Source of the DNA: Streptomyces sp. WMMC500
GTDB taxonomy: Bacteria; Actinomycetota; Actinomycetes; Streptomycetales; Streptomycetaceae
DNA length: 64,000 nt
NCBI RefSeq assembly: GCF_027497195.1
Contig: NZ_CP114905.1
Location: 2,838,001 to 2,902,000, forward strand
Direction of reading: 5' to 3'
The translations under genes and the position numbers were made by a program. The notes beneath the pieces were generated by a model. The model was given only the letters and a program-made list of their open reading frames with translations. It did no database searches and was not told where the DNA came from. The number at the start of each line of letters is the position of its first letter. The first letter of the stretch is position 1. Of the stretch, positions 1 to 64,000 are shown piece by piece.

Positions 1-519
1 CCCGTACCACCCGCACGACTCCAGCTCGCACCCGCGCGTCCCCGGCCGGGTCGCGGCCTCCGCGGCGAGCCGGACGAGGTAGTCGCGCACCTCCGGCCGC
101 CCGATGCAGGGCGCCCACGGGTAGCGGTCACCGTGCGCGTTGACCACCGACGTCTGCGGATGCTCGGCGCCCAGGCGGGAGTTGTGCGCGAGGACCACCC
201 AACTGTGCACCTCGAGACCCGCCCCGGCCAGCGCCTGCGCCGCCGTCTCGAACGGGTCGGCGGTGGCAACCCAGTCCTGGGCGTACGGGCGCAGCTCCCG
301 GCCGGCCCACCGGCGCGCGTCCGGCGGGTAGAGCACGGCGGAGTGGCGGGCGGTGACGATGCGGTGGCGCGGGTGGCGGGGGGTCACGGCGCGGGTGGAG
401 TGGTACGCGGCGGCGAGCGTCACCTGGCGTACGCCCAACTCCGCGACCCGGCGCGCCGCGGCGGGATCGCCGACGACGTCCCACGGATACAGAAAGACCG
501 AAGCACGAGGTGTCATCAT
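1..519 (-). CDS. Unrecognised protein, N-terminal part (gene runs off left edge)
   Basis: An open frame of 173 codons reads leftwards off the window edge, so only the N-terminus is seen. It starts MMTPRASVFLYPWDVVGDP and continues with motifs such as TLAAAYHSTRAVTPRHPRH and VLAHNSRLGAEHP, then a Cys-rich ELESCGWYG just before the edge. There is no signal peptide or membrane segment in the visible part. Codon use is typical of the neighbours. The start is one of two tandem ATGs; no strong ribosome site precedes them. It is transcribed divergently from the uronate dehydrogenase gene, so a role in uronate or polysaccharide metabolism is possible. The repeated beta/alpha-like pattern might be a TIM-barrel hydrolase, but I do not recognise the family and this is inference only. 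Confidence 0.7.
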   Translation of the reverse strand, partial: MMTPRASVFLYPWDVVGDPAAARRVAELGVRQVTLAAAYHSTRAVTPRHPRHRIVTARHSAVLYPPDARRWAGRELRPYAQDWVATADPFETAAQALAGAGLEVHSWVVLAHNSRLGAEHPQTSVVNAHGDRYPWAPCIGRPEVRDYLVRLAAEAATRPGTRGCELESCGWYG

Positions 520-675
520 CAGGGTGTACACATTTCTGCCCGGCGTCCATATTGGTGAACTGGCACGCTATGGCCGCCCCGACACACCGTCAAGACCGCC
601 CCCTACCGCCGAAGCCGGCGCCGGTCCCCGGCGCCCCGCCACGGCCCGAACGCCCCGACCCACCGAGGAGCCACG

Positions 676-1512
676 ATGTCAGCCCCCCGCCACTCGCGCA
701 CCGTCCTGCTCACCGGCGCCGCCGGCGGCATCGGCACCCTGATGCGCGACCTGCTCCCCGCCCACGGCCACGAGCTACGCCTGCTCGACCGCGTCGCCCT
801 CCCCCCGGGACCCGAGCGCGCCGTCACCGCCGACCTCGCCGACCGCGCGGCCCTGCGCGAGGCGGTCCGCGGCACCGACGCCGTGCTGCACCTCGCCGGG
901 ATCTCGCTGGAGTCGACGTTCGAGAAGGTGCTGCGGGCCAACATCGAGGGCACCTACCACCTCTACGAGGCCGTACGCGAGGAGGGCGTCCGCCGCGTCG
1001 TCTTCGCCTCCAGCAACCACGCCGTCGGCTTCCACCCCCGCCCCCGCCACCCCCGCCGCGTCCCCGCCGCCGAGCTGGTCGGCACCGACGCCGCGCACCG
1101 CCCGGACACCTTCTACGGCCTGTCCAAGTGCTTCGGCGAGGACCTGGCGCAGTTCTACTGGGACAAGCACGGCATCGAGACCGTCTCCGTCCGCATCGGC
1201 TCCTGCTTCCCCGAGCCGACCAGCGTGCGCATGCTCTCCCTCTGGCTCAGCCCCGCCGACGGCGCCCGCCTCTTCCACGCCGCGCTGACCGCCCCGGACG
1301 TCGGCCACACCGTCGTCTACGGCAGCTCGGCCAACACCCGCTCGTGGTGGGACCTCGGCTCGGCCCGCGCGCTGGGCTACGCCCCGCAGGACGACTCCGA
1401 GGCGTACGCGGACAAGCTCCTCGCCGAGCTGGGCCCCGACGACCCGGACGCGCCGGACCAGGCGAACCTGGGCGGCCCGTTCTGCACCGACCCGCCCATC
1501 TGGCCCCACTGA
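676..1512 (+). CDS. udh: NAD-dependent uronate dehydrogenase-like epimerase/dehydratase
   Basis: Encodes 278 residues of the NAD(P)-binding extended SDR fold. The dinucleotide motif TGAAGGIG sits at residues 13-20, and the catalytic pair Y147/K151 lies in FYGLSK. The later stretch GSCFPEPTSVRMLS and the C-terminal DPPIWP are typical of bacterial uronate dehydrogenases, which oxidise D-glucuronate or D-galacturonate to the aldarolactone in the cytoplasm. Length matches the family (about 265-280). The ATG follows a GAGGAG ribosome site. Downstream lie kdgD, a broken glucarate dehydratase gene, a symporter and a secreted PL8 lyase, which supports the oxidative uronate pathway. A related sugar-nucleotide or other hexuronate enzyme cannot be excluded without substrate tests. 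Confidence 0.85.
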   Translation: MSAPRHSRTVLLTGAAGGIGTLMRDLLPAHGHELRLLDRVALPPGPERAVTADLADRAALREAVRGTDAVLHLAGISLESTFEKVLRANIEGTYHLYEAVREEGVRRVVFASSNHAVGFHPRPRHPRRVPAAELVGTDAAHRPDTFYGLSKCFGEDLAQFYWDKHGIETVSVRIGSCFPEPTSVRMLSLWLSPADGARLFHAALTAPDVGHTVVYGSSANTRSWWDLGSARALGYAPQDDSEAYADKLLAELGPDDPDAPDQANLGGPFCTDPPIWPH

Positions 1513-1572
1513 GGCCGCCGTTCGCGCGCCGGGGCGCCCCCCGCACCGCGGTCCGAAACGGCGCGCACCCCC

Positions 1573-1647
1573 TTGACGGCCGTCGCACCCCCCTCTACGT
1601 TTCCGGCACCAATTCAGATTCATATCTTTCGTTCAGATAGATGAATC
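1573..1647 (+). promoter_or_regulatory. Promoter with inverted repeat upstream of kdgD
   Basis: TTGACG (1573-1578), a 17-base spacer and TACGTT (1596-1601) fit a housekeeping-sigma promoter. Just downstream is an unusually AT-rich patch holding GATTCAT (1617-1623) and its exact inverse ATGAATC (1641-1647), 17 bases apart and ending 9 bases before the kdgD start. A repressor bound there would block transcription from this promoter. The regulator is not identifiable from the window. Confidence 0.5.
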
Positions 1648-1656
1648 GAGGTTCCG

Positions 1657-2583
1657 GTGCGGCTCGACGGCCTCCTGTTCTTCCCCCTCACCCCCTTCGA
1701 CGCCGCCGGCGCGGTGCACGAGGACGCGCTCGCCCGCCACGTCGCCGACGGTGTCGCGCGGGGCGCGGGCGCGGTGTTCGCCGCCTGCGGCACCGGCGAG
1801 TTCCACGCGCTCGACGGCGCCGAGCACCGGCGCGTGGTCCGTACCGCCGTGGCGGCCGCGGCCGGCCGGGTGCCGGTCTTCGCCGGCGCCGGCGGACCGC
1901 TGCCGCACGCCGTCGCGTGCGCCCGCGCCGCCGCCGAGGCCGGCGCCGACGCGGTGCTGCTCATGCCGCCGTACCTGGTGGCCGCGCCGGAGGCCGGGCT
2001 CGTCGCGTACGTGCGCGAGGTCGCCGCCGCGACCGCCCTGCCGCTCGTCGTCTACCAGCGCGACAACGCCCGCTTCACCCCCGCGGGCGCCGCGGAGCTG
2101 GCCCGGATCCCCACGGTCACCGGCTTCAAGGACGGGCTCGGCGACATCGAGCTGATGCAGCGCATCATCCCCGCCGTCCGCGCCGCGACCGACGGCCGGG
2201 AGGGCCCCGCCAAGGACTTCACCTTCTTCAACGGCCTGCCCACCGCCGAGGTCTCGGCCGCGGCGTACGCGGCCGTGGGCGCCCGGCTGTACTCCTCCGC
2301 CGTCTTCTGCTTCGTCCCCGAGGTGGCCCTCGCCTTCCACCGCGCGCGGGCCGAGGGCGACGACGAGCGCGTGCACCGGCTGCTGAGCGGCTTCTACGTC
2401 CCCCTCGTCCAGTTGCGCAACGAGGTACCCGGCTACGCGGTGTCGCTGATCAAGGCCGGCGCCCGGCTGCGCGGCCCGGACCTGGGCGGCGTCCGGCCAC
2501 CGCTGGTCGACCCGCACCCCAAGCATCTCGCCGAGCTGGAGCTGATCGTCTCCGCCGGCCTGGAGATCGCCGGGACCCGATGA
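1657..2583 (+). CDS. kdgD: 5-dehydro-4-deoxyglucarate dehydratase
   Basis: A 308-residue member of the dihydrodipicolinate synthase/N-acetylneuraminate lyase class I aldolase family. The Schiff-base lysine is K158 in TVTGFKDG, and the catalytic tyrosine is Y133 in LVVYQRDN; the glycine-rich CGTGEFHAL lies at residues 44-52. The enzyme decarboxylates and dehydrates 5-dehydro-4-deoxy-D-glucarate to 2-oxoglutarate semialdehyde. Length matches the family (about 300). The start is GTG, 6 bases after a GAGG ribosome site. Its stop overlaps the next gene as ATGATGA, indicating translational coupling. The N-terminal LLFFPLTPFD and the uronate neighbourhood favour KdgD over DapA. Confidence 0.9.
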   Translation: MRLDGLLFFPLTPFDAAGAVHEDALARHVADGVARGAGAVFAACGTGEFHALDGAEHRRVVRTAVAAAAGRVPVFAGAGGPLPHAVACARAAAEAGADAVLLMPPYLVAAPEAGLVAYVREVAAATALPLVVYQRDNARFTPAGAAELARIPTVTGFKDGLGDIELMQRIIPAVRAATDGREGPAKDFTFFNGLPTAEVSAAAYAAVGARLYSSAVFCFVPEVALAFHRARAEGDDERVHRLLSGFYVPLVQLRNEVPGYAVSLIKAGARLRGPDLGGVRPPLVDPHPKHLAELELIVSAGLEIAGTR

Positions 2584-3203
2584 TGCGGATACGCGAGATC
2601 ACCGTCACCCCCGTCGCCTTCCGCGACCCGCCGCTGCTCAACGCCGCGGGCGTGCACGAGCCGTGGGCCCTGCGCAGCGTCGTCGAGGTCGTCACCGACG
2701 ACGGCCTCAGCGGCCTCGGCGAGAGCTACGGCGACGCCTCCCACCTCGACCGGCTGCGCGCCGCCGCCCGCGCCCTGACCGGCGCCGACCCCGGCCAGGG
2801 CGCCGGCAGCAACGCGCGGCTGCCGGTCGGGGAGTACGGCTTCCGCTCGCTGAAGCTCAAGGGCGGGGTCTTCCCGCCGGACCAGGAGATCGAGGCCGTA
2901 CGGGCCCTCGCCGCGATGACGCACCTGGCCGCCGCCACTCCCAACCTGGACCACTCCTGCGACACGCACACCCCCTGGCAGCAGGGGCCGGAGGGCCGGG
3001 ACGTGATCCGCCCCGGGGCCCTCACCTTCACCGACGGCGCCGTACCCCTGCCGCCGGGGCCCGGCCTGGGCGTCGAGCTGGACCGCGACGCGCTGGCCGT
3101 GCTGCACGAGCAGTACGAGAGGTGCGGCGTCCGCCGCCGCGACGACACCGCGTACATGCGCCGCTTCCGGCCCGGCTTCGCCCCCGCGCGGGCCCGTTGG
3201 TGA
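2580..3203 (+). CDS. Glucarate dehydratase-like protein with two internal deletions, probably inactive
   Basis: The 207-residue product reads as three pieces of an enolase-superfamily glucarate/galactarate dehydratase of about 440 residues. They are the N-terminal capping domain (MMRIREITVTPVAFRDPPLL to about residue 66), a short YGFRSLKLKGGVFPPDQE piece, and the extreme C-terminus (MTHLAAATPNLDHSCDTHT, then PGLGVELDRD). Roughly 100 residues are missing near base 2800 and roughly 130 near bases 2907-2916. The KxK lysines survive, but the metal-ligand Asp/Asn/Glu strands and the catalytic His loop are gone, so dehydratase activity is not expected. Both junctions keep frame and there is no stop codon. 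The gene overlaps kdgD by ATGA. It should make KdgD's substrate, so the pathway needs another copy elsewhere. Confidence 0.8.
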   Translation: MMRIREITVTPVAFRDPPLLNAAGVHEPWALRSVVEVVTDDGLSGLGESYGDASHLDRLRAAARALTGADPGQGAGSNARLPVGEYGFRSLKLKGGVFPPDQEIEAVRALAAMTHLAAATPNLDHSCDTHTPWQQGPEGRDVIRPGALTFTDGAVPLPPGPGLGVELDRDALAVLHEQYERCGVRRRDDTAYMRRFRPGFAPARARW

Positions 3204-3269
3204 GCGCACGGCACGCAGCACGAGCACCACCCCCCACGTCCCCCAACTCCGACATGTGCAGGAGCCGCT

Positions 3270-4853
3270 ATGGCCATCGCTGACTGGATCATGGTCGGTG
3301 CCTACTTCTGCGTGATGGTAGGCATCGGCTGGTGGTCGAAGAACCGCATCCACACGGTGAAGGACTTCTTCACCACCGGCGGCCGCATACCGTGGTGGCT
3401 GTCCGGCATCTCGCACCACATGTCCGGCTACAGCGCGGTGATGTTCGTCGCGTTCGCCGCCGTCGCCTACGACCACGGGCTGACGGTGTACGTCTGGTGG
3501 GCGCTGACCATCGGCCTGGGCATCGGCGTCGGCGCGTTCCTGTTCGCGCCCCGCTGGGCGCGGCTGCGCGCGAAGCACGACGTGGCCTCGCCGCTGGAGT
3601 ACCTCGCGAAGCGCTACAACCTGCCGACCCAGCAGGTGCTGGCGTACAGCGGCGCGCTGCTGAAGGTCGTCGACATCGCGGCCAAGTGGGTGGCGATCTC
3701 GGTGCTGCTCCAGGGCTTCGCTGACGTGCCGCTGGAGTGGGGCATCCTCTTCACCGGCGTGGCCACGATGGCGTACATGGCGGTCGGCGGGCTGTGGGCG
3801 GACGTGCTCACGGACTTCAGCCAGTTCCTCATCCAACTGCTCGCGGGCATCGTGATGTTCGTGGCCGTCCTGGCGGAGCTCGGCGGCCTCGACACGCTGT
3901 GGACGATGTGGGACGACCTGCCCGACAGCCACCACGACCCCGTCACCGGGCCGGTGACGACGACGCTGGTGCTGGCGTTCCTGCTGGTCAAGACCTTCGA
4001 GTACAACGGCGGCATGTGGAACCTGGCGCAGCGCTACATGGCCGCGCCGTCCGGCTCCGCGGCGAAGCGCTCGGCGCTGCTGTCCAGCGGGCTGTGGCTG
4101 GTGTGGCCGTTCGTCCTGTTCCTGCCGATGTTCGCGGCCCCGCTGATCGTGCCGGGCCTGGAGAACAGCGAGGAGTCGTACATCGAGCTGTCGAAGGAGC
4201 TGATGCCGGCCGGTCTGACGGGGCTGGTGCTGGCCGGGTTCTTCTGCCACACGATGGCGATGGTGGCGTCGGACTCCAACGTGATCTCGGCGGTCATCAC
4301 CCGGGACATGGCGCCCGTGCTGGTGCCGCGGGTGCGGCAGTTGACCGACGGGGCGCAGTTGACGTTCGCCCGGGTGACGACCGTGGCGTTCGTGTCGGTG
4401 AGCATGATCCTGGCGATCGCGACCGGCGGTGAGGGCTTCGTGCTCGACGTGGTCGTGGACCTCGTCGCGGCGACGATGGGGCCGATCTCGATCCCGCTGA
4501 TGCTGGGCATGCTGCCGTGGTTCCGGCGCTGCGGGCCGACGGCGGCGATCGTGTCGTGGGCCGGCGGCCTGGGGCTGTGGACGGTGCTGCACTGGGTGCT
4601 GGACGGCACCACGCAGGCGGCGCTCGTGGGGCTGCCGCTGCTGACGTCGCTGGTGCTGTACGTGGGCATCGGGCTGCTGCGGCCCGAGGGCGGGGCGGAG
4701 CAGGACGCGCTGATCGACTCGCTGGGCTCGGACCCGGACGACGGCGCCGCGAAGGCCGCGGTGGCCGGCGCGGAGCCCGGCGCGGACCACGGCGCGGCGG
4801 CGGCGAAGGACACGCAGCCGCCGGAGGCGCCGGCGGACATCGGCTCGCGCTGA
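3270..4853 (+). CDS. Sodium:solute symporter family transporter
   Basis: A 527-residue polytopic membrane protein of the SSS family. It starts with a membrane helix (DWIMVGAYFCVMVGIGWW), followed by DFFTTGGRIPWWLSG and the family-typical sodium-site region SHHMSGYSAVMF. Many hydrophobic segments follow, up to about residue 480. The C-terminal 45 residues are a hydrophilic Ala/Glu/Asp-rich cytoplasmic tail. The ATG has a GGAG ribosome site (CAGGAGCCGCT). It lies between the broken glucarate dehydratase gene and a secreted PL8 lyase, so uptake of uronate or unsaturated uronide products is the likely job. Substrate assignment is inference; SSS members also carry sugars, amino acids and carboxylates. 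Confidence 0.85.
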   Translation: MAIADWIMVGAYFCVMVGIGWWSKNRIHTVKDFFTTGGRIPWWLSGISHHMSGYSAVMFVAFAAVAYDHGLTVYVWWALTIGLGIGVGAFLFAPRWARLRAKHDVASPLEYLAKRYNLPTQQVLAYSGALLKVVDIAAKWVAISVLLQGFADVPLEWGILFTGVATMAYMAVGGLWADVLTDFSQFLIQLLAGIVMFVAVLAELGGLDTLWTMWDDLPDSHHDPVTGPVTTTLVLAFLLVKTFEYNGGMWNLAQRYMAAPSGSAAKRSALLSSGLWLVWPFVLFLPMFAAPLIVPGLENSEESYIELSKELMPAGLTGLVLAGFFCHTMAMVASDSNVISAVITRDMAPVLVPRVRQLTDGAQLTFARVTTVAFVSVSMILAIATGGEGFVLDVVVDLVAATMGPISIPLMLGMLPWFRRCGPTAAIVSWAGGLGLWTVLHWVLDGTTQAALVGLPLLTSLVLYVGIGLLRPEGGAEQDALIDSLGSDPDDGAAKAAVAGAEPGADHGAAAAKDTQPPEAPADIGSR

Positions 4854-4868
4854 GCGGTACCCCGGGCC

Positions 4869-4899
4869 GGCAACCCCCGTGTGCGCGGCGGGGGTTGCC
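4869..4899 (+). terminator. Hairpin after the symporter gene
   Basis: GGCAACCCCC (4869-4878) pairs perfectly with GGGGGTTGCC (4890-4899) across an 11-base loop, 15 bases after the symporter stop. No T-tract follows, which is usual for streptomycete terminators. It would separate the symporter transcript from the lyase gene. Confidence 0.6.
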
Positions 4900-4911
4900 G
4901 ACCGGGGGGGC

Positions 4912-4919
4912 AAGCGCTT
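4912..4919 (+). promoter_or_regulatory. LacI-family-type operator AAGCGCTT upstream of the lyase
   Basis: The perfect 8-base palindrome AAGCGCTT is the core found in many LacI/GalR-family operators. It is 46 bases upstream of the PL8 lyase start, in the 66-base stretch between the hairpin and the gene. No LacI gene is in the window, so the binding protein is unknown. Confidence 0.45.
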
Positions 4920-4965
4920 TCATGCAGGCGAGTACGTACGCATCCGTACGAGCCGAGGGAGCCGA

Positions 4966-7431
4966 ATGCGCCCGGTCCGCCCGCTGTTGCACTCCCGCCG
5001 CACCCTGCTCGCCGCGAGCGCCGGGACGCTCCTCGTCCCGGGGCCCGCCGCCTACGCCATGAGCACCGCGCACGCCGCGACGCCCGGCGCCGTCGCGCCC
5101 CACCTGCCGTCCGCCGCCGCGCCCGCCGACGAGGAAGCCCTGCTCGCGCGCGCCGCCCGCATGCTCGCCGGCGACGGCTACGACCCCGCGGACCCCGACT
5201 TCGCCGCCGCGCTCGCCGACCTCGACGCCGAGGCCCGCCGCTGGTGGGACACCCTCGACCGGTCGGCCGGCCGCACCGCGCTCTGGCCCGACCTCGCCCC
5301 CGTCGCCGACGCCGGCAACTTCGGCCAGTGCTACCCCCGGCTGCGCACCCTCGCCACCGCGTGGACCGCGCCCGGCACCTCCTTCACCGGCCGCGCCGAC
5401 GTCGCCGCCGCCCTCCTCGACGCGCTGCGCTTCCTGCACGCCGAGGCGTACCACCCCGGCCGTACCGAGACCGGCAACTGGTGGTTCTGGGAGATCGGCG
5501 CCCCGCGCGCCCTGCTCGACTGCTGCGTCCTGCTGCGCGCCGCGCTGCCCGCCGCCGACCTCGCCGCGTACCTCGCCACCGTCGACCGCTTCGTCCCCGA
5601 CCCCGACCGCCGCACCAACTCCCCCGCGCTCTCCGAGACGGGGGCAAACCGCGCCGACAAGTGCGTCATCGTCGCGCTGCGCGGGCTGCTGGGCCGCAGC
5701 CCCGAGAAGACCGCGCTCGCCCGCGACGGCCTGTCCGACGTGCGCGACGGCGGGCGCAACAGCCTCTTCCAGTACGTGACCTCCGGCGACGGCTTCTACC
5801 GCGACGGCTCCTTCGTCCAGCACGGCTCCGTCGCCTACACGGGCACGTACGGCGCGGTGCTCCTCGCCGCCGCCGGCCAGTTGACGGCGCTGCTCGCCGG
5901 CTCGGCGTGGGCGGTCACCGACCCCGCGAGGACGGTGCTCTTCGACGCCGTCGAGCGGTCCTTCGCGCCGGTCATCACCGACGGGCTGATGATGGACGCG
6001 GTACGCGGCCGGGCGATCTCCCGCGAGCGGGCGCCCGACCACGTCGACGGCGCGCTCGCCGTCTCGTACATCCTGCAGTTGGCGGAGGCCGCGCCCGCCG
6101 CGCAGGCCGCGCGCTGGCACGCGGCGGCGAAAGGCTGGATCGCACGGCAGACGGCGTACCCGTACCTCTCGCTCGTCGGCCTCCCGCACGTCCAGCGCGC
6201 GAAGGCCGTGCTCGCCGACCCCGCGGTGCCCGCCGCGCCGCCACTCACCGGTCACCACTGCTTCGCCGCCATGGAGCGCGTGGTGCACCGGCGGCCCGGC
6301 TGGACGTACGCGCTGTCGCTGTCGTCGAGGCGCGTCGCGGCGTACGAGGCGGGCAACGGCGAGAACGCCCGCGGCTGGTACACCGGCGACGGCATGGGCT
6401 ACCTCTACCTCCCCGGCGACCACGGGCAGTTCGGCGACGCCTTCTGGCCCACGGTGAACGCCTACCGGCTGCCCGGCACGACGGTCGACACGCGCCCGCG
6501 CGCCGACCTGGGGTCGGTCTGGACGGAGTTCCGCCCGGCGAACGAGGTCTCGGGCGGCGCGGTGCTGCACGGACGGTACGGGGCGGCGGCCTTCGAGCTG
6601 CGGGCGGACGGGAGTTCGCTGCGGGCGCGGAAGTCGTGGTTCTTCCTCGACGACGCGGTGGTCGCGCTGGGCGCGGACATCACGGCCGACGACGGCCGGG
6701 TGATCGAGACGACGGTCGAGAACCGCGGCCTGGGCGGCGACGGGGAACCGGCGTTCGTCGTGAACGGGCGGCGGCAGCCGGCCGGGACTGACGGGGAACG
6801 GGACTTCGGGCGGGCGCGGTGGGCGCACCTGGAGGGGGTCGGCGGGTACGTCTTCCTGGACGCGGGCCCGGGGGCCGGCGGCGGGACGGTCCTGCGGACG
6901 CTGCGGGAGGAACGTACGGGCGCGTGGCGGGACATCAACACGGGCGCCGACACGGGCGGTTCCACCACCCCGTACACCCGCCGCTACCTGACGCTCTGGC
7001 TGGACCACGGCACGTCGCCCGCGGGCGCGCGCTACGCGTACGCGCTGCTGCCCACGGCGAGCCGGGCGGCGACCGCGGCGTGGGCGGCGCGCGGCCGGGT
7101 GCGCGTGGCGGCCAACGACGCGGCGGCGCAGGCGGTGGAAGTGCACCGGCTGGGCCTGACGGCGGCGCACTTCTGGACGGCGGCCACGGCGGCGGGCATC
7201 CGCAGCGACGGCCCGGCCACGGTCCTGCTGCGCCGCCACGGCGACGCCGTCTCCCTGGCGGTCTCCGACCCGGGCCACGCGGCGACGGAGGTCCGCCTCG
7301 AACTCCCGCTGCGGATCCGCGCGGTGACGAGCGCGGACCCGACGGTGACGGTGACCCCGGGCCGCCGCGGCCGGGTGACGGTCCGGGTGGCGGGCTCCCG
7401 CGGCGCCACCCACCGCGCGGAGCTGCGCTGA
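4966..7431 (+). CDS. Secreted polysaccharide lyase family 8 (hyaluronate/chondroitin/xanthan lyase type)
   Basis: An 821-residue protein with a Tat-like signal (SRRTLLAASAGTLLVPG) and the alpha/alpha-toroid plus beta-sandwich organisation of PL8. The catalytic set is visible: N228 in TGANRADKC, H286 and Y291/Y295 in QHGSVAYTGTYG. The hallmark NGENARGWYTGDGMGYLY lies mid-protein. PL8 enzymes cleave uronate-containing polysaccharides by beta-elimination outside the cell, giving unsaturated uronides. I chose the ATG at 4966, after a GAGGGAG ribosome site; it directly precedes the Tat signal. Context (symporter, uronate dehydrogenase, KdgD) fits catabolism of a uronate polymer. Which polymer cannot be read from the sequence. 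Confidence 0.9.
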   Translation: MRPVRPLLHSRRTLLAASAGTLLVPGPAAYAMSTAHAATPGAVAPHLPSAAAPADEEALLARAARMLAGDGYDPADPDFAAALADLDAEARRWWDTLDRSAGRTALWPDLAPVADAGNFGQCYPRLRTLATAWTAPGTSFTGRADVAAALLDALRFLHAEAYHPGRTETGNWWFWEIGAPRALLDCCVLLRAALPAADLAAYLATVDRFVPDPDRRTNSPALSETGANRADKCVIVALRGLLGRSPEKTALARDGLSDVRDGGRNSLFQYVTSGDGFYRDGSFVQHGSVAYTGTYGAVLLAAAGQLTALLAGSAWAVTDPARTVLFDAVERSFAPVITDGLMMDAVRGRAISRERAPDHVDGALAVSYILQLAEAAPAAQAARWHAAAKGWIARQTAYPYLSLVGLPHVQRAKAVLADPAVPAAPPLTGHHCFAAMERVVHRRPGWTYALSLSSRRVAAYEAGNGENARGWYTGDGMGYLYLPGDHGQFGDAFWPTVNAYRLPGTTVDTRPRADLGSVWTEFRPANEVSGGAVLHGRYGAAAFELRADGSSLRARKSWFFLDDAVVALGADITADDGRVIETTVENRGLGGDGEPAFVVNGRRQPAGTDGERDFGRARWAHLEGVGGYVFLDAGPGAGGGTVLRTLREERTGAWRDINTGADTGGSTTPYTRRYLTLWLDHGTSPAGARYAYALLPTASRAATAAWAARGRVRVAANDAAAQAVEVHRLGLTAAHFWTAATAAGIRSDGPATVLLRRHGDAVSLAVSDPGHAATEVRLELPLRIRAVTSADPTVTVTPGRRGRVTVRVAGSRGATHRAELR

Positions 7432-7566
7432 CCCGCGGGGCGGCCGACGGGCCACGCACCCGGCACCCGCGGCGTCGGGTATGCCGCGCCGCAGGGGACC
7501 GTTCCCTCTGCGCGGATGCGCGCTGAACTGTCGCCCTGGGGCGGTCACTTGCTGTCGCCGCGGCGT

Positions 7567-7592
7567 CGGGCGGGGCGGCGCCGCCCCGCCCG
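7567..7592. terminator. Perfect 26-base GC palindrome between convergent genes
   Basis: A 26-base perfect palindrome (13-base arms, CGGGCGGGGCGGC and its inverse) lies 5 bases beyond the stop of the minus-strand oxidoreductase gene and in the 3' region of the plus-strand lyase gene. It can fold as a stem on either transcript and is a good candidate bidirectional terminator. Confidence 0.6.
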
Positions 7593-7596
7593 GGCG

Positions 7597-8520
7597 CTAC
7601 GGCACGTCCAGGACCAGCTTTCCGCGGGTGCGGCCCGACTCGCTGCGCCGGAACGCCTCCGCCGCCTCCGCCAGCGGCAGCGCCGCGTCCACGTGCACCG
7701 TCAGCCTCCCCGCCGCCACGAGCCCCGCCAGGTGCGCCAGGCCCTCGGCGTCCGGGCGGACCCAGACCACCTGCCCGCCCAGCTTCTTCACGTCGCCGTC
7801 CGCGATCGACGCCGACCGCGTCGCGTCCTTCAGCACCTCGCGCGAGACGTGCACCGCCCCGCCGCCCGCGAAGTCCACCGCCGCGTCCACCCCGGCCGGC
7901 GCCAGCTCCCGCACCCGGTCGGCGAGGCCCTCGCCGTACGTCACGGGCTCGGCGCCCAGCGAGCGCAGGAAGTCGTGGTTGCGCTCGCTCGCGGTGGCGA
8001 TCACGCGCGCCCCGCGGACGGCCGCGAGCTGCACGCCGAGCGAGCCGACCCCGCCCGAGCCGCCGTGGACGAGCACCGTCTCGCCGTCTCCGAGGCCCAC
8101 GCGGTCCAGCGAGCGCAGCGCAGTGAGGCCGGCCAGCGGGAGCGCCGCGGCCTGCTGCCAGCTCAGCTCGGCGGGCTTGTGGGTCAGGGTCCGTACGGGT
8201 GCGGCGACGTACTCCGCGTACGTCCCCTGCCCGACCTCGTCCCGCCGCACGTACCCCAGCACCTCGTCGCCCACGGCGAACTCCGGGGTGTCCGCGCCCA
8301 GCTCCTCGACCACCCCGGCCGCGTCCCAGCCCGGGATGAGCGGGAAACGGACGTACATCATGGGGTCGAGCCAGCCCTTCGCGACCTTCCAGTCCACGGG
8401 GTTGACCCCGGCCGCCTTCACCCGGACCAGCACCTGGTCGGGGCCGACCTTGGGCTTGGGCACCTCGTCCAGTCGCAGGTTCTCGGGTCCGCCGTACTCG
8501 TTCGTGACGATTGCCTTCAT
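7597..8520 (-). CDS. NADP-dependent zinc-type/quinone oxidoreductase
   Basis: A 307-residue medium-chain dehydrogenase/reductase. The N-terminal GroES-like domain begins MKAIVTNEYGGPENLRLDEV and includes GVNPVDWKVAKG. The Rossmann motif HGGSGGVGSLGVQLA sits in mid-protein. It lacks the Cys/His zinc ligands of true alcohol dehydrogenases, so it resembles quinone oxidoreductases that reduce quinones or enones with NADPH in the cytoplasm. Length is normal (about 310). The ATG follows GGAGGAG (8521-8531 region). It is divergent from the S4 gene, with a 64-base shared promoter region, and convergent with the PL8 gene. The physiological substrate is unknown. Confidence 0.85.
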   Translation of the reverse strand: MKAIVTNEYGGPENLRLDEVPKPKVGPDQVLVRVKAAGVNPVDWKVAKGWLDPMMYVRFPLIPGWDAAGVVEELGADTPEFAVGDEVLGYVRRDEVGQGTYAEYVAAPVRTLTHKPAELSWQQAAALPLAGLTALRSLDRVGLGDGETVLVHGGSGGVGSLGVQLAAVRGARVIATASERNHDFLRSLGAEPVTYGEGLADRVRELAPAGVDAAVDFAGGGAVHVSREVLKDATRSASIADGDVKKLGGQVVWVRPDAEGLAHLAGLVAAGRLTVHVDAALPLAEAAEAFRRSESGRTRGKLVLDVP

Positions 8521-8584
8521 GATCTCCTCCGAAGGTCCGGTCCGAGGGGATTATTCCTCCGCGCGGGCCCGTAGAGTCGGAGAC

Positions 8585-8986
8585 ATGGCTGGAGAGGACG
8601 GGACCGTACGGGTCGACAGTTGGATCTGGTCCGTACGGCTCACCAAGACCCGCTCCGCGGCGGCGAGCGCCTGCAAGGCGGGGCACGTCCGCGTCAACGG
8701 CGACCGCGTGAAGCCGGCCCAGGCGCTGCGGGTCGGCGACGAGGTGCGGGTGCGGCTGGCCGGGCGGGAGCGGGTCGTCGTCGTCAAGCGGCTGCTGCGC
8801 AAGCGGGTGGGCGCGCCGGTGGCCGTCGAGTGCTACGCCGACCACAGCCCGCCTCCGCCGCCGCGCGAGATGGCCGCCCCGGTCGCCCGCCGCGACCGCG
8901 GTACGGGCCGGCCGACGAAGCGGGATCGGCGCGAGCTGGAGCGCCTGCGCGCCAGGGCGGAGAGCCGGGGCGGGGACGCGGGCTGA
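8585..8986 (+). CDS. S4-domain RNA-binding protein, Hsp15-like
   Basis: A 133-residue basic protein. The S4 RNA-binding domain covers residues 8-75: RVDSWIWSVRLTKTRSAA, then ACKAGHVRVNGDRVKP and GDEVRVRL. The tail from about residue 85 is Arg/Lys/Pro-rich. Hsp15-type proteins bind stalled 50S subunits carrying nascent chains and help ribosome rescue; I infer this role from the domain arrangement. Length equals typical Hsp15 (about 130). Start ATG at 8585 was chosen because the S4 domain begins within ten residues. It is divergent from the quinone oxidoreductase and convergent with the phosphodiesterase-like gene. Confidence 0.85.
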   Translation: MAGEDGTVRVDSWIWSVRLTKTRSAAASACKAGHVRVNGDRVKPAQALRVGDEVRVRLAGRERVVVVKRLLRKRVGAPVAVECYADHSPPPPPREMAAPVARRDRGTGRPTKRDRRELERLRARAESRGGDAG

Positions 8987-8998
8987 GCCCGGCCGGGA

Positions 8999-9019
8999 CG
9001 CGGGGGCCGACCCCCCGCG
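8999..9019. terminator. Short GC hairpin between convergent genes
   Basis: CGCGGGGG (8999-9006) pairs with CCCCCGCG (9012-9019) over a 5-base loop, 13 bases after the S4 gene stop. It could end transcripts from both sides. The stem is only 8 pairs, so confidence is modest. Confidence 0.4.
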
Positions 9020-9066
9020 CGGCCGGACGCGCGCCGGCGGCCCCACGGCCACCGGCGCCGTACCCG

Positions 9067-9969
9067 TCAGAACTGCAGGAAGGCCTGCACCGGCAGGTGG
9101 TCGCTCGGGAACTGGCCGCCGCGCTCGTACGTGTTGATCTTGGCGTACCGCGTGCGCACCCCGGGCGTGACGAGGATCCAGTCGATCCGGTCGCCGTCCG
9201 GCACCAGCGGCCGGTACCCGTGGAACGTGGCGTACGCGTCGCTGCGCCGCTCGGCCGCGTCCCAGGTGTCCTCCAGGCCGCCGCCCGCGAGCATCGCGTC
9301 GTAGACGGGGTTGGCGTGCGCGGGGACGTTGAAGTCGCCGGTGACGACCCGCGGCAGCGCGGCGTCGAACTCCGCGAAGCGGCTGGTGATGAGGTCCGCG
9401 GAGCGTTCGCGGGCCTGCTGGTTGACGTGGTCGAGGTGGGTGTTGACGTGGTAGAACTCGCCGCCCGTGGCCAGGTCGCGGAAGCGCACCCAGGTGACCA
9501 TGCGCAGGACGGCGTTGCCCCAGGTGTTGGAGCCGATGAGGTACGGCTCGTCGGAGAGCCAGTAGTGGTCGAACGCGACCGGGGCCAGCCGGCGGATGTC
9601 GTAGAACACCGCCATGAACTCGTCCTTGCTGCCGCCCTGCCGGCCGGTGCCGATCCAGGCGTGGTGGCGGCCGAGGTCGGCCGCGATGTCGAGCAGTTGC
9701 GGGTACAGCCCCTCCTGGGTGCCGACCAGGTGCGGCTCCTCGGCGCGCAGCAGCGCCCGGGTGACGGGGCGGCGCTCGGGCCAGGAGTTCGGCGGGGTGG
9801 CGGAGGCGTAGCGGAGGTTGAAGCTCATGACGTGCAGTTCGTCCTCGCCGCCGCCCCGGCGCGCGGGGCCGTCGGCCCGCGCCTCGGACAGCCCGACGAC
9901 ACTCGGGGCGAGGGCGGCGGCAGCCGCGGTGCCGAGGGCGCGGCGGCGGCTGAGGGGGAACTCGGGCAT
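9067..9969 (-). CDS. Exported endonuclease/exonuclease/phosphatase-family protein (Tat signal)
   Basis: A 300-residue protein with a twin-arginine signal (SRRRALGTAAAAALAPSVVG) followed by an EEP domain. Family catalytic motifs are present: MSFNLRY (Asn), VGTQEGLY (metal-binding Glu), NTHLDHVN (His), VTGDFNVPA (Asp/Asn) and the terminal PSDHLPV (Asp/His). EEP members hydrolyse phosphodiester bonds in nucleic acids, sphingomyelin or inositol phosphates. Export by Tat suggests an extracellular phosphodiesterase, but the substrate is not readable. Length is usual. The ATG follows GAGAGGTG. It is divergent from phzF, with a 167-base intergenic region. Confidence 0.85.
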   Translation of the reverse strand: MPEFPLSRRRALGTAAAAALAPSVVGLSEARADGPARRGGGEDELHVMSFNLRYASATPPNSWPERRPVTRALLRAEEPHLVGTQEGLYPQLLDIAADLGRHHAWIGTGRQGGSKDEFMAVFYDIRRLAPVAFDHYWLSDEPYLIGSNTWGNAVLRMVTWVRFRDLATGGEFYHVNTHLDHVNQQARERSADLITSRFAEFDAALPRVVTGDFNVPAHANPVYDAMLAGGGLEDTWDAAERRSDAYATFHGYRPLVPDGDRIDWILVTPGVRTRYAKINTYERGGQFPSDHLPVQAFLQF

Positions 9970-10136
9970 GGGTCACCTCTCCGTTCGGGGGGTGCGACGT
10001 GGGGAGAGTCTCAGGCGGTGAGGTGAGGGGGAAGTGACGCGCGCACGTCAGTGACACGAACTGGAGATCACCCGGGTACGGGCCGGCCACCGCACACCGG
10101 CGGGAACAGCCGCCGCGCCCGGGAGGTTCACCCCCC

Positions 10137-10988
10137 ATGACCGACGTGCTGCGTTACACCGCCTTCGCCACCGACCCCGCCGGCGGCAACCGGGCCGGCG
10201 TCGTCCTCGACGCCGCCGGCCTCTCCGACGAGCGGATGGCCGCCATCGCGGCCGAGGTGGGCTACTCCGAGACCGCCTTCCTCACCCCGGGCCCGGCGGA
10301 CGAGGCGGGCCCCGGGCGGTCGTTCACGGCCCGGTACTTCAGCCCCGCCGCCGAGGTCCCCTTCTGCGGGCACGCGACCGTCGCGACCGCCGTCGCGCTC
10401 GCCGAGCGGCTGGGCGCCGGCGACTTCGCGCTGCACACCCGGCCCGGCCGGGTCCCGGTGGCGGTCACCGAGGCCGACGGCGTGCTGAAGGCGACGCTCA
10501 GCAGCGTGGAGCCGCACGTCCGGGAGGCCGCGGACGCCGACGTCGCCGAGGCGCTGGCCGCGCTGCGCTGGTCCGCCGCCGAGCTGGACCCCGCCCTGCC
10601 CCCGCGCATCGCCTTCGCCGGCGCGCACCACCTCGTCCTCGCCGCCGCCACCCGCGCGCGCCTCGCCGACCTCGACTACGACTTCGGCCGGCTGCGCGCC
10701 CTGATGGAGAGGCTGGACCTCACCACCGTCCAGCTCGTCTGGCGCGAGTCCCCGGCCGTCTTCCACGTCCGCGACCCGTTCCCGGTCGGCGGCGTCGTGG
10801 AGGACGCGGCCACCGGCGCGGCGGCGGCGGCCTTCGGCGCGTACGCCCGCGAACTCGGCCTCGCCGGCGAGCCGGCCCGGCTCGCCCTCCACCAGGGGCA
10901 CGACATGGGCAGCCCCTCGCTCCTGGAGGTCGAGCTGCGCGCGGGCGACCCCCGGGTCCACGTCACGGGCGCGGCGGTCCGCCTCTGA
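10137..10988 (+). CDS. PhzF-family isomerase-like protein
   Basis: A 283-residue protein with the two-lobed diaminopimelate epimerase-like fold of the PhzF family. The catalytic glutamate lies in VGYSETAFL; CGHATVATA and the C-terminal DAATGAAAAAFGAY phosphate-loop-like motifs are in the expected places. Phenazine PhzF isomerises a dihydroanthranilate, but most family members, including stand-alone ones like this, have unknown substrates. No phenazine genes are nearby. Length is typical (260-300). The start ATG has a GGGAGG ribosome site about 10 bases upstream. Confidence 0.85.
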   Translation: MTDVLRYTAFATDPAGGNRAGVVLDAAGLSDERMAAIAAEVGYSETAFLTPGPADEAGPGRSFTARYFSPAAEVPFCGHATVATAVALAERLGAGDFALHTRPGRVPVAVTEADGVLKATLSSVEPHVREAADADVAEALAALRWSAAELDPALPPRIAFAGAHHLVLAAATRARLADLDYDFGRLRALMERLDLTTVQLVWRESPAVFHVRDPFPVGGVVEDAATGAAAAAFGAYARELGLAGEPARLALHQGHDMGSPSLLEVELRAGDPRVHVTGAAVRL

Positions 10989-11134
10989 GCCTCCGCGCGG
11001 CCCGGATGTGATCCACGCCACATTCGGGATTTCCTCCGCTCCGATGTCGAAATCCGTCCCGCCCGCTCGACGCACGGGTGAGAGGCGCCCGCAGGGGGCG
11101 CCGGACGGTTGTCATCCGACAAGGAGCACACCCC

Positions 11135-12808
11135 ATGGCCACCGACATCGCGACACGGGCAGGGCGGCGGGAGTGGATCGGGCTCGCGGTGCTCGCGCTG
11201 CCCGTCCTGCTGATCTCCATCGACGTCTTCGTCCTGCTGCTCGCTCTGCCCCACCTCAGCGCCGACCTCGGCGCGAACAGCTCCGAGCAGCTCTGGATCA
11301 TGGACATCTACGGGTTCATGCTCTCCGGCTTCCTCGTCACGATGGGCACTCTCGGCGACCGCATCGGCCGCCGCCGCCTGCTGCTCACCGGCGCGGCGGC
11401 GTTCAGCGTCGCGTCGGTGGTCGCCGCGTACTCCACAGGACCGGAGATGCTGATCGCCTCCCGCGCGCTGCTCGGCATCGCCGGGGCGACGCTGGCGCCG
11501 TCGACGCTGGCGCTCATCACCACCATGTTCAAGGACCCCCGGCAGCGGTCGGCGGCCATCGGCGTCTGGTTCATGTGCTTCATGGGCGGTGCGGCGATCG
11601 GCCCGCTGGTCGGCGGGGCGATGCTGGAGCACTTCTGGTGGGGCTCGGCGTTCCTGCTCGGGGTGCCCGCGATGGTGCTGCTGCTCGTCCTGGGCCCGAT
11701 CGTGCTGCCCGAGTACCGCGACACCAAGGCGGGCCGACTGGATCTGGCGAGCGTGGCGCTGTCGCTGGCGGCGGTGCTGCCGCTGGTCTACGCGCTGAAG
11801 GAACTGGCGAAGGACGGCTGGGCGCCGGTGCCGCTGGCCGCGCTCGCGGCGGGCGGGGCGTTCGGCACGGTCTTCGTACAGCGGCAGCAGCGGCTGGAGC
11901 ACCCGCTGATGGACCTGAAGCTGTTCCGCAACCGGGCCTTCTGCACCGCGCTCGGCGGGATGTTCGCCGGCACGTTCCTGATGGGCGCGCTGATGCTGTT
12001 CATCACGCAGTACCTGCAGATGGTGCAGGGGCTCACGCCGCTGAAGGCGGGCCTGTGGATGCTGCCCGCGGTGGTGGCCTCCGGGATCAGCTTCGGCCTC
12101 GCCCCCCTCGCGGCGCGCTTCGTCCGCCCGGCGCGGCTGATCGGCGGCGGGCTCAGCGTCTCGGTCGTCGGCCTGCTGCTGCTCGTCGCGGCCGACGTGT
12201 CCGGCGGACTGCCGTACGTCGTCACGGGGTTCGCGCTCATCAACCTGGGGGCGGGGCCGCTGGTGACGCTCGGCACCGACCTGGTCGTCAGCTCCGCGCC
12301 GCCGGAGAAGGCGGGCTCGGCGGCGGCGATGAACGAGACCAGCGGCGAGTTCGGCTACGCGCTGGGCATCGCGACCCTGGGCAGCATCGGCACGATCGTC
12401 TACCGCGGGCAGATCGAGGACACGATCCCGGCCGGCACCCCGGGCCCGGCGGCGGACGCCGCCCGCGAGGGCATCACCGGCGCGGCCACCGCGGCGGCGG
12501 ACCTGCCGGCCCGGACGGCGGAGGCGCTGCTGGCGCCGGCGCGGGAGGCGTACGTGAGCGGGATGCACGTGGCGGCGGTGATCGCGGCGGTGCTGCTCGC
12601 GGGGGTGGCGGTCCTGGCCGTACGCCTCCTGAACCACGTCCCGCCGACGGGCACGGCGCCGCCGGAGCCGGCGGCTGCGGACGCCGCCGAGGCCACGGAG
12701 GCAGACACGGCTGACACGGCCGACACGGCCGCCAAGTTCGCCGAGGGCGCCGAGGGCGCCGAGGCGGACGGCGACGAGTCGCCCGCTTCGGAGCCGGTAC
12801 GCGCCTGA
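11135..12808 (+). CDS. MFS drug/proton antiporter, DHA2 (14-helix) type
   Basis: A 557-residue polytopic membrane protein. After a short N-terminus it shows VLLISIDVFVLLLALPHLS, the conserved GTLGDRIGRRRLLL loop (motif A) and GASLAP-like GIAGATLAPSTLA (motif C), typical of EmrB/QacA-like exporters. Length and two extra central helices fit the DHA2 family. The last 45 residues are a cytoplasmic Ala/Glu/Asp-rich tail with tandem ADT and GAE units. The ATG follows a strong AAGGAG (11121-11126). The likely role is proton-driven export of cationic dyes or drugs; the substrate is inferred only. A terminator hairpin follows the gene. Confidence 0.88.
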   Translation: MATDIATRAGRREWIGLAVLALPVLLISIDVFVLLLALPHLSADLGANSSEQLWIMDIYGFMLSGFLVTMGTLGDRIGRRRLLLTGAAAFSVASVVAAYSTGPEMLIASRALLGIAGATLAPSTLALITTMFKDPRQRSAAIGVWFMCFMGGAAIGPLVGGAMLEHFWWGSAFLLGVPAMVLLLVLGPIVLPEYRDTKAGRLDLASVALSLAAVLPLVYALKELAKDGWAPVPLAALAAGGAFGTVFVQRQQRLEHPLMDLKLFRNRAFCTALGGMFAGTFLMGALMLFITQYLQMVQGLTPLKAGLWMLPAVVASGISFGLAPLAARFVRPARLIGGGLSVSVVGLLLLVAADVSGGLPYVVTGFALINLGAGPLVTLGTDLVVSSAPPEKAGSAAAMNETSGEFGYALGIATLGSIGTIVYRGQIEDTIPAGTPGPAADAAREGITGAATAAADLPARTAEALLAPAREAYVSGMHVAAVIAAVLLAGVAVLAVRLLNHVPPTGTAPPEPAAADAAEATEADTADTADTAAKFAEGAEGAEADGDESPASEPVRA

Positions 12809-12855
12809 CCCCGGCCCCGCGCACGCAACCACGCGAACCACGCGAACCACCCCCG

Positions 12856-12882
12856 GGGGTGGGCGGTCTTCCCGCCCACCCC
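12856..12882. terminator. Hairpin terminator between convergent genes
   Basis: GGGGTGGGCGG (12856-12866) and CCGCCCACCCC (12872-12882) form an 11-pair perfect stem with a TCTTC loop, between the MFS gene and the convergent small gene. It could act on both strands. Confidence 0.65.
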
Positions 12883-12943
12883 GGACCGCTGTCCGCGCCG
12901 GGCCCGCCGCCCGGCCGTCGGCCCCGGTCGGGCCGCTCACACG

Positions 12944-13249
12944 TCAGCGGCCCGACCGGCGGGCCGCCTCGCGCAGCGCCATCCGCGCCGCGACCGTACC
13001 CCCGTTCAGCGTCTCCCAGAACGGGTGGATGGATATCTCGATGGACAGCTCGCGGAACCTCTTCCGCAGCACCGTCTCCTGCCGGTCCAGCTCGGGCGTC
13101 CACCCGCTGTTCGCCCGGTGCTCAACGCCCGCGCCGTCCGTGTACGGGCGCAGCGGGAACTCCTCCAACCGCTGCGCGACGGCGAACCACTCCCGCTTCG
13201 CCCGCAGCAACTCCTCCGGAAACTCGTAGTCACTCACCCTCGCTATCAT
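12944..13249 (-). CDS. Small conserved-looking protein of unknown function
   Basis: A 101-residue soluble, charged protein: MIARVSDYEFPEELLRAKRE, then FPLRPYTDGAGVEHRANSGW and SIEISIHPFWETLNGGTVAA. There is no signal peptide or membrane helix. Codon use and coherent amphipathic helices support a real gene. I do not recognise the family. The start could be the ATG at 13249 or the GTG at 13237 (VSDYEF), which has a closer GCGAGG upstream. It is convergent with the MFS gene and divergent from the VOC protein gene, sharing an AT-rich 61-base promoter region. Confidence 0.65.
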   Translation of the reverse strand: MIARVSDYEFPEELLRAKREWFAVAQRLEEFPLRPYTDGAGVEHRANSGWTPELDRQETVLRKRFRELSIEISIHPFWETLNGGTVAARMALREAARRSGR

Positions 13250-13310
13250 ACGTGTGTTCGATTTTAAGAAGCGAGCGCCGACGCGCGACACGGCTACGTA
13301 GGATCGCCGC

Positions 13311-14051
13311 ATGGCTCTGCGACCCGTCCAGGTGAACGTCAAGGCGCTCGACCACGCGGCGGTCGGCCGGTTCTGGGCGGAAGCGCTCGGCTGGCGCGCC
13401 CACGCACCCGGCGCGACCACCTACGCCGCCCCCGACGGCGACCTCGTCTGGCCGCACCCGGTCGCCGTCGCCATCGACGTCGTCCCCGTCCCGGAACCCA
13501 AGACGGCGACGAAGAACCGCGTGCACCTCGACCTCGCCACCACCTCCGCGGCACACCGGACGGAACTGGTCGCCCGCCTCCGGTCGCTCGGCGCGGCCCC
13601 CGCCGACGTGGGCCAGGGCGAGGTGCCGTGGACGGTCCTCGCCGACCCGGAGGGGAACGAGTTCTGCGTGCTGGAGCCGAGGGACGTCTACCGGGACACC
13701 GGGCCGATCGCCGCGGTGGTGGTCGACTGCGCGGACCCGCGTGCCATGGCCCGGTTCTGGGGCGAGGCAACGGACTGGACGCTCCGGGAGGTGACCGGCG
13801 AACGGGCGGTGCTGCGCTCGGCCGCGGACACCGGCCCGTACCTGGAGTTCCTCCGCGTCCCCGGCCGGAAGACCGTCCCGGACCGCGTCCACCTCGACCT
13901 GCTGCCCTACCCCGGCGACGACAAGGAGGCGGAGGTCGCCCGGCTCCGCACCCTGGGCGCCGGCGACCTCGACGTCGGCCAGGGCGACGTCCCGTGGACC
14001 TGCCTGACCGACCCGGAGGACCACGAGTTCTGCGTCCTCGCCCTCCCGTAA
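13311..14051 (+). CDS. Two-domain VOC (glyoxalase-like) protein
   Basis: A 246-residue protein made of two similar vicinal-oxygen-chelate domains, about residues 1-120 and 125-246. Each half carries the same pattern: PVQVNVKALDHAAVGRFWAE with DPEGNEFCVLEP in the first, and VDCADPRAMARFWGEATDW with DPEDHEFCVLALP in the second. The repeated KNRVHLDL/PDRVHLDL strands confirm duplication. VOC proteins are metal enzymes (glyoxalases, dioxygenases) or antibiotic-binding proteins; the conserved H and E positions are present, but no substrate is evident. It ends 6 bases from the convergent oxidoreductase gene. Confidence 0.85.
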   Translation: MALRPVQVNVKALDHAAVGRFWAEALGWRAHAPGATTYAAPDGDLVWPHPVAVAIDVVPVPEPKTATKNRVHLDLATTSAAHRTELVARLRSLGAAPADVGQGEVPWTVLADPEGNEFCVLEPRDVYRDTGPIAAVVVDCADPRAMARFWGEATDWTLREVTGERAVLRSAADTGPYLEFLRVPGRKTVPDRVHLDLLPYPGDDKEAEVARLRTLGAGDLDVGQGDVPWTCLTDPEDHEFCVLALP

Positions 14052-14057
14052 CCCGCC

Positions 14058-14951
14058 CTACGGCACCAGTACCAGCCGCCCCCGTATCCCGCCCTCCGCC
14101 AGGCGGGCGTGGGCCTTCGGCGCGTCGGTCAGGGCGTACGTCTCGGCGACCCGGAGCGTCAGGGTGCCGGCGTCGACGAGCCGGGTCAGCTCCGCCAGCC
14201 GGGGGCCGTCGGCGCGTACGTCGAGGGCGGCCGTGCGGATGGCGCGGACCGGGGCCGGGGCCGTGTGCGGGATGACCGCGGCCAGTGCGCCGCCGTCGCG
14301 GGTCCAGCGCAGGGTCTGCGCGCCGCCGAGCACCGCCGCGTCGAGCACGGCGTCGTGGCCGGCCGGGGCCGGGGCGGTCGTGAACGCCGCGCCGAGGGAG
14401 CGGACCAGCTCCTCGTCGGACTCCCGGGCCAGCCCCGTCACCGAGACGCCGCGGTCGACGGCGAGCTGGACCGCGTACGCCCCCAGCGCCCCCGCGGCGC
14501 CCGTGACCAGCAGCGAGGAACCCGGCGCCGGGTCCAGCAGGCCCAGTGCCTGGTCGGCGGCGAGGGCGTTGAGCGGCAGCGTGGCGGCGTGCACGGCGTC
14601 CACCGTCGTCGGCGCCGGGGCCACCGCGGCGGCGTCCACCACCACGTACTCGGCGTGCGAGCCCAGCGGCTTCGCCACCCCGTGCACCAGCGCCACGACC
14701 GCGTCGCCCGCGGCGAAGCCCGCGCCCGCGCCCGCCGCGTCCACCGTCCCCGCGGCGTCCCAGCCGAGCCCCGTGTACGGGCCGCCCGCCGCGGCGCCGA
14801 AGACGCCGGCGCGCGTCCCGCCGTCCACGGGGTTGAGGGCCGCCGCGTCGACCTTGATCCGCACCTGCCCCGCGCCCGGCTCGGGCACCTCCGCGTCGGC
14901 GATCGTCACGGCCTCGGGGCCGCCGAACTCCGTCACCACTGCAGCACGCAT
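14058..14951 (-). CDS. NADP-dependent quinone oxidoreductase-like protein, HxlR partner
   Basis: A 297-residue medium-chain dehydrogenase/reductase of the zinc-free quinone reductase type. The N-terminus is MRAAVVTEFGGPEAVTIADA, with AALNPVDGGTRAGVFG in the GroES-like domain and the nucleotide motif VTGAAGALGAYAVQLA in mid-protein. It is divergent from an HxlR regulator with a palindrome between them, a common arrangement for redox- or quinone-responsive control. It probably reduces quinones or other electrophiles with NADPH. It is a paralogue of the oxidoreductase at 7597-8520, not adjacent and only moderately similar. The ATG is preceded by GGGAGAA. Confidence 0.85.
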   Translation of the reverse strand: MRAAVVTEFGGPEAVTIADAEVPEPGAGQVRIKVDAAALNPVDGGTRAGVFGAAAGGPYTGLGWDAAGTVDAAGAGAGFAAGDAVVALVHGVAKPLGSHAEYVVVDAAAVAPAPTTVDAVHAATLPLNALAADQALGLLDPAPGSSLLVTGAAGALGAYAVQLAVDRGVSVTGLARESDEELVRSLGAAFTTAPAPAGHDAVLDAAVLGGAQTLRWTRDGGALAAVIPHTAPAPVRAIRTAALDVRADGPRLAELTRLVDAGTLTLRVAETYALTDAPKAHARLAEGGIRGRLVLVP

Positions 14952-15027
14952 GGTCAGTTCTCCCTGATCGGTCTCGGTACGGGTATCCGTTCCGCTGCTG
15001 CGACCCTAGGAAGAGTTGATATCTTCT

Positions 15028-15041
15028 GGTAAGTAGTTACC
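15028..15041. promoter_or_regulatory. Palindrome GGTAA-N4-TTACC between HxlR and oxidoreductase
   Basis: GGTAAGTAGTTACC has 5-base perfect arms with a 4-base centre and lies in the only AT-rich patch of the 121-base divergent region, 31 bases before the HxlR start. HxlR-family dimers commonly bind short GTAA/TTAC palindromes at such positions, so it is a likely autoregulatory and oxidoreductase operator. Confidence 0.5.
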
Positions 15042-15072
15042 TGAGAGTGCCTAGGCCACCCGGAGGAGAGCC

Positions 15073-15492
15073 ATGGCGACCACGACGGCGGCCCAGCGGC
15101 GCGAGCAGGCGCGCTTCGCGTACGACGCGTATCTGCGGGACTGCCCCACCAACCAGCTCCTCGGCCGCCTCAGCGACAAGTGGGTCAGCCTCGTCGTCGC
15201 CGCCCTGTCCGGCGGCCCGCGGCGCTACAGCGACCTGCGCCGGAAGATCGCCGGCGTGAGCCCGAAGATGCTCACCCAGACCCTGCGCACGCTGGAGCGG
15301 GACGGCATCCTCACCCGTGCCGTCACCCCCTCCGTCCCCGTCCGCGTCGACTACGAGCTGACGGACCTCGGCCGCAGCCTCGCCGGGCTCCTCACCGCCG
15401 TGAAGGACTGGGCGGAGGAGCACATCGAGGAGGTGCACGCCGCCCGCGAACGCTACGAGGCCCAGGCGGCGGAGGGGGCCCGCGCGGGCTGA
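15073..15492 (+). CDS. HxlR-family winged-helix transcriptional regulator
   Basis: A 139-residue DNA-binding protein. The winged helix begins with LRDCPTNQLLGRLSDKWVSL and contains GPRRYSDLRRKIAGVSPKML and LRTLERDGILTR. The cysteine just before the helix-turn-helix (DCP) is the position used for thiol redox or electrophile sensing in characterised relatives such as YodB, QorR and HypR. That suggests induction of the divergent quinone reductase under electrophile stress, which is inference. Length is typical (110-140). The ATG has GGAGGAG 6 bases upstream. It is convergent with the LysR gene, 4 bases apart. Confidence 0.88.
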   Translation: MATTTAAQRREQARFAYDAYLRDCPTNQLLGRLSDKWVSLVVAALSGGPRRYSDLRRKIAGVSPKMLTQTLRTLERDGILTRAVTPSVPVRVDYELTDLGRSLAGLLTAVKDWAEEHIEEVHAARERYEAQAAEGARAG

Positions 15493-15496
15493 GCGC

Positions 15497-16432
15497 TCAC
15501 GCGTACGCCTCCGGATCGCGCACGCACTCCCGTACCGCCGCCAGGAAGTCCGCCACCGGCGGGCTCGTCCGCTCCCGCGGCCACGCCACCGCGATCCGCA
15601 GCGGCTCGATGTCGCGCACCGGCCGCCAGACCAGCTCCGGGTGCGTGTAGTACGTGGCCATCGACTCCGCGGCGAGACACACCGCCCCGCCCGCCGCCAC
15701 GTGCTCCAGCATCTCCTCGACGTTGTCGTTCTCCGGCCCCCACAGCGGCTCCGAGCCGTCCGGACGGGGGTTGACCGCCCACCAGTCGACCCACTCCCTG
15801 GGCGCCCTGCGGGTCCACATCAGGCGTTCGCCGCCCAGATCCGCGATGCCCACGTCCGGCCGGTCCGCCAGCGGGTGTCTGCGCGGGAGCGCGACCCAGC
15901 GCCGTTCGGTCGCGACCGTACGCGCGTGCAGCCCCGTCAGGTCGGCGGGCAGCCACAGGAACGCCACGTCGGCCAGGCCCCGGCGCAGTCCCTCGGCCTC
16001 CCCGCCCCAGTCGAACCGGGTCAGCTCCAGCACCGCTTCGGGCCGCCGCGCGGCGAAGGCCGCCCGCACCCGCAGGCCCAGCGGACCCGCGCCGGTGGCC
16101 ACGAAGCCGAGCCGGAGCACGTTGCGCTCCGCCGCCGCGGTCGTACGGACCTCGCGTACCGCCCGCGCCCAGTCGGCGGTGAGCCGCCGCGCCGCCGGCA
16201 CCAGCGCCTCGCCGGCCGCTGTCAACCGCACCTCGCGCCCGGTGCGTGCGAACAGGTCGGCGCCCAGGTCCGCCTCCAGCCGGCGGATCTGCCGGCTCAG
16301 CGAGGGCTGGGTGACGTACAGCTCGCGCGCGGCGGCCGTGAAGCTCAACTGCTCGGCCACGGCGAGGAAGTAGCGCAGCACGCGGGTGTCCACGTCCGCC
16401 GCCGCGCCCTCGCTCACCGGCTGCCCGTCCAT
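15497..16432 (-). CDS. LysR-family transcriptional regulator
   Basis: A 311-residue regulator. The N-terminal winged helix reads VLRYFLAVAEQLSFTAAARE then LYVTQPSLSRQIRRLEADLG (about residues 17-60), followed by an effector-binding periplasmic-protein-like domain. Start ATG at 16432 was chosen because it gives the usual short lead before the HTH. It is divergent from the Tat-signal SDR gene with 127 bases between them, and LysR proteins often control the divergent gene, so the SDR is the likely target. No clear T-N11-A box could be assigned. The ligand is unknown. Confidence 0.88.
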   Translation of the reverse strand: MDGQPVSEGAAADVDTRVLRYFLAVAEQLSFTAAARELYVTQPSLSRQIRRLEADLGADLFARTGREVRLTAAGEALVPAARRLTADWARAVREVRTTAAAERNVLRLGFVATGAGPLGLRVRAAFAARRPEAVLELTRFDWGGEAEGLRRGLADVAFLWLPADLTGLHARTVATERRWVALPRRHPLADRPDVGIADLGGERLMWTRRAPREWVDWWAVNPRPDGSEPLWGPENDNVEEMLEHVAAGGAVCLAAESMATYYTHPELVWRPVRDIEPLRIAVAWPRERTSPPVADFLAAVRECVRDPEAYA

Positions 16433-16559
16433 GCCCGAAGCGTATGGGTGCAGGCATTGGACCGCCCCGGAACTCCGGTGTTTCGGTGGTCCCGACCGGA
16501 ACACGCGCCGGCACGGCCGGGCCACGCGGCCCCGCCCGCGCCGCGGAGAGGAGCCGACC

Positions 16560-17537
16560 ATGACCGCACCCGAGACCGAAGCCGTCCGGCCCGCCGAGGA
16601 CCGCCCCACGTCCGGCCGGCCCACGTCCGATCGGCCCGCCGACCGGCCCGCGTCCAGACGCGCCCTGCTCCGGACCGGCACCGCCGGCCTGGCCGCGGGG
16701 CTCGCCGCCGGGGCCGTCACGACCGGGACCGCGCGGGCCGCGTCCCCGGCCGCCGACGGCGGAAGGGCCGCCGCGGACGACGAGTTCGACGGCAAGGTGG
16801 TGCTCGTCACCGGCGCCACCTCCGGCATGGGCGCCGCCGCCGCCCGCGCGCTGGCCGGCCGCGGCGCCAGGGTCTTCTTCTGCGGGCGCCGGGCCCGCCT
16901 CGGCCGCGAGGTCGAGGCGGAGATCCGCGGCGCGGGCGGGGAGGCGACGTACATGCGCGCCGACGTGCGCCACGAGGACCAGGTGCGGGCCTTCGTGCGC
17001 GGTTGCGTGCGGCGGTACGGGCGTATCGACGTCGCGTACAACAACGCGGGCGTCGAGAGCCCGCGCGCCGCGCGCCTGCACGAGCAGACGCTCGCGGACG
17101 TGGAGGACGTGTGGCGCACCAACGCCGCCGGGACCTTCCTCTGCATGAAGTACGAGATCCCGCAGATGCTCGCGCAGGGCGGCGGGGTCGTCGTGAACAC
17201 CGCGTCGATCTCCGCCGAGGTCGGCTTCGCGACCATCGCCCCGTACAACGCCAGCAAGCACGCGGTGGCGTCGCTGACCAAGGTGGCGGCGCTGGAGTAC
17301 GCGGCGGAGGGCGTGCGCGTGACGGCGTTCGCACCGGGGGCGGTGGACACCCCGATGCTGCGGCGGGCGGCGGAGGCGTTCGGCGTCACGTACGAGGAGA
17401 TCGCGCGCGACTACCCGATCCGGCGCATCGTACGGGCCGAGGAGATGGCCGCGGTGATGATGTGGCTGGGCTCGTCCGCCGCGGCACCGGTCGTGGGTAC
17501 GGACGTGGACGCGTCGGGCGGCTGGCTGACGGGCTGA
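16560..17537 (+). CDS. Short-chain dehydrogenase/reductase with Tat signal
   Basis: A 325-residue protein. Residues 1-65 hold a Pro/Arg/Asp-rich lead with ASRRALLRTGTAGLAAGLAA, a twin-arginine export signal. The SDR domain follows: VLVTGATSGMG (cofactor), AYNNAGVESP, catalytic Ser in NTASISAE and YNASK (Tyr/Lys). An SDR loaded with NAD(P) is a reasonable Tat cargo since Tat moves folded proteins. The ATG follows GAGAGGAG. It is closely related to the SDR at 61209-62207 (shared CGRR, GGEATY and ADVR stretches), so the window holds two exported paralogues. It is divergent from a LysR gene. The substrate is unknown. Confidence 0.88.
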   Translation: MTAPETEAVRPAEDRPTSGRPTSDRPADRPASRRALLRTGTAGLAAGLAAGAVTTGTARAASPAADGGRAAADDEFDGKVVLVTGATSGMGAAAARALAGRGARVFFCGRRARLGREVEAEIRGAGGEATYMRADVRHEDQVRAFVRGCVRRYGRIDVAYNNAGVESPRAARLHEQTLADVEDVWRTNAAGTFLCMKYEIPQMLAQGGGVVVNTASISAEVGFATIAPYNASKHAVASLTKVAALEYAAEGVRVTAFAPGAVDTPMLRRAAEAFGVTYEEIARDYPIRRIVRAEEMAAVMMWLGSSAAAPVVGTDVDASGGWLTG

Positions 17538-17620
17538 TGCGCGCGGGCGGAGCCGGGGGGCGGGAACGGTTCTGCGGGGCCCGGCGTTAGGTAGGGAGCC
17601 GAGTCGCGGGAGGCGCGGGG

Positions 17621-17995
17621 ATGAACATCGTTGCGGAGCTGTTCGCGCCCAGCCATGCCCACGCCCGGCGGGCGCGGGAGCGGATGGAGCTGGTGGTGGA
17701 CGACGTCGGCACGGGTGATCCGCACCGCGGGCCGATAGACCTCACGTCGGGCAAGGTCGTCATCGCCCTCGGGGAGCCGGCGAAGCCGGCCGGGGAGCCG
17801 GAGGACGCGGTGCCGTCCGATGCCGTACGCAACGACGCGCCACCCGCCGACGCCGTACCCGAGGACGCCGTACCCGAGGACGCCGAGCCCGCGGACGCCG
17901 TACCCGCCGACGCCGAGCCCGCCGACGCGATCCCGCCCGGCCACGCCGTCCCGGCGCAGGCCACCCCCACCCCCGGCGTCACCCCGCGCCCGTAG
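17621..17995 (+). CDS. DUF6191-type small protein with repeat-rich tail
   Basis: A 124-residue protein. The first 55 residues (MNIVAELFAPSHAHARRARE, then DDVGTGDPHRGPIDLTSGKV) match the short actinobacterial DUF6191 pattern as I remember it. The C-terminal half is an acidic, Pro/Ala-rich tail of 5-residue units such as DAVPE, DAEPA and DAVPA, encoded by 15-base near-repeats around 17847-17940. The ATG has GGGAGG upstream. The function of this family is not known. The tail looks like a minisatellite expansion. Confidence 0.7.
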   Translation: MNIVAELFAPSHAHARRARERMELVVDDVGTGDPHRGPIDLTSGKVVIALGEPAKPAGEPEDAVPSDAVRNDAPPADAVPEDAVPEDAEPADAVPADAEPADAIPPGHAVPAQATPTPGVTPRP

Positions 17996-18014
17996 CTGAC
18001 CGAGAATCGCCCGC

Positions 18015-18719
18015 ATGACGAAGGTTCTCGTGGTGCAGAACGGCCGCGGCGGCGGCCCCCGCCGCTTCGGCGCGTGGCTGGAGCAGAAGGGCGTCGCCCT
18101 CGACGTCGTCCACGCCTACGCCGGCGCGCCCCTCCCCCGCCGCCTCGACCACGCCGCGATCCTGCCGCTCGGCGGCGGGCCCATGCCCGACGACGACGCG
18201 GCGATGCCGTGGCTGGCGGCCGTGCGCGAGCTGGTCGCCGAGGCGCTGGCGCGGGACGTCCCGGTCTTCGGGATCTGCCAGGGCGGGCAGCTCCTCGCCC
18301 ACGTCGCCGGCGGCCGGGTCACCGCCTCGCACGGCGCACCGGAGCTGGGCAGCACGCCGCTGACGCTGCGCCCGGAGGCGGCGGACGACCCGCTCTTCAC
18401 CGGGCTGCCGCGGCGCGTGACCGCCGTCCAGCGGCACGTCGACGCCATCACCGCGCTGCCGCCGGGCGCGGTGTGGCTGGCGGAGAGCGAGCGCTGCCCG
18501 CACCAGGCGTTCCGCTGCGGCGACCGGGCGTGGGGCGTGCAGTTCCACCCGGAGGCCGGCGCCGACCGCGTACGCGCGTGGAGCGACGAGTCCATCCGCG
18601 CCCGCGGCTTCGACCCGGCCCGGGTGCGCGCCGAGGCGGACCGCGACGAGCAGGAGTCGGCGGTGGTCTGGGGCCAGGTGGCCCACCGCTTCGCGCGGGC
18701 CGTACGCGCCGAAGGCTGA
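18015..18719 (+). CDS. Type 1 (class I) glutamine amidotransferase
   Basis: A 234-residue stand-alone GATase1 domain. The nucleophile elbow is FGICQGGQLLAH with the catalytic Cys, and the His/Glu dyad is in WGVQFHPEAGADR. Such domains hydrolyse glutamine to pass ammonia to a partner, or act as GMP-synthase-like proteins of unknown partner. No synthase subunit is adjacent, so the acceptor is unknown. Length is typical for stand-alone forms (230-240). The gene starts 19 bases after the DUF6191 gene, so co-transcription is possible. Confidence 0.87.
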   Translation: MTKVLVVQNGRGGGPRRFGAWLEQKGVALDVVHAYAGAPLPRRLDHAAILPLGGGPMPDDDAAMPWLAAVRELVAEALARDVPVFGICQGGQLLAHVAGGRVTASHGAPELGSTPLTLRPEAADDPLFTGLPRRVTAVQRHVDAITALPPGAVWLAESERCPHQAFRCGDRAWGVQFHPEAGADRVRAWSDESIRARGFDPARVRAEADRDEQESAVVWGQVAHRFARAVRAEG

Positions 18720-18822
18720 CCGCCGCCGGCCCGGCCCACCCCACCCGCGGGCCGGGCGGACCGCGACCCACCCCTTCCCGCGCATACCCGGCAAAACGGC
18801 CATCCCTTGCTACGTTGCCCGC

Positions 18823-20523
18823 ATGACCACCGCCACCGACCCGGCCGAGGCACTCCGCCCGCCGGGCCGTGCCCGGCGGCTGGCCACGCCGCCGCCCCCC
18901 GTGCCCCGCCCCCGCCGCCGCGGCGCCGAACTCGCCCTCCTGGCCTGCGCCGTCGCCGTCATCGCCTACGGCTACGCCGCCGTCGGCTACGCCACCTCCG
19001 GCGCGCCGCCCGCCGGCCTGACCACCCACCTCGGCGGCCTCGCCGGGCTCGCCCTGCTGGCCCACCTCGTCGTCCGCTTCCGCGCCCCCTGCGCCGACCC
19101 CGTGCTGCTGCCCGTGGCGCTGCTGCTCAACGGCCTCGGCCTGGTCCTCATCCACCGCCTTGACCAGGACACCCCCGGCGACCGCGCCGCACCCACCCAA
19201 CTCCTCTGGTCCACCGTCGGCGTGGCCCTCTTCGCCGCCGTCCTCGTCTTCCTGCGCGACCACCGCGACCTGCGCCCCCGCGCCGCGAAGTACGCGTTCA
19301 CCGCCCTGTGCCTGATGGCCGCGCCGATCCTCTTCCCCGCCGTCAACGGCGCCCGGATCTGGATCCGGATCGGCGGTCTCTCCCTCCAGCCAAGCGAGTT
19401 CGCGAAGGTGCTGCTCGCCGTCTTCTTCGCCTCCTACCTGGCCGCCAACCGCCACGCGCTGACCTTCACCAGCGGCCCGCGCATCCGCCGTCTGCTGCTG
19501 CCGCCGTGGCGCGTGCTCGGGCCGATCGTCGCGGTCTGGGGCATCAGCCTGGTGCTGCTGATCCTGGAGCGGGACATCGGCGCCTCGCTGCTGTTCTTCA
19601 GCCTGTTCGTGGCCATGCTCTACGTGGCCACGGGGCGGGCCGGCTGGCTGGCCGTCGGGCTGCTGCTGGCCGCGGCGGGGGCGGCGGCGGTCGGGGCGCT
19701 GGAGCCGCACGTGCACACGCGGGTGGAGGACTGGCTGTCGCCGTTCCGCGCCATCGAGGAGGGGCACGGGCCGGGGCAGTTGGCGCAGTCGCTGTTCGCG
19801 TTCGCGGCCGGCGGGGTGCTGGGCGCGGGGCTCGGGCAGGGGCACTCGCTGCTCATCGGCTTCGCCGGCAAGTCGGACTTCATCCTGGCCACCGCGGGCG
19901 AGGAGCTGGGGATCGCGGGCCTGACCGCGCTGTTCCTGCTCTACGCCCTCCTCGTGGCCCGCGGCTACCGCACCGCGATCGCCATCGGCGAGCCGTTCGG
20001 CGCGCTGCTCGCCGCGGGCCTGGCGGCGATCATCACGCTGCAGGTGGTGGTGATCGCGGGCGGGGTGCTGGGGCTGATCCCGCTGACCGGGATGGTGACG
20101 CCGTTCCTGGCGCAGGGCGGTTCCTCCGTGGTGACGAACTGGGTGATCGTCGCGCTGCTCGTACGGCTCAGCGACGAGGCCCGTACGCCGCGGGAGGAGC
20201 CCCGCGCCGCCCCGGATGCCGCGGCGGCGAGGCCCGGGCCCCGCCCCGGGCCCGCGCCCGGCCCCGAACCCGCCGCCGCGCTGCTCGTGCGGCTCAGGGA
20301 CGAGGCCCGTACGCCACGCGAGGAGCCCCGCCCCGAACCCGCCGCCGCGCTGCTCGCGCGGCTCAGCGACGAGGCCCGTACGCCACGCGAGGAGCCCCGC
20401 CCGGCCCCGGATCCCGCGGCGGCGCGGCCCGGACCCCGCCCCGCACCCGGCCCCGAACCCGCCGGCGCACCCGCCGTCTTCCCCACCGCCGACGAGACGC
20501 ACCCCGCGGGCGGCACCCCGTGA
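18823..20523 (+). CDS. FtsW/RodA/SpoVE-family SEDS peptidoglycan polymerase with expanded C-terminal tail
   Basis: A 566-residue polytopic protein. After a Pro/Arg-rich N-terminus come about ten membrane helices with SEDS landmarks: NGARIWIRIGGLSLQPSEFA, LERDIGASLLFFSLF, and the catalytic-loop and C-terminal GMVTPFLAQGGSSV region. SEDS proteins polymerise lipid II together with a class B PBP. The next gene is that PBP, overlapping by GTGA, so the pair forms one glycosyltransferase-transpeptidase unit, for division, elongation or sporulation. Usual SEDS length is about 400-470. The extra length is a tail that repeats the end of the last helix region three times (see repeat entry). Confidence 0.9.
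   Translation: MTTATDPAEALRPPGRARRLATPPPPVPRPRRRGAELALLACAVAVIAYGYAAVGYATSGAPPAGLTTHLGGLAGLALLAHLVVRFRAPCADPVLLPVALLLNGLGLVLIHRLDQDTPGDRAAPTQLLWSTVGVALFAAVLVFLRDHRDLRPRAAKYAFTALCLMAAPILFPAVNGARIWIRIGGLSLQPSEFAKVLLAVFFASYLAANRHALTFTSGPRIRRLLLPPWRVLGPIVAVWGISLVLLILERDIGASLLFFSLFVAMLYVATGRAGWLAVGLLLAAAGAAAVGALEPHVHTRVEDWLSPFRAIEEGHGPGQLAQSLFAFAAGGVLGAGLGQGHSLLIGFAGKSDFILATAGEELGIAGLTALFLLYALLVARGYRTAIAIGEPFGALLAAGLAAIITLQVVVIAGGVLGLIPLTGMVTPFLAQGGSSVVTNWVIVALLVRLSDEARTPREEPRAAPDAAAARPGPRPGPAPGPEPAAALLVRLRDEARTPREEPRPEPAAALLARLSDEARTPREEPRPAPDPAAARPGPRPAPGPEPAGAPAVFPTADETHPAGGTP
20155..20469 (+). repeat. Tandem repeat in the SEDS gene tail (three units)
   Basis: Three copies of a unit starting LL(V/A)RL(S/R)DEARTPREEPR begin at 20155, 20281 and 20350. 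Units 1 and 3 also carry a Pro/Gly/Arg-rich spacer ending PGPEPA; unit 2 (69 bases) lacks the spacer middle. Unit 1 overlaps the native end of the last membrane segment, so the following copies look like local duplications of the gene end. All are in frame. Confidence 0.85.
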
Positions 20524-21974
20524 TCCGCAACACCCGCATCGCCGCCGCCGCCAGCCTCCTGCTCTTCCTCGGCCTCCTCCTCGGCGCCGCCCGCGTCCAG
20601 GTGCTCAGCGCCCCCGAGTACAACGCCAACCCCGCCAACCGCCGCGACGCCCTGGAGCGCTACGCCCAGCCCCGCGGCGACATCTACGCCGCCGGCCGCC
20701 GCCTCACCGGCTCCGCCGACACCCGCCAGGGCCTGCGCTACGAGCGCTCGTACCGAAACGGCCGCCTCTACGCCCCCGTCACCGGATTCGCCTCCCAGCT
20801 CTACGGCGCCACCCTCCTCGAAGACGCCGAGGACGGCGTCCTCGCCGGCACCGACGGCCGGCTCGCCCCGCTGCCGCTCTGGGGCGACCTCACCCGCAGC
20901 CGCCAGCCCGGCGGCCAGGTGCACACCACCGTCGTACCGGCCGTGCAGAAGGCCGCGTTCCGCGGGCTGCGCGGCCGCAGGGGCGCCGTCGTCGCCCTCG
21001 AACCCGCCACGGGCCGCGTCCTCGCCCTCGTCAGCAGCCCCGGCTACGACCCCGCGCTCCTCTCCGGCAACTCCGCCGCCACCACGCTCGCCTGGGACCG
21101 CCTCACCGCCGACCCCGCCCAGCCGCTCCTCAACCGGGCGATCCGGCAGACGTACCCGCCCGGCTCCACGTTCAAGGTGATCACGGCGGTGGCGGCGCTG
21201 GAATCCGGCATCGTCACCGACATCGACGCGCCGACCCGCACCCCGAGCCCGTACCGCCTCATCGGCAGCACCACCCTGCTGCGCAACGAGGCGAGAGGCT
21301 GCGCCGACGCGCCCCTGCGGGAGGCGTTCGCGGAGTCCTGCAACACGGTGTTCGCGAAGCTGGGCGCGACGGTCGGCACCGAGCGGATCGTGGAGACCGC
21401 GGAGGCGTTCGGCTTCAACGACGGCGGCCCCGCGATCCCCTCCCCCGTGCTGCCGAGCCACGTCACCACGCGGATGGACGCGGCGCAGGTCGCGCTGTCG
21501 GCCATCGGGCAGTACGACACCCGGGCGACGCCGCTGCAGATGGCGCGGGTCGCGGCGACGATCGCCAACGGCGGCCGGTCGATGCGCCCGTACCTGGTGG
21601 ACCGGCTCGCGGACGCCAGAGGCGAGACGGTGGCGCGGACGCGGCCGGTGTACGAGGCGACGGCGATGAACCCGGGGACGGCGGCGCTGCTGCGCCAGAT
21701 GATGATCGACGCGGTCAGCGACGGCACCGGAGGGCTCGCGGCGGTCGACGGGCTGACGGTCGGCGGCAAGACGGGCACGGCGCAGCACGGGGTGGACAAC
21801 TCCGAGAAGCCGTACGCCTGGTTCATCTCCTGGGCGCAGAAGCCGGGGACCGCCCTGCCGGGCGTGGCGGTGGCGGTGGTCGTGGAGGACGCGGAGGCGG
21901 ACCGCGCGGACATCAGCGGCGGCGGCAGCGCGGCCCCGGTCGCGCGCCGGGTGATGCGGGCGGCGCTGCGCTGA
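20520..21974 (+). CDS. Class B penicillin-binding protein (PBP2/FtsI type transpeptidase)
   Basis: A 484-residue membrane-anchored transpeptidase. The GTG start overlaps the SEDS stop (GTGA). A single N-terminal helix (AAAASLLLFLGLLLGAARVQ) anchors it outside. The PBP dimer domain includes RRDALERYAQPRGDIYA. The penicillin-binding domain has all three motifs: PPGSTFK (active Ser), SCN in AESCNTVF, and GGKTGTAQ. It cross-links glycan strands made by the partner SEDS protein. Length (about 485) matches Streptomyces PbpA-like proteins rather than the longer FtsI. It is not in the dcw cluster, so it is probably one of several SEDS/PBP pairs, for example for sporulation. Confidence 0.9.
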   Translation: MIRNTRIAAAASLLLFLGLLLGAARVQVLSAPEYNANPANRRDALERYAQPRGDIYAAGRRLTGSADTRQGLRYERSYRNGRLYAPVTGFASQLYGATLLEDAEDGVLAGTDGRLAPLPLWGDLTRSRQPGGQVHTTVVPAVQKAAFRGLRGRRGAVVALEPATGRVLALVSSPGYDPALLSGNSAATTLAWDRLTADPAQPLLNRAIRQTYPPGSTFKVITAVAALESGIVTDIDAPTRTPSPYRLIGSTTLLRNEARGCADAPLREAFAESCNTVFAKLGATVGTERIVETAEAFGFNDGGPAIPSPVLPSHVTTRMDAAQVALSAIGQYDTRATPLQMARVAATIANGGRSMRPYLVDRLADARGETVARTRPVYEATAMNPGTAALLRQMMIDAVSDGTGGLAAVDGLTVGGKTGTAQHGVDNSEKPYAWFISWAQKPGTALPGVAVAVVVEDAEADRADISGGGSAAPVARRVMRAALR

Positions 21975-22057
21975 AGTGGGCGCGCGGCGTGGCGTCTTCC
22001 GCCCGCGGGCAGGCCGGTGGCCGAAGGCCGGGACCGCTCCCCGGACGCGCTTCTACG

Positions 22058-22231
22058 ATGGCGCGCGTGAAGGACATCCTGATCGGCATCCTCATCGGCC
22101 TGTTCTTCCTGGTCGTCGGCGGAGCCGTCTTCTGGCTCCTGGCCTCCAGCAGCGACGCCGACCGGGAGGAGTGCGAGCGGCAGGCCGAGCGCTCCCACGG
22201 CCGGGTCACGTGCATCGTCACCGTCGAGTGA
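22058..22231 (+). CDS. Small single-helix membrane protein
   Basis: A 57-residue frame beginning MARVKDILIGILIGLFFLVV, with one strong membrane helix (about residues 6-29) and a short charged tail containing two cysteines (EECERQAE, VTCIVTVE). Third-position GC bias and the helix support coding. It follows the PBP gene by 83 bases. An alternative start is the GTG at 22067. I do not recognise the family; it might be a small cell-envelope protein. The Cys pair could form a disulphide outside the cell. Confidence 0.6.
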   Translation: MARVKDILIGILIGLFFLVVGGAVFWLLASSSDADREECERQAERSHGRVTCIVTVE

Positions 22232-22307
22232 CGCCCGCCGCCCTCCAGTTGCCCACCCTTGCCCACGCGGCCACGCGGCCACGCGCCGACCGAACGCGTC
22301 CGGGCCA

Positions 22308-22336
22308 TTGACGGGCTTGCTGACAAGTTGTCTCAT
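22308..22336 (+). promoter_or_regulatory. Promoter with TetR-type palindrome for the diiron oxygenase
   Basis: TTGACG (22308-22313), a 17-base spacer and TCTCAT (22331-22336) form a housekeeping-like promoter. The palindrome GACAA-G-TTGTC (22322-22332) lies exactly between the boxes, so a bound dimer would block RNA polymerase. The TetR gene downstream of the oxygenase is the natural candidate. Confidence 0.55.
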
Positions 22337-22372
22337 AAGAGGTGACCGCCGGTAACCCTCCCAGGAGACGCG

Positions 22373-23302
22373 ATGACCACGACGACGGGGCACCTCGCGC
22401 TGACGGACGCCCTCGGCCCGCTCAAGGACCGCGAGAAGGTCGCGGAACGGCTCCTGGCGGCGTCCGAGAAACACTCCTTCGACCCGGACAAGGAGCTGGA
22501 CTGGGACGCCCCCTTCGAAGACGGCAAGTGGTTCTGGCCGCCCGAGCTGGTCTCCCTCTACGACACCCCCCTGTGGCGGCGGATGCCTGAGGAGCAGCGG
22601 CACCGGCTGGCCCGGCTGGAGTCGGCGTCGCTGGCCTCGCTGGGCATCTGGTTCGAGATCATCCTCATGCAGTTGCTCGTCCGGCACATCTACGACAAGC
22701 CGGTCACGAGCAACCACGTGCGGTACGCCCTCACCGAGATAGCCGACGAGTGCCGGCACTCGATGATGTTCGCCCGGATGATCACCAAGGGCGGGGCGGA
22801 GCCGTACCCGGTCTCCCGGTTGCACCACAACCTCGCGCGCGTCCTCAAGACCGTCTCCACCACCCCCGGTTCCTTCACCGCGACCCTCCTCGGCGAGGAG
22901 ATCCTCGACTGGATGCAGCGGCTGGTCTTCCCCGACGAGCGGGTCCAGACGCTGGTGCGCGGCGTGACCCGGATCCACGTCGTGGAGGAGGCGCGGCACG
23001 TCCGGTACGCGCGCGAGGAGCTGCGCCGGCAGATGCTCACCGCGCCGCGCTGGGAGCGGAACTTCACCCGGATCACCTCCGGCGAGGCGGCGCGGGTGTT
23101 CTCCGTCTCGTTCGTCAACCCGCAGGTGTACACGGACGCGGGCCTGGACCGGGCGGAGGCGCTGGCGCAGGTGAAGGCCAGCCCGCACCGGCGCGAGGTG
23201 ATGCAGACGGGCGCGAAGCGGCTGACCGACTTCCTCGACGACATCGGCGTGCTGCGGGGCGTCGGGCGCAGGCTCTGGCGCAGCTCGGGCCTGCTGGCCT
23301 GA
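22373..23302 (+). CDS. AurF-like diiron oxygenase
   Basis: A 309-residue all-helical ferritin-like protein. Candidate iron ligands are spaced as in the AurF/CmlI family: E95 (IWFEIIL), E126 and H129 (EIADECRHSMMF), E175/E176 (LLGEEILDW), H202 with E205/E206, and H209 (RIHVVEEARHVRYAREEL). AurF N-oxygenates p-aminobenzoate; many streptomycete homologues are stand-alone with unknown substrates. No biosynthetic cluster surrounds this gene; a TetR gene follows 91 bases later and a palindrome overlaps the promoter. A stress or xenobiotic-response oxygenase is therefore plausible. The ATG follows CAGGAG. Confidence 0.85.
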   Translation: MTTTTGHLALTDALGPLKDREKVAERLLAASEKHSFDPDKELDWDAPFEDGKWFWPPELVSLYDTPLWRRMPEEQRHRLARLESASLASLGIWFEIILMQLLVRHIYDKPVTSNHVRYALTEIADECRHSMMFARMITKGGAEPYPVSRLHHNLARVLKTVSTTPGSFTATLLGEEILDWMQRLVFPDERVQTLVRGVTRIHVVEEARHVRYAREELRRQMLTAPRWERNFTRITSGEAARVFSVSFVNPQVYTDAGLDRAEALAQVKASPHRREVMQTGAKRLTDFLDDIGVLRGVGRRLWRSSGLLA

Positions 23303-23393
23303 GCGGGTGCGGCCGCGGAGGTACGCGCAGGTCGTACGGGAGCCGGACGGCCCGGGGCCGCCGGTGTCGGTCCGGGGAGTTACGCTGCCTGAC

Positions 23394-24158
23394 ATGAGCA
23401 GCGCGTCCGACCGGGGAGCACGCGCCGCCGCGCCCCGGCCGGCGGTCGCGTACCGCAGGCTGAGCGTCTCCCAGCGCCGCAGCCAGTTGCTCGCCGCCGC
23501 GCTCGGCCTCTTCGCCCACCGCGCCCCGGAGGACGTCTCGCTGGACGACGTCGCCGCCGCCGCGAAGGTCTCCCGGCCGCTGGTCTACCGCTACTTCCCG
23601 GGTGGCAAGCAGCAGCTCTACGAGGCGGCCCTGCGCAGCGCGGCCGACGAGCTGGAGCTGTGCTTCCGCCAGCCCCAGCGGGGCCCGCTCACCCTGCGCC
23701 TCACCCGCGCGCTGGACAGCTACCTCGGGTTCGTCGACGAGCACGACGCCGGCTTCAAGGCGCTGCTGCAGGGCGGCAGCGTCGTCCAGACCAGCCGCAC
23801 CACCGCCATCGTGGACGAGGTCCGCCGCTCCGCCGCCGAGCAGATCCTGCTGCACCTCCAGGTGCCCGCGCCCGGCCACCGGCTGCTGACCATGATCCGC
23901 ACGTGGATCACGGCCGTCGAGGGCGCCTCGCTGATCTGGCTGGACGAGGGCAAGCGGCCGCCGCTGCCCGAGCTGCGCGGCTGGCTCGTGGACCACTTCA
24001 TCGCGCTGCTGGTCGCCACGGCCGCGGGCGACGAGGAGTGCGGCCGCGTGCTGCGGCGGGCGCTGCACCTGGAGACGGCGGACGGGCCGGCGGGCGACCT
24101 CGTCCGCCGCATCACGCCGTTCCTGCCCGACGCCGCCCACCTGCTCGGCGAGGGCTGA
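23394..24158 (+). CDS. TetR-family transcriptional regulator
   Basis: A 254-residue regulator. The N-terminal HTH spans [20 protein letters not shown], then [20 protein letters not shown] and [13 protein letters not shown]. The C-terminal helical ligand domain is of usual size. Start ATG at 23394 gives a 25-residue lead before the HTH. It follows the diiron oxygenase gene in the same direction. The GACAAGTTGTC palindrome in the oxygenase promoter is a plausible operator, which would make this a local repressor. Ligand unknown. Confidence 0.87.
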
Positions 24159-24163
24159 CCGCC

Positions 24164-24445
24164 GTGCGCACGGAGGACACCGCCTTCGTCGGCGGCCCGC
24201 TGGACGGCCGCAGGCTCGCCGTGCACGTCGGCGCGACGGGCCGGCCGCCGAAGGTGTACGAGGTGCCGGTCCCCGACCCCGCGGGCGGCCCGCCCACGGT
24301 GCACGTCTACCGGCTGGAGCCGGCGGACCTCAGCCCGCGGCTGAAGCTCCCGCGGGGGTGGGTGTACACGTACGACCCGGAAGGGGTGCCGGAGCGGCAC
24401 AGGTGGCCGTGGTCCCGCAGACGGGGCGTCAATCCTCACGGGTGA
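24164..24445 (+). CDS. Small soluble protein of unknown function
   Basis: A 93-residue frame starting with GTG 5 bases after the TetR stop: [20 protein letters not shown], then [11 protein letters not shown] and [20 protein letters not shown], ending in [13 protein letters not shown]. The phrase [11 protein letters not shown] and a beta-rich pattern recur in short actinobacterial proteins I have seen without function. There is no signal or helix. Close spacing suggests co-transcription with the TetR gene. Confidence 0.65.
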
Positions 24446-24509
24446 CGGTGTTACGCGGTTTCGCCCAGTGCCGACGGGAACGCGCGACCGCGGGGGAAGC
24501 CTTGCGTAC

Positions 24510-25808
24510 ATGCCGCGCACCCCCCGCTCCGCCCTCACCGCCGCGTCCGCCGTCCTCCTCGCCGCGGTGCTGGCCCTGCCCGCCGACGCGGCGCCCGCGC
24601 CGGACGTCCCGGACGCGGGCGACTCCGCCGACCCCGCCGAGCCCGCCGGTATGCCGGGCACCGCCGGGTCCGCCGGCACTCCTGACGTGGCCTCAGGCGC
24701 CGCGGAACCGGCGGCCGACGGCCCGCTCGGCGGGTTGCTCGCCCGGCTCCAGGCCGTCCACGGACAGGCGGAGCGCGCGACCGAGGCGTACCACGCGACA
24801 GCCGAGGACCTGAAGGACGTACGCGCCGAGACCGCCAGGCTCGCCGGCGACCTCGCCGACACCCGCGCCGAACTCGCCGCCGCGCGCCGCCGGGCCGGAC
24901 TGCTCGCCCGCGCGCAGTACCGGGGTCCCGGGCTCGCCCCGTACCTGCAACTCCTCCTCGCGCGCGACACGGAGACCGCGCTCGACCGGAAGCAGGTCAT
25001 CAGCCGCGCCATCGGCAACCAGGCCGCCGTCGTGAAGCGGCTGGAGGCGGGCGCCAAGCGGCTCGACGCGCTGACGGGCTCGTCGCGGGAGGCGCTGGCG
25101 CGGCAGCGGAAGCTGACGGGTGAGCGGAAGCGGCGCCGGGACCGGGTGGACGACCGGCTCGCCGACGTGGCGGACGCGCTGGCGGAGCTGACACCGGCGA
25201 AGCGGGCGGCGCTGGACCGCATGGAGGTGCGGGGGGCGGAGGCGGAGCGGCGGGAGCTGATGGCGCCGGGCGACGGGGACGGCGGCGGCCCGGGCGCGGC
25301 GGAGGACGGCAAGCCCGGCGGGAGGCGCCCGGGGTCTGCCGGCGGCTCCTCCGGCGGCTCCCCCGACGGCACGTCCGGCGGTGCGTCCGGCGGTGCGTCC
25401 GGCGATACGGAGCGGGCCCGGGAGCCGGGTGCGCGGGGGCCGGCGGAGCGGGAGCCGTCGGGCGCCGGGCGGCGGGCCGTCTCGTACGCGCTGGACCAGG
25501 TCGGCAAGCCGTACCGCGCGGGCGCCGGCGGGCCGGGCGCCTTCGACTCCTCCGGGCTCACGCAGCGGGCGTGGCGGCACGCGGGCATCCGCATCCCGCG
25601 TACCGCCCGGGGCCAGTGGCGGGAGCTGCGCCGGGTGCCGCGGGACCGGATGCGGCCGGGGGACATCGTGGTGTACCACCGCGACGCCTCGCACGTGGCG
25701 CTGTACCTGGGGCACGGCCGGGTGGTGGAGGCGCCCCGCACGGGCCAGCGGGTACGGGTCGTACCCGTCACCATCCGGCCGGCGCGCGGCGCCGTACGCG
25801 CCGGCTGA
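24510..25808 (+). CDS. NlpC/P60-like protein with replaced catalytic residues (probable pseudoenzyme)
   Basis: A 432-residue secreted protein. A signal peptide (SALTAASAVLLAAVLALPAD) is followed by a coiled-coil region (about residues 70-250), a Gly/Ser-rich linker and a C-terminal NlpC/P60 domain (about 315-432). This matches streptomycete RipA-like cell-wall hydrolases. The usual FDCSGL motif reads FDSSGL here, so the catalytic Cys is S347 (TCC). H395 in DASHVALYLG remains, but the third catalytic position, normally His in the (H)AP motif, is E407 in VVEAPRTG. Peptidase activity is therefore unlikely; it may regulate or bind other hydrolases. Upstream GGGGGAAG may serve as ribosome site. 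Confidence 0.85.
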   Translation: MPRTPRSALTAASAVLLAAVLALPADAAPAPDVPDAGDSADPAEPAGMPGTAGSAGTPDVASGAAEPAADGPLGGLLARLQAVHGQAERATEAYHATAEDLKDVRAETARLAGDLADTRAELAAARRRAGLLARAQYRGPGLAPYLQLLLARDTETALDRKQVISRAIGNQAAVVKRLEAGAKRLDALTGSSREALARQRKLTGERKRRRDRVDDRLADVADALAELTPAKRAALDRMEVRGAEAERRELMAPGDGDGGGPGAAEDGKPGGRRPGSAGGSSGGSPDGTSGGASGGASGDTERAREPGARGPAEREPSGAGRRAVSYALDQVGKPYRAGAGGPGAFDSSGLTQRAWRHAGIRIPRTARGQWRELRRVPRDRMRPGDIVVYHRDASHVALYLGHGRVVEAPRTGQRVRVVPVTIRPARGAVRAG

Positions 25809-25832
25809 GCCGCCGCGCCCGGCCACCGCGGC

Positions 25833-26252
25833 TCAGCCGGTCAGCTCGCCGCGCAGGCCCGGGGTGAGGACGTGGCCGACGCGCCCGACGAACAGCTCCA
25901 TGTGGTACGCGGCGACGCTCAGGTCGCAGTCCGGCTCGGTGAGGACGCCGAGCAGCGAGCCGTCCCCCGCCTGCATGACCACCAGGCAGCCGTCCTCCAT
26001 CGCCACCATCGTCTGCTTGACCCTGCCGCCGTCCATGACGTCCGCGGCCCCGTTGGTGAGCCCGCCGATGCCCGAGACGACGGTGGCCAGTTGCTCGCCG
26101 GCCGACGCGGACTGCGGCGGGGCGGCGAGGAGGGGGAGCCCGTCGACGGAGACGACGACCACGGACCGTACGCCCGGGACTTCCGCGGTGAAGTTGTCGA
26201 GCATCCAGCGCAGGCTGCTGAGGGCGTCCCGGTGTTCCTGTGTGCTGTTCAC
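25833..26252 (-). CDS. Roadblock/LC7-domain protein, conservon CvnB type
   Basis: A 139-residue roadblock/LC7 fold protein: SLRWMLDNFTAEVPGVRSVV, then VVSVDGLPLLAA, GIGGLTNGAADVMDGGRV and GCLVVMQAGDGSLLGV. In streptomycetes, CvnB works beside the sensor-like kinase CvnA, the DUF742 protein CvnC and the small GTPase CvnD in a membrane-associated, G-protein-like complex. Here the GTG start overlaps the stop of the cvnA-like gene (GTGA), but no cvnC or cvnD follows; the convergent NlpC/P60 gene ends 24 bases away. The system is thus reduced or works with partners elsewhere. Confidence 0.88.
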   Translation of the reverse strand: MNSTQEHRDALSSLRWMLDNFTAEVPGVRSVVVVSVDGLPLLAAPPQSASAGEQLATVVSGIGGLTNGAADVMDGGRVKQTMVAMEDGCLVVMQAGDGSLLGVLTEPDCDLSVAAYHMELFVGRVGHVLTPGLRGELTG

Positions 26253-28450
26253 GTGCTGGCTCCCTGCTCTGTCGGTTCCCATGTCGCGGCCTCCGCGGCG
26301 GCGGCGCGCCGCCCGTCCCGGGACCCCTGCTGCAATCCGCCGAGCAACCGCCGCACCTCGCGCGCGTCGACCCCCGGCCGGGCCTGCGCGGGCACGGCGG
26401 CCACGGAGCCGACGGCCGGCACCCGGGCGGCGGACGGACCGCCGGCGGGCTCGGTGCCGCGCTGGGCGGCGCCGGCGCGGGCGCGGGGCAGGCTGCCGAC
26501 GGCGGCCAGGCCGCCGGTCGCGGCGGGGGCGAGCGCGGGGTGACCGGCCGCGGGATGGAGGATAGGCGCGCGGCCGGCGGCGGCGTGGTCGGACGCCGGA
26601 TGGCCCGATACCGGATGACCGTCCAGCACCGGATGGTCCAGCACCGGATGGTCGAAGGCCGGGTGACCGGGTGTCGCGTGCGCGGACGCCGCACCGTGCA
26701 CCGCCGCACCGTCCCGGGTCCCGCCGCCGGATGGCGCGGGTACGCCCCCCGCCGTACGGGGCCGCGCCGCCCCCGCGCCGCCGGCGACCGTTCCGCCGGG
26801 CTCCCGGCGCGGCAGCATCCCCGCCTCGGCGCGCACCCATCCCCCGGGGCGCGGTGCGACCACCGGCCGCGCCGACGCGAACGGCGGTGGCGACGGCCGC
26901 GCGCCGCCGTCGTCGGGCGGCGCGGAGCGCTGCGGCCCGACCCGTACGGGCACCGCCGCCCCCACGTGCCGTACGCCCGAGGTGTCCGCGCCCGGGCCCG
27001 TTCCGGGACCCGGCTCCGCGCCCCGCTCCCCGGCCCCGCTCCCCCGTTCGCCGCCGTCCGCTCCCCCCGCCCGGGGCGACCGCGCGACGGGACCCGCGCC
27101 CCCGCCGGCACCCGCCGCCGCGACCGCACTGCCGGCCCCCGCGACGCCGGCGCCGGCGGCCTCGTTCCCCCCGCCCCCGGGCTCCGCCACCAGCAGCCGC
27201 GCCGGCAGCCGGACCTCCGCGTCCAGCCCGCCGTCGCGCTGCCGCAGTTCCACGCCCACCCCGTGCCGCGCGGCCAGCCGCGCGACCACGTACAGCCCCA
27301 GCCCCAGCGCCTCCCGCGGCGCGGGCCCCGGGTCGGCGTCGGCGAGCCGGGCGTTGAGGTCGTCGACCCGGCTCGCCGGGCTGATGCCGATGCCCTCGTC
27401 GCGTACGACGAGCAGCAGGTCGCCGGTCCCCAGCAGCCGCCCGGTCAGCAGCACTTCGGACTCCGGCGGCGAGCACGCCGTCGCGTTCTCCAGCAGCTCC
27501 GCCAGCAGGTGGCTCGCGTCGCCGGAGGCGAAGCCCGTGACGTGCACCTGCGGCACGTCACGCGAGAGCACCACCCGCCGGTACGACTCGATCTCGCCGA
27601 CCGCCGCGCGCAGCACGTCGATCAGCGGGACGTGGGCGCGCCGCGTCCCGCGGTGGTCGGCGCCGGCGAGCACGAGCAGGTTCTCGCTGTGCCGGCGCAT
27701 GCAGGCCGCGAGGTGGTCGAGCCGGAACAGGGTCTCCAGCGTGCCGGGTTCCTGCTCGTGTGCCTCCAGTTCGTCGATGAAGGACAGTTGGCGCTCGACG
27801 AGCCCCAGCGTGCGGCGCGCCAGCCCGACGAACGTGCCCTGCACGCTCGCCTGGAGCCCGCCGATGCGCTCGGCGAGCGCCGCCCGCTCGCGCAGCAGCG
27901 AGTCGCGCTCGACGACATGGCTCTCCTGCGCCTCCGCCAGCTCCGTGCGTACGGCGGCGAGTTCGGCCACCGCGCTCGACGCGCCGCCGTCCGCCGTACC
28001 GAAGCCGTCGGCACCCTCGGCGCCGCGCCCGCCGCGCGCCGCGTAGACGACGACTCCCACGGCCAGCACCGCGCACAACACCAGCAGCGCGCCCTGCAGT
28101 TGCAGCGCGCTCGCCGCCTGCGCCCGCCCCCCGGGGCCGGCCCCGCGGGCGGCGCGGAGCGCACCGACCAGGCCGGGTGCCCCGGCCGCGAGCACCGCGG
28201 CGCCGACGACGAGGTACGCCGCCCTGACGCGCGGCGACATGCGCGGCGCGGGGCGCGCGCCACGGCGGCGCCGGGCGCCCCTGCCGGCGTGTCTGCCCTC
28301 CTGCCGATCCGGCTGCACCGGGGTCCGCAATCGCCCTCCTTCGACTCTTTGTCCGGCGGCGCCATGTCCTTGCATTTCGGACTGTTTGTGACTGAGTCCG
28401 GTAGCGCCCTGGTCCCGCTGGTTGACCTTGGCAGCAGGCGTCGCAGGCAT
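26249..28450 (-). CDS. Conservon-type sensor histidine kinase-like protein (CvnA type)
   Basis: A 733-residue protein. Two membrane helices (AAYLVVGAAVLAAGAPGLVG and GALLVLCAVLAVGVVVYAA) come after a basic N-terminus. The cytoplasmic part has a coiled stretch, the CvnA-typical LFRLDHLAACMRRHSENLLV in place of a classic H-box, the N-box ELLENATACSPP, DEGIGISP and GLGLYVVARLAARHG. The last 230 residues are low-complexity and include 5-residue DHPVL-type repeats. Start choice is uncertain: ATGs at 28570, 28450 and 28375 are in frame and none has a strong ribosome site; I chose 28450, which avoids overlap with the divergent gene. It is translationally coupled to the roadblock gene. Confidence 0.82.
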   Translation of the reverse strand: MPATPAAKVNQRDQGATGLSHKQSEMQGHGAAGQRVEGGRLRTPVQPDRQEGRHAGRGARRRRGARPAPRMSPRVRAAYLVVGAAVLAAGAPGLVGALRAARGAGPGGRAQAASALQLQGALLVLCAVLAVGVVVYAARGGRGAEGADGFGTADGGASSAVAELAAVRTELAEAQESHVVERDSLLRERAALAERIGGLQASVQGTFVGLARRTLGLVERQLSFIDELEAHEQEPGTLETLFRLDHLAACMRRHSENLLVLAGADHRGTRRAHVPLIDVLRAAVGEIESYRRVVLSRDVPQVHVTGFASGDASHLLAELLENATACSPPESEVLLTGRLLGTGDLLLVVRDEGIGISPASRVDDLNARLADADPGPAPREALGLGLYVVARLAARHGVGVELRQRDGGLDAEVRLPARLLVAEPGGGGNEAAGAGVAGAGSAVAAAGAGGGAGPVARSPRAGGADGGERGSGAGERGAEPGPGTGPGADTSGVRHVGAAVPVRVGPQRSAPPDDGGARPSPPPFASARPVVAPRPGGWVRAEAGMLPRREPGGTVAGGAGAARPRTAGGVPAPSGGGTRDGAAVHGAASAHATPGHPAFDHPVLDHPVLDGHPVSGHPASDHAAAGRAPILHPAAGHPALAPAATGGLAAVGSLPRARAGAAQRGTEPAGGPSAARVPAVGSVAAVPAQARPGVDAREVRRLLGGLQQGSRDGRRAAAAEAATWEPTEQGAST

Positions 28451-28562
28451 GCGGGCTTTGCCCCGGCGCTCACCCGAACGAGCGAAGATTGTTTGCCAGA
28501 GGGCCGCCGGGCCGTCCGCTCGGCGTCGGGGCCCGCGCGGCCCGTACGGGCAGACTGGGATC

Positions 28563-29330
28563 ATGCGCATCGAACTGGCCAGCGACCCCGCCGCACCACC
28601 CGCCCCGAACGAGGACTACGCCGCCGTGGCCCTGCCCGCCTCCGGCACCGGCGGGGCCGTGGTGGTGCTGGACGGCGTGACGCCGCCGCGGGACGGGGAC
28701 ACCGGCTGCGTGCACGGGGTGCCGTGGTTCGTGGCGCGGCTGGGCGGCGCGTTCCTGGAACTGGCCGGCGCCCGCGAAGCCACCCTCGCGGACTGCCTGG
28801 CGGACGCCATCCGCCGCACCGCCGCGGCCCACGGCCCGGCCTGCGACCTGACCCACCGGCGGACGCCGCAGGCCACGGTGGCGGCGGCGCGCTGGGACGG
28901 CGAGACGGTGGAGCACCTGGTGCTGTGCGACGCGGCACTGCTGCTGGAGGGGCCGGACGGCGCGGTGCGGCCGGTGCTCGACCTGCGGCTGTCGCGGTTG
29001 CCGCGGGACCGGCCGGCGGAGGAGTGGCGCAACCGCGAGGGCGGCTTCTTCACCGCCGCCGCCGACCCGGAGGTCGCGGCACGCGCGGTGACGGGCGGCG
29101 TGCCGCGTACGGAGGTGGCGGCGCTGGCGGCGCTGACGGACGGCGTGACGCGCTGGACGGAGGTGTTCGGCTTCGGCGACTGGACGGCGCTGCTGCAGCG
29201 GGTGCGGAAGGCGGGGCCGCAGGGTGTGGTGGAGGAGGTACGGGCGGCGGAGGCGGCGGACGCGGACCGCAGCCGGTACCGCAGGGGGAAGGTGCACGAC
29301 GACGCGTCGGCGGTGCTGGTCGAGTTGTAG
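28563..29330 (+). CDS. PP2C-like protein phosphatase-domain protein
   Basis: A 255-residue soluble protein whose motifs fit a compact PP2C fold: PPAPNEDYAAVA near the N-terminus, VVVLDGVTPPRDGD, ATVAAARWDGETVEHLVLCD, ALTDGVTRW and the C-terminal VHDDASAVLVEL. The Asp residues in these motifs are the expected metal ligands. It could dephosphorylate Ser/Thr proteins, but no kinase gene is adjacent. It is divergent from the CvnA-like kinase with a short shared promoter, which raises a possible functional link. Start ATG at 28563 gives MRIELASDP. Confidence 0.75.
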   Translation: MRIELASDPAAPPAPNEDYAAVALPASGTGGAVVVLDGVTPPRDGDTGCVHGVPWFVARLGGAFLELAGAREATLADCLADAIRRTAAAHGPACDLTHRRTPQATVAAARWDGETVEHLVLCDAALLLEGPDGAVRPVLDLRLSRLPRDRPAEEWRNREGGFFTAAADPEVAARAVTGGVPRTEVAALAALTDGVTRWTEVFGFGDWTALLQRVRKAGPQGVVEEVRAAEAADADRSRYRRGKVHDDASAVLVEL

Positions 29331-29446
29331 CGGGCAGGGCGACCCGCTCCTCGCTCACCGGGCCCGGGCCCCGATCCCGCCGGCTACCCGGCTGGGGGCG
29401 ACCGGCCCGGCGAAGCGCAGGCGCCGCGCGCCGCCGCGCCCGCCGC

Positions 29447-29950
29447 TCAGCCGCCCTGGCGCCGGCCGCCCCCGCCCGCGTTCAGTTCGTTGAACCGCGC
29501 GAGCAGCCGGGCCAGTTCGGCGACCTCGCCCCGGTCCCACCCGGCGAGCTGCTGCACGTACTCCGCGTGCCGCGCTCCCCGTACGCTCAGCACCCGCCGC
29601 CGCCCCTCCTCCGTCAGCCGGACGAGCGCCGCCCGGCCGTCGGCGGGGTCGGGCTCGCGGTCGACGAGGCCCAGCTCTTCGAGGGCGTGCAGTTGCCGGC
29701 TGACGGTCGCCTTGCCGATGTTGAAGTAGCAGGCGAGCTCGGTGGCGCGCCGCCCGCCGTCCTCCAGCCGGACCAGCAGCGCGTACGCGCCGGGTTCGAG
29801 TCCGGGAGCGACCTGGCGGGCCATGTCCGCCGCGATGCCGCGGGCCCGGCGGTAGAAGACCGCGAGCTCCCGCTCCAGATCGAGGAAGACGTGGTCCACA
29901 CCATTTCCCTCGTTCTCCTGCTCGCCTCCGGGGGTTTCGGCCTTGTGCAC
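29447..29950 (-). CDS. MarR-family transcriptional regulator
   Basis: A 167-residue winged-helix regulator: LERELAVFYRRARGIAADMA, then GAYALLVRLEDGGRRATELA, CYFNIGKATVSRQLHALEEL and the wing DREPDPADGRAALVRLTEEG. I chose the GTG at 29950, which has GGAAGGG 8 bases upstream; an in-frame ATG at 30049 would add 33 residues without family similarity. MarR proteins respond to small phenolic or stress ligands and usually repress nearby genes. It is divergent from the GH25 lysozyme gene and convergent with the PP2C-like gene. Confidence 0.85.
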   Translation of the reverse strand: MHKAETPGGEQENEGNGVDHVFLDLERELAVFYRRARGIAADMARQVAPGLEPGAYALLVRLEDGGRRATELACYFNIGKATVSRQLHALEELGLVDREPDPADGRAALVRLTEEGRRRVLSVRGARHAEYVQQLAGWDRGEVAELARLLARFNELNAGGGGRRQGG

Positions 29951-30354
29951 GTCAGGGGCCCTTCCGGCTTTCCGCGGGCTGAAAGTTTTCTTCAGAAGCG
30001 GCAGAAGCCGCAGCTCCCCCAGTATTTCGCAGGCGTAGACCAAAGGCACCTGCCGGACCCTCTTTCGCTCCCGCGCACACTGCGCTTACCTTCGGCGCTA
30101 GAGATCGTGACATGGCCACACCAAGGGCCGGGGCCGAGACCCCCGCAGGCGTACGAGGACGGGCCACCGCCGCCCCGCCGCTCCCGCCGCCCAGCCGCTC
30201 CCGCCGCACCCGAGCCGGCCGCACCACACCACCGGCGCCTCCGCACCCTCCGCCTACCGGCACCACCGGAACCACGGACCACCGGACAGCACGGCACCAC
30301 GGCACCGCCGGCACCACCGGCACCACCGAGGAACCCCCACACCCGGAGGAACGC
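29951..30354. other. Intergenic region between MarR and lysozyme genes
   Basis: About 400 bases without a gene I can support. It holds a small hairpin GCGGC-AGAA-GCCGC (29998-30011), an AT-richer patch near 29980-30030 where divergent promoters could sit, and from about 30250 to 30330 a low-complexity CACCACCGG/ACCACGG-type repeat forming the long leader of the lysozyme gene. An open plus frame from 30112 through this leader is read in repeats and looks non-coding. Confidence 0.5.
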
Positions 30355-31236
30355 ATGTCATCCCGAGTCCGCACCCGCCCGCGCATCGGGCGCCGCTCCC
30401 TCGCCGCCGCCATCGCCACCGCGGCCACCTCGCTCTCCCTCGTCGCCGGCCTGACCAGCCCCGCCGCCGCGGCGGGCCACCGGCTCAACCCCGACCCCCG
30501 CACCCTGGAGCGCGGCGAGGCGTACATGGGCGCCGGGATCCGCCTCCACGAAGGCACCGGCGCCCCCGCGGGGTCGGCCGGCGCGGCAGGCGGGGAGGCC
30601 GGCCCGCTCGCGACCGTCGAGGGTGTGGACGTCTCCAGCCACCAGGGCAACGTCAACTGGTCCACGCTCTGGAACGCCGGCAACCGCTTCGCGTACGTCA
30701 AGGCCACCGAGGGCACGGGCTACAAGAACCCGTACTTCACCCAGCAGTACAACGGCTCGTACAACATCGGGATGATCCGCGGCGCGTACCACTTCGCCCT
30801 CCCGAACGGCGCCAGCGGCGCCGCCCAGGCCGACTACTTCGCGAGCAACGGCGGCGGCTGGTCCCGCGACGGCAAGACGCTGCCGGGCGTGCTGGACATC
30901 GAGTTCAACCCCTACGGCTCCACGTGCTACGGACTCAGCCAGGCCTCGATGCGGAGCTGGATCAGCTCGTTCCTGACCCGCTACCGGGAGCGGACCGGCC
31001 GCTACGCGGTGATCTACACGAACACCAACTGGTGGATCCAGTGCACCGGCAACTACGGCGGCTTCGCGAACAACCACCCGCTGTGGATCGCCCGCTACGC
31101 CTCCTCGCCCGGCACGCTGCCGGCGGGCTGGGGCTTCTACACCTTCTGGCAGTACACCTCGACGGGCCCCACGGTCGGCGACCACAACAAGTTCAACGGC
31201 GCCTACGACCGCCTCCAGGCCCTCGCCAACGGCTGA
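30355..31236 (+). CDS. Secreted GH25 lysozyme (N,O-diacetylmuramidase type)
   Basis: A 293-residue protein with an export signal containing GRRSLAAAIATAATSLSLVA and ending at SPAAAA. After a 45-residue linker comes the GH25 barrel: GVDVSSHQGNVNWSTLW, RFAYVKATEGTGYKNPYF, GAYHFALPNGASG, the catalytic DIE in LPGVLDIEFNPYG, then YTNTNWW and WQYTSTGPTVGD. These enzymes cleave the beta-1,4 bond of peptidoglycan, as in Streptomyces cellosyl. Length matches single-domain forms with a pro-region. The ATG follows GGAGGA. A strong terminator lies 21 bases downstream. The role is cell-wall turnover or attack on other bacteria. Confidence 0.92.
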   Translation: MSSRVRTRPRIGRRSLAAAIATAATSLSLVAGLTSPAAAAGHRLNPDPRTLERGEAYMGAGIRLHEGTGAPAGSAGAAGGEAGPLATVEGVDVSSHQGNVNWSTLWNAGNRFAYVKATEGTGYKNPYFTQQYNGSYNIGMIRGAYHFALPNGASGAAQADYFASNGGGWSRDGKTLPGVLDIEFNPYGSTCYGLSQASMRSWISSFLTRYRERTGRYAVIYTNTNWWIQCTGNYGGFANNHPLWIARYASSPGTLPAGWGFYTFWQYTSTGPTVGDHNKFNGAYDRLQALANG

Positions 31237-31257
31237 CCCCGCCGCCGCCCCCAACCC

Positions 31258-31299
31258 CCGCCGGTCTCCCCGGAGCTGCTCCTCCGGAGAGACCGGCGG
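31258..31299 (+). terminator. Strong hairpin terminator after the lysozyme gene
   Basis: CCGCCGGTCTC (31258-31268) pairs perfectly with GAGACCGGCGG (31289-31299). After one mismatch, CCGGA/TCCGG adds five more pairs around an 8-base loop. It lies 21 bases past the lysozyme stop and may also serve the convergent gene. Confidence 0.8.
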
Positions 31300-31387
31300 T
31301 CACCTGACGTCCTCGACGGGCAGGGGAAACCAGAGCAGGGTACCGGTAGGTGATCAAACCGACCTTCGGACTGACTGTAGGCGGCGC

Positions 31388-32431
31388 CTAGCGCACGACC
31401 GTCTGGATCTCCTGCACCGTCACGTCGTAGGTCGTCTCGAAGACGCCGTCCGGCAGGTCGCCGCCCGTGTTGCCCGAGCCCGTCCAGTCGACCTCCCACG
31501 TGATCGACGCCTTCAGCCCGTACGCACCGCCCGCGGCCTCGCTGGACCGGTGGTACGTGATCCCGCACGGCGGCACGCTCTCGGCGTCGCCCCTGCGGTA
31601 CTGCCTGCCGACGCCGCCGTCATCGCCGATCGCACAGGCCCCGCCCTCCGGATGGACCACGGCGTCGTCCGCCCCGGGGTCGAGCCGCAGGCTCACGGGT
31701 GTGGCGGTGGTCTCGGCCCACAGCCCGGTGCCGGGCAACTCCGCCCGCACCGCGACCTCGTCGAAGGCGGCGGGCTCCTGCCAGATCCAGGTGGGCAGGT
31801 TCACCTTGAGCCGGTCGTCCGCGGGCTGCATCTCGATCTCGGTACGGGGCACCCTGACGGAGTCGTAGGCGTACTCGGCGAGCATCTCGGGGGTGAGGGC
31901 GGTGGGGACGTCGGGGGCGGCGTTGTCGTCGGCCCAGAACATCAGTTGCTGGTCGCAGTCGTCCGCCTCGGTGTCGTCCTCCCGGTGGGGGTTGCGCACG
32001 GCACGCCACCACATGCCCTCGCCCTGCTGGTCGAGGTTGTAGTTCTCGGGATTCCCGTCGCCGCCGTCGCGGTAGTACTCGTGCATGAGGTCGACGCCCC
32101 ACTGCAGGCGGCTGTTGACGGGCACGAGGTTGCCGTTCTCGATGGCGTTCACGGCCCGCTCAAGCTCCTGCGGAGTGGCAACGGGCTCGTGCCAGCACGC
32201 GGGCGGCGTCCAGTCCGTGTCCACCGCCGAGATCGGCTGCCCGCCTTCCCCGCCTCCCCCTGTCTGCCGCACGACGACCTGGGTGGCGGTGGCACTGAGG
32301 GTGCCGCTGTTCGGGTCGGTGTCGCCTTCCAGGCCGATGCCCGACCCGTTCTGGGCCAGCACGACCCCGGCGCACGGTAAGAGCAGCAGTGCCGCGACCA
32401 CCCCGGGGGTGGCCAGCCTGCGGGGGTTCAT
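31388..32431 (-). CDS. Secreted protein of unknown function next to a lipoprotein gene
   Basis: A 347-residue protein with a signal peptide (RRLATPGVVAALLLLPCAGV, cleavage near VLAQ). The mature part is acidic and Trp-rich, with ACWHEPVATPQELERAVNAI, DLMHEYYRDGGDGNPENYNL and CGITYHRSSEAAGG, and several cysteines likely in disulphides. I do not recognise a catalytic family. The ATG at 32431 overlaps the upstream lipoprotein stop by ATGA, so the two are co-expressed. A two-protein extracellular complex is plausible but unproven. Confidence 0.75.
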   Translation of the reverse strand: MNPRRLATPGVVAALLLLPCAGVVLAQNGSGIGLEGDTDPNSGTLSATATQVVVRQTGGGGEGGQPISAVDTDWTPPACWHEPVATPQELERAVNAIENGNLVPVNSRLQWGVDLMHEYYRDGGDGNPENYNLDQQGEGMWWRAVRNPHREDDTEADDCDQQLMFWADDNAAPDVPTALTPEMLAEYAYDSVRVPRTEIEMQPADDRLKVNLPTWIWQEPAAFDEVAVRAELPGTGLWAETTATPVSLRLDPGADDAVVHPEGGACAIGDDGGVGRQYRRGDAESVPPCGITYHRSSEAAGGAYGLKASITWEVDWTGSGNTGGDLPDGVFETTYDVTVQEIQTVVR

Positions 32432-33090
32432 GGCGATAGTCCTCCTGCGTCGCACGCGTCCCGGTTGTTGGCGACGTCGGCCGTCTGCCAGGCACCGGCG
32501 TCGTTCTTCTGGAGCGTGGTGCTGTACTCGACGTACTCGTACGGATCCGGCTGCGTCAGCACCTCACCGCTCTCGCGGTCCTTCTGGTCCACCTCGCGTT
32601 CGTCGGAGCAGAAGCGCAGGGTGGCCGTGAGGCCGTTGTCGCTGAGCCGGACCTCCGGGTCGAAGAAGCGGAAGGTGCCCGCCACCGTGGCCCCGGCGTC
32701 CTTGAACTCGCCGATCCACTCCTGCAGGGACGTCCAGGCTCCCGTGCCCTTCATGTTGTAGAGGGCGATGAACTCCGTGTTCGGATTCGGCGGGTTCCGG
32801 GTGATGGCCTCGTACGTCGCCCGCTGGCGCTGCGCGCCCGAGTCCAGGACCGCCTGCTCCTCCGGGTCCTCCGACTCCCAGTCCTCGAAGACCAGTTCCA
32901 CACTCGACGGCAGCTCGATCTCCGGACCCTCCGCGGCCGGTGCCGACGGCGACTCCGCCGGGCTGCTCTTCTTCGCACCCTCGATCTTGTCGTCCGACGA
33001 CCCGGAGTCGTCGCCCCCGCACCCGGTGGCCAGCAGGGTCGCGGCGGCGAACGCCGCAAGCGCGGGGGCTGAGCGGTAAACACGGACCAC
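32428..33090 (-). CDS. Lipoprotein of unknown function
   Basis: A 220-residue protein with a lipobox (AATLLATGC, Cys at about residue 24) followed by a Ser/Asp/Pro-rich linker and a globular domain including LVFEDWESEDPEEQAVLDSG, IALYNMKGTGAWTSLQEWIG and CSDEREVDQKDRESGE. The start is GTG (VVRVYRSAP) with a GGAG site 7 bases upstream. It would be anchored to the outer face of the membrane. It is coupled to the downstream secreted-protein gene. An 8-base inverted repeat lies in its promoter region. Confidence 0.8.
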   Translation of the reverse strand: MVRVYRSAPALAAFAAATLLATGCGGDDSGSSDDKIEGAKKSSPAESPSAPAAEGPEIELPSSVELVFEDWESEDPEEQAVLDSGAQRQRATYEAITRNPPNPNTEFIALYNMKGTGAWTSLQEWIGEFKDAGATVAGTFRFFDPEVRLSDNGLTATLRFCSDEREVDQKDRESGEVLTQPDPYEYVEYSTTLQKNDAGAWQTADVANNRDACDAGGLSP

Positions 33091-33111
33091 GATCGACTCC
33101 AGTGACGATTC

Positions 33112-33138
33112 GGTAGCGTTGAGTGACAGGACGCTACC
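33112..33138. promoter_or_regulatory. Inverted repeat upstream of the lipoprotein gene
   Basis: GGTAGCGT (33112-33119) and its exact inverse ACGCTACC (33131-33138) are separated by 11 bases, 21 bases before the lipoprotein GTG on the minus strand. It could be an operator or a leader hairpin. The binding protein is unknown. Confidence 0.4.
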
Positions 33139-33192
33139 AACGGCCGACCGGTTCCGGCACCCGTTGCCCGTACAAGCACGGACGCACGCCGA

Positions 33193-33228
33193 ACGGCCCC
33201 TCCCGGGTGGGTGGTCGGGAGGGGCCGT
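33193..33228 (-). terminator. Terminator hairpin after lon
   Basis: ACGGCCCCTCCCG (33193-33205) pairs perfectly with CGGGAGGGGCCGT (33216-33228) over a 10-base loop, about 50 bases beyond the lon stop in the minus direction. Confidence 0.8.
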
Positions 33229-33279
33229 GCCCGTGGGGACGGGGGCGGGAGGGCGGCGGGCCGGAGGGCCCGGCGGTGG

Positions 33280-35712
33280 TCAGGCCGCCACCGGGACCTC
33301 CGGGTCCGCGGCCGGCGTCGCCGCCCCGGCCGGGGTCAGGGCCAGGTCGAGGACGTGGCGGACGTCGGAGACCGGGTGGACCTCCAGTTTCTCCAGGACC
33401 TCCGCCGGCACGTCGTCCAGGTCCGGCTCGTTCCGCTTCGGGATGATCACCGTGGTGACCCCCGCCCGGTGCGCCGCCAGCAGCTTCTGCTTGACGCCGC
33501 CGATCGGCAGCACCCGGCCCGTCAGCGAGACCTCACCGGTCATCGCGACGTCCGTACGCACCTGCCGGCCGCTGAGCAGCGACGCCAGCGCCGTCGTCAT
33601 CGTGATGCCCGCGCTCGGCCCGTCCTTCGGGACCGCGCCCGCCGGAACGTGCAGGTGGATGCCCCGGTCCTTCAGGTCACCCACCGGCAGCTCCAGCTCC
33701 GCGCCGCGCGAGCGGAGGAAGGAGAGCGCGATGTGCGCCGACTCCTTCATCACGTCGCCGAGCTGCCCCGTCAGGGTCAGCCCGGAGGCGCCCGACTCGG
33801 GGTCGGCCAGCGACGCCTCGATGTACAGCACGTCGCCGCCGGCGCCCGTCACCGCCAGGCCCGTCGCCACGCCCGGGACCGCCGTGCGGCGCTCCGCGGG
33901 GTCGGTGGCCGACTCCGGGGTGTGGTGCGGACGGCCGATCAGCGGGCGGAGCTGGTCGACGCCGACCTCGTACGGCAGCTTCGCGTCGCCCAGTTCGTGC
34001 TGCGCCGCGATCTTGCGGAGCAGCCGGGCGAGGGCGCGCTCCAGGTTCCGTACGCCCGCCTCGCGGGTGTACTCGCCCGCCAGCTTGCGCAGCGCGTCGT
34101 CCTCGATGGCGACCTCGCCGGCCTCCAGGCCCGCGCGCTCCAACTGCCGGGGCAGCAGGTGGTCACGGGCGATGGTGACCTTCTCGTCCTCGGTGTAGCC
34201 GTCGAGGCGGACCAGCTCCATGCGGTCCAGCAGCGCCTCGGGGATGGCTTCGAGGACGTTCGCGGTGGCGAGGAAGACCACGTCGGACAGGTCCAGCTCG
34301 ACTTCCAGGTAGTGGTCGCGGAACGTGTGGTTCTGCGCCGGGTCCAGGACCTCCAGCAGGGCCGCGGCCGGGTCGCCGCGGAAGTCGGAGCCGACCTTGT
34401 CGATCTCGTCCAGCAGGACGACCGGGTTCATCGAACCGGCCTCCTTGATGGCCCGGACGACACGGCCGGGCAGCGCCCCGACGTACGTACGCCGGTGGCC
34501 GCGGATCTCCGCCTCGTCCCGGACGCCGCCGAGGGCGACCCGGACGAACTTGCGGCCCATGGCGCGCGCCACGGACTCGCCCAGCGACGTCTTGCCGACG
34601 CCGGGCGGGCCGACGAGCGCGAGCACCGCGCCGCCGCGCCGGCCGCCGACGAGGCCCAGGCCCCGGTCCGCGCGGCGCTTGCGCACCGCCAGGTACTCGG
34701 TGATGCGCTCCTTGACGTCCTCCAGGCCCGCGTGGTCGGCGTCGAGGATCTCCTTGGCGCCGGTGATGTCGTACGCGTCCTCCGTACGCTCGCTCCACGG
34801 CATCTCCAGGACCGTGTCGAGCCACGTCCTGATCCAGCCGCCCTCGGGCGAGGCGTCGGAGGAGCGCTCCAGCTTGTCGACCTCCTTCAGGGCCGCCTCG
34901 CGGACCTTCTCGGGCAGGTCGGCGGCCTCGACCCGGGCGCGGTAGTCGTCGGACTCCTCGCCGTCGGGCTCGCCGTTCAGCTCGCGCAGCTCCTTGCGCA
35001 CGGCCTCCAACTGGCGCCGCAGCAGGAACTCGCGCTGCTGCTTGTCGACGCCCTCCTGGACGTCCTTGGCGATGGACTCGGCGACGTCCTGCTCGGCCAG
35101 GTGCTCCTTCAGCCACTGCGTGGCCAGCTTCAGCCGGGCCACCGGGTCGGTGGTCTCCAGCAGCTCGATGCGCTGTTCGGTGCTGAGGAAGGGCGAGTAG
35201 CCGGCGTTGTCGGCGAGCTGGCCGACGTCGTCGATCTGCTGGACGCGGTCCACGACCTGCCAGGCGCCGCGCTTGCGCAGCCAGTCGGTCGCGACGGCCT
35301 TGTACTCCTTCATCAGCTCCGTGACGGCGCCGGGGACGGGGTCGGGTACCGACTCCTCGGTCTCCGTGCCCTCCACCCACAGTGCGGCCCCCGGGCCCGT
35401 CGTGCCGGCGCCGATGCGGATCCGGGCTATGCCGCGGATCAGCGCGCCGGGGTCGCCGTCGGCCAGCCGGCCGACCTGCTCGACACGGCCGAGGACACCG
35501 GTGCCCACGTACGTGCCGTCGACCCGCGGGACGAGCAGCACCCTGGGTTTGTGTCCGCTGCCGCGCGCCGCGGCCTGCGCGGCCTCGACCGCGGCCCGCA
35601 CCTCGCGGTCCGAGAGGTCGAGTGGCACGACCATGCCGGGGAGCACGACCTCGTCATCGAGCGGCAGGACGGGCAGGGCCAGCGGCGCGTTCGAGCTGGA
35701 CTCAGTAGCCAT
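33280..35712 (-). CDS. lon: ATP-dependent protease Lon
   Basis: An 810-residue cytoplasmic AAA+ serine protease. The N-terminal substrate domain begins [20 protein letters not shown]; the ATPase has Walker A GPPGVGKT (residues 368-375), Walker [11 protein letters not shown] and [11 protein letters not shown]. The protease domain carries the catalytic Ser in [12 protein letters not shown] (about residue 685) and the catalytic Lys in [15 protein letters not shown]. Lon degrades misfolded and regulatory proteins. Length is normal (about 800). The ATG has AAGGGGAG 4 bases upstream. A HAIR-like element lies about 20 bases before it, implying HspR heat-shock control. A strong terminator follows. 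Confidence 0.96.
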
Positions 35713-35734
35713 TGATCTCCCCTTCGGCATGCAA

Positions 35735-35755
35735 GTTGAGTTACGTGGGCTCAAC
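35735..35755 (-). promoter_or_regulatory. HAIR-like HspR operator upstream of lon
   Basis: GTTGAGT (35735-35741), 7 bases, GCTCAAC (35749-35755). This closely matches the HspR-associated inverted repeat, CTTGAGT-N7-ACTCAAG, found upstream of dnaK, clpB and lon in streptomycetes. It is 22 bases before the lon start, well placed for repression. Arms differ from each other at one position. Confidence 0.75.
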
Positions 35756-35819
35756 CCCGGGGGGCGCCATGATGTTCCCGGCCGTCTGTTCGCTGTCAGC
35801 GATCGGGCAGGATGGGGCC

Positions 35820-36671
35820 ATGAGCAGCGAGAACGACGCGGCGCCCGCCGTGACGGTGGACCGCAGGTCCGGCCCGTACGGAGAGGTCGTGCTGCGCCGG
35901 CGCGGCACGCACCACGAGATCATCGCGAACGGCGTCTTCCTCATGGACACCTCCGACGGCCGCTCCGAGCGGCTGCTGATCCGGGCCGCGGCGCAGGCAG
36001 TCCGCAGCGGCTCCCCGTCCCCCGCGCTGCTGATCGGCGGGCTCGGCGTGGGCTTCTCGCTCGCCGAGGCGGCGGCGGACCCGCGCTGGGGGCGGATCAC
36101 GGTGGTCGAGCGCGAGCCTGCGGTCCTCGCGTGGCACACCGGACCGGCACCGGGAACACCCCGCGCGGCGGCGGTCACCACCGGCGCGGCGGCGGGCACG
36201 ACCGGCACGACCTGTGCCGCGGCCGGCACCGCCGGCCGCCCCGCGACGGGAGACCCACCTCTCGCCCACCTCAGCGGCGACGCCCTCGCCGACCCCCGCG
36301 TCGCACTCGTCGAGGCCGACCTTCTCGACCACCTCGCCACCGCCCCCCAGCGCTGCCGACACGCCTACGACGCCGTCTGCCTCGACATCGACAACGGCCC
36401 CGACTGGACCGTCACCGAGGGCAACACCGGCCTCTACGCCCCGGCCGGACTCGCCGCATGCCGCGACCGCCTCACCCCCGGCGGCGTCCTCGCCGTCTGG
36501 TCCGCCCGCCCCTCCCCCGCGTTCGAGGCCGCCCTCCGCGCCGCCGGCTTCACGGACGTACGCACCGAGGAGATCCCCGTGCGCCGCGGCGCACCCGACG
36601 CCGTCCACCTCGCCGTCCGGCCCGCGGACACCGCGCGCGGAACGCGGCCGGGGGCTGTCCGTTCCCCGTAG
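35820..36671 (+). CDS. Spermidine synthase-like methyltransferase-fold protein
   Basis: A 283-residue Rossmann-fold protein resembling spermidine synthases: GPYGEVVLRRRGTHHEIIAN, VFLMDTSDGRSERLLI, the nucleotide motif ALLIGGLGVGFSLAEAA and VVEREPAVLAWH. Then comes DAVCLDIDNGPDWTV and LTPGGVLAVWSARPS. Residues about 107-150 are a Thr/Ala/Gly-rich low-complexity insertion (TTGAAAGTTGTT) between the acidic loop and the next strand, absent from typical homologues. The polyamine specificity residues are not obvious, so another aminopropyl- or methyl-transfer role is possible. It is divergent from lon. Confidence 0.8.
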   Translation: MSSENDAAPAVTVDRRSGPYGEVVLRRRGTHHEIIANGVFLMDTSDGRSERLLIRAAAQAVRSGSPSPALLIGGLGVGFSLAEAAADPRWGRITVVEREPAVLAWHTGPAPGTPRAAAVTTGAAAGTTGTTCAAAGTAGRPATGDPPLAHLSGDALADPRVALVEADLLDHLATAPQRCRHAYDAVCLDIDNGPDWTVTEGNTGLYAPAGLAACRDRLTPGGVLAVWSARPSPAFEAALRAAGFTDVRTEEIPVRRGAPDAVHLAVRPADTARGTRPGAVRSP

Positions 36672-36750
36672 CCGAGGCGTGTCACCTCCCCATACGCTGC
36701 TAGCAGAACCGGAGGGCCTACGGGGAAGAGACGGCGAGGGCCACGAACAC

Positions 36751-37500
36751 ATGGCAGACAGACAAGCCCTGAACGGCCGCGCTGACCACGCGGCCGCAGT
36801 GACACCCGGCGCCCAGCGAAGAGTGCTGGTCGTCGAGGACGACCCGACCATCGGCCAGGCGATATCGGCGCGGCTGCGCGCCGAGGGCTTCCAGGTACGC
36901 ACGGCAGGCGACGGCCCGGCCGCGGTGGCGACCGCGGCGGAGTGGGGGCCCGACCTGCTCGTGCTCGACGTGATGCTGCCCGGCTTCGACGGGCTGGAGG
37001 TGTGCCGCCGGGTGCAGGCCCAGCGGCTCGTGCCGGTGCTGATGCTGACCGCGCGGGACGACGAGACGGACATGCTCGTCGGCCTCGGCGTCGGCGCCGA
37101 CGACTACATGACCAAACCCTTCTCCATGCGCGAGCTGGCCGCGCGGGTGCACGTGCTGCTGCGCCGCGTGGAGCGCGCCACGCAGGCGGCGGGCGCCGTC
37201 CGGGACGACACGCTGCGCCTGGGCGAGCTGGAGATCGACCACACCGAGCGGCGGGTACGGGTCGGCGGGGACGACGTCCATCTGACGCCGACGGAGTTCG
37301 AGCTGCTGGCGTGTCTGGCCAACCAGCCGCGGGCGGTGCTCTCCCGCGAGCAGCTCCTGGTGGAGGTCTGGGAGTGGGAGGACGCCTCGGGGACGCGCAC
37401 CGTGGACAGCCACATCAAGGCGCTGCGCCGCAAGATCGGCGCGGAGCGGATCCGTACGGTCCACGGCGTGGGGTACGCGCTGGAGACCCCCGTCACATGA
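36751..37500 (+). CDS. OmpR/PhoB-type response regulator
   Basis: A 249-residue regulator. The receiver domain includes VLVVEDDPTIGQAI, the phosphoacceptor Asp in LLVLDVMLPGFDG, MLTARDDETD (Thr) and the Lys of YMTKPFSMREL. A winged helix follows: LRLGELEIDHTERRV, HLTPTEFELLACLANQPRA and GTRTVDSHIKALRRKIG, ending RIRTVHGVGYALE. It has a 24-residue extra N-terminus. Its stop overlaps the histidine kinase start by ATGA, so the two form one two-component system in the lon-kgd neighbourhood. The signal is unknown. Confidence 0.92.
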   Translation: MADRQALNGRADHAAAVTPGAQRRVLVVEDDPTIGQAISARLRAEGFQVRTAGDGPAAVATAAEWGPDLLVLDVMLPGFDGLEVCRRVQAQRLVPVLMLTARDDETDMLVGLGVGADDYMTKPFSMRELAARVHVLLRRVERATQAAGAVRDDTLRLGELEIDHTERRVRVGGDDVHLTPTEFELLACLANQPRAVLSREQLLVEVWEWEDASGTRTVDSHIKALRRKIGAERIRTVHGVGYALETPVT

Positions 37501-38627
37501 CCGTGCCGGACAGCGGAACGGAGCCCGGCTTCTGGCGCCGGGTGTGGGACGCGCTGCGCCCGCTGGACCCGGTGCGGTCGGTGAACGCCGCGCTGGGCGC
37601 CCTGGTCATCGGCTCGGTGGTGATCGCGACCGGCCTGGTCTGGGTGGCGATCCGCTCCTCCACCGAGGTCCGGCTCATCACGGTCTTCTCGCTCATCGCC
37701 TCGCTGCTGATCACCCAGTTCGTTGGCCAGCGGCTGACGTCGCCGCTCGTGCAGATGACCGCGGTCACCCGCGCCATGGCGCACGGCGACTACACCGCCC
37801 GGCTGGCCACCCGCCGCCGGGACGAGTTCGGCGAGCTGGCGCAGACGTTCAACCGCATGGCGGCCGACCTGCAGTCCGTCGACCGGCACCGCAAGGAGCT
37901 GGTCGCCAACGTCTCGCACGAGCTGCGCACCCCGATCGCCGCCCTGCGCGCCGTGCTGGAGAACGTGGTCGACGGCGTCTCCGACGCCGACCCCGACACG
38001 ATGCGTACCGCGCTGCGCCAGACCGAGCGGCTGGGCCGGCTGGTGGAGCAGTTGCTCGACCTGTCGCGGATCGACAGCGGGGTGGTGCCGCTGCGGCTGC
38101 GGCACGTCTCGGTGGAGCCGTACCTCGCGGGCGTGCTGAAGGAGGCGCACTTCGGCAGCGGCGCCCACGACGCGGCCGGCGCCCTGGGCGTCGACGCCGG
38201 CGTCCCCGGCCCCCGCGGGCGCGGCGACGTGCGGCTGCACCTGGACGTCTGGCCGCCCGAGCTGGTCGTACGGGCCGATCCCGAGCGGCTGCACCAGGTG
38301 ATGGCGAACCTGATCGACAACGCCGTGAAGCACAGCCCGCCCGGCGGCCGGGTCACCGTGCGCGCCCGCGCCGGCGCGCAGCCCGACGGGCTGGAGGTGG
38401 AGGTGCTCGACGAGGGCCCCGGCATCCCCGCCGCCGAGCGGCACCGGGTCTTCGAGCGCTTCAACCGGGGCCGGGAGACCGGGGTGCTCGCCGACCACGG
38501 GGCGGACGGCGGCGGCACCGGGCTGGGGCTGGCCATCGCGCGCTGGGCGGTGGATCTGCACGGCGGGCGCATCGGGGTGGCCGAATCACCCCGTGGCTGC
38601 CGGATCAAGCTCACCCTTCCGGGTTAA
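37497..38627 (+). CDS. Sensor histidine kinase with HAMP domain
   Basis: A 376-residue membrane kinase paired with the preceding regulator. Two membrane helices are close together (NAALGALVIGSVVIATGLVW and ITVFSLIASLLITQFVG), leaving almost no extracellular domain. A HAMP domain follows (RLTSPLVQMTAVTRAMAHGD). The phosphorylated His is in ELVANVSHELRTPIAALRAV. ATPase motifs are NLIDNAVKHSPPGG, DEGPGIP and GTGLGLAIARWAVDLHGG. The short external loop suggests it senses membrane or cytoplasmic cues. It ends with TAA, rare in this GC context, followed at once by a 14-base palindrome. Confidence 0.92.
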   Translation: MTVPDSGTEPGFWRRVWDALRPLDPVRSVNAALGALVIGSVVIATGLVWVAIRSSTEVRLITVFSLIASLLITQFVGQRLTSPLVQMTAVTRAMAHGDYTARLATRRRDEFGELAQTFNRMAADLQSVDRHRKELVANVSHELRTPIAALRAVLENVVDGVSDADPDTMRTALRQTERLGRLVEQLLDLSRIDSGVVPLRLRHVSVEPYLAGVLKEAHFGSGAHDAAGALGVDAGVPGPRGRGDVRLHLDVWPPELVVRADPERLHQVMANLIDNAVKHSPPGGRVTVRARAGAQPDGLEVEVLDEGPGIPAAERHRVFERFNRGRETGVLADHGADGGGTGLGLAIARWAVDLHGGRIGVAESPRGCRIKLTLPG

Positions 38628-38931
38628 CGCTCGTTCGAGCGCTTGACCTACACTTGACCTCGGCCGGGCGTGGGAACGGACCTGCAACGGCGGCAGAGCG
38701 GCCGGTGAACGGCCCGGTACGAGGACGGGACGCGGCGCCACCACTCCGATGCCCCCATGCCGCACGCGGGCAAACCTTGTTGATTTCCCGCCAGATCGGG
38801 GACCCAAACCACGTTCGCATTGTGACTTACGCGACCTCAGGCGGGTGCGGCCTGCACGTTCCAGCTCCGGGGGCGTAGCCTTGTTTTCCGCTGTCCATCA
38901 CCTTGTGAAGCGGAAGAGGGCGGTTGCCGCC
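38628..38931 (+). other. Leader region upstream of kgd
   Basis: About 300 bases without a supportable gene. It begins with CGCTCGTTCGAGCG (38628-38641), a palindrome right after the kinase stop, then two CTTGACCT-like blocks (38642-38660) that could hold a -35 element. From 38770 on it is noticeably AT-richer, as expected for a promoter and 5' leader. I could not fix the -10 box. Confidence 0.45.
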
Positions 38932-41900
38932 GTGTCGTCACAGTCCCCTAAGAGCAGCTCGTCGAGCGTCCGTACCGAAGAGCCCAGCCAGGGCCGGGAC
39001 CCTGCTGCCGCCTTCGGTCCCAACGAGTGGCTCGTCGACGAGATCTACCAGCAGTACCTCCAGGACCCCAACTCGGTGGACCGGGCCTGGTGGGACTTCT
39101 TCGCCGACTACAAGCCGGGCACCGCCGGCGAGAAGCGGGGACCGGCGACGCAGGAGGCGCAGCCGGCTCCCGCCGCGCCGCCGCCCCCCGCGGCCCAGGC
39201 CCCGGCCGCGCCGCCGCAGCAGGCACCCGCGCCCGCCGCGCCGCCCGCCGTCGACGGCCGGCCCGTGGCCCAGCCGCCGGCCCGGCCGGCGGCGCAGCCC
39301 GCGGCCACGCCGGCCGCCAAGCCCGCCGCCGCCGCGCCCGCCAAGCCCGCCGCGAAGCCCGCCGCCGGCAAGCCGGCCGCCGCGGAGCCCGCCGCCGCGC
39401 CCGAGGGCCCCGAGCTGGTCACCCTCCGGGGACCCGCCGCCGCCGTCGCCAAGAACATGAACGCCTCGCTGGAGCTGCCGACGGCCACCTCCGTCCGCGC
39501 CGTCCCGGTGAAGCTCCTCTTCGACAACCGCATCGTCATCAACAACCACCTGAAGCGCGCCCGCGGCGGGAAGGTCTCCTTCACGCACCTCATCGGGTAC
39601 GCGATGGTCCAGGCGATGAAGCTGATGCCGTCGATGAACCACTCCTTCGCCCAGAAGGACGGCAAGCCCACCCTGGTCAAGCCCGAGCACGTCAACCTGG
39701 GCCTGGCCATCGACCTGGTCAAGCCCAACGGCGACCGCCAGCTCGTCGTCGCGGCCATCAGGAAGGCCGAGACGCTCAACTTCTTCGAGTTCTGGCAGGC
39801 GTACGAGGACATCGTCCGCCGCGCCCGGGCCAACAAGCTCACCATGGACGACTTCACCGGGGTGACGTGCTCGCTCACCAACCCCGGCGGCATCGGCACC
39901 GTCCACTCCGTGCCGCGGCTGATGCCCGGCCAGTCGATGATCCTCGGGGTCGGCGCGATGGACTACCCCGCCGAGTTCCAGGGCACCTCCCAGGACACCC
40001 TGAACAAGCTGGGCGTCTCGAAGGTCATGACGCTCACGTCGACGTACGACCACCGCGTCATCCAGGGCGCCGCCTCCGGCGAGTTCCTGCGGATCATGCA
40101 CCAGTTGCTGCTCGGCGAGAACGACTTCTTCGACGAGGTCTTCAAGTCCCTGCGCATCCCGTACGAGCCGGTCCGCTGGCTCCGCGACATCGATGCCAGC
40201 CACGACGACGACGTCACCAAGGCCGCCCGGGTCTTCGACCTGATCCACTCCTACCGGGTCCGCGGCCACGTGATGGCCGACACCGACCCGCTGGAGTACA
40301 AGCAGCGCAAGCACCCCGACCTCGACGTCACCGAGCACGGCCTGACGCTCTGGGACCTGGAGCGGGAGTTCGCCGTCGGCGGGTTCGCCGGCAAGGCGAT
40401 GATGAAGCTGCGCGACATCCTCGGCGTGCTGCGCGACTCGTACTGCCGCACCACCGGCATCGAGTACATGCACATCCAGGATCCGAAGGAGCGCAAGTGG
40501 ATCCAGGAGCGGGTGGAGCGCCCGCATGACACGCCGGAGCGCGAGGAGCAACTGCGCATCCTGCGCCGGCTGAACGCCGCGGAGGCGTTCGAGACGTTCC
40601 TGCAGACGAAGTACGTCGGCCAGAAGCGCTTCTCGCTGGAGGGCGGCGAGTCCGTCATCCCGCTGCTGGACGCGGTCATCGACGCCGCCGCCGAGTCCCG
40701 CCTCGACGAGGTCGTCATCGGCATGGCGCACCGCGGCCGGCTCAACGTGCTGGCGAACATCGTCGGCAAGTCGTACGCGCAGATCTTCCGCGAGTTCGAG
40801 GGCAACCTCGACCCGAAGTCGATGCACGGCTCCGGCGACGTGAAGTACCACCTGGGCACGGAGGGCACCTTCACCGGCCTGGACGGCGAGCAGATCAAGG
40901 TCTCGCTCACCGCCAACCCCTCCCACCTGGAGGCCGTCGACCCGGTGCTGGAGGGCGTGGTCCGCGCCAAGCAGGACATCATCGGCAAGGGCGGCACGGA
41001 CTTCACCGTGCTGCCGCTGGCGCTGCACGGCGACGCCGCCTTCGCCGGCCAGGGCGTGGTGGCCGAGACGCTCAACATGTCGCAGTTGCGCGGCTACCGC
41101 TGCGGCGGCACCGTGCACGTCGTCATCAACAACCAGGTCGGCTTCACCGCCCCGCCGGAGTCCGCGCGTTCCTCGATGTACGCCACGGACGTGGCCCGCA
41201 TGATCGAGGCGCCGATCTTCCACGTCAACGGCGACGACCCCGAGGCCGTCGTGCGCGTCGCGCGGCTGGCCTTCGAGTACCGCCAGGCGTTCAACAAGGA
41301 CGTGGTCATCGACCTCATCTGCTACCGCCGCCGCGGGCACAACGAGGGCGACAACCCGCAGTTCACCAACCCGCAGATGGTCGAGCTGATCGACAAGAAG
41401 CGCTCGGTACGCAAGCTCTACACCGAGTCGCTGATCGGCCGCGGCGACATCACCATGGAAGAGGCCGAACAGGCGCTCCAGGACTTCCAGGGCCAGTTGG
41501 AGAAGGTCTTCACCGAGGTACGGGACGCCACCGAGACGCCCGCGCCGGCCGAGGTGCCGCCGCACGCGCTGCCCGGCTTCCCGGTGGCCGTGGAGACGGC
41601 CGTCTCCGAGGAGGTTGTCAAGCGGATCGCCGACTCCCAGGTCAGCCTGCCCGACCAGGTCTCGGTGCACCCGCGGCTGCTGCCGCAGTTGCAGCGCCGG
41701 GTGTCGATGGTCGAGGACGACGCCATCGACTGGGGCATGGGCGAGACGCTGGCGTTCGGCTCGCTGCTCATGGAGGGCACCCCGGTCCGGCTCGCCGGCC
41801 AGGACTCCCGCCGCGGCACGTTCGGCCAGCGGCACGCGGTGCTCGTCGACCAGAAGACCGGCGAGGACTACACCCCGCTGAACTACCTGGCCCCGGACCA

Positions 41901-42777
41901 GGCCCGCTACAACGTCTACGACTCGCTCCTCAGCGAGTACGCGGCGATGGGCTTCGAGTACGGCTACTCGCTGGCCCGCCCGGACTCGCTGGTGCTGTGG
42001 GAGGCGCAGTTCGGCGACTTCGTCAACGGCGCGCAGACCGTCGTCGACGAGTTCATCTCCTCCGCCGAGCAGAAGTGGGGCCAGTCCTCCGGCGTCGTGC
42101 TGCTGCTGCCGCACGGCTACGAGGGCCAGGGCCCCGACCACTCCTCGGCCCGGATCGAGCGGTTCCTGCAGCTCTCCGCGCAGAACAACATGACCGTCGC
42201 GATGCCCTCCCTGCCGTCGAGCTACTTCCACCTGCTGCGCTGGCAGGTCCACAACCCGCACCACAAGCCGCTCGTGGTCTTCACCCCGAAGTCCATGCTG
42301 CGGATGAAGGCGGCGGCGTCGCGGACGGACGAGTTCACCTCGGGCGGCTTCCGGCCGGTCATCGGCGACGACTCCGTCGACCCGGCGGCGGTCCGCAAGG
42401 TCGTCTTCTGCTCCGGCAAGGTCTACTACGACCTCGACGCCGAGCGGCAGAAGCGCGGCGCGCAGGACACGGCGATCATCCGGCTGGAGCGGCTCTACCC
42501 GCTGCCCGGCGCGGAGATCCAGGCGGAGCTGGAGCGCTACAGCGGCGCCGCGACGTTCGTCTGGGCCCAGGAGGAGCCGGCCAACCAGGGCGCGTGGCCG
42601 TTCATCGCGCTCAACCTGGTCGACCACCTGGACCTGATCATCGGCTCCGGGCCGGTGCCGAACGCCGACCGGCTGCGCCGGGTCTCGCGCCCGTCGTCGT
42701 CCTCCCCGGCGGTCGGCTCCGCCAAGCGCCACCAGGCGGAGCACGCCCAGTTGATGGCCGAGGTCTTCGACCTCTGA
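38932..42777 (+). CDS. kgd: Multifunctional 2-oxoglutarate metabolism enzyme (2-oxoglutarate decarboxylase / dehydrogenase E1 with succinyltransferase domain)
   Basis: A 1281-residue actinobacterial fusion. The N-terminal E1 signature is [20 protein letters not shown] (about residues 28-47). A long Ala/Pro linker follows, then the E2-type acyltransferase domain with the active-site motif [15 protein letters not shown]. The ThDP-dependent E1 region contains [37 protein letters not shown], the ThDP/Mg site [20 protein letters not shown] and [16 protein letters not shown], and a C-terminal [13 protein letters not shown]. It feeds the TCA cycle by converting 2-oxoglutarate towards succinyl-CoA or succinate semialdehyde, working with E3. 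Length matches Streptomyces homologues (about 1270). I chose GTG at 38932, giving VSSQSPKSS as in relatives; an upstream GTG at 38905 is also in frame. Confidence 0.95.
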
Positions 42778-42783
42778 GTCCCC

Positions 42784-42822
42784 GCGGGGGTACGGACCGG
42801 GCCGCCCGGTCCGTACCCCCGC
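42784..42822 (+). terminator. 17-pair hairpin terminator after kgd
   Basis: GCGGGGGTACGGACCGG (42784-42800) pairs perfectly with its inverse (42806-42822) over a 5-base GCCGC loop, 6 bases past the kgd stop. It is one of the strongest stems in the window. Confidence 0.88.
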
Positions 42823-42824
42823 GC

Positions 42825-42857
42825 AGAAGGGCCCCGCGCGATGCGCGGGGCCCTTCT
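42825..42857. terminator. Second hairpin, probably bidirectional
   Basis: AGAAGGGCCCCGCGC (42825-42839) pairs perfectly with its inverse (42843-42857) over a GAT loop. Placed between kgd and the convergent fxsT-like gene, it can insulate both. Together with the previous stem it forms a tandem terminator. Confidence 0.85.
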
Positions 42858-42898
42858 CGTCTGCGCGGCCCGGCTGTGCCTCCCGGCTGCCCGGAGCC

Positions 42899-45865
42899 CT
42901 AGACGGGCTGCGGCTCGAAGTCCCAGTACGGGCGCTCCCGGCGCCGCGAGGCCAGGGTGTGCGGGTGGTCGGCGCCCAGCGTCTCGCTGAGGTTCTGCAT
43001 CGCCTCCCGCTCGACCTTCTTCGCCTCCTGCGAACGGCGCAGCGACCGCAGGTCGTCCGCGAGCGCCATCATCGCCGACAGCGTCATGGGGTGCCGGGGG
43101 CCGAGGACCTCCTTGACGGTGTCGGCCGTCTGCCGGCTCAGCTCCTCGGCGTGGTCCGGGGAGTCCAGCCGGTTGCGGGCGGCGGCCGCGTTCAGCGCGC
43201 AGCCCAGCGTCCAGGGGTGCGTGGGACCGACGGCCGCGGTCATCCGGGTGAGCGCCAGCTCGGCGATCTCGGACGCCTCCTGCCATTCGCCGGTGGGCCA
43301 GAGGGCGAGCGCGACGTTGCCGAGGGTGCCGGCGGTGTACGGGTGCTGCTCGCCGAGCATGGCCTCGTACCGCCGGTGGACCGACTTGGCCAGCTCCCGG
43401 GCGCGGTGCAGGTCGCGGTGCTCGCGCAGGAAGGTGGAGTAGTCGGCCTCGACCATCAGGGTCTCGGGGTGCCTGGGGCCCTGCACCTGGGTGAACCGCT
43501 CCACCACGGACTCCATGGCGCGGTCCGCCTCGGCGAGCTTGCCCAGCCGGCGCATGCACAGCGCGAGGTTGTGCTCGGCCCGCAGCGTCTGCGGGTTGTG
43601 CTCGCCCATGATCTGCCGGTGCAGCGCGACGCTCCGCAGTTGCCGGGAGTGGGCCTCCTCGTAGCGGCCGAGGAGGCGGAGGATCCAGGCGTAGCGCGTA
43701 CCGGTGGCCATGGTCTGGTGGTGTCGTGTGCGCAGTCGCCGCTCCCGCTCGACGAGCACGGCGCGGTGGATCTCCAGCGCGTCCTCGTACCGGCCGAGCA
43801 GTGCGAGGGCGGAGGCGACGTTGCTGCGCAGCGACATGGTGCGGGGATGCTCGGCGCCGAGGAGGTCGGCGTACTTCTGCCGGACGTCGTCGAAGATCTC
43901 ACGCGCCGTCTGGTACTCACCCAGGCCCAGCAGTGCACCACCGAGACCGTTCCTGGCGGACAGCAGGTCGGGGTCCTCCTCGTCGCGCACCGGGCTCAGC
44001 ACGTCCACCAGCCGCCTGCCGACGGCCTCGGACTCGCGGTAGCGCCCGAGGTTGCGCAGCGCCTCGGCGTGCGAGTGCACGAGCGTGATCATCGAGCGGT
44101 GCGTGGGTTCGAGCCGGATGGTCCACGGAGCGAGCGTCAGCTCGCACATCTTCAGGGCGGCGCGGTACTCGCCGCGCTGGAGCAGATAGTTGATGCAGTT
44201 CAGGACGAGTTCCTGCACTGCGGGGTCGGCGCTCTCCAGCGCGCCGGCCGGCTCCAGATGCGGCAGCAGCTCGGCGTACCTCGCCCACTCCCGCGTGTCC
44301 GTGGGACGGCGGGGGTCGGCTGCCGCGAGGATCCGGCAGGCGGTCGCCGACATCGCCTCCCGCTCGTCCTCAGGGAGATCACCCCGCAGGAAGCGGTGAT
44401 ACAGACGGTGCATTTGAACCTTTTCGACCTCGGTCTCCGGCGAAGGGTCGGTGAGGTAGTCGATCGTCACCGCGGTGGATTCCGACAGACGGCGCAGGGC
44501 GGAGTGCCAACTGATGGGATCGCCGGCCAGCTCCGCCAGATGCCTCGGCAACTGGTCGCTGCGCTCGACGATGCGGGAGACCGGAATACTGTCCGGGGAG
44601 AAGAGCGCGAACAGGTTGAGCATCGAGGCAGCCGCCGGGGTCTTCTCCCGCATCCCGTTCAGCGTTATCGACCAGCTCGTCAGGAAGCCCATCGGATAGT
44701 CGGAGCCGATGCTGATGCCGACCTTGCCGGGCTCCTTCTCGCGCAGCAGCTCGATGTAGTCCGCCGGCGCCATCGTGCTGGAGTCGAGCCACGCAGCGGT
44801 CTGGCTGAGCACCAGCGGCAGGTCCTGCACCGCCTCGGCGAGCCCGTCCGCCTCGGTCTCGGTCAGCCGGGGCGCGCGGCGGAGCGCGAAGGCGGTGGAC
44901 TCCGCGCGGGTGAAGTGCGGGACCTCGATCTCGTCGGCGCCGCCGCTGACGGCCCAGTCGCGGGTGCGGGTGGTGATGAGCACGTGCCCGTCGCCCTCGG
45001 GGACGATGTCGTCGAGCAGCTCCATCTCGTCGGCGCTGTCGAAGACCAGCAGCCAGCGGCGGTACGGGCGGCCGGTGCGCAGCGCCTCGCGGACCCGGCG
45101 GACCCGGTCGCCGATGTTGTTGCCGACGGGGAGGTTGAGCCGTAGGGAAAGGTCGGCGAGCTGCTCGCGGGCCGTCATGCGGTAGGTGGCGTTGACGAAC
45201 CAGACGACGTCGTAGTCGCTGCCGAACCGGTGGGTGTACTCGATGGCGATCTGGCTCTTGCCGACGCCGGAGATCCCCGAGAGCGCGATCCGGGCGCCCT
45301 GGCCGTCACCGGCGGACCCGCTGGCCAGAGCGCCGTGCAGGCGCTCCAGGATGGCGTCGCGGCCGGTGAAGCGGTAGTTGCGGCGGGGGGCGTTGAAGAC
45401 GACCGACGGGTCGTTGGGGAAGCGCGGGGCGCGCTCGGGCTCGCGGTCCGGGCGGACCGGGGTGTCCGGGTTGATGCCCAGCCGGGTGAGGATACGGCGT
45501 CTGGCCTCGCCGGTGCCCAGGTCACGCAGGTCGACGGGCGCCAGGGCCGCCGCCGCGGTCGGCATTGCGGTGGCCACCGTGGCGGCGGCGAACCGGTGCG
45601 CGTGCTGCGGGATGACCGTGCGCAGCGCGTCGTTCCACTCGTCCTCGCTGCGGGGGCCCAGACCGAAGTACCAGTCGTCGAGGACGAGCAGGATGCGGTC
45701 GGGCGCCTCCAATAACCCCGTCAGCTCGTCGACCAGCGGCCGGTCGCGCGCCGGGTTCCAGCGCAGCATCGCGGTGGGGTGTCCGAGCAGTTCGAGCTGA
45801 TGGGCGATCCAGGCCGCCCACGGGCGGTTGAACCCCGCGTAACTGATGCTGATGGGTTCGGCCAT
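42899..45865 (-). CDS. fxsT: TIR-like/NB-ARC/TPR protein of the FxSxx-COOH system (FxsT type)
   Basis: A 988-residue STAND-class protein. Residues 1-130 look like a TIR-type domain (ISISYAGFNRPWAAWIAHQL, RILLVLDDWYFGLGPRSEDE). An NB-ARC ATPase follows: P-loop ALSGISGVGKSQIA (about 194-207), Walker B RWLLVFDSADEMEL and HVLITTRTRDW. From about residue 560 on there are some ten tetratricopeptide-like repeats with AEHPRTMSLRSNVASALALL-type units. STAND proteins are signal-gated switches; TIR domains often act as NADases or adaptors in bacterial immunity. It sits downstream of the radical SAM gene (67 bases), the standard place for FxsT. Whether its TIR is catalytic is not readable here. Confidence 0.88.
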   Translation of the reverse strand: MAEPISISYAGFNRPWAAWIAHQLELLGHPTAMLRWNPARDRPLVDELTGLLEAPDRILLVLDDWYFGLGPRSEDEWNDALRTVIPQHAHRFAAATVATAMPTAAAALAPVDLRDLGTGEARRRILTRLGINPDTPVRPDREPERAPRFPNDPSVVFNAPRRNYRFTGRDAILERLHGALASGSAGDGQGARIALSGISGVGKSQIAIEYTHRFGSDYDVVWFVNATYRMTAREQLADLSLRLNLPVGNNIGDRVRRVREALRTGRPYRRWLLVFDSADEMELLDDIVPEGDGHVLITTRTRDWAVSGGADEIEVPHFTRAESTAFALRRAPRLTETEADGLAEAVQDLPLVLSQTAAWLDSSTMAPADYIELLREKEPGKVGISIGSDYPMGFLTSWSITLNGMREKTPAAASMLNLFALFSPDSIPVSRIVERSDQLPRHLAELAGDPISWHSALRRLSESTAVTIDYLTDPSPETEVEKVQMHRLYHRFLRGDLPEDEREAMSATACRILAAADPRRPTDTREWARYAELLPHLEPAGALESADPAVQELVLNCINYLLQRGEYRAALKMCELTLAPWTIRLEPTHRSMITLVHSHAEALRNLGRYRESEAVGRRLVDVLSPVRDEEDPDLLSARNGLGGALLGLGEYQTAREIFDDVRQKYADLLGAEHPRTMSLRSNVASALALLGRYEDALEIHRAVLVERERRLRTRHHQTMATGTRYAWILRLLGRYEEAHSRQLRSVALHRQIMGEHNPQTLRAEHNLALCMRRLGKLAEADRAMESVVERFTQVQGPRHPETLMVEADYSTFLREHRDLHRARELAKSVHRRYEAMLGEQHPYTAGTLGNVALALWPTGEWQEASEIAELALTRMTAAVGPTHPWTLGCALNAAAARNRLDSPDHAEELSRQTADTVKEVLGPRHPMTLSAMMALADDLRSLRRSQEAKKVEREAMQNLSETLGADHPHTLASRRRERPYWDFEPQPV

Positions 45866-45932
45866 GCGACCGTCTCCCTCCCACAGTCCCGGCAGGCCGT
45901 ATCTCTCGCACAGTATCCCATCTGGCGGCCCG

Positions 45933-47174
45933 TCAGCTCACGCACGGCGGTCCCGCGGGCACTCTTCGCTCATCCGCCACCGCGGCGTCCAGCCGGTGGG
46001 CGACGTGCCGGATGAGCCGTTCCAGATCGGCGCAGTACACGGACGGGTTGCGGAACCCCTCGCCGGCCCGGAAGCGGTGCGCGTAGTTGCCGCCGCCGCA
46101 GACCCGGACCACCGGGCAGCGCCGGCACTGCTCGGCCAGCGCCCACAGGCCCAGTTGCCGGGCGGCGACGCCGGGGTGGTTCAGCGCCTCGTCGAAGGAG
46201 TTGCGGAAGACGTCGAGCCCCGTGCCCGCCGCACCCTCGTAGACGGACTTGAGCGAGTCGATCTGCTCGATGGCGCCGTCGGTCTCCACCACGACCGCCG
46301 TGACCGGCGAGAGGCCCACGGCCTCCGTGCCGCTCGGCCGGCCCAGCAGCAGCCCGAGGATCTCGGTGAACAGCCGCACCCGCGGCGACGGCCTGGGCAG
46401 GTCCCACCACAGGTCGAACAACTCGCAGAGCCAGTCGCCGTACGGGGCGGGGCCGCGGCTCGGCACGGGGGCCGGCGGCGCCGACCAGTTGGCGTGCGGC
46501 AGCAGGAAGTTGACGACCGGCGGCCCCAGCGAGCACAGCGAGTCCAGCACCGCGGCCGGCGAGGCGGTGACGTCGACCGTGCACAGGATGCCGCCATAGC
46601 TCCCCGGATGCCGCCGCAGCAGCCGCGCCGCGCGCTCCAGAGCGGGCCAGGCGGGTCGCCCGGCGTGGTCGACGCGGTGGCGGTTCAGCTCGGGCGTGCC
46701 GCCGTCGGCGCTCAGGCCGACCCCGATGCCGTCGGCGGCGAGCGTCGCCAGCGCGGACTCGGTGAGCAGCGTGCCGTTGGTCTGCACGACGGCGGTGACG
46801 GTGCAGTCGACCGGCAGCGCCGCGCGCACCATCGCCGTCTGCCGGACCAGCGACGCGGCGCCGGCGAGCAGCGGCTCGCCGCCGTGCAGCACGAGGCTGA
46901 TCCGGCGCAGCCCGTGGGCGCGTACGTGCTCGGCGATGCGCTGGGCGGTGCGGCGGGTGACGGCCTCCGGCATCCGGCCGGGACGCTCGCGCCAGCTACT
47001 GTCGGCGCCGTGGTAGACGTAGCAGTAGGTGCACGAGAGGTTGCACCGGCTGTGCACCTTCAGGATGAACTGCCGGAACGGCACCGCCGGAACCCCGGTG
47101 GCGCGCAGCCGGCCGACGTCCAGCAGCCGACCGGGCCAGGGCACCTCCTCCGCGCCTGTGTCTCCGTAGTCCAT
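45933..47174 (-). CDS. fxsB: FxsB-like radical SAM/SPASM peptide maturase
   Basis: A 413-residue radical SAM enzyme. The Cys motif is C44-x3-C48-x2-C51 (SRCNLSCTYCYVYHG), binding the SAM-coordinating 4Fe-4S cluster; LVLHGGEPLLAG and GVGLSADGGTPELNRHRVDH are family landmarks. The C-terminal SPASM-like region has QCRRCPVVRVCGGGNYAHRF and a later VYCADL for auxiliary clusters. FxsB enzymes form three-residue cyclophane cross-links in ribosomal peptides. I chose ATG 47174 with GGGGAG upstream; ATGs at 47231 and 47240 lack a ribosome site. It lies between the small precursor gene and the TIR/NB-ARC/TPR gene. Confidence 0.88.
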   Translation of the reverse strand: MDYGDTGAEEVPWPGRLLDVGRLRATGVPAVPFRQFILKVHSRCNLSCTYCYVYHGADSSWRERPGRMPEAVTRRTAQRIAEHVRAHGLRRISLVLHGGEPLLAGAASLVRQTAMVRAALPVDCTVTAVVQTNGTLLTESALATLAADGIGVGLSADGGTPELNRHRVDHAGRPAWPALERAARLLRRHPGSYGGILCTVDVTASPAAVLDSLCSLGPPVVNFLLPHANWSAPPAPVPSRGPAPYGDWLCELFDLWWDLPRPSPRVRLFTEILGLLLGRPSGTEAVGLSPVTAVVVETDGAIEQIDSLKSVYEGAAGTGLDVFRNSFDEALNHPGVAARQLGLWALAEQCRRCPVVRVCGGGNYAHRFRAGEGFRNPSVYCADLERLIRHVAHRLDAAVADERRVPAGPPCVS

Positions 47175-47378
47175 GCGGCTCCCCGGCTCCCCCGAGTCCG
47201 GGCGGTGACGAACCACCGCCCCTGAATGCATGGCGCACAAGTCACACGGGTGAAACCAGACAGAAGCCCAACTGACTGTTTCTGTACGGAATCTGCCGCG
47301 ATCCGGCCGCCCGGCTTCGTCGGCGGGCTTGAGGTGGCGTCGGCCGGAGCGTGCGCCCTGACGTTCTCGACCGGCGGG

Positions 47379-47600
47379 TCAATTGCCGCCGGGCTTGGGG
47401 GGCTCGTTGTCGAAATAGGCCCCGGCATCGTCGTCGGAAGGCCAGTTGCGGAGCAGGTGAGCGACGGTTCCCGCGAGTACCGGCGGCTCGCCCCGGGCGG
47501 CCACCGCGTACACGTCGACGTCGCTGAAGTCGGGCAGACGGACCGCCGAGCCTGCGGCTGACAGTGTCCCGTCCGGCTTCGCCGACAGGGGGTTCTCCAC
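47379..47600 (-). CDS. fxsA: Short ribosomal peptide precursor (FxsA position, non-canonical C-terminus)
   Basis: A 73-residue peptide starting with GTG, which has an excellent GGAGGAG site 6 bases upstream; an in-frame ATG at 47654 has none. The body includes AVRLPDFSDVDVYAVAARGE and VLAGTVAHLLRNWPSDDDAG, as in FxsA leaders. It ends AYFDNEPPKPGGN, so the usual C-terminal FxSxx is missing. Possible cross-link sites are F25-S26-D27 and Y62-F63-D64-N65; aromatic-x-x motifs are what triceptide maturases modify. It lies 204 bases upstream of fxsB, in the same direction. The product and its fate are unknown. Confidence 0.82.
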   Translation of the reverse strand: MENPLSAKPDGTLSAAGSAVRLPDFSDVDVYAVAARGEPPVLAGTVAHLLRNWPSDDDAGAYFDNEPPKPGGN

Positions 47601-47666
47601 GCTGTTCTCCTCCGGAAGGGTGTGAGAGTCCTTCCCCGAACAGTCGTGCAACAAAACGGACCCGCG

Positions 47667-50600
47667 TCAGTCGCCCGCTTCGAGCGTACGGATCTGCTCG
47701 CGGGTCAGCGCCGCCCCCGCGCTCTGGGTCTGCTCCGCCCGGCTCCACTGCTCCCAGGCGTCCCGGTACGCCCTGAGCGCCACCTGGCGCCCCGCCGTCG
47801 GCTCCAGCATCTGCCCGCGCCGGTGGTGGGCGCGTGCGGCGTCCGCGGGGTCGCCGGCCTGCTCCGCCAGGAGCGCCGCGCGCCGGTAGCAGTCGGCCGC
47901 CCGCTCCTGCCGCTGCCGGAACTCGGTCCGTATGTCGAGGAGCAGTTGCACGTCCCCCAGCTCCAGCCAGGCCTGCGCGCGCACGCGCGCGGGCGCGTCG
48001 TCCTCGCGGGCGGCCCGGTCGAGCACCCACTCGGCCTCGTACAGGTCGGTGCGGGTGCCGGACGCCTCGTAGCGCAGCCGCAGGGCCCTGCCGAAGAGCA
48101 ACTGCCGCCGCGGCAGGTCCGGATGCCGCTGCGGCGTCTCCGCCAGCACCTCGCGCAGCACGGGCACCGCCCGGCCGCGCAGCCCGGTGTCGTCCGGGGT
48201 CAGCCGGGCGCGGCGCAGCAGCAGCTCGCCGTGCTCGGTCAGCACCTCGCCGTACAGCGCCGCGCCCGGCGGCAGCAGCCGCAGCGCGTCCGCCAGCCAC
48301 TCGTCGGCCTCGACCAGGAGCCCGTCGGCCCCGCCGCGGCCGAACTCCGCGACGCGCACCTGGGCCTTGCGGCGCAGGCTCTCGGCCTGCAGCCGGTAGT
48401 CGTCGAGGGTGACGGCCAGCCGCCCGGCCCGGTCGAGCGCGGCCAGCGCGAGACCCGCGCCGGCGTCGCCGGCCGCGGTCGTGTGAGCCTCCGCCAGGTC
48501 GAGCAGCGCCTCGCACTCCAGCCGGCGCAGCTCCGGCCCGCCCTCCATGCGCAGCAGGTCGACACCGGTACGCAGATCGGCCGCCGCGCGCAGCCCGTAG
48601 GCCCGGGTCTCGTCCACCGTGTGCTCCGCCTGCGCGCGGCCCAGAGTGACCCGGCCGCGGGCGAGGAACAGCCGCGCGGGCACCAGCTCCTCGTCGGGCC
48701 AGCCGGCCAGCAGCTCGTCTATCGTCTCCTCGGCCTCGTGCAGCGCCGCGTCGTCGCCGGTCAGAGAGTGCAGCCGGCGCAGCACCTCGGCGAGCAGGCC
48801 GCCGCGCTCGCGCCGGGCGGCGTGCGTGGTGACCAGGGCGCGGCTGCGGCGCAGTTGGGTGGCGGAGGCGCGCAGCGCCGCGACGGCCTGCTCGTGCTCG
48901 CCGTCGGCGACGCGCTCGCGGGCCACCTCCCACATCACCTCGGCGTAGGTGAGCCGTTCGCGCAGCGACGGGGCATCCGCCGGCGGCCCGCCACCGGCCG
49001 CGGGCGTCCCCGAGCCGTCCGCGGCCAGGGCGCTCCGGGCCCACTGCTCGGCCTCCGCCAGCGCGTCCGGCTCGCGCAGCCGCTGCCAGTGCAGGAGCAG
49101 CGCCCGCGCGAGCAGCCCCTGCTGCGCGGTGTCCCGCTCCTCGACGACGGCGCGGCGCAGGGCTCGTACGGCGTCCAGGAGGTCGCGGACGCTGCGGGTG
49201 TCCTCGTACTGCCGCAGCAGCTCCGGGCCGCCCGCCGTGGCCGGCCCGCGGAAGGCGGGCTGGAAGGCGCGCAGCACCTGCTCGGAGACGCGCGCGAACT
49301 GGTCGGGGACCTTGCCCCCGCCGAGTTCGGGCTCGCGGTCCTCGCCGGAGAGGTACGCGACCGCGACGGCCGGGAAGTTGCGCGCGCCGTGCCCGAAGGT
49401 CCGCTCGATGTAGAGCGAGCAGTGCTTGAGCACGAGCGCCGCCTCGCCGTGGCTGAGCCGGCGCAGCAGCAGCTCCCGCACGCCCGGGCGGAAGTCGAAC
49501 CAGGGGTCGTCGCCGACGGGTTCGCGCGCCGGGTCGCGCGCGGTTCCGGGCACCGGCTCGCGCGCCACGACCAGCTCGCTGAGCAGGATCTCGGCGGTCT
49601 CCGCGGGCCCGGTGTCGGGGAACAGCGCGCGCTGCACCAGCCGGATGACGGGCAGCACCAGCGGCACGGCCGCCAGGTGGATGGCCAGCAGCCGGGCCGC
49701 CGGCGAGGCCGTCGCGTCGAACGCGGCGAGCGTGGCCGCCGGGTCGGGGCGCACGTCGGCGGGCCGGACCGCCGCGGCCGGGACGGCCGCCGCTTCCGTG
49801 GCGGACCGGCGCACCCAGCCGGCGGCGCCGGGCAGCGACAGACCCTCGCCGGCGGACAGCAGCCGGGCCCACGTGCCGACGGCGCCGGGCTCGGGCGCGA
49901 GCACGGGCAGCGGGCGGGCCCCGGCCGGGGGCACGTCGCCGCGGGTGCCGGGGCGGAAGTCGAGCGTCGGGTACGGGCCGGGGTGCCGGACGAGCAGCCC
50001 CGGCAGCGCGGCGAACGGCATCTCGCGCCACCGCCGGTGCGGCAGCGGCTGGACGACGGCGACGGGGGCGGTACCGAGCCAGCCGTGCAGCATCCGCTGC
50101 ATCCGGCCGTCGCGCCACATCGGGCCCGCGCAGTCGCTGAGCACGAGTGTCAGCCGCTGCCCGCCGGGGTCGTGCAACTGGCCGGCGTCCTGCAGCATCG
50201 ACGGCCGCCCCGGCTCGCCGGTGCAGCCGACGCCGCCGTCCGGGAGCGGGTGCAGGCGGTGCACGGTGACGTCGCGGAACGCGCCGGAGCGCTCGGCGAC
50301 CGTACGCAGGTCCTCCAGCAGCCGTCCCCACACCTCCATGGCGGGCGAGGCGTCCATGAGCAGTTGGAGCGTGGCGCGCCGCCGGGGCGTCCGCAGCACG
50401 GGGATGACCAGGTCGGCCCGTGCGCTGACCTCCGCGGTCTCCTCCTCGTCCAGCTCGCCGGGCGCCACGGCCGCGACCCGCGGCTGGTAGCGCCGCAGGG
50501 GGCGCAGCGCGCGCTGCAGCGGCACGAGGGCGGGCAGCGCGGCCGGCTCCGGCACGCCGACGCGGCCGACCTGCCGGTACGCCGGGGTGTCCACGGCATC

Positions 50601-50972
50601 GCGCACCGGCGTACGCGGGGAGAGTCCCGGGCCCGCCGCGAGCCCCACGCGCCGCTCGGGCGCGGCGTGCGCCCCCGCACCTGTCGCGTCGGCGGCGTTT
50701 GCGCCCTCGGCCGGCGCGGGACCGGGGCCTTCGGGAGCGTCGGCGGCGTCGGGAAAAGTGGCTGATTTCGTGCGGCTCGCCGATCTCGCCCCGCCGGCGC
50801 GCGGGTCCCCGCCACCCGTCGCCTCGGCGCTGCGCGCCAGCTCCTCCGCGAGCCAGAGGACGTCGGCGAGGCCGCGCGCGTCCGGCGGCAGCCCAGCCGC
50901 GAGGAGCCGGCCCACCAACTCCTCGGCCTTCTCCTGCCCGCCGTCGCCCCCGCGCGCCGCCATCGCGCTCAC
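47667..50972 (-). CDS. SAV_2336-type vWA-like domain and helical-repeat protein
   Basis: An 1101-residue protein. After an Ala/Gly-rich N-terminus, a von Willebrand A-like region starts with LQLLMDASPAMEVWGRLLED. The MIDAS motif DxSxS reads DASPA, so the second Ser is lost; LTLVLSDCAGPMWRDGRMQR follows. The middle matches the SAV_2336-related region (ILLSELVVAREP, FRPGVRELLLRRLSHGEAAL). The last 500 residues are TPR-like helices with LAEAEQWARSAL-type units. It pairs with the MoxR-type ATPase upstream: its GTG overlaps that gene's stop (GTGA). MoxR/vWA pairs act as chaperones or as gatekeepers in predicted conflict systems. An ATG at 50963 is an alternative start. Confidence 0.83.
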   Translation of the reverse strand: MSAMAARGGDGGQEKAEELVGRLLAAGLPPDARGLADVLWLAEELARSAEATGGGDPRAGGARSASRTKSATFPDAADAPEGPGPAPAEGANAADATGAGAHAAPERRVGLAAGPGLSPRTPVRDAVDTPAYRQVGRVGVPEPAALPALVPLQRALRPLRRYQPRVAAVAPGELDEEETAEVSARADLVIPVLRTPRRRATLQLLMDASPAMEVWGRLLEDLRTVAERSGAFRDVTVHRLHPLPDGGVGCTGEPGRPSMLQDAGQLHDPGGQRLTLVLSDCAGPMWRDGRMQRMLHGWLGTAPVAVVQPLPHRRWREMPFAALPGLLVRHPGPYPTLDFRPGTRGDVPPAGARPLPVLAPEPGAVGTWARLLSAGEGLSLPGAAGWVRRSATEAAAVPAAAVRPADVRPDPAATLAAFDATASPAARLLAIHLAAVPLVLPVIRLVQRALFPDTGPAETAEILLSELVVAREPVPGTARDPAREPVGDDPWFDFRPGVRELLLRRLSHGEAALVLKHCSLYIERTFGHGARNFPAVAVAYLSGEDREPELGGGKVPDQFARVSEQVLRAFQPAFRGPATAGGPELLRQYEDTRSVRDLLDAVRALRRAVVEERDTAQQGLLARALLLHWQRLREPDALAEAEQWARSALAADGSGTPAAGGGPPADAPSLRERLTYAEVMWEVARERVADGEHEQAVAALRASATQLRRSRALVTTHAARRERGGLLAEVLRRLHSLTGDDAALHEAEETIDELLAGWPDEELVPARLFLARGRVTLGRAQAEHTVDETRAYGLRAAADLRTGVDLLRMEGGPELRRLECEALLDLAEAHTTAAGDAGAGLALAALDRAGRLAVTLDDYRLQAESLRRKAQVRVAEFGRGGADGLLVEADEWLADALRLLPPGAALYGEVLTEHGELLLRRARLTPDDTGLRGRAVPVLREVLAETPQRHPDLPRRQLLFGRALRLRYEASGTRTDLYEAEWVLDRAAREDDAPARVRAQAWLELGDVQLLLDIRTEFRQRQERAADCYRRAALLAEQAGDPADAARAHHRRGQMLEPTAGRQVALRAYRDAWEQWSRAEQTQSAGAALTREQIRTLEAGD

Positions 50973-52009
50973 CGCGGCCTGTTGATGGGCCGCATCAGCT
51001 CCTCGGTGACGCGCCGGGCGGAGCCGTCCGCCTGATCCCAATCGGCCTGCCGGGTCAGCTCGATGGCGTTGAGCAGTTGATCCACGGCCCGTACGTCGCC
51101 GGGTCCCGCGGCCAGGAAGCGGTCGATCAGCTCCGTGAACCGCTCGTCGTCGCCCTCGGGGAAGTGCGCCCGCACCATGCCCGTCAGCCGCGCCCGGTCC
51201 GGCACCGGCAGTTGCAGCTCGATACAGCGGCGGCGCAGCGGCGCCGGGAACTCGCGCTCGCCGTTGCTCGTGAGCACGATGAACGGGAAGGCGCCGCAGC
51301 GCACCCGGCCGCCGCGCACGGGCACTTTCGTACCGTCGTCGCTGAGCACCTCGACCACCGGCGCGCGGTCGGCGATCCGCTCCAGCTCGGGGATCGTGAA
51401 CTCGCCCTCCTCCAGCACGTGGAGGAGATCGTTGGGCAGGTCGATGTCGCTCTTGTCCAGCTCGTCGACGAGCAGCACGCGCGGGCGCGCGGAGGGCAGC
51501 AGCGCGGTGCCCAGCGGGCCGAGGCGGACGTAGCGCCCGATGCCGCCGCCGGGCTCCTCGGCGGCGCCCGCCGCGTCCGCGGCGCCGGCCCGGCCGGCGG
51601 CCCGTTCGAGCTGGGCGTCCTGGAGGCGGCCGATGGCGTCGTAGGCGTACAGGCCGTCGCGCAGGGTGCTGCGGCTGACGATCGGCCAGGTCAGGACCCG
51701 GCCGAGGCCCAGCTCGTACGCCACGGAGTGCGCGAGCGTGCTCTTGCCGCTGCCGGCCTGCCCGGTGACGAGCAGCGGGCGGCGCAGATAGAGCGCGGCG
51801 TTGACCATCTCGCACTCGCGGGTGCTGGGCCGGTGGTGGCTGGCCTCGCGGCGGCGCTGGCCGAGCCTCCGCTCGGAGGAGGGCTCCAGCGCGACCGGCG
51901 GTGGGACCGTTGGACCGCCGTCGAATTCTCGCCAGGGTGGCGGTGCCGGCAGTCTGTCCATGCCGTCGTGGGGGGCGCCGGTGCCTCGGTAGATGAGCCA
52001 CTCGCTCAC
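50969..52009 (-). CDS. MoxR-type AAA+ ATPase
   Basis: A 346-residue AAA+ protein. Walker A is VTGQAGSGKS (residues 81-90), Walker B VLLVDELDKSDIDLPNDLLH, sensor-1 FIVLTSNGEREFP and an arginine-finger-like PAPLRRRCIELQLP. This matches MoxR-like ATPases that pair with vWA proteins, here encoded just downstream with a GTGA overlap. The start is GTG (VSEWLIYRG) after AAAGGGG. The upstream gene is the trypsin/VMAP-like protein 264 bases away, suggesting a separate promoter. The N-terminal 60 residues are a Pro-rich extension. Confidence 0.88.
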   Translation of the reverse strand: MSEWLIYRGTGAPHDGMDRLPAPPPWREFDGGPTVPPPVALEPSSERRLGQRRREASHHRPSTRECEMVNAALYLRRPLLVTGQAGSGKSTLAHSVAYELGLGRVLTWPIVSRSTLRDGLYAYDAIGRLQDAQLERAAGRAGAADAAGAAEEPGGGIGRYVRLGPLGTALLPSARPRVLLVDELDKSDIDLPNDLLHVLEEGEFTIPELERIADRAPVVEVLSDDGTKVPVRGGRVRCGAFPFIVLTSNGEREFPAPLRRRCIELQLPVPDRARLTGMVRAHFPEGDDERFTELIDRFLAAGPGDVRAVDQLLNAIELTRQADWDQADGSARRVTEELMRPINRPR

Positions 52010-52273
52010 GTCGTAACCCCTTTGTCGCCGACCGGGCAGCAGGCTTGCCCCACTGTCTGCCCGGCGACGGACGAGGGCAACCCTCACGGGGGTAAGAGGC
52101 TAGCCGGGTGCGCTGACGTCGGGTGCCGAATCGGCCAATCCGCGTGGTGGCGGGCCGGTTTCGTCCAACCGCACACATGGTGCGCGACGTTCGCCCCCGG
52201 CGCGTGCCGACGCCCGCGCGCCGTTCACCCGTTCACCGCCCGGCTCACCCGTTCAGCGCCACCCGTACGCCGT
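52010..52273. other. Spacer between protease and AAA+ genes
   Basis: 264 bases with no supportable gene. It has a stem CCGGGCAG/CTGCCCGG (52032-52039 with 52057-52064) in the leader of the ATPase gene. Near 52219-52276, four copies of CCGTTCA-like repeats run into the stop codon of the protease gene. A promoter for the ATPase/vWA pair may lie here. Confidence 0.4.
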
Positions 52274-54520
52274 TCAACCGCCCGCCCCGATCGCGTCGTC
52301 CGCGTCGTCGTAGAGCAGGATCACGTCCGCCGCGCACCCCCGTCCGGCCTCGAGCGCCTCCCGGCGCACCTCGTGCAGCCGCTCCGGCAGATCCCGCACG
52401 ACCGTTCCTGCGCCGTCCGTCAGCAGCGCCGCGAGCTCCTCGTGGTACGCCGCGCACTCCGCGCCGCACTCGTCGCCCTCGTGGCCCCCCGCACGCCACA
52501 GCGCCACCGCCGTGCCCTCGTCGAGCAACTGCCCCACGACCGCCGCCCGCCCGCCGCCCAGCGCGTGGCAGAACACCGGCACCCCGCCGTCGCCGGCCTC
52601 GCGCCCCCAGCCCGGCGGTTCGGCCCGTACCAGCCGCTGCCGCGGCGCCCGGCTCATCCGGCGCCACCGGTCGCGCCACAGCGGCTCCGGCTCCGGCCCG
52701 GCGCGCGCGGCGTCCCGGTGCACCACGGGCCGTACCGTGCCGGCCGGCGGGCGGGCCGCGGTCGCCCGGCCGGACACCGGCAGCTCCCAGCGGTACGTGG
52801 GCTGCGCCTGCCGCTCCTCCGGCAGCGCCACCTCCAGCCGCACCCGCGTCTGCGCCTCCGCGTCGGCGCCGAGCAACTGCGGCGCCAGCGCCGCGAGCAC
52901 CTGCTCCTCCGCCTCCTCGAACGACCCGCCGGCGTACGACTGGTCGAGCGCGACGTGCTCCCACTCCCCCTTGCCGTAGCCGCGCCGCACGGTCCAGTTG
53001 TAGCGGGGCACGGACGGCGCGGCGGGGTCGAGGAACGGCAGTTTGTCGAAGGTGACGAGGACGCTCACGGGCGCGCGCCGCACCGCGCGGATCTCCCGCC
53101 GCTGGCGCGGCGTCAGCTCACCCGAGCGCTCGGCGACCCACGCTTCGAGGGACTCGACGGCGGTACGCGCCGCCGCGCCGTCCCCCGCGGCGGAGCCGGC
53201 GCCGGGGCCGGCTCCGATGTCCGCGGCGGCCTCGCGGGCCACGAGCTTGAGGTACAGCAGCATGTCGCGCAGCGCGCGCTCCGGCGCGGCCTGCCGGTGC
53301 AGCAGCCCGTGCCCGTCGCGCCAGTCGCGCAGCCGCCGGGCGCCCAGGGGGCGGCCCTGGATGTCGAGCACGTGGTGCACCAGCCGCTCGACGACCTCCG
53401 GGTCGCGCGGCGCGGGCAGGTCGGCGAGCCGATACAGCGCGCTGAGCCGGTCGAGCGCGCCCCAGGCGCCGTACCGCGGCGGGCCCAGCGCGCGCTGGAG
53501 GTCGGTCCAGGAGGTGCGTTCGTCGTCGATGCCGTGGTGGCGGTGCCAGTGCCAGGCGTCGTGCAGCCGCATCAGCTCGCGGTACGGCTCGGGGCCCAGC
53601 CCCTCCGCGCCGGGCAGCAGGTGCTCGGGCGAGAGCGCCCGCAGCTCGTCGAGGGACACGGCGGTGCCGCCGCCGGTGCCGCTGCGGTAGCGGGCCTTGA
53701 CGACGCCGACGACCTCGCCGCGGCCGAGGTGCAGCACGGGCCCGCCGGAGGCGCCCTTCCGGATCGGGGTGGGGGTGCCGAGCAGGATCTGCTGCCCGTT
53801 GCGGCCCGCGAACTCGGCGCTCAGCAGGGCCGCTTCGACCTCGTCGCCGTTGCCGGCGGCGGCGCGCCCGTGGGCGCTGAGGAGTACGGCCTGGTCGAGG
53901 AAGTCGTCGTAGCGGTCGCCGAGCCAGACGGGTTCGCTGCCGGCCGGCGGCCGGGCGGGGGTCCCCCGCTCGGGGCCGGACGGAGCACCGGGGCGGGCGT
54001 CGGCCCGGGCGCCGGGCTGGACACCGATCTGAGCGGCGTGGAGAGCGGCGTACGGGAACCCGTACTGCGCCTCGCCCCGCGGGCTCTCACTCGCCCCCGC
54101 AGCCGCACGCGTCGCGTCGGCCCGCGCCGGCAACAGCCGTACCAGGGCGAGATCCGGCCCTACCTGCATCACCGCCTCGGCGAACGTCTCGTCCCGCACC
54201 TCGGGATCGCGGCCCATCCGCGCGGCCGTGCCGTCGGGCGAGGGCATGCTGTACTCCACCCGGCCCGGCACCGTACGCCCGCCCACGACCACGCCGATCA
54301 GCTCGCCCGGCGCCGTACCGCGCCGCCAGCCGTCGGGGTGGACGAAGACGTGCGCGCAGGTCAGCACCCACTCCGGCGCGACGAGGAACCCGCTGCCCCA
54401 CAGGGACCCGTCGTCGGAGCCGGGCGCCGCCCGGATGTCGACGGTCGCCGCTGCGGCGAGTTTGCAGAGCTGGTAACGCGCGTAGTCCGCGCCCTCACTG
54501 CTCTCGATCGGAACCCTCAT
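52274..54520 (-). CDS. Trypsin-like serine protease with long VMAP-like C-terminal region
   Basis: A 748-residue protein without a signal peptide. The N-terminal chymotrypsin-fold protease has a full triad: H57 in WVLTCAHVFV, D123 in GPDLALVRLL and S258 in IRKGASGGPVLHLG. Residues about 290-748 form a helical and beta-rich region (RLVHHVLDIQGRPLGARRLR, VLVTFDKLPFLDP, RYNWTVRRGYGKGEWEHVAL, VVGQLLDEGTAVALWRAGGH) that resembles VMAP (vWA-MoxR-associated) proteins. Cytoplasmic trypsin-like proteases of this type occur in predicted ternary conflict systems with MoxR and vWA proteins. Its ATG overlaps the stop of the Trypco1-like gene (ATGA). The VMAP assignment is from memory of the pattern. Confidence 0.82.
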   Translation of the reverse strand: MRVPIESSEGADYARYQLCKLAAAATVDIRAAPGSDDGSLWGSGFLVAPEWVLTCAHVFVHPDGWRRGTAPGELIGVVVGGRTVPGRVEYSMPSPDGTAARMGRDPEVRDETFAEAVMQVGPDLALVRLLPARADATRAAAGASESPRGEAQYGFPYAALHAAQIGVQPGARADARPGAPSGPERGTPARPPAGSEPVWLGDRYDDFLDQAVLLSAHGRAAAGNGDEVEAALLSAEFAGRNGQQILLGTPTPIRKGASGGPVLHLGRGEVVGVVKARYRSGTGGGTAVSLDELRALSPEHLLPGAEGLGPEPYRELMRLHDAWHWHRHHGIDDERTSWTDLQRALGPPRYGAWGALDRLSALYRLADLPAPRDPEVVERLVHHVLDIQGRPLGARRLRDWRDGHGLLHRQAAPERALRDMLLYLKLVAREAAADIGAGPGAGSAAGDGAAARTAVESLEAWVAERSGELTPRQRREIRAVRRAPVSVLVTFDKLPFLDPAAPSVPRYNWTVRRGYGKGEWEHVALDQSYAGGSFEEAEEQVLAALAPQLLGADAEAQTRVRLEVALPEERQAQPTYRWELPVSGRATAARPPAGTVRPVVHRDAARAGPEPEPLWRDRWRRMSRAPRQRLVRAEPPGWGREAGDGGVPVFCHALGGGRAAVVGQLLDEGTAVALWRAGGHEGDECGAECAAYHEELAALLTDGAGTVVRDLPERLHEVRREALEAGRGCAADVILLYDDADDAIGAGG

Positions 54521-55038
54521 ACCGGTGCGGACGCCGTGGCAGACGCGCCGGATGCACCAGATGCAGCCGTATCGGGCGCGGTGGCCGAGGCGGCGTGGGA
54601 CGCGTCCCCGGAGGGCTCGGCCGACCGCGAACCGGGCTGCCAGGTGAGGGTGACCGACAGTTGCGCCGCGGTGTTCGCGTCGGCGAGCAGCGCGATCGCC
54701 TTCCCCGTCCCCGCGGAGATCTCCACGCCGAACGTCACGCTCACCTCGTGCGGCGCGGCGGCCGCGGTCGCCGCCCGTACGGAGGCGGCCACTCCGCCGA
54801 CCAGCGGCGCGAAGCCGGCGAGCCGGGCGGTCAGCCGGCCCCAGTCGGCGACGTCCTGGGGTTCGTCGTCGGCGTCCGGGTCCCACGCGGCCGCGGGGTC
54901 GGCGTCCTCGGGGGCACCCACGGGCGCCGGGACCCCCGCCCGCGTCTCCGCCGCGACCCGCTCGTCGAGCGGGGTCGCCCGGACCCAGACCTCGGTGCCG
55001 TCCGGCAGAGTCACGCGCTGCGGCAGATTACTGCTCAT
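54517..55038 (-). CDS. Trypsin-co-occurring (Trypco1 / CU044_2847-type) protein
   Basis: A 173-residue protein. The N-terminus LPQRVTLPDGTEVWVRATPL and the C-terminal HEVSVTFGVEISAGTGKAIA then LLADANTAAQLSVTLTWQPG fit the CU044_2847 / trypsin-co-occurring domain 1 pattern. The middle is an acidic low-complexity linker. The family is found next to trypsin-like proteases in conflict-type loci, where it may be a substrate, scaffold or sensor. It is the first gene of the minus-strand island and overlaps the protease gene by ATGA. The ATG has GGGGGAA upstream. Confidence 0.82.
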   Translation of the reverse strand: MSSNLPQRVTLPDGTEVWVRATPLDERVAAETRAGVPAPVGAPEDADPAAAWDPDADDEPQDVADWGRLTARLAGFAPLVGGVAASVRAATAAAAPHEVSVTFGVEISAGTGKAIALLADANTAAQLSVTLTWQPGSRSAEPSGDASHAASATAPDTAASGASGASATASAPV

Positions 55039-55186
55039 CCGATTCCCCCGACTACGCTGGGTGCCCGATGGACCGACATTAGTCCGCCGACCGCCGCCCC
55101 GCGACGGTGCCCGCCGCTGTGCGCCGGTCGTCCTCGGTGGTGAGCGATACTGAACCGGTCACTTTCCCCCTTCCGGAGCACCCACC

Positions 55187-55372
55187 ATGTACTTCACCGA
55201 CCGCGGCATCGAGGAGCTGGAGAAGCGGCGCGGCGAGGAGGAGGTCACCTTCGAGTGGCTTGCCGAGCAGTTGCGTACGTTCGTCGACCTGAACCCGGAG
55301 TTCGAGGTTCCGGTCGAGCGGCTGGCCACCTGGCTCGCCCGCCTCGACGACGAGGACGAGGACGACGACTGA
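55187..55372 (+). CDS. DUF6104-type small acidic protein
   Basis: A 61-residue protein: MYFTDRGIEELEKRRGEEEV, then TFEWLAEQLRTFVDLNPEFE and RLATWLARLDDEDEDDD. The sequence fits the short actinobacterial DUF6104 family as I recall it; its function is unknown. The ATG follows CCGGAG. It is divergent from the Trypco1-like gene (148 bases). The stop codon lies within a 10-base tandem repeat (GACGACGACT twice, 55361-55380), so slippage there would change the C-terminus. Confidence 0.78.
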   Translation: MYFTDRGIEELEKRRGEEEVTFEWLAEQLRTFVDLNPEFEVPVERLATWLARLDDEDEDDD

Positions 55373-55455
55373 CGACGACTGACGACGGCCAGGGCGCGCG
55401 GCGGCGAGCGGTGGCGGGCGGATCGGCAAGGCCTGTACTTGACTTCCCGGCACCG

Positions 55456-55490
55456 CGATATATCGTGTCTTGACAGAGACGCGATATGTT
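55456..55490 (+). promoter_or_regulatory. Palindromic operator and -35 box upstream of the DUF4097/PadR pair
   Basis: The perfect palindrome CGATATATCG (55456-55465) is followed by a consensus TTGACA (55470-55475) and a second half-like GCGATATG (55481-55488). PadR regulators often bind such ATAT-containing palindromes in their own promoter, and a PadR gene is second in this operon. I cannot assign a good -10 box at the expected spacing. Confidence 0.55.
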
Positions 55491-55536
55491 GCGTTGGGTG
55501 TGAGCGCTCGCCAGAGCCCGAGTCAGGAGGCCGTGG

Positions 55537-56472
55537 ATGCCGGTGCAGCTTGTGGCCGATCCCCAGACCCTCGCTTTCGAGGAGCCGGTCACGGCCCTGA
55601 AGGTGCGGATCGTCAACGGAGCCGTGCACGTCGTCGGCACCCACGACGACGCCGGCCGGCCGGGTGTGGCGCGCCTGGAGGTCAGCGAGATCGAGGGCCC
55701 GCCGCTGCGCGTGAGCCTGGAGGACGGCGAGCTGACGGTCGCGTACGAGGACCTGCCCTGGCGCGGCTTCCTGAAGTGGCTCGACCGCAAGGGCTGGCGC
55801 CGACGCGTCGTCGTCTCCCTCGCCGTGCCCGCCGCCGCGCGCGTCGAGGTGGGCGTCGTCGGCGCCGACGCCGTCGTCTCGGGGATCGCGGGCCGTACGG
55901 ACGTACGCGGGGTGAGCGGCGGAGCCACCCTCGTCGGCCTCTCCGGCGCGGTCCGCGCCGACACCGTCTCGGGGGAGCTGGAGGCCCAGGCCCTCGAAGG
56001 CGACCTGCGCTACAACTCCGTCTCCGGCCCGCTCACCCTCATCGACGGCGCCGGCGGCAGCGTCCAGGCCGACACCGTCAGCGGCGACATGATCATCGAC
56101 CTCTCCCCCGCCGCCCGCGCCGCGGACGTCCGCGTCAACACGGTCTCCGGCGAGATCGCCATACGGCTGCCCGAGGAGCCGGACGTCGAGGTGCACGCGA
56201 GCACGACGAGCGGAGCCGTCTCCAACGCCTTCGCGGCGCTGGACGTCGGCGGCCAGTGGGGCGCGAAGTCCGTCGACGGCCGCCTGGGCGCGGGCAAGGG
56301 CTCGCTGCGCGCGACCACCGTCTCCGGCGCCCTCGCCCTGCTCCGCCGCCCGGCGGAGGCGGACGACGAACCGGAGGACGCACCGCCGGGCGACGGCCCG
56401 GCGAGCGACGGTCCGACGGGCGACGGCCCGGCGGACAGGACCGCGGGCCCGGCAGACAAGAAGGTGCTCTGA
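55537..56472 (+). CDS. DUF4097-type beta-repeat protein
   Basis: A 311-residue protein. The core (about residues 85-275) has repeated short beta-strand turns with a recurring TVSG/SVSG motif: RADTVSGELEAQ, RYNSVSGPLTL, QADTVSGDMIID, RVNTVSGEIAI and RATTVSGALALL. This is the DUF4097/adhesin-like right-handed repeat. No signal peptide is seen, so it is probably cytoplasmic. It is followed 1 base later by a PadR gene, a frequent pairing in actinobacteria; it may be part of a stress or envelope response. The ATG follows CAGGAGG. The C-terminal 35 residues are a Gly/Asp/Pro-rich tail. Confidence 0.85.
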   Translation: MPVQLVADPQTLAFEEPVTALKVRIVNGAVHVVGTHDDAGRPGVARLEVSEIEGPPLRVSLEDGELTVAYEDLPWRGFLKWLDRKGWRRRVVVSLAVPAAARVEVGVVGADAVVSGIAGRTDVRGVSGGATLVGLSGAVRADTVSGELEAQALEGDLRYNSVSGPLTLIDGAGGSVQADTVSGDMIIDLSPAARAADVRVNTVSGEIAIRLPEEPDVEVHASTTSGAVSNAFAALDVGGQWGAKSVDGRLGAGKGSLRATTVSGALALLRRPAEADDEPEDAPPGDGPASDGPTGDGPADRTAGPADKKVL

Positions 56473-56473
56473 C

Positions 56474-57721
56474 ATGCCCCCCGTCTTCGCCCACGGCCGC
56501 CTCCGCCTCTACCTGCTGAAGCTGCTCGACGAGGCCCCCCGCCACGGCTACGAGGTGATCCGCCTCCTCGAAGAGCGCTTCCAGGGCCTGTACGCCCCCT
56601 CCGCCGGCACCGTCTACCCCCGGCTCGCCAAGCTGGAGACCGAGGGCCTGGTCACGCACACCTCCGAGGGCGGCAGGAAGGTCTACGCGATCACCGAAGC
56701 GGGCCGCGCCGAACTCGCCGCCCGCCAGGCGGAGCTGGCCGAACTGGAACTGGAGATCCGCGAGTCCGTCGCCGAACTGGCCGCCGAGATACAGGCCGAT
56801 GTCAGCGGCACGGCCAGCGACCTGCGCCGGGAGATGCGCCAGGCCGCCAAGGAGGCCCGGACGTCGGGCGGCGCCCGCGGCGCGAGCGCCGGGGAGAAGG
56901 AGTCGTGGCGGCAGGCGAAGGAGGAGTTCAAGCGGGCGAAGCAGGAGTTCAAGGAGCAGGCGAGGCGCGCGAAGGACGAGACGCGGCGGGCGCGGCAGGA
57001 CGCGGAGCAGGCGCGCAGGTACGCGCGTGAGACGCAGGAGCGGGTACGCAGCGAGGCGGAGCGGATCGCGCGGCAGGTGCAGGACCAGATGCTGACGCGG
57101 GTCCGTACGGGCGACTGGCAGGGCGGGGTGATGGACGGCCTGGCGGAGCTGACGCGGGAGTTGGGGCACCTGGGCGGCTTCGGGGGCCGCGGCACGGGGA
57201 CGGAACCCGGCACGGAAACGGAGCCCGGCAAGGGGACGGAACCGGGCAAGGGAACGGAACCCGGGGCAGAGGCGGGACCCGGCGCAGGGACGGTGCCCGG
57301 CACCGGAACGGCGCCCGGCGCGGGGACGGAGGCCGCCTCCGCGGCCGACAGGATCGCGGACGCGGCGACTCCGACCACGCCCACCACTCCCGCCACACCG
57401 ACACCGGCACCGGGACCGGCACCCACGCCCACCGGCATGGGCGGCGTGTCGACACAGTGGCCGTCGTACGTCAAGCCGGACGCCGCCGACACGCCCGAGT
57501 GGGCGGAGGACGACACCCCGCAGGACGCCACCCCCACCGAGCTGGCCCGCGAACTGGAGCGCCTGCTCGACCGGTTCCGCGACGACGTCCGCGACGCCGC
57601 CCGCGACCACGGCGTCTCGCCGGACCAGCTCCGCGAGGCCCGCCGCCACCTGTCCACGGCGGCGGCCCACCTCACGGCGCTGCTGCGCGTGGGAGGCAAG
57701 CGGGGCGGCAGGACGGGGTGA
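56474..57721 (+). CDS. PadR-family regulator with long coiled-coil and repeat extension
   Basis: A 415-residue protein. Residues 1-75 form the PadR winged helix: LRLYLLKLLDEAPRHGYEVI, GLYAPSAGTVYPRLAKLETE and GLVTHTSEGGRKVYAITEAG. A highly charged coiled coil follows (about 75-215, EEFKRAKQEFKEQARRAKDE). Residues about 238-285 are GTEPGK-type 6-residue tandem repeats. The end has a helical LARELERLLDRFRDDVRDAA and HLTALLRVGG. Typical PadR proteins have about 110-200 residues. It likely represses its own operon with the DUF4097 gene through the ATAT palindrome. The added parts may mediate oligomerisation or partner binding. Confidence 0.87.
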   Translation: MPPVFAHGRLRLYLLKLLDEAPRHGYEVIRLLEERFQGLYAPSAGTVYPRLAKLETEGLVTHTSEGGRKVYAITEAGRAELAARQAELAELELEIRESVAELAAEIQADVSGTASDLRREMRQAAKEARTSGGARGASAGEKESWRQAKEEFKRAKQEFKEQARRAKDETRRARQDAEQARRYARETQERVRSEAERIARQVQDQMLTRVRTGDWQGGVMDGLAELTRELGHLGGFGGRGTGTEPGTETEPGKGTEPGKGTEPGAEAGPGAGTVPGTGTAPGAGTEAASAADRIADAATPTTPTTPATPTPAPGPAPTPTGMGGVSTQWPSYVKPDAADTPEWAEDDTPQDATPTELARELERLLDRFRDDVRDAARDHGVSPDQLREARRHLSTAAAHLTALLRVGGKRGGRTG

Positions 57722-57810
57722 ACCGCGGGTTATTGCCGACGTCTTGAAATGTACGCGGTGGGTGTGCGAAAAAGGTCTGGACCTTTGCTCGCACGATGAG
57801 AGGCGTCCCA

Positions 57811-58803
57811 GTGAGGCCCACCCCCACGCTCGCCGCGCTGAGCACCACCGCCGCCTGCCTCGTGGCCCTGACCGCCACCTCCTGCGGCTCGGACAGCGGT
57901 GCCGCCGCCGAACCGCCGGAGACGCCCACCGTCCCGACCGGCGTCACCGTCTACACGAGCACCTCCACATCGGTGCACGTGATGTGGAACAAGGCGGCGG
58001 CGGCAGAGAACGTACGGCGGTACGAGGTGTACAGCAACGGGAAGAGAATCCAGAACGTACCGGCCGCCAAGCATATGATCGACATCACCGGCCTCGAGCC
58101 GTCGACCCGGTACGCCTTCGCCGTACGCGCCAGGGACGCCGACGGCAAGCTCTCGGGCGCCGGGAGGGCCGAACCGGTCACCACCCCGTCCGCCGACGCC
58201 GACGACAACAAGCCCCCGACGCAGCCGGCCACGCTCAAGGCGCGTGCGGACGGCCCCCGTTCGGCGACGCTGACCTGGACGAAGGCAGAGGACAACAAGG
58301 GCGTCACGGCGTACGACATCTACCAGGAAGGCACCAAGATCCACAGCGCGGGCGGCAACGAGACCTCCGCGTCGGTGACCACCCTCCGCCCCGACACCCG
58401 CTACACCTTCACGGTCAAGGCCCGCGACGCCGCCGACAACTCCGGCCCGGAGAGCCCGTCGGCCACCGTCACGACGGAGTCGGAACCCGAGGGCAAGGCG
58501 GGCGCCGAGGTCGCCACGGACCTCCAGGGCACGGCCCGCGAGCAGGGGGGTGCCTGGAGCCTCGAACTCGTCTGGAACGCACCGAAGGCGGGCGGGGACA
58601 TCACGGAGTACGAGGTGTACGTGGACGGGAAGTTCGGCTCGAAGCTGGTGCTGGGTGAATCGGCGCCGAAGGACACGGGCCGCATCAGCCTGCCGCTGGA
58701 GAAGACGGAGAAGGCCACGTACGCGGTGAAGGTGCGGGCGAAGCTCCCGGACGGGAAGTGGGGCCCGTTCACCAAGGAGATCGAGGTCACGGCGGGCGGC
58801 TAG
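57811..58803 (+). CDS. Lipoprotein with fibronectin type III domains
   Basis: A 330-residue exported protein with a lipobox (VALTATSC) after a 25-residue signal. Two clear FN3 domains follow: VPTGVTVYTSTSTSVHVMWN to TGLEPSTRYAFAVRARDADG, and PATLKARADGPRSATLTWTK to TLRPDTRYTFTVKARDAADN. A third, more distant one begins at WSLELVWNAPKAGGDITEYE. FN3 modules bind partners or space catalytic domains; no catalytic domain is present. I chose GTG 57811, with GAGAGG 8 bases upstream; an ATG at 57796 is in frame but lacks one. It is anchored to the cell surface. Confidence 0.8.
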   Translation: MRPTPTLAALSTTAACLVALTATSCGSDSGAAAEPPETPTVPTGVTVYTSTSTSVHVMWNKAAAAENVRRYEVYSNGKRIQNVPAAKHMIDITGLEPSTRYAFAVRARDADGKLSGAGRAEPVTTPSADADDNKPPTQPATLKARADGPRSATLTWTKAEDNKGVTAYDIYQEGTKIHSAGGNETSASVTTLRPDTRYTFTVKARDAADNSGPESPSATVTTESEPEGKAGAEVATDLQGTAREQGGAWSLELVWNAPKAGGDITEYEVYVDGKFGSKLVLGESAPKDTGRISLPLEKTEKATYAVKVRAKLPDGKWGPFTKEIEVTAGG

Positions 58804-59210
58804 CACGCCCGCGGCGGTCGCCCGAGACCGCCGTGCGCTGCCGCGATGCGGATACGACGGGGGCCCTCATCGCGCTCACCGCTGCCGCCACTACTCCTGG
58901 CGGCCGGGCAGGCCGGTTTCGGGGGTTAGATGCCGGGGGCGTCGCGGACACCGCGGGCGCCGCGCCCCCGGCGTCGAAACGCCCGATCCTCCGATCCCCT
59001 CACCCTCCGATCCCCGCCCCTATCCTCCGATTCCCCGCCCCCCCTCACCCCCCGGTGCCCACGTCCCCAGGCTCGGGCTGCGCCACCGACCGCCGTCCGC
59101 CCGCCATCGGTCCTCCCCCGAACCCCGGGCTGCGCCACCGACCGCCCCCCGTACCGCCGCCCCACCCCGGGCCCGCTCCGCGACACCGCCCCCCACCGGC
59201 GCCCCGCCCC
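58804..59210. other. Low-complexity intergenic region with direct repeats
   Basis: 407 bases with no supportable gene, between convergent genes. Near 58988-59035 are three CTCCGATCCCC-type units. A perfect 21-base direct repeat beginning CGGGCTGCGCCACCGACC occurs at 59074-59094 and 59126-59146. The rest is C-rich filler. I see no clear terminator. Confidence 0.5.
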
Positions 59211-59855
59211 TCACCCCGTCAGATCCCGTGCCACGATCGCCGCCTGCACCCTGTTCGCCACCCCCAGCTCCGCCAGGATGCGGCTCACATGCGCCTTCAC
59301 CGTCGACTCCCGCAGCCGCAGCAGCGCCCCGATCTCCGCGTTCGTCATCCCGTCCGCCACCGCCGACAGCACCTGCCGCTCCCGTGGCGTGAGCCGGGCC
59401 GCCGCCTCCCTCGCCGCCTGGCTGCGGCCCGCCTCCGGGTGGTGGAAGCGGCTGATGACCGTGCGGGTGACCGTCGGGGAGAGCATCGCGGCGCCCGCGG
59501 CGACCACGTGGATCGCCTGGAGGATCGCGTCCGGCGGGGTGTCCTTCAGCAGGAAGCCCGCGGCGCCCGCCGCCAGCGCGCCGTAGACGTACTCGTCGAG
59601 GTCGAACGTGGTGAGCACGACGACCGCCGGCGGGTCCGGCAGCCGGCTCAGGGCGGCGGTGGCGGCTATGCCGTCCATGCCCGGCATGCGGATGTCCACC
59701 AGGGCGACGTCGACCCGCCGGTCGCGGGCCGCCGCCACCGCGGCCCGGCCGTCCGCCGCTTCCCCGACCAGGTCGAGCCCCTCGTCCGTGGCGACCAGGT
59801 CCCGCAGTCCCGCGCGCACGAAGGCGTCGTCGTCGACGACCAGGACGCGGATCAC
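59211..59855 (-). CDS. NarL/FixJ-type response regulator
   Basis: A 214-residue regulator. The receiver has VLVVDDDAFVRAGLRDLV, the phosphoacceptor Asp in ALVDIRMPGMDG, VVVLTTFDLDEY (Thr) and Lys in FLLKDTPPDAI. The LuxR-type HTH is LTPRERQVLSAVADGMTNAE then IGALLRLRESTVKAHVSRIL. The GTG start overlaps the kinase stop as GTGA. It forms a two-component pair with the upstream kinase. Target genes are unknown; streptomycete relatives often control efflux or development. Confidence 0.92.
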   Translation of the reverse strand: MIRVLVVDDDAFVRAGLRDLVATDEGLDLVGEAADGRAAVAAARDRRVDVALVDIRMPGMDGIAATAALSRLPDPPAVVVLTTFDLDEYVYGALAAGAAGFLLKDTPPDAILQAIHVVAAGAAMLSPTVTRTVISRFHHPEAGRSQAAREAAARLTPRERQVLSAVADGMTNAEIGALLRLRESTVKAHVSRILAELGVANRVQAAIVARDLTG

Positions 59856-61039
59856 CGTACCGCAGCCCCGCTCAGCAGCGGCGGTTCCTCCACCGGGTGT
59901 ACGGGCACGGGCAGTTCGGCGGTGAGCACGAACCGGCCCTCGGCATCGCGCCCCGTGGTGAGTTCGCCCTGGAGGGCGGCCACCCGCTCGGCTATGCCCA
60001 CCAGGCCGTAGCCGCGCGCTGGACCGGCCTGCGACCCCGGTGCGACGACGGCGCACCCGTTCTCAGCCCGGATCGCCACCCGCGTCCTCGTCACCGTCAC
60101 CGTAAGGTCGACGGCCATGCCGGGAGCGTGCTTGCGGGCGTTCGTCAGGGCCTCCTGCACGATGCGGTGGGCGGCGAGGCGGACTGCGGCGGGCAGGCCG
60201 GCGAGGTCGTCGGTGCGGGCGCGGACCCGGGTGCCGGCGCGTTCGGACTCGGCGACGAGGGCCGGCAGGTCGTCGGCGGTGGGGGCGAGCGGGACCGGGC
60301 CCTCGTGGTCGCGCAGGGCGCCCAGCAGGTCCCGCAGGTCGTCCAGGGCGTGCGCGCTCGTCGTACGGAGGAGGTCGAGGCGTTCGCGTACGGGCTCGGG
60401 GACGGTGTCACCGCGGCGCTGGAGCACGCCGGTGTGCAGGACGAGCAGGCTGAGCCGGTGGGCGAGCACGTCGTGCATCTCGCGGGCGATGCGCGCCCGT
60501 TCGGCCATCCGCACCTGCTCGTCGCGCAGCCGGTTCGCCGCCTCCAGGTGCTCCAACTGCCGCGCGAGCGAGCCGGTCAGGTCCCGCTGGCTGCGCGCGG
60601 CCAGCCCCACGGCCAGCGGCACGGCGAGCACCGCGCAGGGGAACAGCATGACCTGCGGCATGTTCACCAGCTCGCGGAACGGGCCGAAGGCCGCCGGTAC
60701 GAAGACGGCGCCGGTCAGCGCGGCGGCGACGATCCGCGACCGCCACACCGTGACCGCGTAGAGCGCGACGAACACCGGCCAGAGCTGGCTCTCCAGCAGA
60801 AACCCGGCGCCGGTCACCGCCGCCACCGGCACGGGCATCCGGCGGCACAGCGGCAGCGCGGCGCACAGCGCGACGGCGACGACGGTGCTCGCCGCCGGGG
60901 ACGTGACGAGACCCGCCTGCTCGGTGAGCGCCGCACGCACCGACTTGACGACGACGAAGACGAACCCTGCCGCCAGCAGCAGCCGGAGCTGGAGCGGCGT
61001 CAGCAGGGCTCGGCGCGCGGACCGTTCTGCGGTGGACAT
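59852..61039 (-). CDS. NarX-like sensor histidine kinase (HisKA_3)
   Basis: A 395-residue membrane kinase. About six membrane helices in the first 160 residues (LLLAAGFVFVVVKSVRAAL, TVVAVALCAALPLC and others) are followed by ERARIAREMHDVLAHRLSLL with the phosphorylated His, and the ATPase parts AAHRIVQEALTNARKHAPG and GYGLVGIAERVAALQG. The sensing part is intramembrane, as in many actinobacterial antibiotic- or envelope-sensing kinases. It is coupled to the LuxR-type regulator by GTGA overlap. The ATG at 61039 begins MSTAERSARR, with no strong ribosome site. Confidence 0.9.
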   Translation of the reverse strand: MSTAERSARRALLTPLQLRLLLAAGFVFVVVKSVRAALTEQAGLVTSPAASTVVAVALCAALPLCRRMPVPVAAVTGAGFLLESQLWPVFVALYAVTVWRSRIVAAALTGAVFVPAAFGPFRELVNMPQVMLFPCAVLAVPLAVGLAARSQRDLTGSLARQLEHLEAANRLRDEQVRMAERARIAREMHDVLAHRLSLLVLHTGVLQRRGDTVPEPVRERLDLLRTTSAHALDDLRDLLGALRDHEGPVPLAPTADDLPALVAESERAGTRVRARTDDLAGLPAAVRLAAHRIVQEALTNARKHAPGMAVDLTVTVTRTRVAIRAENGCAVVAPGSQAGPARGYGLVGIAERVAALQGELTTGRDAEGRFVLTAELPVPVHPVEEPPLLSGAAVR

Positions 61040-61206
61040 ACCGGCATCGTAAACAGCCCGGCTGACACGCACATTCGACGAAAGTCGGGGGTCGGCGCGG
61101 CCCGCCACCGCCGTTGGTCGGTGCGCGGGGCCTCCGGGCGGCGGATGCGGCGCGGGGTGTACGGGCCGGAGGGTGGAGCCGTACCGCAGGTCGAGGAGGG
61201 ACGGCA

Positions 61207-61299
61207 ACATGCAGGACGGCGACATGCAGGACCGCGACATGCAGCACGGCCACGGGCAGGACGGCACCGTGCAGCACGGCGACATGCAGGACGGCAACC
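61207..61299 (+). repeat. 15-base tandem repeat at the start of the SDR gene
   Basis: Six tandem units of about 15 bases, consensus GACATGCAGGACGGC, run from the start codon of the SDR gene. They encode five-residue units MQDGD, MQDRD, MQHGH, GQDGT, VQHGD and MQDGN, all in frame. Each MQ unit offers another possible ATG start. Confidence 0.85.
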
Positions 61300-62207
61300 G
61301 CGGGTCGGTGGGGCGACGCCGCGTACTGGGCGGAGCGGCAGCGGCGATGGCCGCCGCCGGGGTGGGCCTCGGCGCCGGTGCCGGGTCGGCGTCGGCGCGG
61401 GAGCGCGGACAGCGCGCGGAGGGCGGCAGGTACGCGGGGAAGACGGTCATCGTCACCGGCGCCACCTCCGGCATCGGGCGGGCGGCGGCGATCGCGTTCG
61501 CCGCGGAGGGGGCGCGGGTCGGGTTCTGCGGGCGGCGCCGGAATCTCGGCCAGGACGTCGAGCGGCTGATCCGGAAGGCGGGCGGGGAGGCCACCTACCT
61601 CAGGGCCGACGTACGGCGGCCGGAGGAGGTGCGGGGGTTTGTCGACGCGGTGGCGCAGAAGTACGGCGGCATCGACATCGCGCTCAACAACGCGGGGATC
61701 CAGAAGCCGTTCACGGACCTGCACGAGGTCTCGGTGGCGGACTGGGACGACGTGACGCTCACCAACACCCGCGGCGTCTTCCTGGCGATGAAGTACGAGA
61801 TCCCGCACCTGCGGGCGCGCGGCGGCGGCGTCATCCTCGTCACCGGCTCGTCCAACCAGTACGCGACGCGCCCCGGCCTCGGCTCGTACACGGCGAGCAA
61901 GAACAGCGTGTCGGGCCTGGTCCAGGCGGCGGCGATCGAGAACGGCGCGCACGGCATCCGCGTGGCGGCACTGGCACCGGGGATGACGGACACGCCGATG
62001 CTGGACGTGCACCGGCCGCCGGGCGACACCGACGAGCAGTGGGCGGCGCGGAAGGCGGAGTTCGGCCGGCAGGGGATCGACGCCTTCAAGAGGATGGCGA
62101 CGCCGGAGGAGATGGCGTCGGCGGCGCTGGCGCTGGCGTCGGACGACATGAGGTTCCAGACCGGTACGACGGTGGTGGTCGACGGCGGCCAGTTGGCGGG
62201 CCTGTGA
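61209..62207 (+). CDS. Short-chain dehydrogenase/reductase with Tat signal and repeat N-terminus
   Basis: A 332-residue protein. The first 30 residues are five-residue repeats (MQDGD-type); then comes a twin-arginine signal GRRRVLGGAAAAMAAAGVG. The SDR domain has VIVTGATSGIG (cofactor), ALNNAGIQKP, a catalytic Ser in VTGSSNQYA and SYTASKNS (Tyr/Lys). It is a paralogue of the SDR at 16560-17537. Start ATG 61209 has GAGGAGGG 8 bases upstream; later in-frame ATGs at 61224 and 61239 inside the repeat could also be used. The predicted exported oxidoreductase has an unknown substrate. It is divergent from the NarX-like kinase. Confidence 0.87.
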   Translation: MQDGDMQDRDMQHGHGQDGTVQHGDMQDGNRGSVGRRRVLGGAAAAMAAAGVGLGAGAGSASARERGQRAEGGRYAGKTVIVTGATSGIGRAAAIAFAAEGARVGFCGRRRNLGQDVERLIRKAGGEATYLRADVRRPEEVRGFVDAVAQKYGGIDIALNNAGIQKPFTDLHEVSVADWDDVTLTNTRGVFLAMKYEIPHLRARGGGVILVTGSSNQYATRPGLGSYTASKNSVSGLVQAAAIENGAHGIRVAALAPGMTDTPMLDVHRPPGDTDEQWAARKAEFGRQGIDAFKRMATPEEMASAALALASDDMRFQTGTTVVVDGGQLAGL

Positions 62208-62335
62208 CGCCGGCCGCCCCGTGACGGCGGCGGGGCGGTCGGCGCCACGTGCGAACGGATTCGGCACCGGATTCGGCGAGGAGGGCGGCCCCGCACAGCC
62301 GCCCGTCTCACCCGGCCCCGCTCACCCGCCCCCGC

Positions 62336-62890
62336 TCACCCCGCGCGCTGTACCGCGGGCAGGGCGGCCTCGATGGCCGCGTACGTGGCCCCGTGGTCGG
62401 CCAGCACCTCCGCGGGGATGCCGGGGCCGGCCGCGAGCGCGAGCAGGATGTGCTCGTCGCCGACGTACTTGTCCCCGCGTCCCAGCGCGATCCTGAGGGA
62501 CCGTTCCAGCACGGCCTTGGCGTCGGCGGCGAACCGGGCGCGGCGCCGCCGCCCCGCCCGGCGCCGGGCGAGGGCGCCGGGGCCGTGGGTGGACTCGACG
62601 CGGTCGACGACCGCGTCGACGTCGATGCCGATCCCGGCGAGCGCCTCGGCGTCGGACCGGGTGAGTCCGCCCCGCCGCCGCGCCTCGTCCAGCCCTCGCA
62701 GGACCCCGGCCCGGCGTGCCTCGCTGTCGACCCCGGCCGCGGCCAGCGCGACGGCCCCGGGGGTACCGGATCCGGCGAGGAGTTGCCGCAGCAGGTGCTC
62801 GGCGGTGACGTGTGCGTCGCCGCCCTGTTCCGCGCGGGCCGCCGCACCGCGGACGAGGTCCTTGGCGGCCCCGGTGAACCGTTCGAACAT
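62336..62890 (-). CDS. Clp N-terminal (ClpR) domain protein
   Basis: A 184-residue protein made of two Clp-N helical repeats: MFERFTGAAKDLVRGAAARA with HVTAEHLLRQLLAGSGTPGA in the first, and RFAADAKAVLERSLRIALGR with YVGDEHILLALAAGPGIPAE in the second. No AAA+ module follows, so it is a stand-alone adaptor-like domain that might bind Clp substrates or partners. It starts at the last base of the upstream HTH gene (TGATG overlap), so the two are coupled. Both lie behind twin palindromes. Confidence 0.85.
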   Translation of the reverse strand: MFERFTGAAKDLVRGAAARAEQGGDAHVTAEHLLRQLLAGSGTPGAVALAAAGVDSEARRAGVLRGLDEARRRGGLTRSDAEALAGIGIDVDAVVDRVESTHGPGALARRRAGRRRRARFAADAKAVLERSLRIALGRGDKYVGDEHILLALAAGPGIPAEVLADHGATYAAIEAALPAVQRAG

Positions 62891-63099
62891 CAGCGCCTCC
62901 CGTGCTTCTTGTGTACCGCCTGCCGACTGACCCCCAGCTCGGCCGCGACGTCCTGCCACGACCAGCCCTGATTCCGCGCGCTGCGCACCTGCACGGCCTC
63001 CAGTTGCTCCAGCAGCCGCCGCAGCGCGGCCACGGCCCGGAGGCCTTCCCGGGGGTCGGCACCCCCGGCGCGCTCGGCAAGCTCGGTTGCGTCACTCAT
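62890..63099 (-). CDS. Small helix-turn-helix DNA-binding protein
   Basis: A 69-residue protein: LRAVAALRRLLEQLEAVQVR then SARNQGWSWQDVAAELGVSR QAVHKKHGRR. The final 25 residues form a helix-turn-helix (GWSWQDVAAELGVSRQAVHK). It is coupled to the Clp-N gene. Two 16-base palindromes lie immediately upstream of its start, so it is the likely autorepressor of the pair. Small proteins of this kind occur next to Clp-N genes in streptomycetes; the signal is unknown. Confidence 0.85.
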   Translation of the reverse strand: MSDATELAERAGGADPREGLRAVAALRRLLEQLEAVQVRSARNQGWSWQDVAAELGVSRQAVHKKHGRR

Positions 63100-63102
63100 G
63101 CC

Positions 63103-63146
63103 GTCAACCTACGTTGACGCCGCACGGGATGTCAACCACAGTTGAC
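63103..63146. promoter_or_regulatory. Twin 16-base palindromes GTCAAC-N4-GTTGAC
   Basis: Two perfect 6+4+6 palindromes, GTCAACctacGTTGAC (63103-63118) and GTCAACcacaGTTGAC (63131-63146), have centres 28 bases apart and begin 4 bases upstream of the HTH gene start. Each arm also contains TTGAC, a -35-like element. They look like tandem operators for the HTH protein. Confidence 0.75.
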
Positions 63147-63281
63147 GCCGACGTCCCTCGACGGGCAGGCGCGCCGCTCCGGTGAGGCCCGGGTCCGGCG
63201 GCGACGGGAACCACGACTGTCGTGTCAGTGGGCTGAAGTAGCCTTCCGGCCATCGCAGTTCGTCCGGGAGGACCAAGAAAA

Positions 63282-64000
63282 TTGACTGACCTGTCCGCTT
63301 TTCCGCTGCCTTTCGACGCGTCCCCTTTGCCGGCCTTCGCGCCTCCCAGAACGCTGCGGGAACTTCAGATAATGGAGTGCAGCGCCCACATTCGGGCGAA
63401 GCCGGAGTGGTTCGACAAGAGGAACGACGCCGGCATCGTCGCCAGGTGGACACGAGAAGCGCTCGCCCAGGGCCTCACCGAAGCGCAGGTCGCCTACGTC
63501 CTCGCCGAACTCGCGCACTACGCCGCCCTCCGGGACGCGAACACCGGCATCGAGGTTTCCGCCGTCGACGGGGTGTGGCAGTCCGACACCCTCATAGACG
63601 ACGCACTCAGGTCCCGGCTGCGCGCGGCGGTCCGGATTCTGGAAGAGGTCCCCGAAGCCGAACGCGACTGGCACCCCGGATCCGGTGGCCAGGTCCTGGA
63701 CCTCGTCCATCCCTCACTGTTCTGTCTGGTGAAAGAGACAAGCGGCGCACCCGAGCGCGCCTGGCAACACATCGGGAGCCGCGCTTCGGCCTACGAGTTC
63801 TCCCAGAAGTTCCAGTGGCTGCCCACCGACGTGGACGTCAGTGACGACGGCGAGGTCACCTTCCGCTCGTACGTCAACAACCTCCACCCCGAGACCCACC
63901 GCGAACTGCTGGCGGTCCTGCCCGAGGTGTTCGCGCGCATGCGCCCGATGCTGGAGAACGTGCTCACCGACCTGCGCCATCCGCGGCCCCTGCGGATCGA
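63282..64000 (+). CDS. DUF4246-type protein, N-terminal part (runs off right edge)
   Basis: A frame starting with TTG (LTDLSAFPLPFDASPLPAFA) after GGGAGG about 10 bases upstream; 239 codons are visible with no stop. Motifs are TLRELQIMECSAHIRAKPEW, LVHPSLFCLVKETSGAPERA, KFQWLPTDVDVSDDGEVTFR and SYVNNLHPETHRELLAVLPE, which fit the DUF4246 family known from fungi and some actinomycetes. Its function is unknown. TTG is rare as a start, but no ATG or GTG lies in a better place. The gene is divergent from the HTH/Clp-N pair. Confidence 0.85.
   Translation, partial: MTDLSAFPLPFDASPLPAFAPPRTLRELQIMECSAHIRAKPEWFDKRNDAGIVARWTREALAQGLTEAQVAYVLAELAHYAALRDANTGIEVSAVDGVWQSDTLIDDALRSRLRAAVRILEEVPEAERDWHPGSGGQVLDLVHPSLFCLVKETSGAPERAWQHIGSRASAYEFSQKFQWLPTDVDVSDDGEVTFRSYVNNLHPETHRELLAVLPEVFARMRPMLENVLTDLRHPRPLRI

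Follow-up and report, generated by a model that had tools for sequence, protein, structure and literature searches.

The locus analyzed here lies in a 64,000-nt stretch of contig NZ_CP114905.1 of Streptomyces sp. WMMC500, hereafter the window. Seven consecutive genes occupy positions 42899-55038 on its minus strand, in the order Trypco1, trypsin-VMAP-C, MoxR, vWA (SAV_2336), short precursor, FxsB-family radical SAM, and TIR-NB-ARC-TPR. All seven had been placed there by a first-pass annotation and were recovered at the same positions and strand with profile matches. The genes and associated features are as follows.

54517..55038, minus strand: Trypco1 protein, first gene, 173 aa (PF19493, 1.2e-14; CU044_2847 family)
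52274..54520, minus strand: trypsin-like serine protease fused to VMAP-C (PF13365, 5.9e-11; PF20028, 5.5e-30), with an ATGA overlap with Trypco1
50969..52009, minus strand: MoxR-type AAA+ ATPase (PF07728, 2.5e-6), with N-terminal WLIYRG and PPWREF and Walker A GQAGSGKS
47667..50972, minus strand: vWA (SAV_2336-type) co-chaperone, 1101 aa (NF041121, 2.2e-114), with a GTGA overlap with MoxR and MIDAS-like DASPAM and SDCAGPMW
47608..47650, minus strand: 43-nt stretch ahead of the precursor, identical in the window and loci L060, L154, and L155
47379..47600, minus strand: predicted cyclophane-RiPP precursor, 73 aa, GTG start after GGAGGAG (NF041709, 42.7 bits, below cut-off)
47406..47414, minus strand: tripeptide F-D-N, predicted to be crosslinked; it aligns with Y-[E/D]-D in relatives
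45933..47174, minus strand: FxsB-family radical SAM/SPASM maturase (TIGR04269, 436 bits; CX3CX2C), of the short form that lacks a fused HExxH-like domain
42899..45865, minus strand: TIR-NB-ARC-TPR STAND protein of the FxSxx_TPR family (NF040586, 822 bits; PF13676, PF00931, PF13424), with Leu for the TIR catalytic Glu

The overlaps reported earlier are real, ATGA joining the Trypco1 and protease genes at 54517-54520 and GTGA joining the MoxR and vWA genes at 50969-50972. The intergenic gaps, which depend on the chosen start codons, are 264 nt (protease-MoxR), 66 nt (vWA-precursor), 204 nt (precursor-rSAM), and 67 nt (rSAM-TIR). PADLOC defence models gave no specific match for any of the window's six larger proteins: the radical SAM protein matched viperin models only, across part of its radical-SAM domain, and MoxR showed weak ATPase matches only. 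Rfam yielded zero matches at gathering scores over 42800-55500, and a conserved RNA element in the identical 43-nt leader was rejected, since its fold is not unusual (z -0.20) and Rfam had no match to it.

Relatives were surveyed in 121 genomes of the genus, where the window's own locus is L053. Two of 121 FxsB matches, partial and below cut-off, were excluded before fetching, and four duplicate loci were excluded before counting.

The cluster has the gene order VMAP, MoxR, vWA that Kaur, Burroughs, Iyer, and Aravind defined for VMAP systems (2020; PMC7159879). The VMAP-C domain is present (PF20028, 5.5e-30), and the VMAP protein is of the trypsin type, whose companion is Trypco1 or Trypco2, here Trypco1 (PF19493, 1.2e-14). 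The same paper defines two N-terminal MoxR motifs of these systems, WxhapG and PsWRxa; they read WLIYRG and PPWREF in the window, and both occur in all 75 coupled loci with a MoxR match. The window vWA domain retains both MIDAS aspartates (DASPAM, SDCAGPMW), and Pfam returned zero domains above cut-off for this protein, TPR included. The window protease carries all three of the His, Asp, and Ser motifs (LTCAHVF, DLALV, GASGGP), and motif counts found the His and Ser motifs together in 69/72 relatives. By counting, the residues ahead of the catalytic Ser include no consistent trypsin-like Asp, and the VMAP protease is therefore not expected to cut after Arg or Lys.

The window precursor ends in AYFDNEPPKPGGN, which is not an FxSxx tail; the FxSxx-type peptide implied by the first-pass annotation was thus rejected. 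The sole NCBIfam match is the YxD-tail family NF041709, at 42.7 bits against a family cut-off of 55, and the window precursor also lacks the Y-x-D motif, its aligned register being F-D-N. All four members of its small clade (the window, L060, L154, and L155) read F-[DE]-N. A crosslinked tripeptide Y-F-D would fit just two of these (the window and L155); because the other two, L060 and L154, have Y-F-E-N, this candidate was discarded in favour of F-[DE]-N, which fits all four. The window-type precursor is kept in four species, with dN below dS in all three comparisons with the window; the pair L154/L155 (dN 0.060, dS 0.056) gives no sign of purifying selection. Known crosslinks in related peptides join Tyr C3 to Asp Cβ (YxdB) and Phe C4 to Asn Cβ (XncB and OscB; PMC11002830). 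By analogy, the window tail would form a three-residue cyclophane from an aromatic residue (i) to residue i+2, predicted here as Phe to Asn.

The window maturase scores 436 bits against the TIGR04269 cut-off of 370, and the FxSxx-type maturase is FxsB by NCBIfam's naming. HExxH-family proteins gave zero matches in the 20-kb stretch around this maturase; the first-pass annotation was silent on the absence from the window cluster of this enzyme of the described system. The single match to TIGR04267 (HExxH) in the window's genome lies about 2.5 Mb from the cluster, and this gene could act in trans on the window peptide. In long-form FxsB, an HExxH-family domain is fused in 44/45, with the HExxH motif intact in only 4/45 ORFs. 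The HExxH family was formerly named leader peptidase, and its characterised members are alpha-ketoglutarate-dependent hydroxylases (PMC12636437).

VMAP-coupled loci fell into two types by tail classes whose patterns were written after inspection of the tails: type A combines an FxS/FxN tail with an HExxH protein (33/33), and type B has an AxY[ED]D[AGS]P tail with the HExxH gene absent (35/35). The window's locus is of type B, and its own small clade reads F-[DE]-N. Of 43 precursors, 22 end with the motif (14 in ...EDAP, 5 in ...DDAP). This tail/HExxH correspondence amounts to one evolutionary switch (a single change on the tree) and thus possibly reflects history rather than function. Judged by recognizable domains, the type B cluster codes for a single peptide-modifying enzyme, and the VMAP protease is its sole recognised peptidase. 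The protease is not a specific replacement of HExxH, since it is present in type A too. Oxidative cleavage of the peptide backbone has been reported for one HExxH enzyme pair (PMC12636437), so HExxH may still have a releasing role in type A. The published model has a metallopeptidase free the peptide; with the characterised HExxH proteins being hydroxylases and type B lacking HExxH, the identity of the releaser becomes a testable question. The clean split between tail motifs and enzyme sets likewise opens substrate/enzyme pairing to testing. With one precursor, one maturase, one protease, and one STAND protein, type B is a simpler version of the coupling and therefore suited to reconstitution.

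The TIR-NB-ARC-TPR protein matched TIR_2 (1.9e-13) and FxSxx_TPR NF040586 (822 bits versus a cut-off of 300). The catalytic Glu of TIR domains usually lies four residues after a Trp. This column holds Leu in 78/78 aligned rows and Glu in none, on which ground an NADase was rejected; the window TIR is probably a docking domain. Wherever a vWA-coupled locus had 4 kb or more of downstream sequence, TIR and NB-ARC were found there (77/77), NB-ARC having been checked with a TPR-free profile (77/77). Across the genus, NB-ARC occurs in 112/119 FxsB loci (any strand, fetched stretch of up to 20 kb; same count with a TPR-free profile) and in 44/45 long-form loci, versus a vWA profile in 43/119. Since VMAP parts occur in far fewer FxsB loci, the constant partner of the peptide is the STAND protein.

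In the survey, Fxs and VMAP parts co-occur clearly beyond chance, so that the refuting outcome named by the first-pass annotation, co-occurrence at chance level, did not arise. In the 121 genomes, 38/69 short-form FxsB genes have a vWA gene on their own strand no more than 5.2 kb upstream, versus 0/44 long-form ones; these counts are not independent of kinship, as the surveyed loci are phylogenetically related. The order VMAP-C, MoxR, vWA, rSAM, NB-ARC is kept in 71/71 loci with all parts. With rpoB partialled out, rSAM, vWA, MoxR, VMAP-C, and NB-ARC co-diverge (r 0.79-0.94, p 0.002 each, 30 genomes). Chance neighbourhood was rejected by the co-location together with co-divergence beyond rpoB, and these data support the Fxs and VMAP parts being one unit.

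We put about even odds on the cluster being a MoxR-vWA ternary conflict system of the VMAP type that incorporates a cyclophane-peptide module, belongs to type B, and works in defence through the following steps and interactions. The precursor would be made, and the radical SAM enzyme would tie the tail aromatic to the residue two positions on (Phe-Asn in the window, Tyr-Asp in most relatives), giving a three-residue cyclophane. In the off state, the VMAP protein, MoxR, and the vWA protein would form a complex, with the variable middle part of the VMAP protein acting as the sensor, as Kaur et al. proposed (PMC7159879). An infection signal would lead MoxR to remodel the vWA complex, by which the VMAP protease would be freed or activated, to remove the leader and/or cut cell targets. 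Once released, the cyclophane peptide would serve as ligand for the TIR-NB-ARC-TPR protein, and the latter would assemble and pass the signal on. A broader proposal, which we advance as speculative, is that a ribosomal cyclophane peptide may serve as an intracellular immune messenger. The rSAM enzyme would mature it, a VMAP protease gated by infection would free it, and a STAND receptor (TIR-NB-ARC-TPR) would read it, with the type A hydroxylase as an optional chemical tag. If so, that tag would tell apart two peptide "dialects", hydroxylatable FxS/FxN and non-hydroxylated YxD/FxN tails.

The cyclophane peptide might instead be the effector, self-toxic or membrane-active and released by the protease after sensing to cause abortive infection, with the STAND protein merely in control. 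Kaur et al. proposed a peptide toxin or signal (PMC7159879), and with the TIR catalytic Glu missing (78/78) and the window vWA protein devoid of Pfam domains above cut-off, the protease is the sole obvious enzymatic toxin left. However, type B cores are short and acidic, and 22/43 precursors end with the motif, unlike membrane-active peptides, and none of the seven genes was recognised as coding for an immunity protein or an exporter; we regard this explanation as unlikely. We also think it improbable that the complex uses the peptide as a dedicated cofactor or for redox/metal handling, with constitutive production as for other protein-derived cofactors and no release as a signal, given that the maturase is the only redox/metal enzyme among the seven genes and that MoxR carries the motifs typical of VMAP conflict systems (75/75). 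That the peptide and VMAP modules are two independent systems kept together by shared regulation only is highly doubtful, for although each occurs alone (the upstream vWA gene is missing from 44/44 long and 31/69 short FxsB, and VMAP-C matches, 187 in 101/121 genomes, outnumber FxsB-coupled ones), gene order is the same in 71/71 complete loci and the parts co-diverge even with rpoB partialled out.

We favour the ternary conflict system with a built-in peptide module over these alternatives. Several known systems come close to the window's cluster. A second VMAP system in the same genome (L244, at ~386-406 kb) shares VMAP-C, MoxR, vWA, NB-ARC-TPR, a Trypco-like protein, and a weak trypsin-like match (1.5e-4) in a neighbouring ORF, but its vWA is fused to NB-ARC-TPR, an HExxH-family protein is encoded, its VMAP protein carries EAD2-VMAP-M0, and its 20-kb stretch gave zero radical SAM matches. 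Long-form FxsB, which joins rSAM and an HExxH-family domain in one protein (for example ChlB/ChlBH; PMC12636437), resembles the window in its homologous rSAM/SPASM region and NB-ARC partner and differs in the fused domain and in having a vWA gene within 5.2 kb upstream in 0/44. The YxD-tail RiPP/YxdB triceptide (NF041709; Sugiyama 2022 via PMC11002830) aligns with the window peptide in leader and tail, has the aromatic tripeptide in the same place, and uses a maturase that we assume to be FxsB-like, as the window's is; it differs in that the window scores below the curated cut-off and that Y-x-D stands where the window's clade has F-[DE]-N. The portions of the cited literature drawn on here contain no mention of a link between YxD precursors and VMAP.

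The closest counterpart is the VMAP-ternary system with FxSxx peptide, rSAM-SPASM, and TIR-AP-ATPase-TPR described by Kaur et al. (PMC7159879). The first-pass annotation took the joint arrangement to be undescribed, which is incorrect: section 24 of that paper contains the coupling, including a separate downstream TIR-AP-ATPase-TPR gene. The window shares with it the VMAP-MoxR-vWA core order, trypsin and Trypco1, a small precursor, and, of the type 1 FxSxx module, the FxsB-family rSAM-SPASM and the downstream TIR-AP-ATPase-TPR gene. The C-terminal FxSxx and the zincin-like HExxH protein of that module are absent from the window: the "metallopeptidase" called the module core in the paper is missing from the cluster, and the window tail falls outside the four types named in section 24 (FxSxx, RxD, acidic, and FtsH-associated). 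The window's cluster thus belongs to a distinct sub-type of the published coupling, which has another tail on its peptide and lacks one of the modifying enzymes.

The first-pass annotation had read the cluster as a seven-gene island on the minus strand, and this was confirmed: the seven genes are co-oriented, span 55038 to 42899, and are present in the reported order, as are both overlaps, ATGA between the Trypco1 and protease genes and GTGA between the MoxR and vWA genes. The genes (1 to 7 in transcription order) and their neighbours are as follows.

38749-42777, plus: neighbour, 2-oxoglutarate dehydrogenase gene
gene 1, minus: Trypco1
gene 2, minus: trypsin-like protease fused to VMAP-C
gene 3, minus: MoxR-type ATPase
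gene 4, minus: vWA protein (SAV_2336)
gene 5, minus, start most likely GTG 47600: precursor, 73 aa
gene 6, minus, start ATG 47174: radical SAM/SPASM maturase, FxsB family
gene 7, minus: TIR-NB-ARC-TPR protein
55187-55372, plus: neighbour on the other side, DUF6104 gene

The genome is a single contig of 8.6 Mb, and the best named matches to this locus were found in Streptomyces sp. CNH099 and S. aculeolatus DSM 41644, with maturases 89% identical.

The survey of the genus covered 121 genomes and found FxsB in 77 of them, with 121 matches; the 119 above the cut-off entered the locus analysis and comprised 45 long-form and 74 short-form loci. Where 5.2 kb or more of sequence was available upstream, 38/69 short-form and 0/44 long-form loci carried a vWA gene within that upstream distance on the same strand, leaving 31 of the 69 without one; such a gene was found in 38 of 66 non-duplicate loci on named contigs. 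The 121 genomes hold 187 VMAP-C matches, and about 0.03 vWA neighbours would be expected by chance among the 69 loci (a simple calculation that takes each VMAP-C to have one vWA gene). Thus, in this survey of the genus, a check of the kind that the first-pass annotation had named, Fxs and VMAP parts co-occur well above chance. Moreover, the order VMAP-C, MoxR, vWA, radical SAM, NB-ARC was kept in 71/71 complete unique loci, and pairwise distances of the five proteins correlated at 0.83 to 0.95 in the 30 genomes with complete loci, and the partial correlations controlling for rpoB DNA distance were 0.79 to 0.94 (p 0.002 for each pair, the smallest value reachable with 499 shuffles). The picture is not uniform: a VMAP system lies some 8 kb upstream of one long-form locus (L134) and 8 to 9 kb upstream of the tandem second copies L050, L051, and L176, and the vWA gene is found downstream on the opposite strand in L049 and L071 and 10 kb downstream in L210.

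Among unique vWA-coupled loci, 77 had 4 kb or more of sequence downstream; TIR and NB-ARC lay there in all of them, and these 77 fell largely into two types. Type A tails, near or identical to the FxSxx type (e.g., LWGFNSAF and NAFDSGVA), occurred in 33 loci, all 33 with an HExxH-family domain behind the maturase, while type B tails (AxY[ED]D[AGS]P, with F-[DE]-N in the small clade of the window) occurred in 35, none with this domain; in the remaining 9, whose precursor call was absent or odd, six had HExxH and three had none. The motif was intact in all 39 vWA-coupled loci having the domain, which lay in a different reading frame from the maturase, as a separate gene, in 38, and in the same open frame in one (L058). 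Since tail type switches once on the maturase tree, the Fisher value of 3.6e-20 is not independent evidence. Type B loci on named contigs belonged to Streptomyces without exception.

In 43 unique type B precursors, motif position 1 was Y (36), F (6), or H (1), position 2 was E (27), D (13), G (2), or A (1), and position 3 was D (39) or N (4), followed by A/G/S/E/T and then P in 40; 22 ended directly after that P position, 14 of them as ...EDAP. N at position 3 was confined to the window (F-D-N), L060 (F-E-N), L154 (F-E-N), and L155 (F-D-N), which form one clade (SH-aLRT 100). Because characterised enzymes make both Tyr-Asp and Phe-Asn cyclophanes (PMC11002830, in the text cited), a Phe-Asn crosslink would be the natural prediction for the window's peptide. 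The precursor is kept in these four species (window versus the other three, dN 0.06-0.13 and dS 0.17-0.18), and this conservation supports the precursor reading, although L154 versus L155 gave dN 0.060 and dS 0.056.

The 43 nt just before the precursor (47608-47650) are identical in the four species, more conserved than the following coding sequence, and contain GGAAGG...CCTTCC adjoining the ribosome-binding site. The maturase gene leader holds a perfect 8-bp hairpin at 47200-47221 (GGGCGGTG...CACCGCCC); relative to shuffled sequences, 47172-47300 has a somewhat better fold (z -2.11, 5/200 as good), and the shorter stretch 47172-47240 gave z -0.41.

Kaur et al. regard the HExxH protein as a peptide-releasing peptidase (cited text of PMC7159879); for its relatives, alpha-ketoglutarate-dependent hydroxylation is described, to which one report adds oxidative backbone cleavage (PMC12636437, in part). 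Since the type B cluster lacks HExxH and the VMAP protease is the only peptidase recognised in it, this protease would be the best candidate for peptide release, putatively gated by MoxR/vWA. The sole TIGR04267 match in the genome lies about 2.5 Mb away, inside a second VMAP system, one with vWA fused to NB-ARC, and its action in trans is conceivable. The NB-ARC protein accompanies 112/119 FxsB genes in the genus, with or without VMAP, and we therefore regard it as the putative peptide receptor.

The same parts also occur in other forms. In L050/L088 and L051/L082 (the same two genomes) and L176 (compare L093/L106), a second YxD precursor and short FxsB unit lies about 4.6 kb behind the first, and in L050, L051, and L176 MoxR-like and TIR-NB-ARC matches of its own come after this second unit; the pattern suggests duplication into a two-peptide system. 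Eight short-FxsB loci have an NB-ARC-TPR match upstream; precursor-like ORFs end in ...HAASLIWPWPL or similar in L087, L090, L099, L101, L102, and L105 and in LVLPWWF in L065, with none among the ORFs listed for L075. Long-form FxsB (L108-L152) keeps the fused HExxH-family domain in 44/45, with the motif itself intact in just 4/45 ORFs. A different arrangement is found outside Streptomyces (Solihabitans, Dactylosporangium, Actinocorallia, Actinomadura), where an opposite-strand NB-ARC/vWA/MoxR block lies downstream of FxsB (L195, L198, L199, L214, L215), with VMAP-C in all but L214.

VMAP-ternary systems were described by Kaur et al. in 2020 (PMC7159879), whose cited text places a peptide-processing module in about 20% of the actinobacterial systems: a small precursor and a zincin-like 'metallopeptidase', with an rSAM-SPASM protein for FxSxx tails, this type also having a separate downstream TIR-AP-ATPase-TPR gene; the peptide is suggested to be a toxin or signal. 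As VMAP plus peptide module is already described there, the arrangement as such is not new, and the first-pass reading of a joined conflict and cyclophane RiPP system is borne out in part, its general coupling being known. Our literature search found no other paper joining FxSxx or radical SAM with VMAP and, mostly at title level, no description of the type B form (YxD-like tail, no HExxH gene) or the clade's F-[DE]-N variant, although the supplement or figures of PMC7159879 may contain such loci. The second VMAP-ternary system of this genome (L244, G000:C1:386000-405900) comprises EAD2-VMAP-M0-VMAP-C, MoxR, vWA fused to NB-ARC-TPR, an HExxH-family protein, a Trypco-like protein, and a weakly trypsin-like ORF, with no radical SAM match in that interval, and resembles the RxD/acidic type in the cited text of Kaur et al. 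(PMC7159879).
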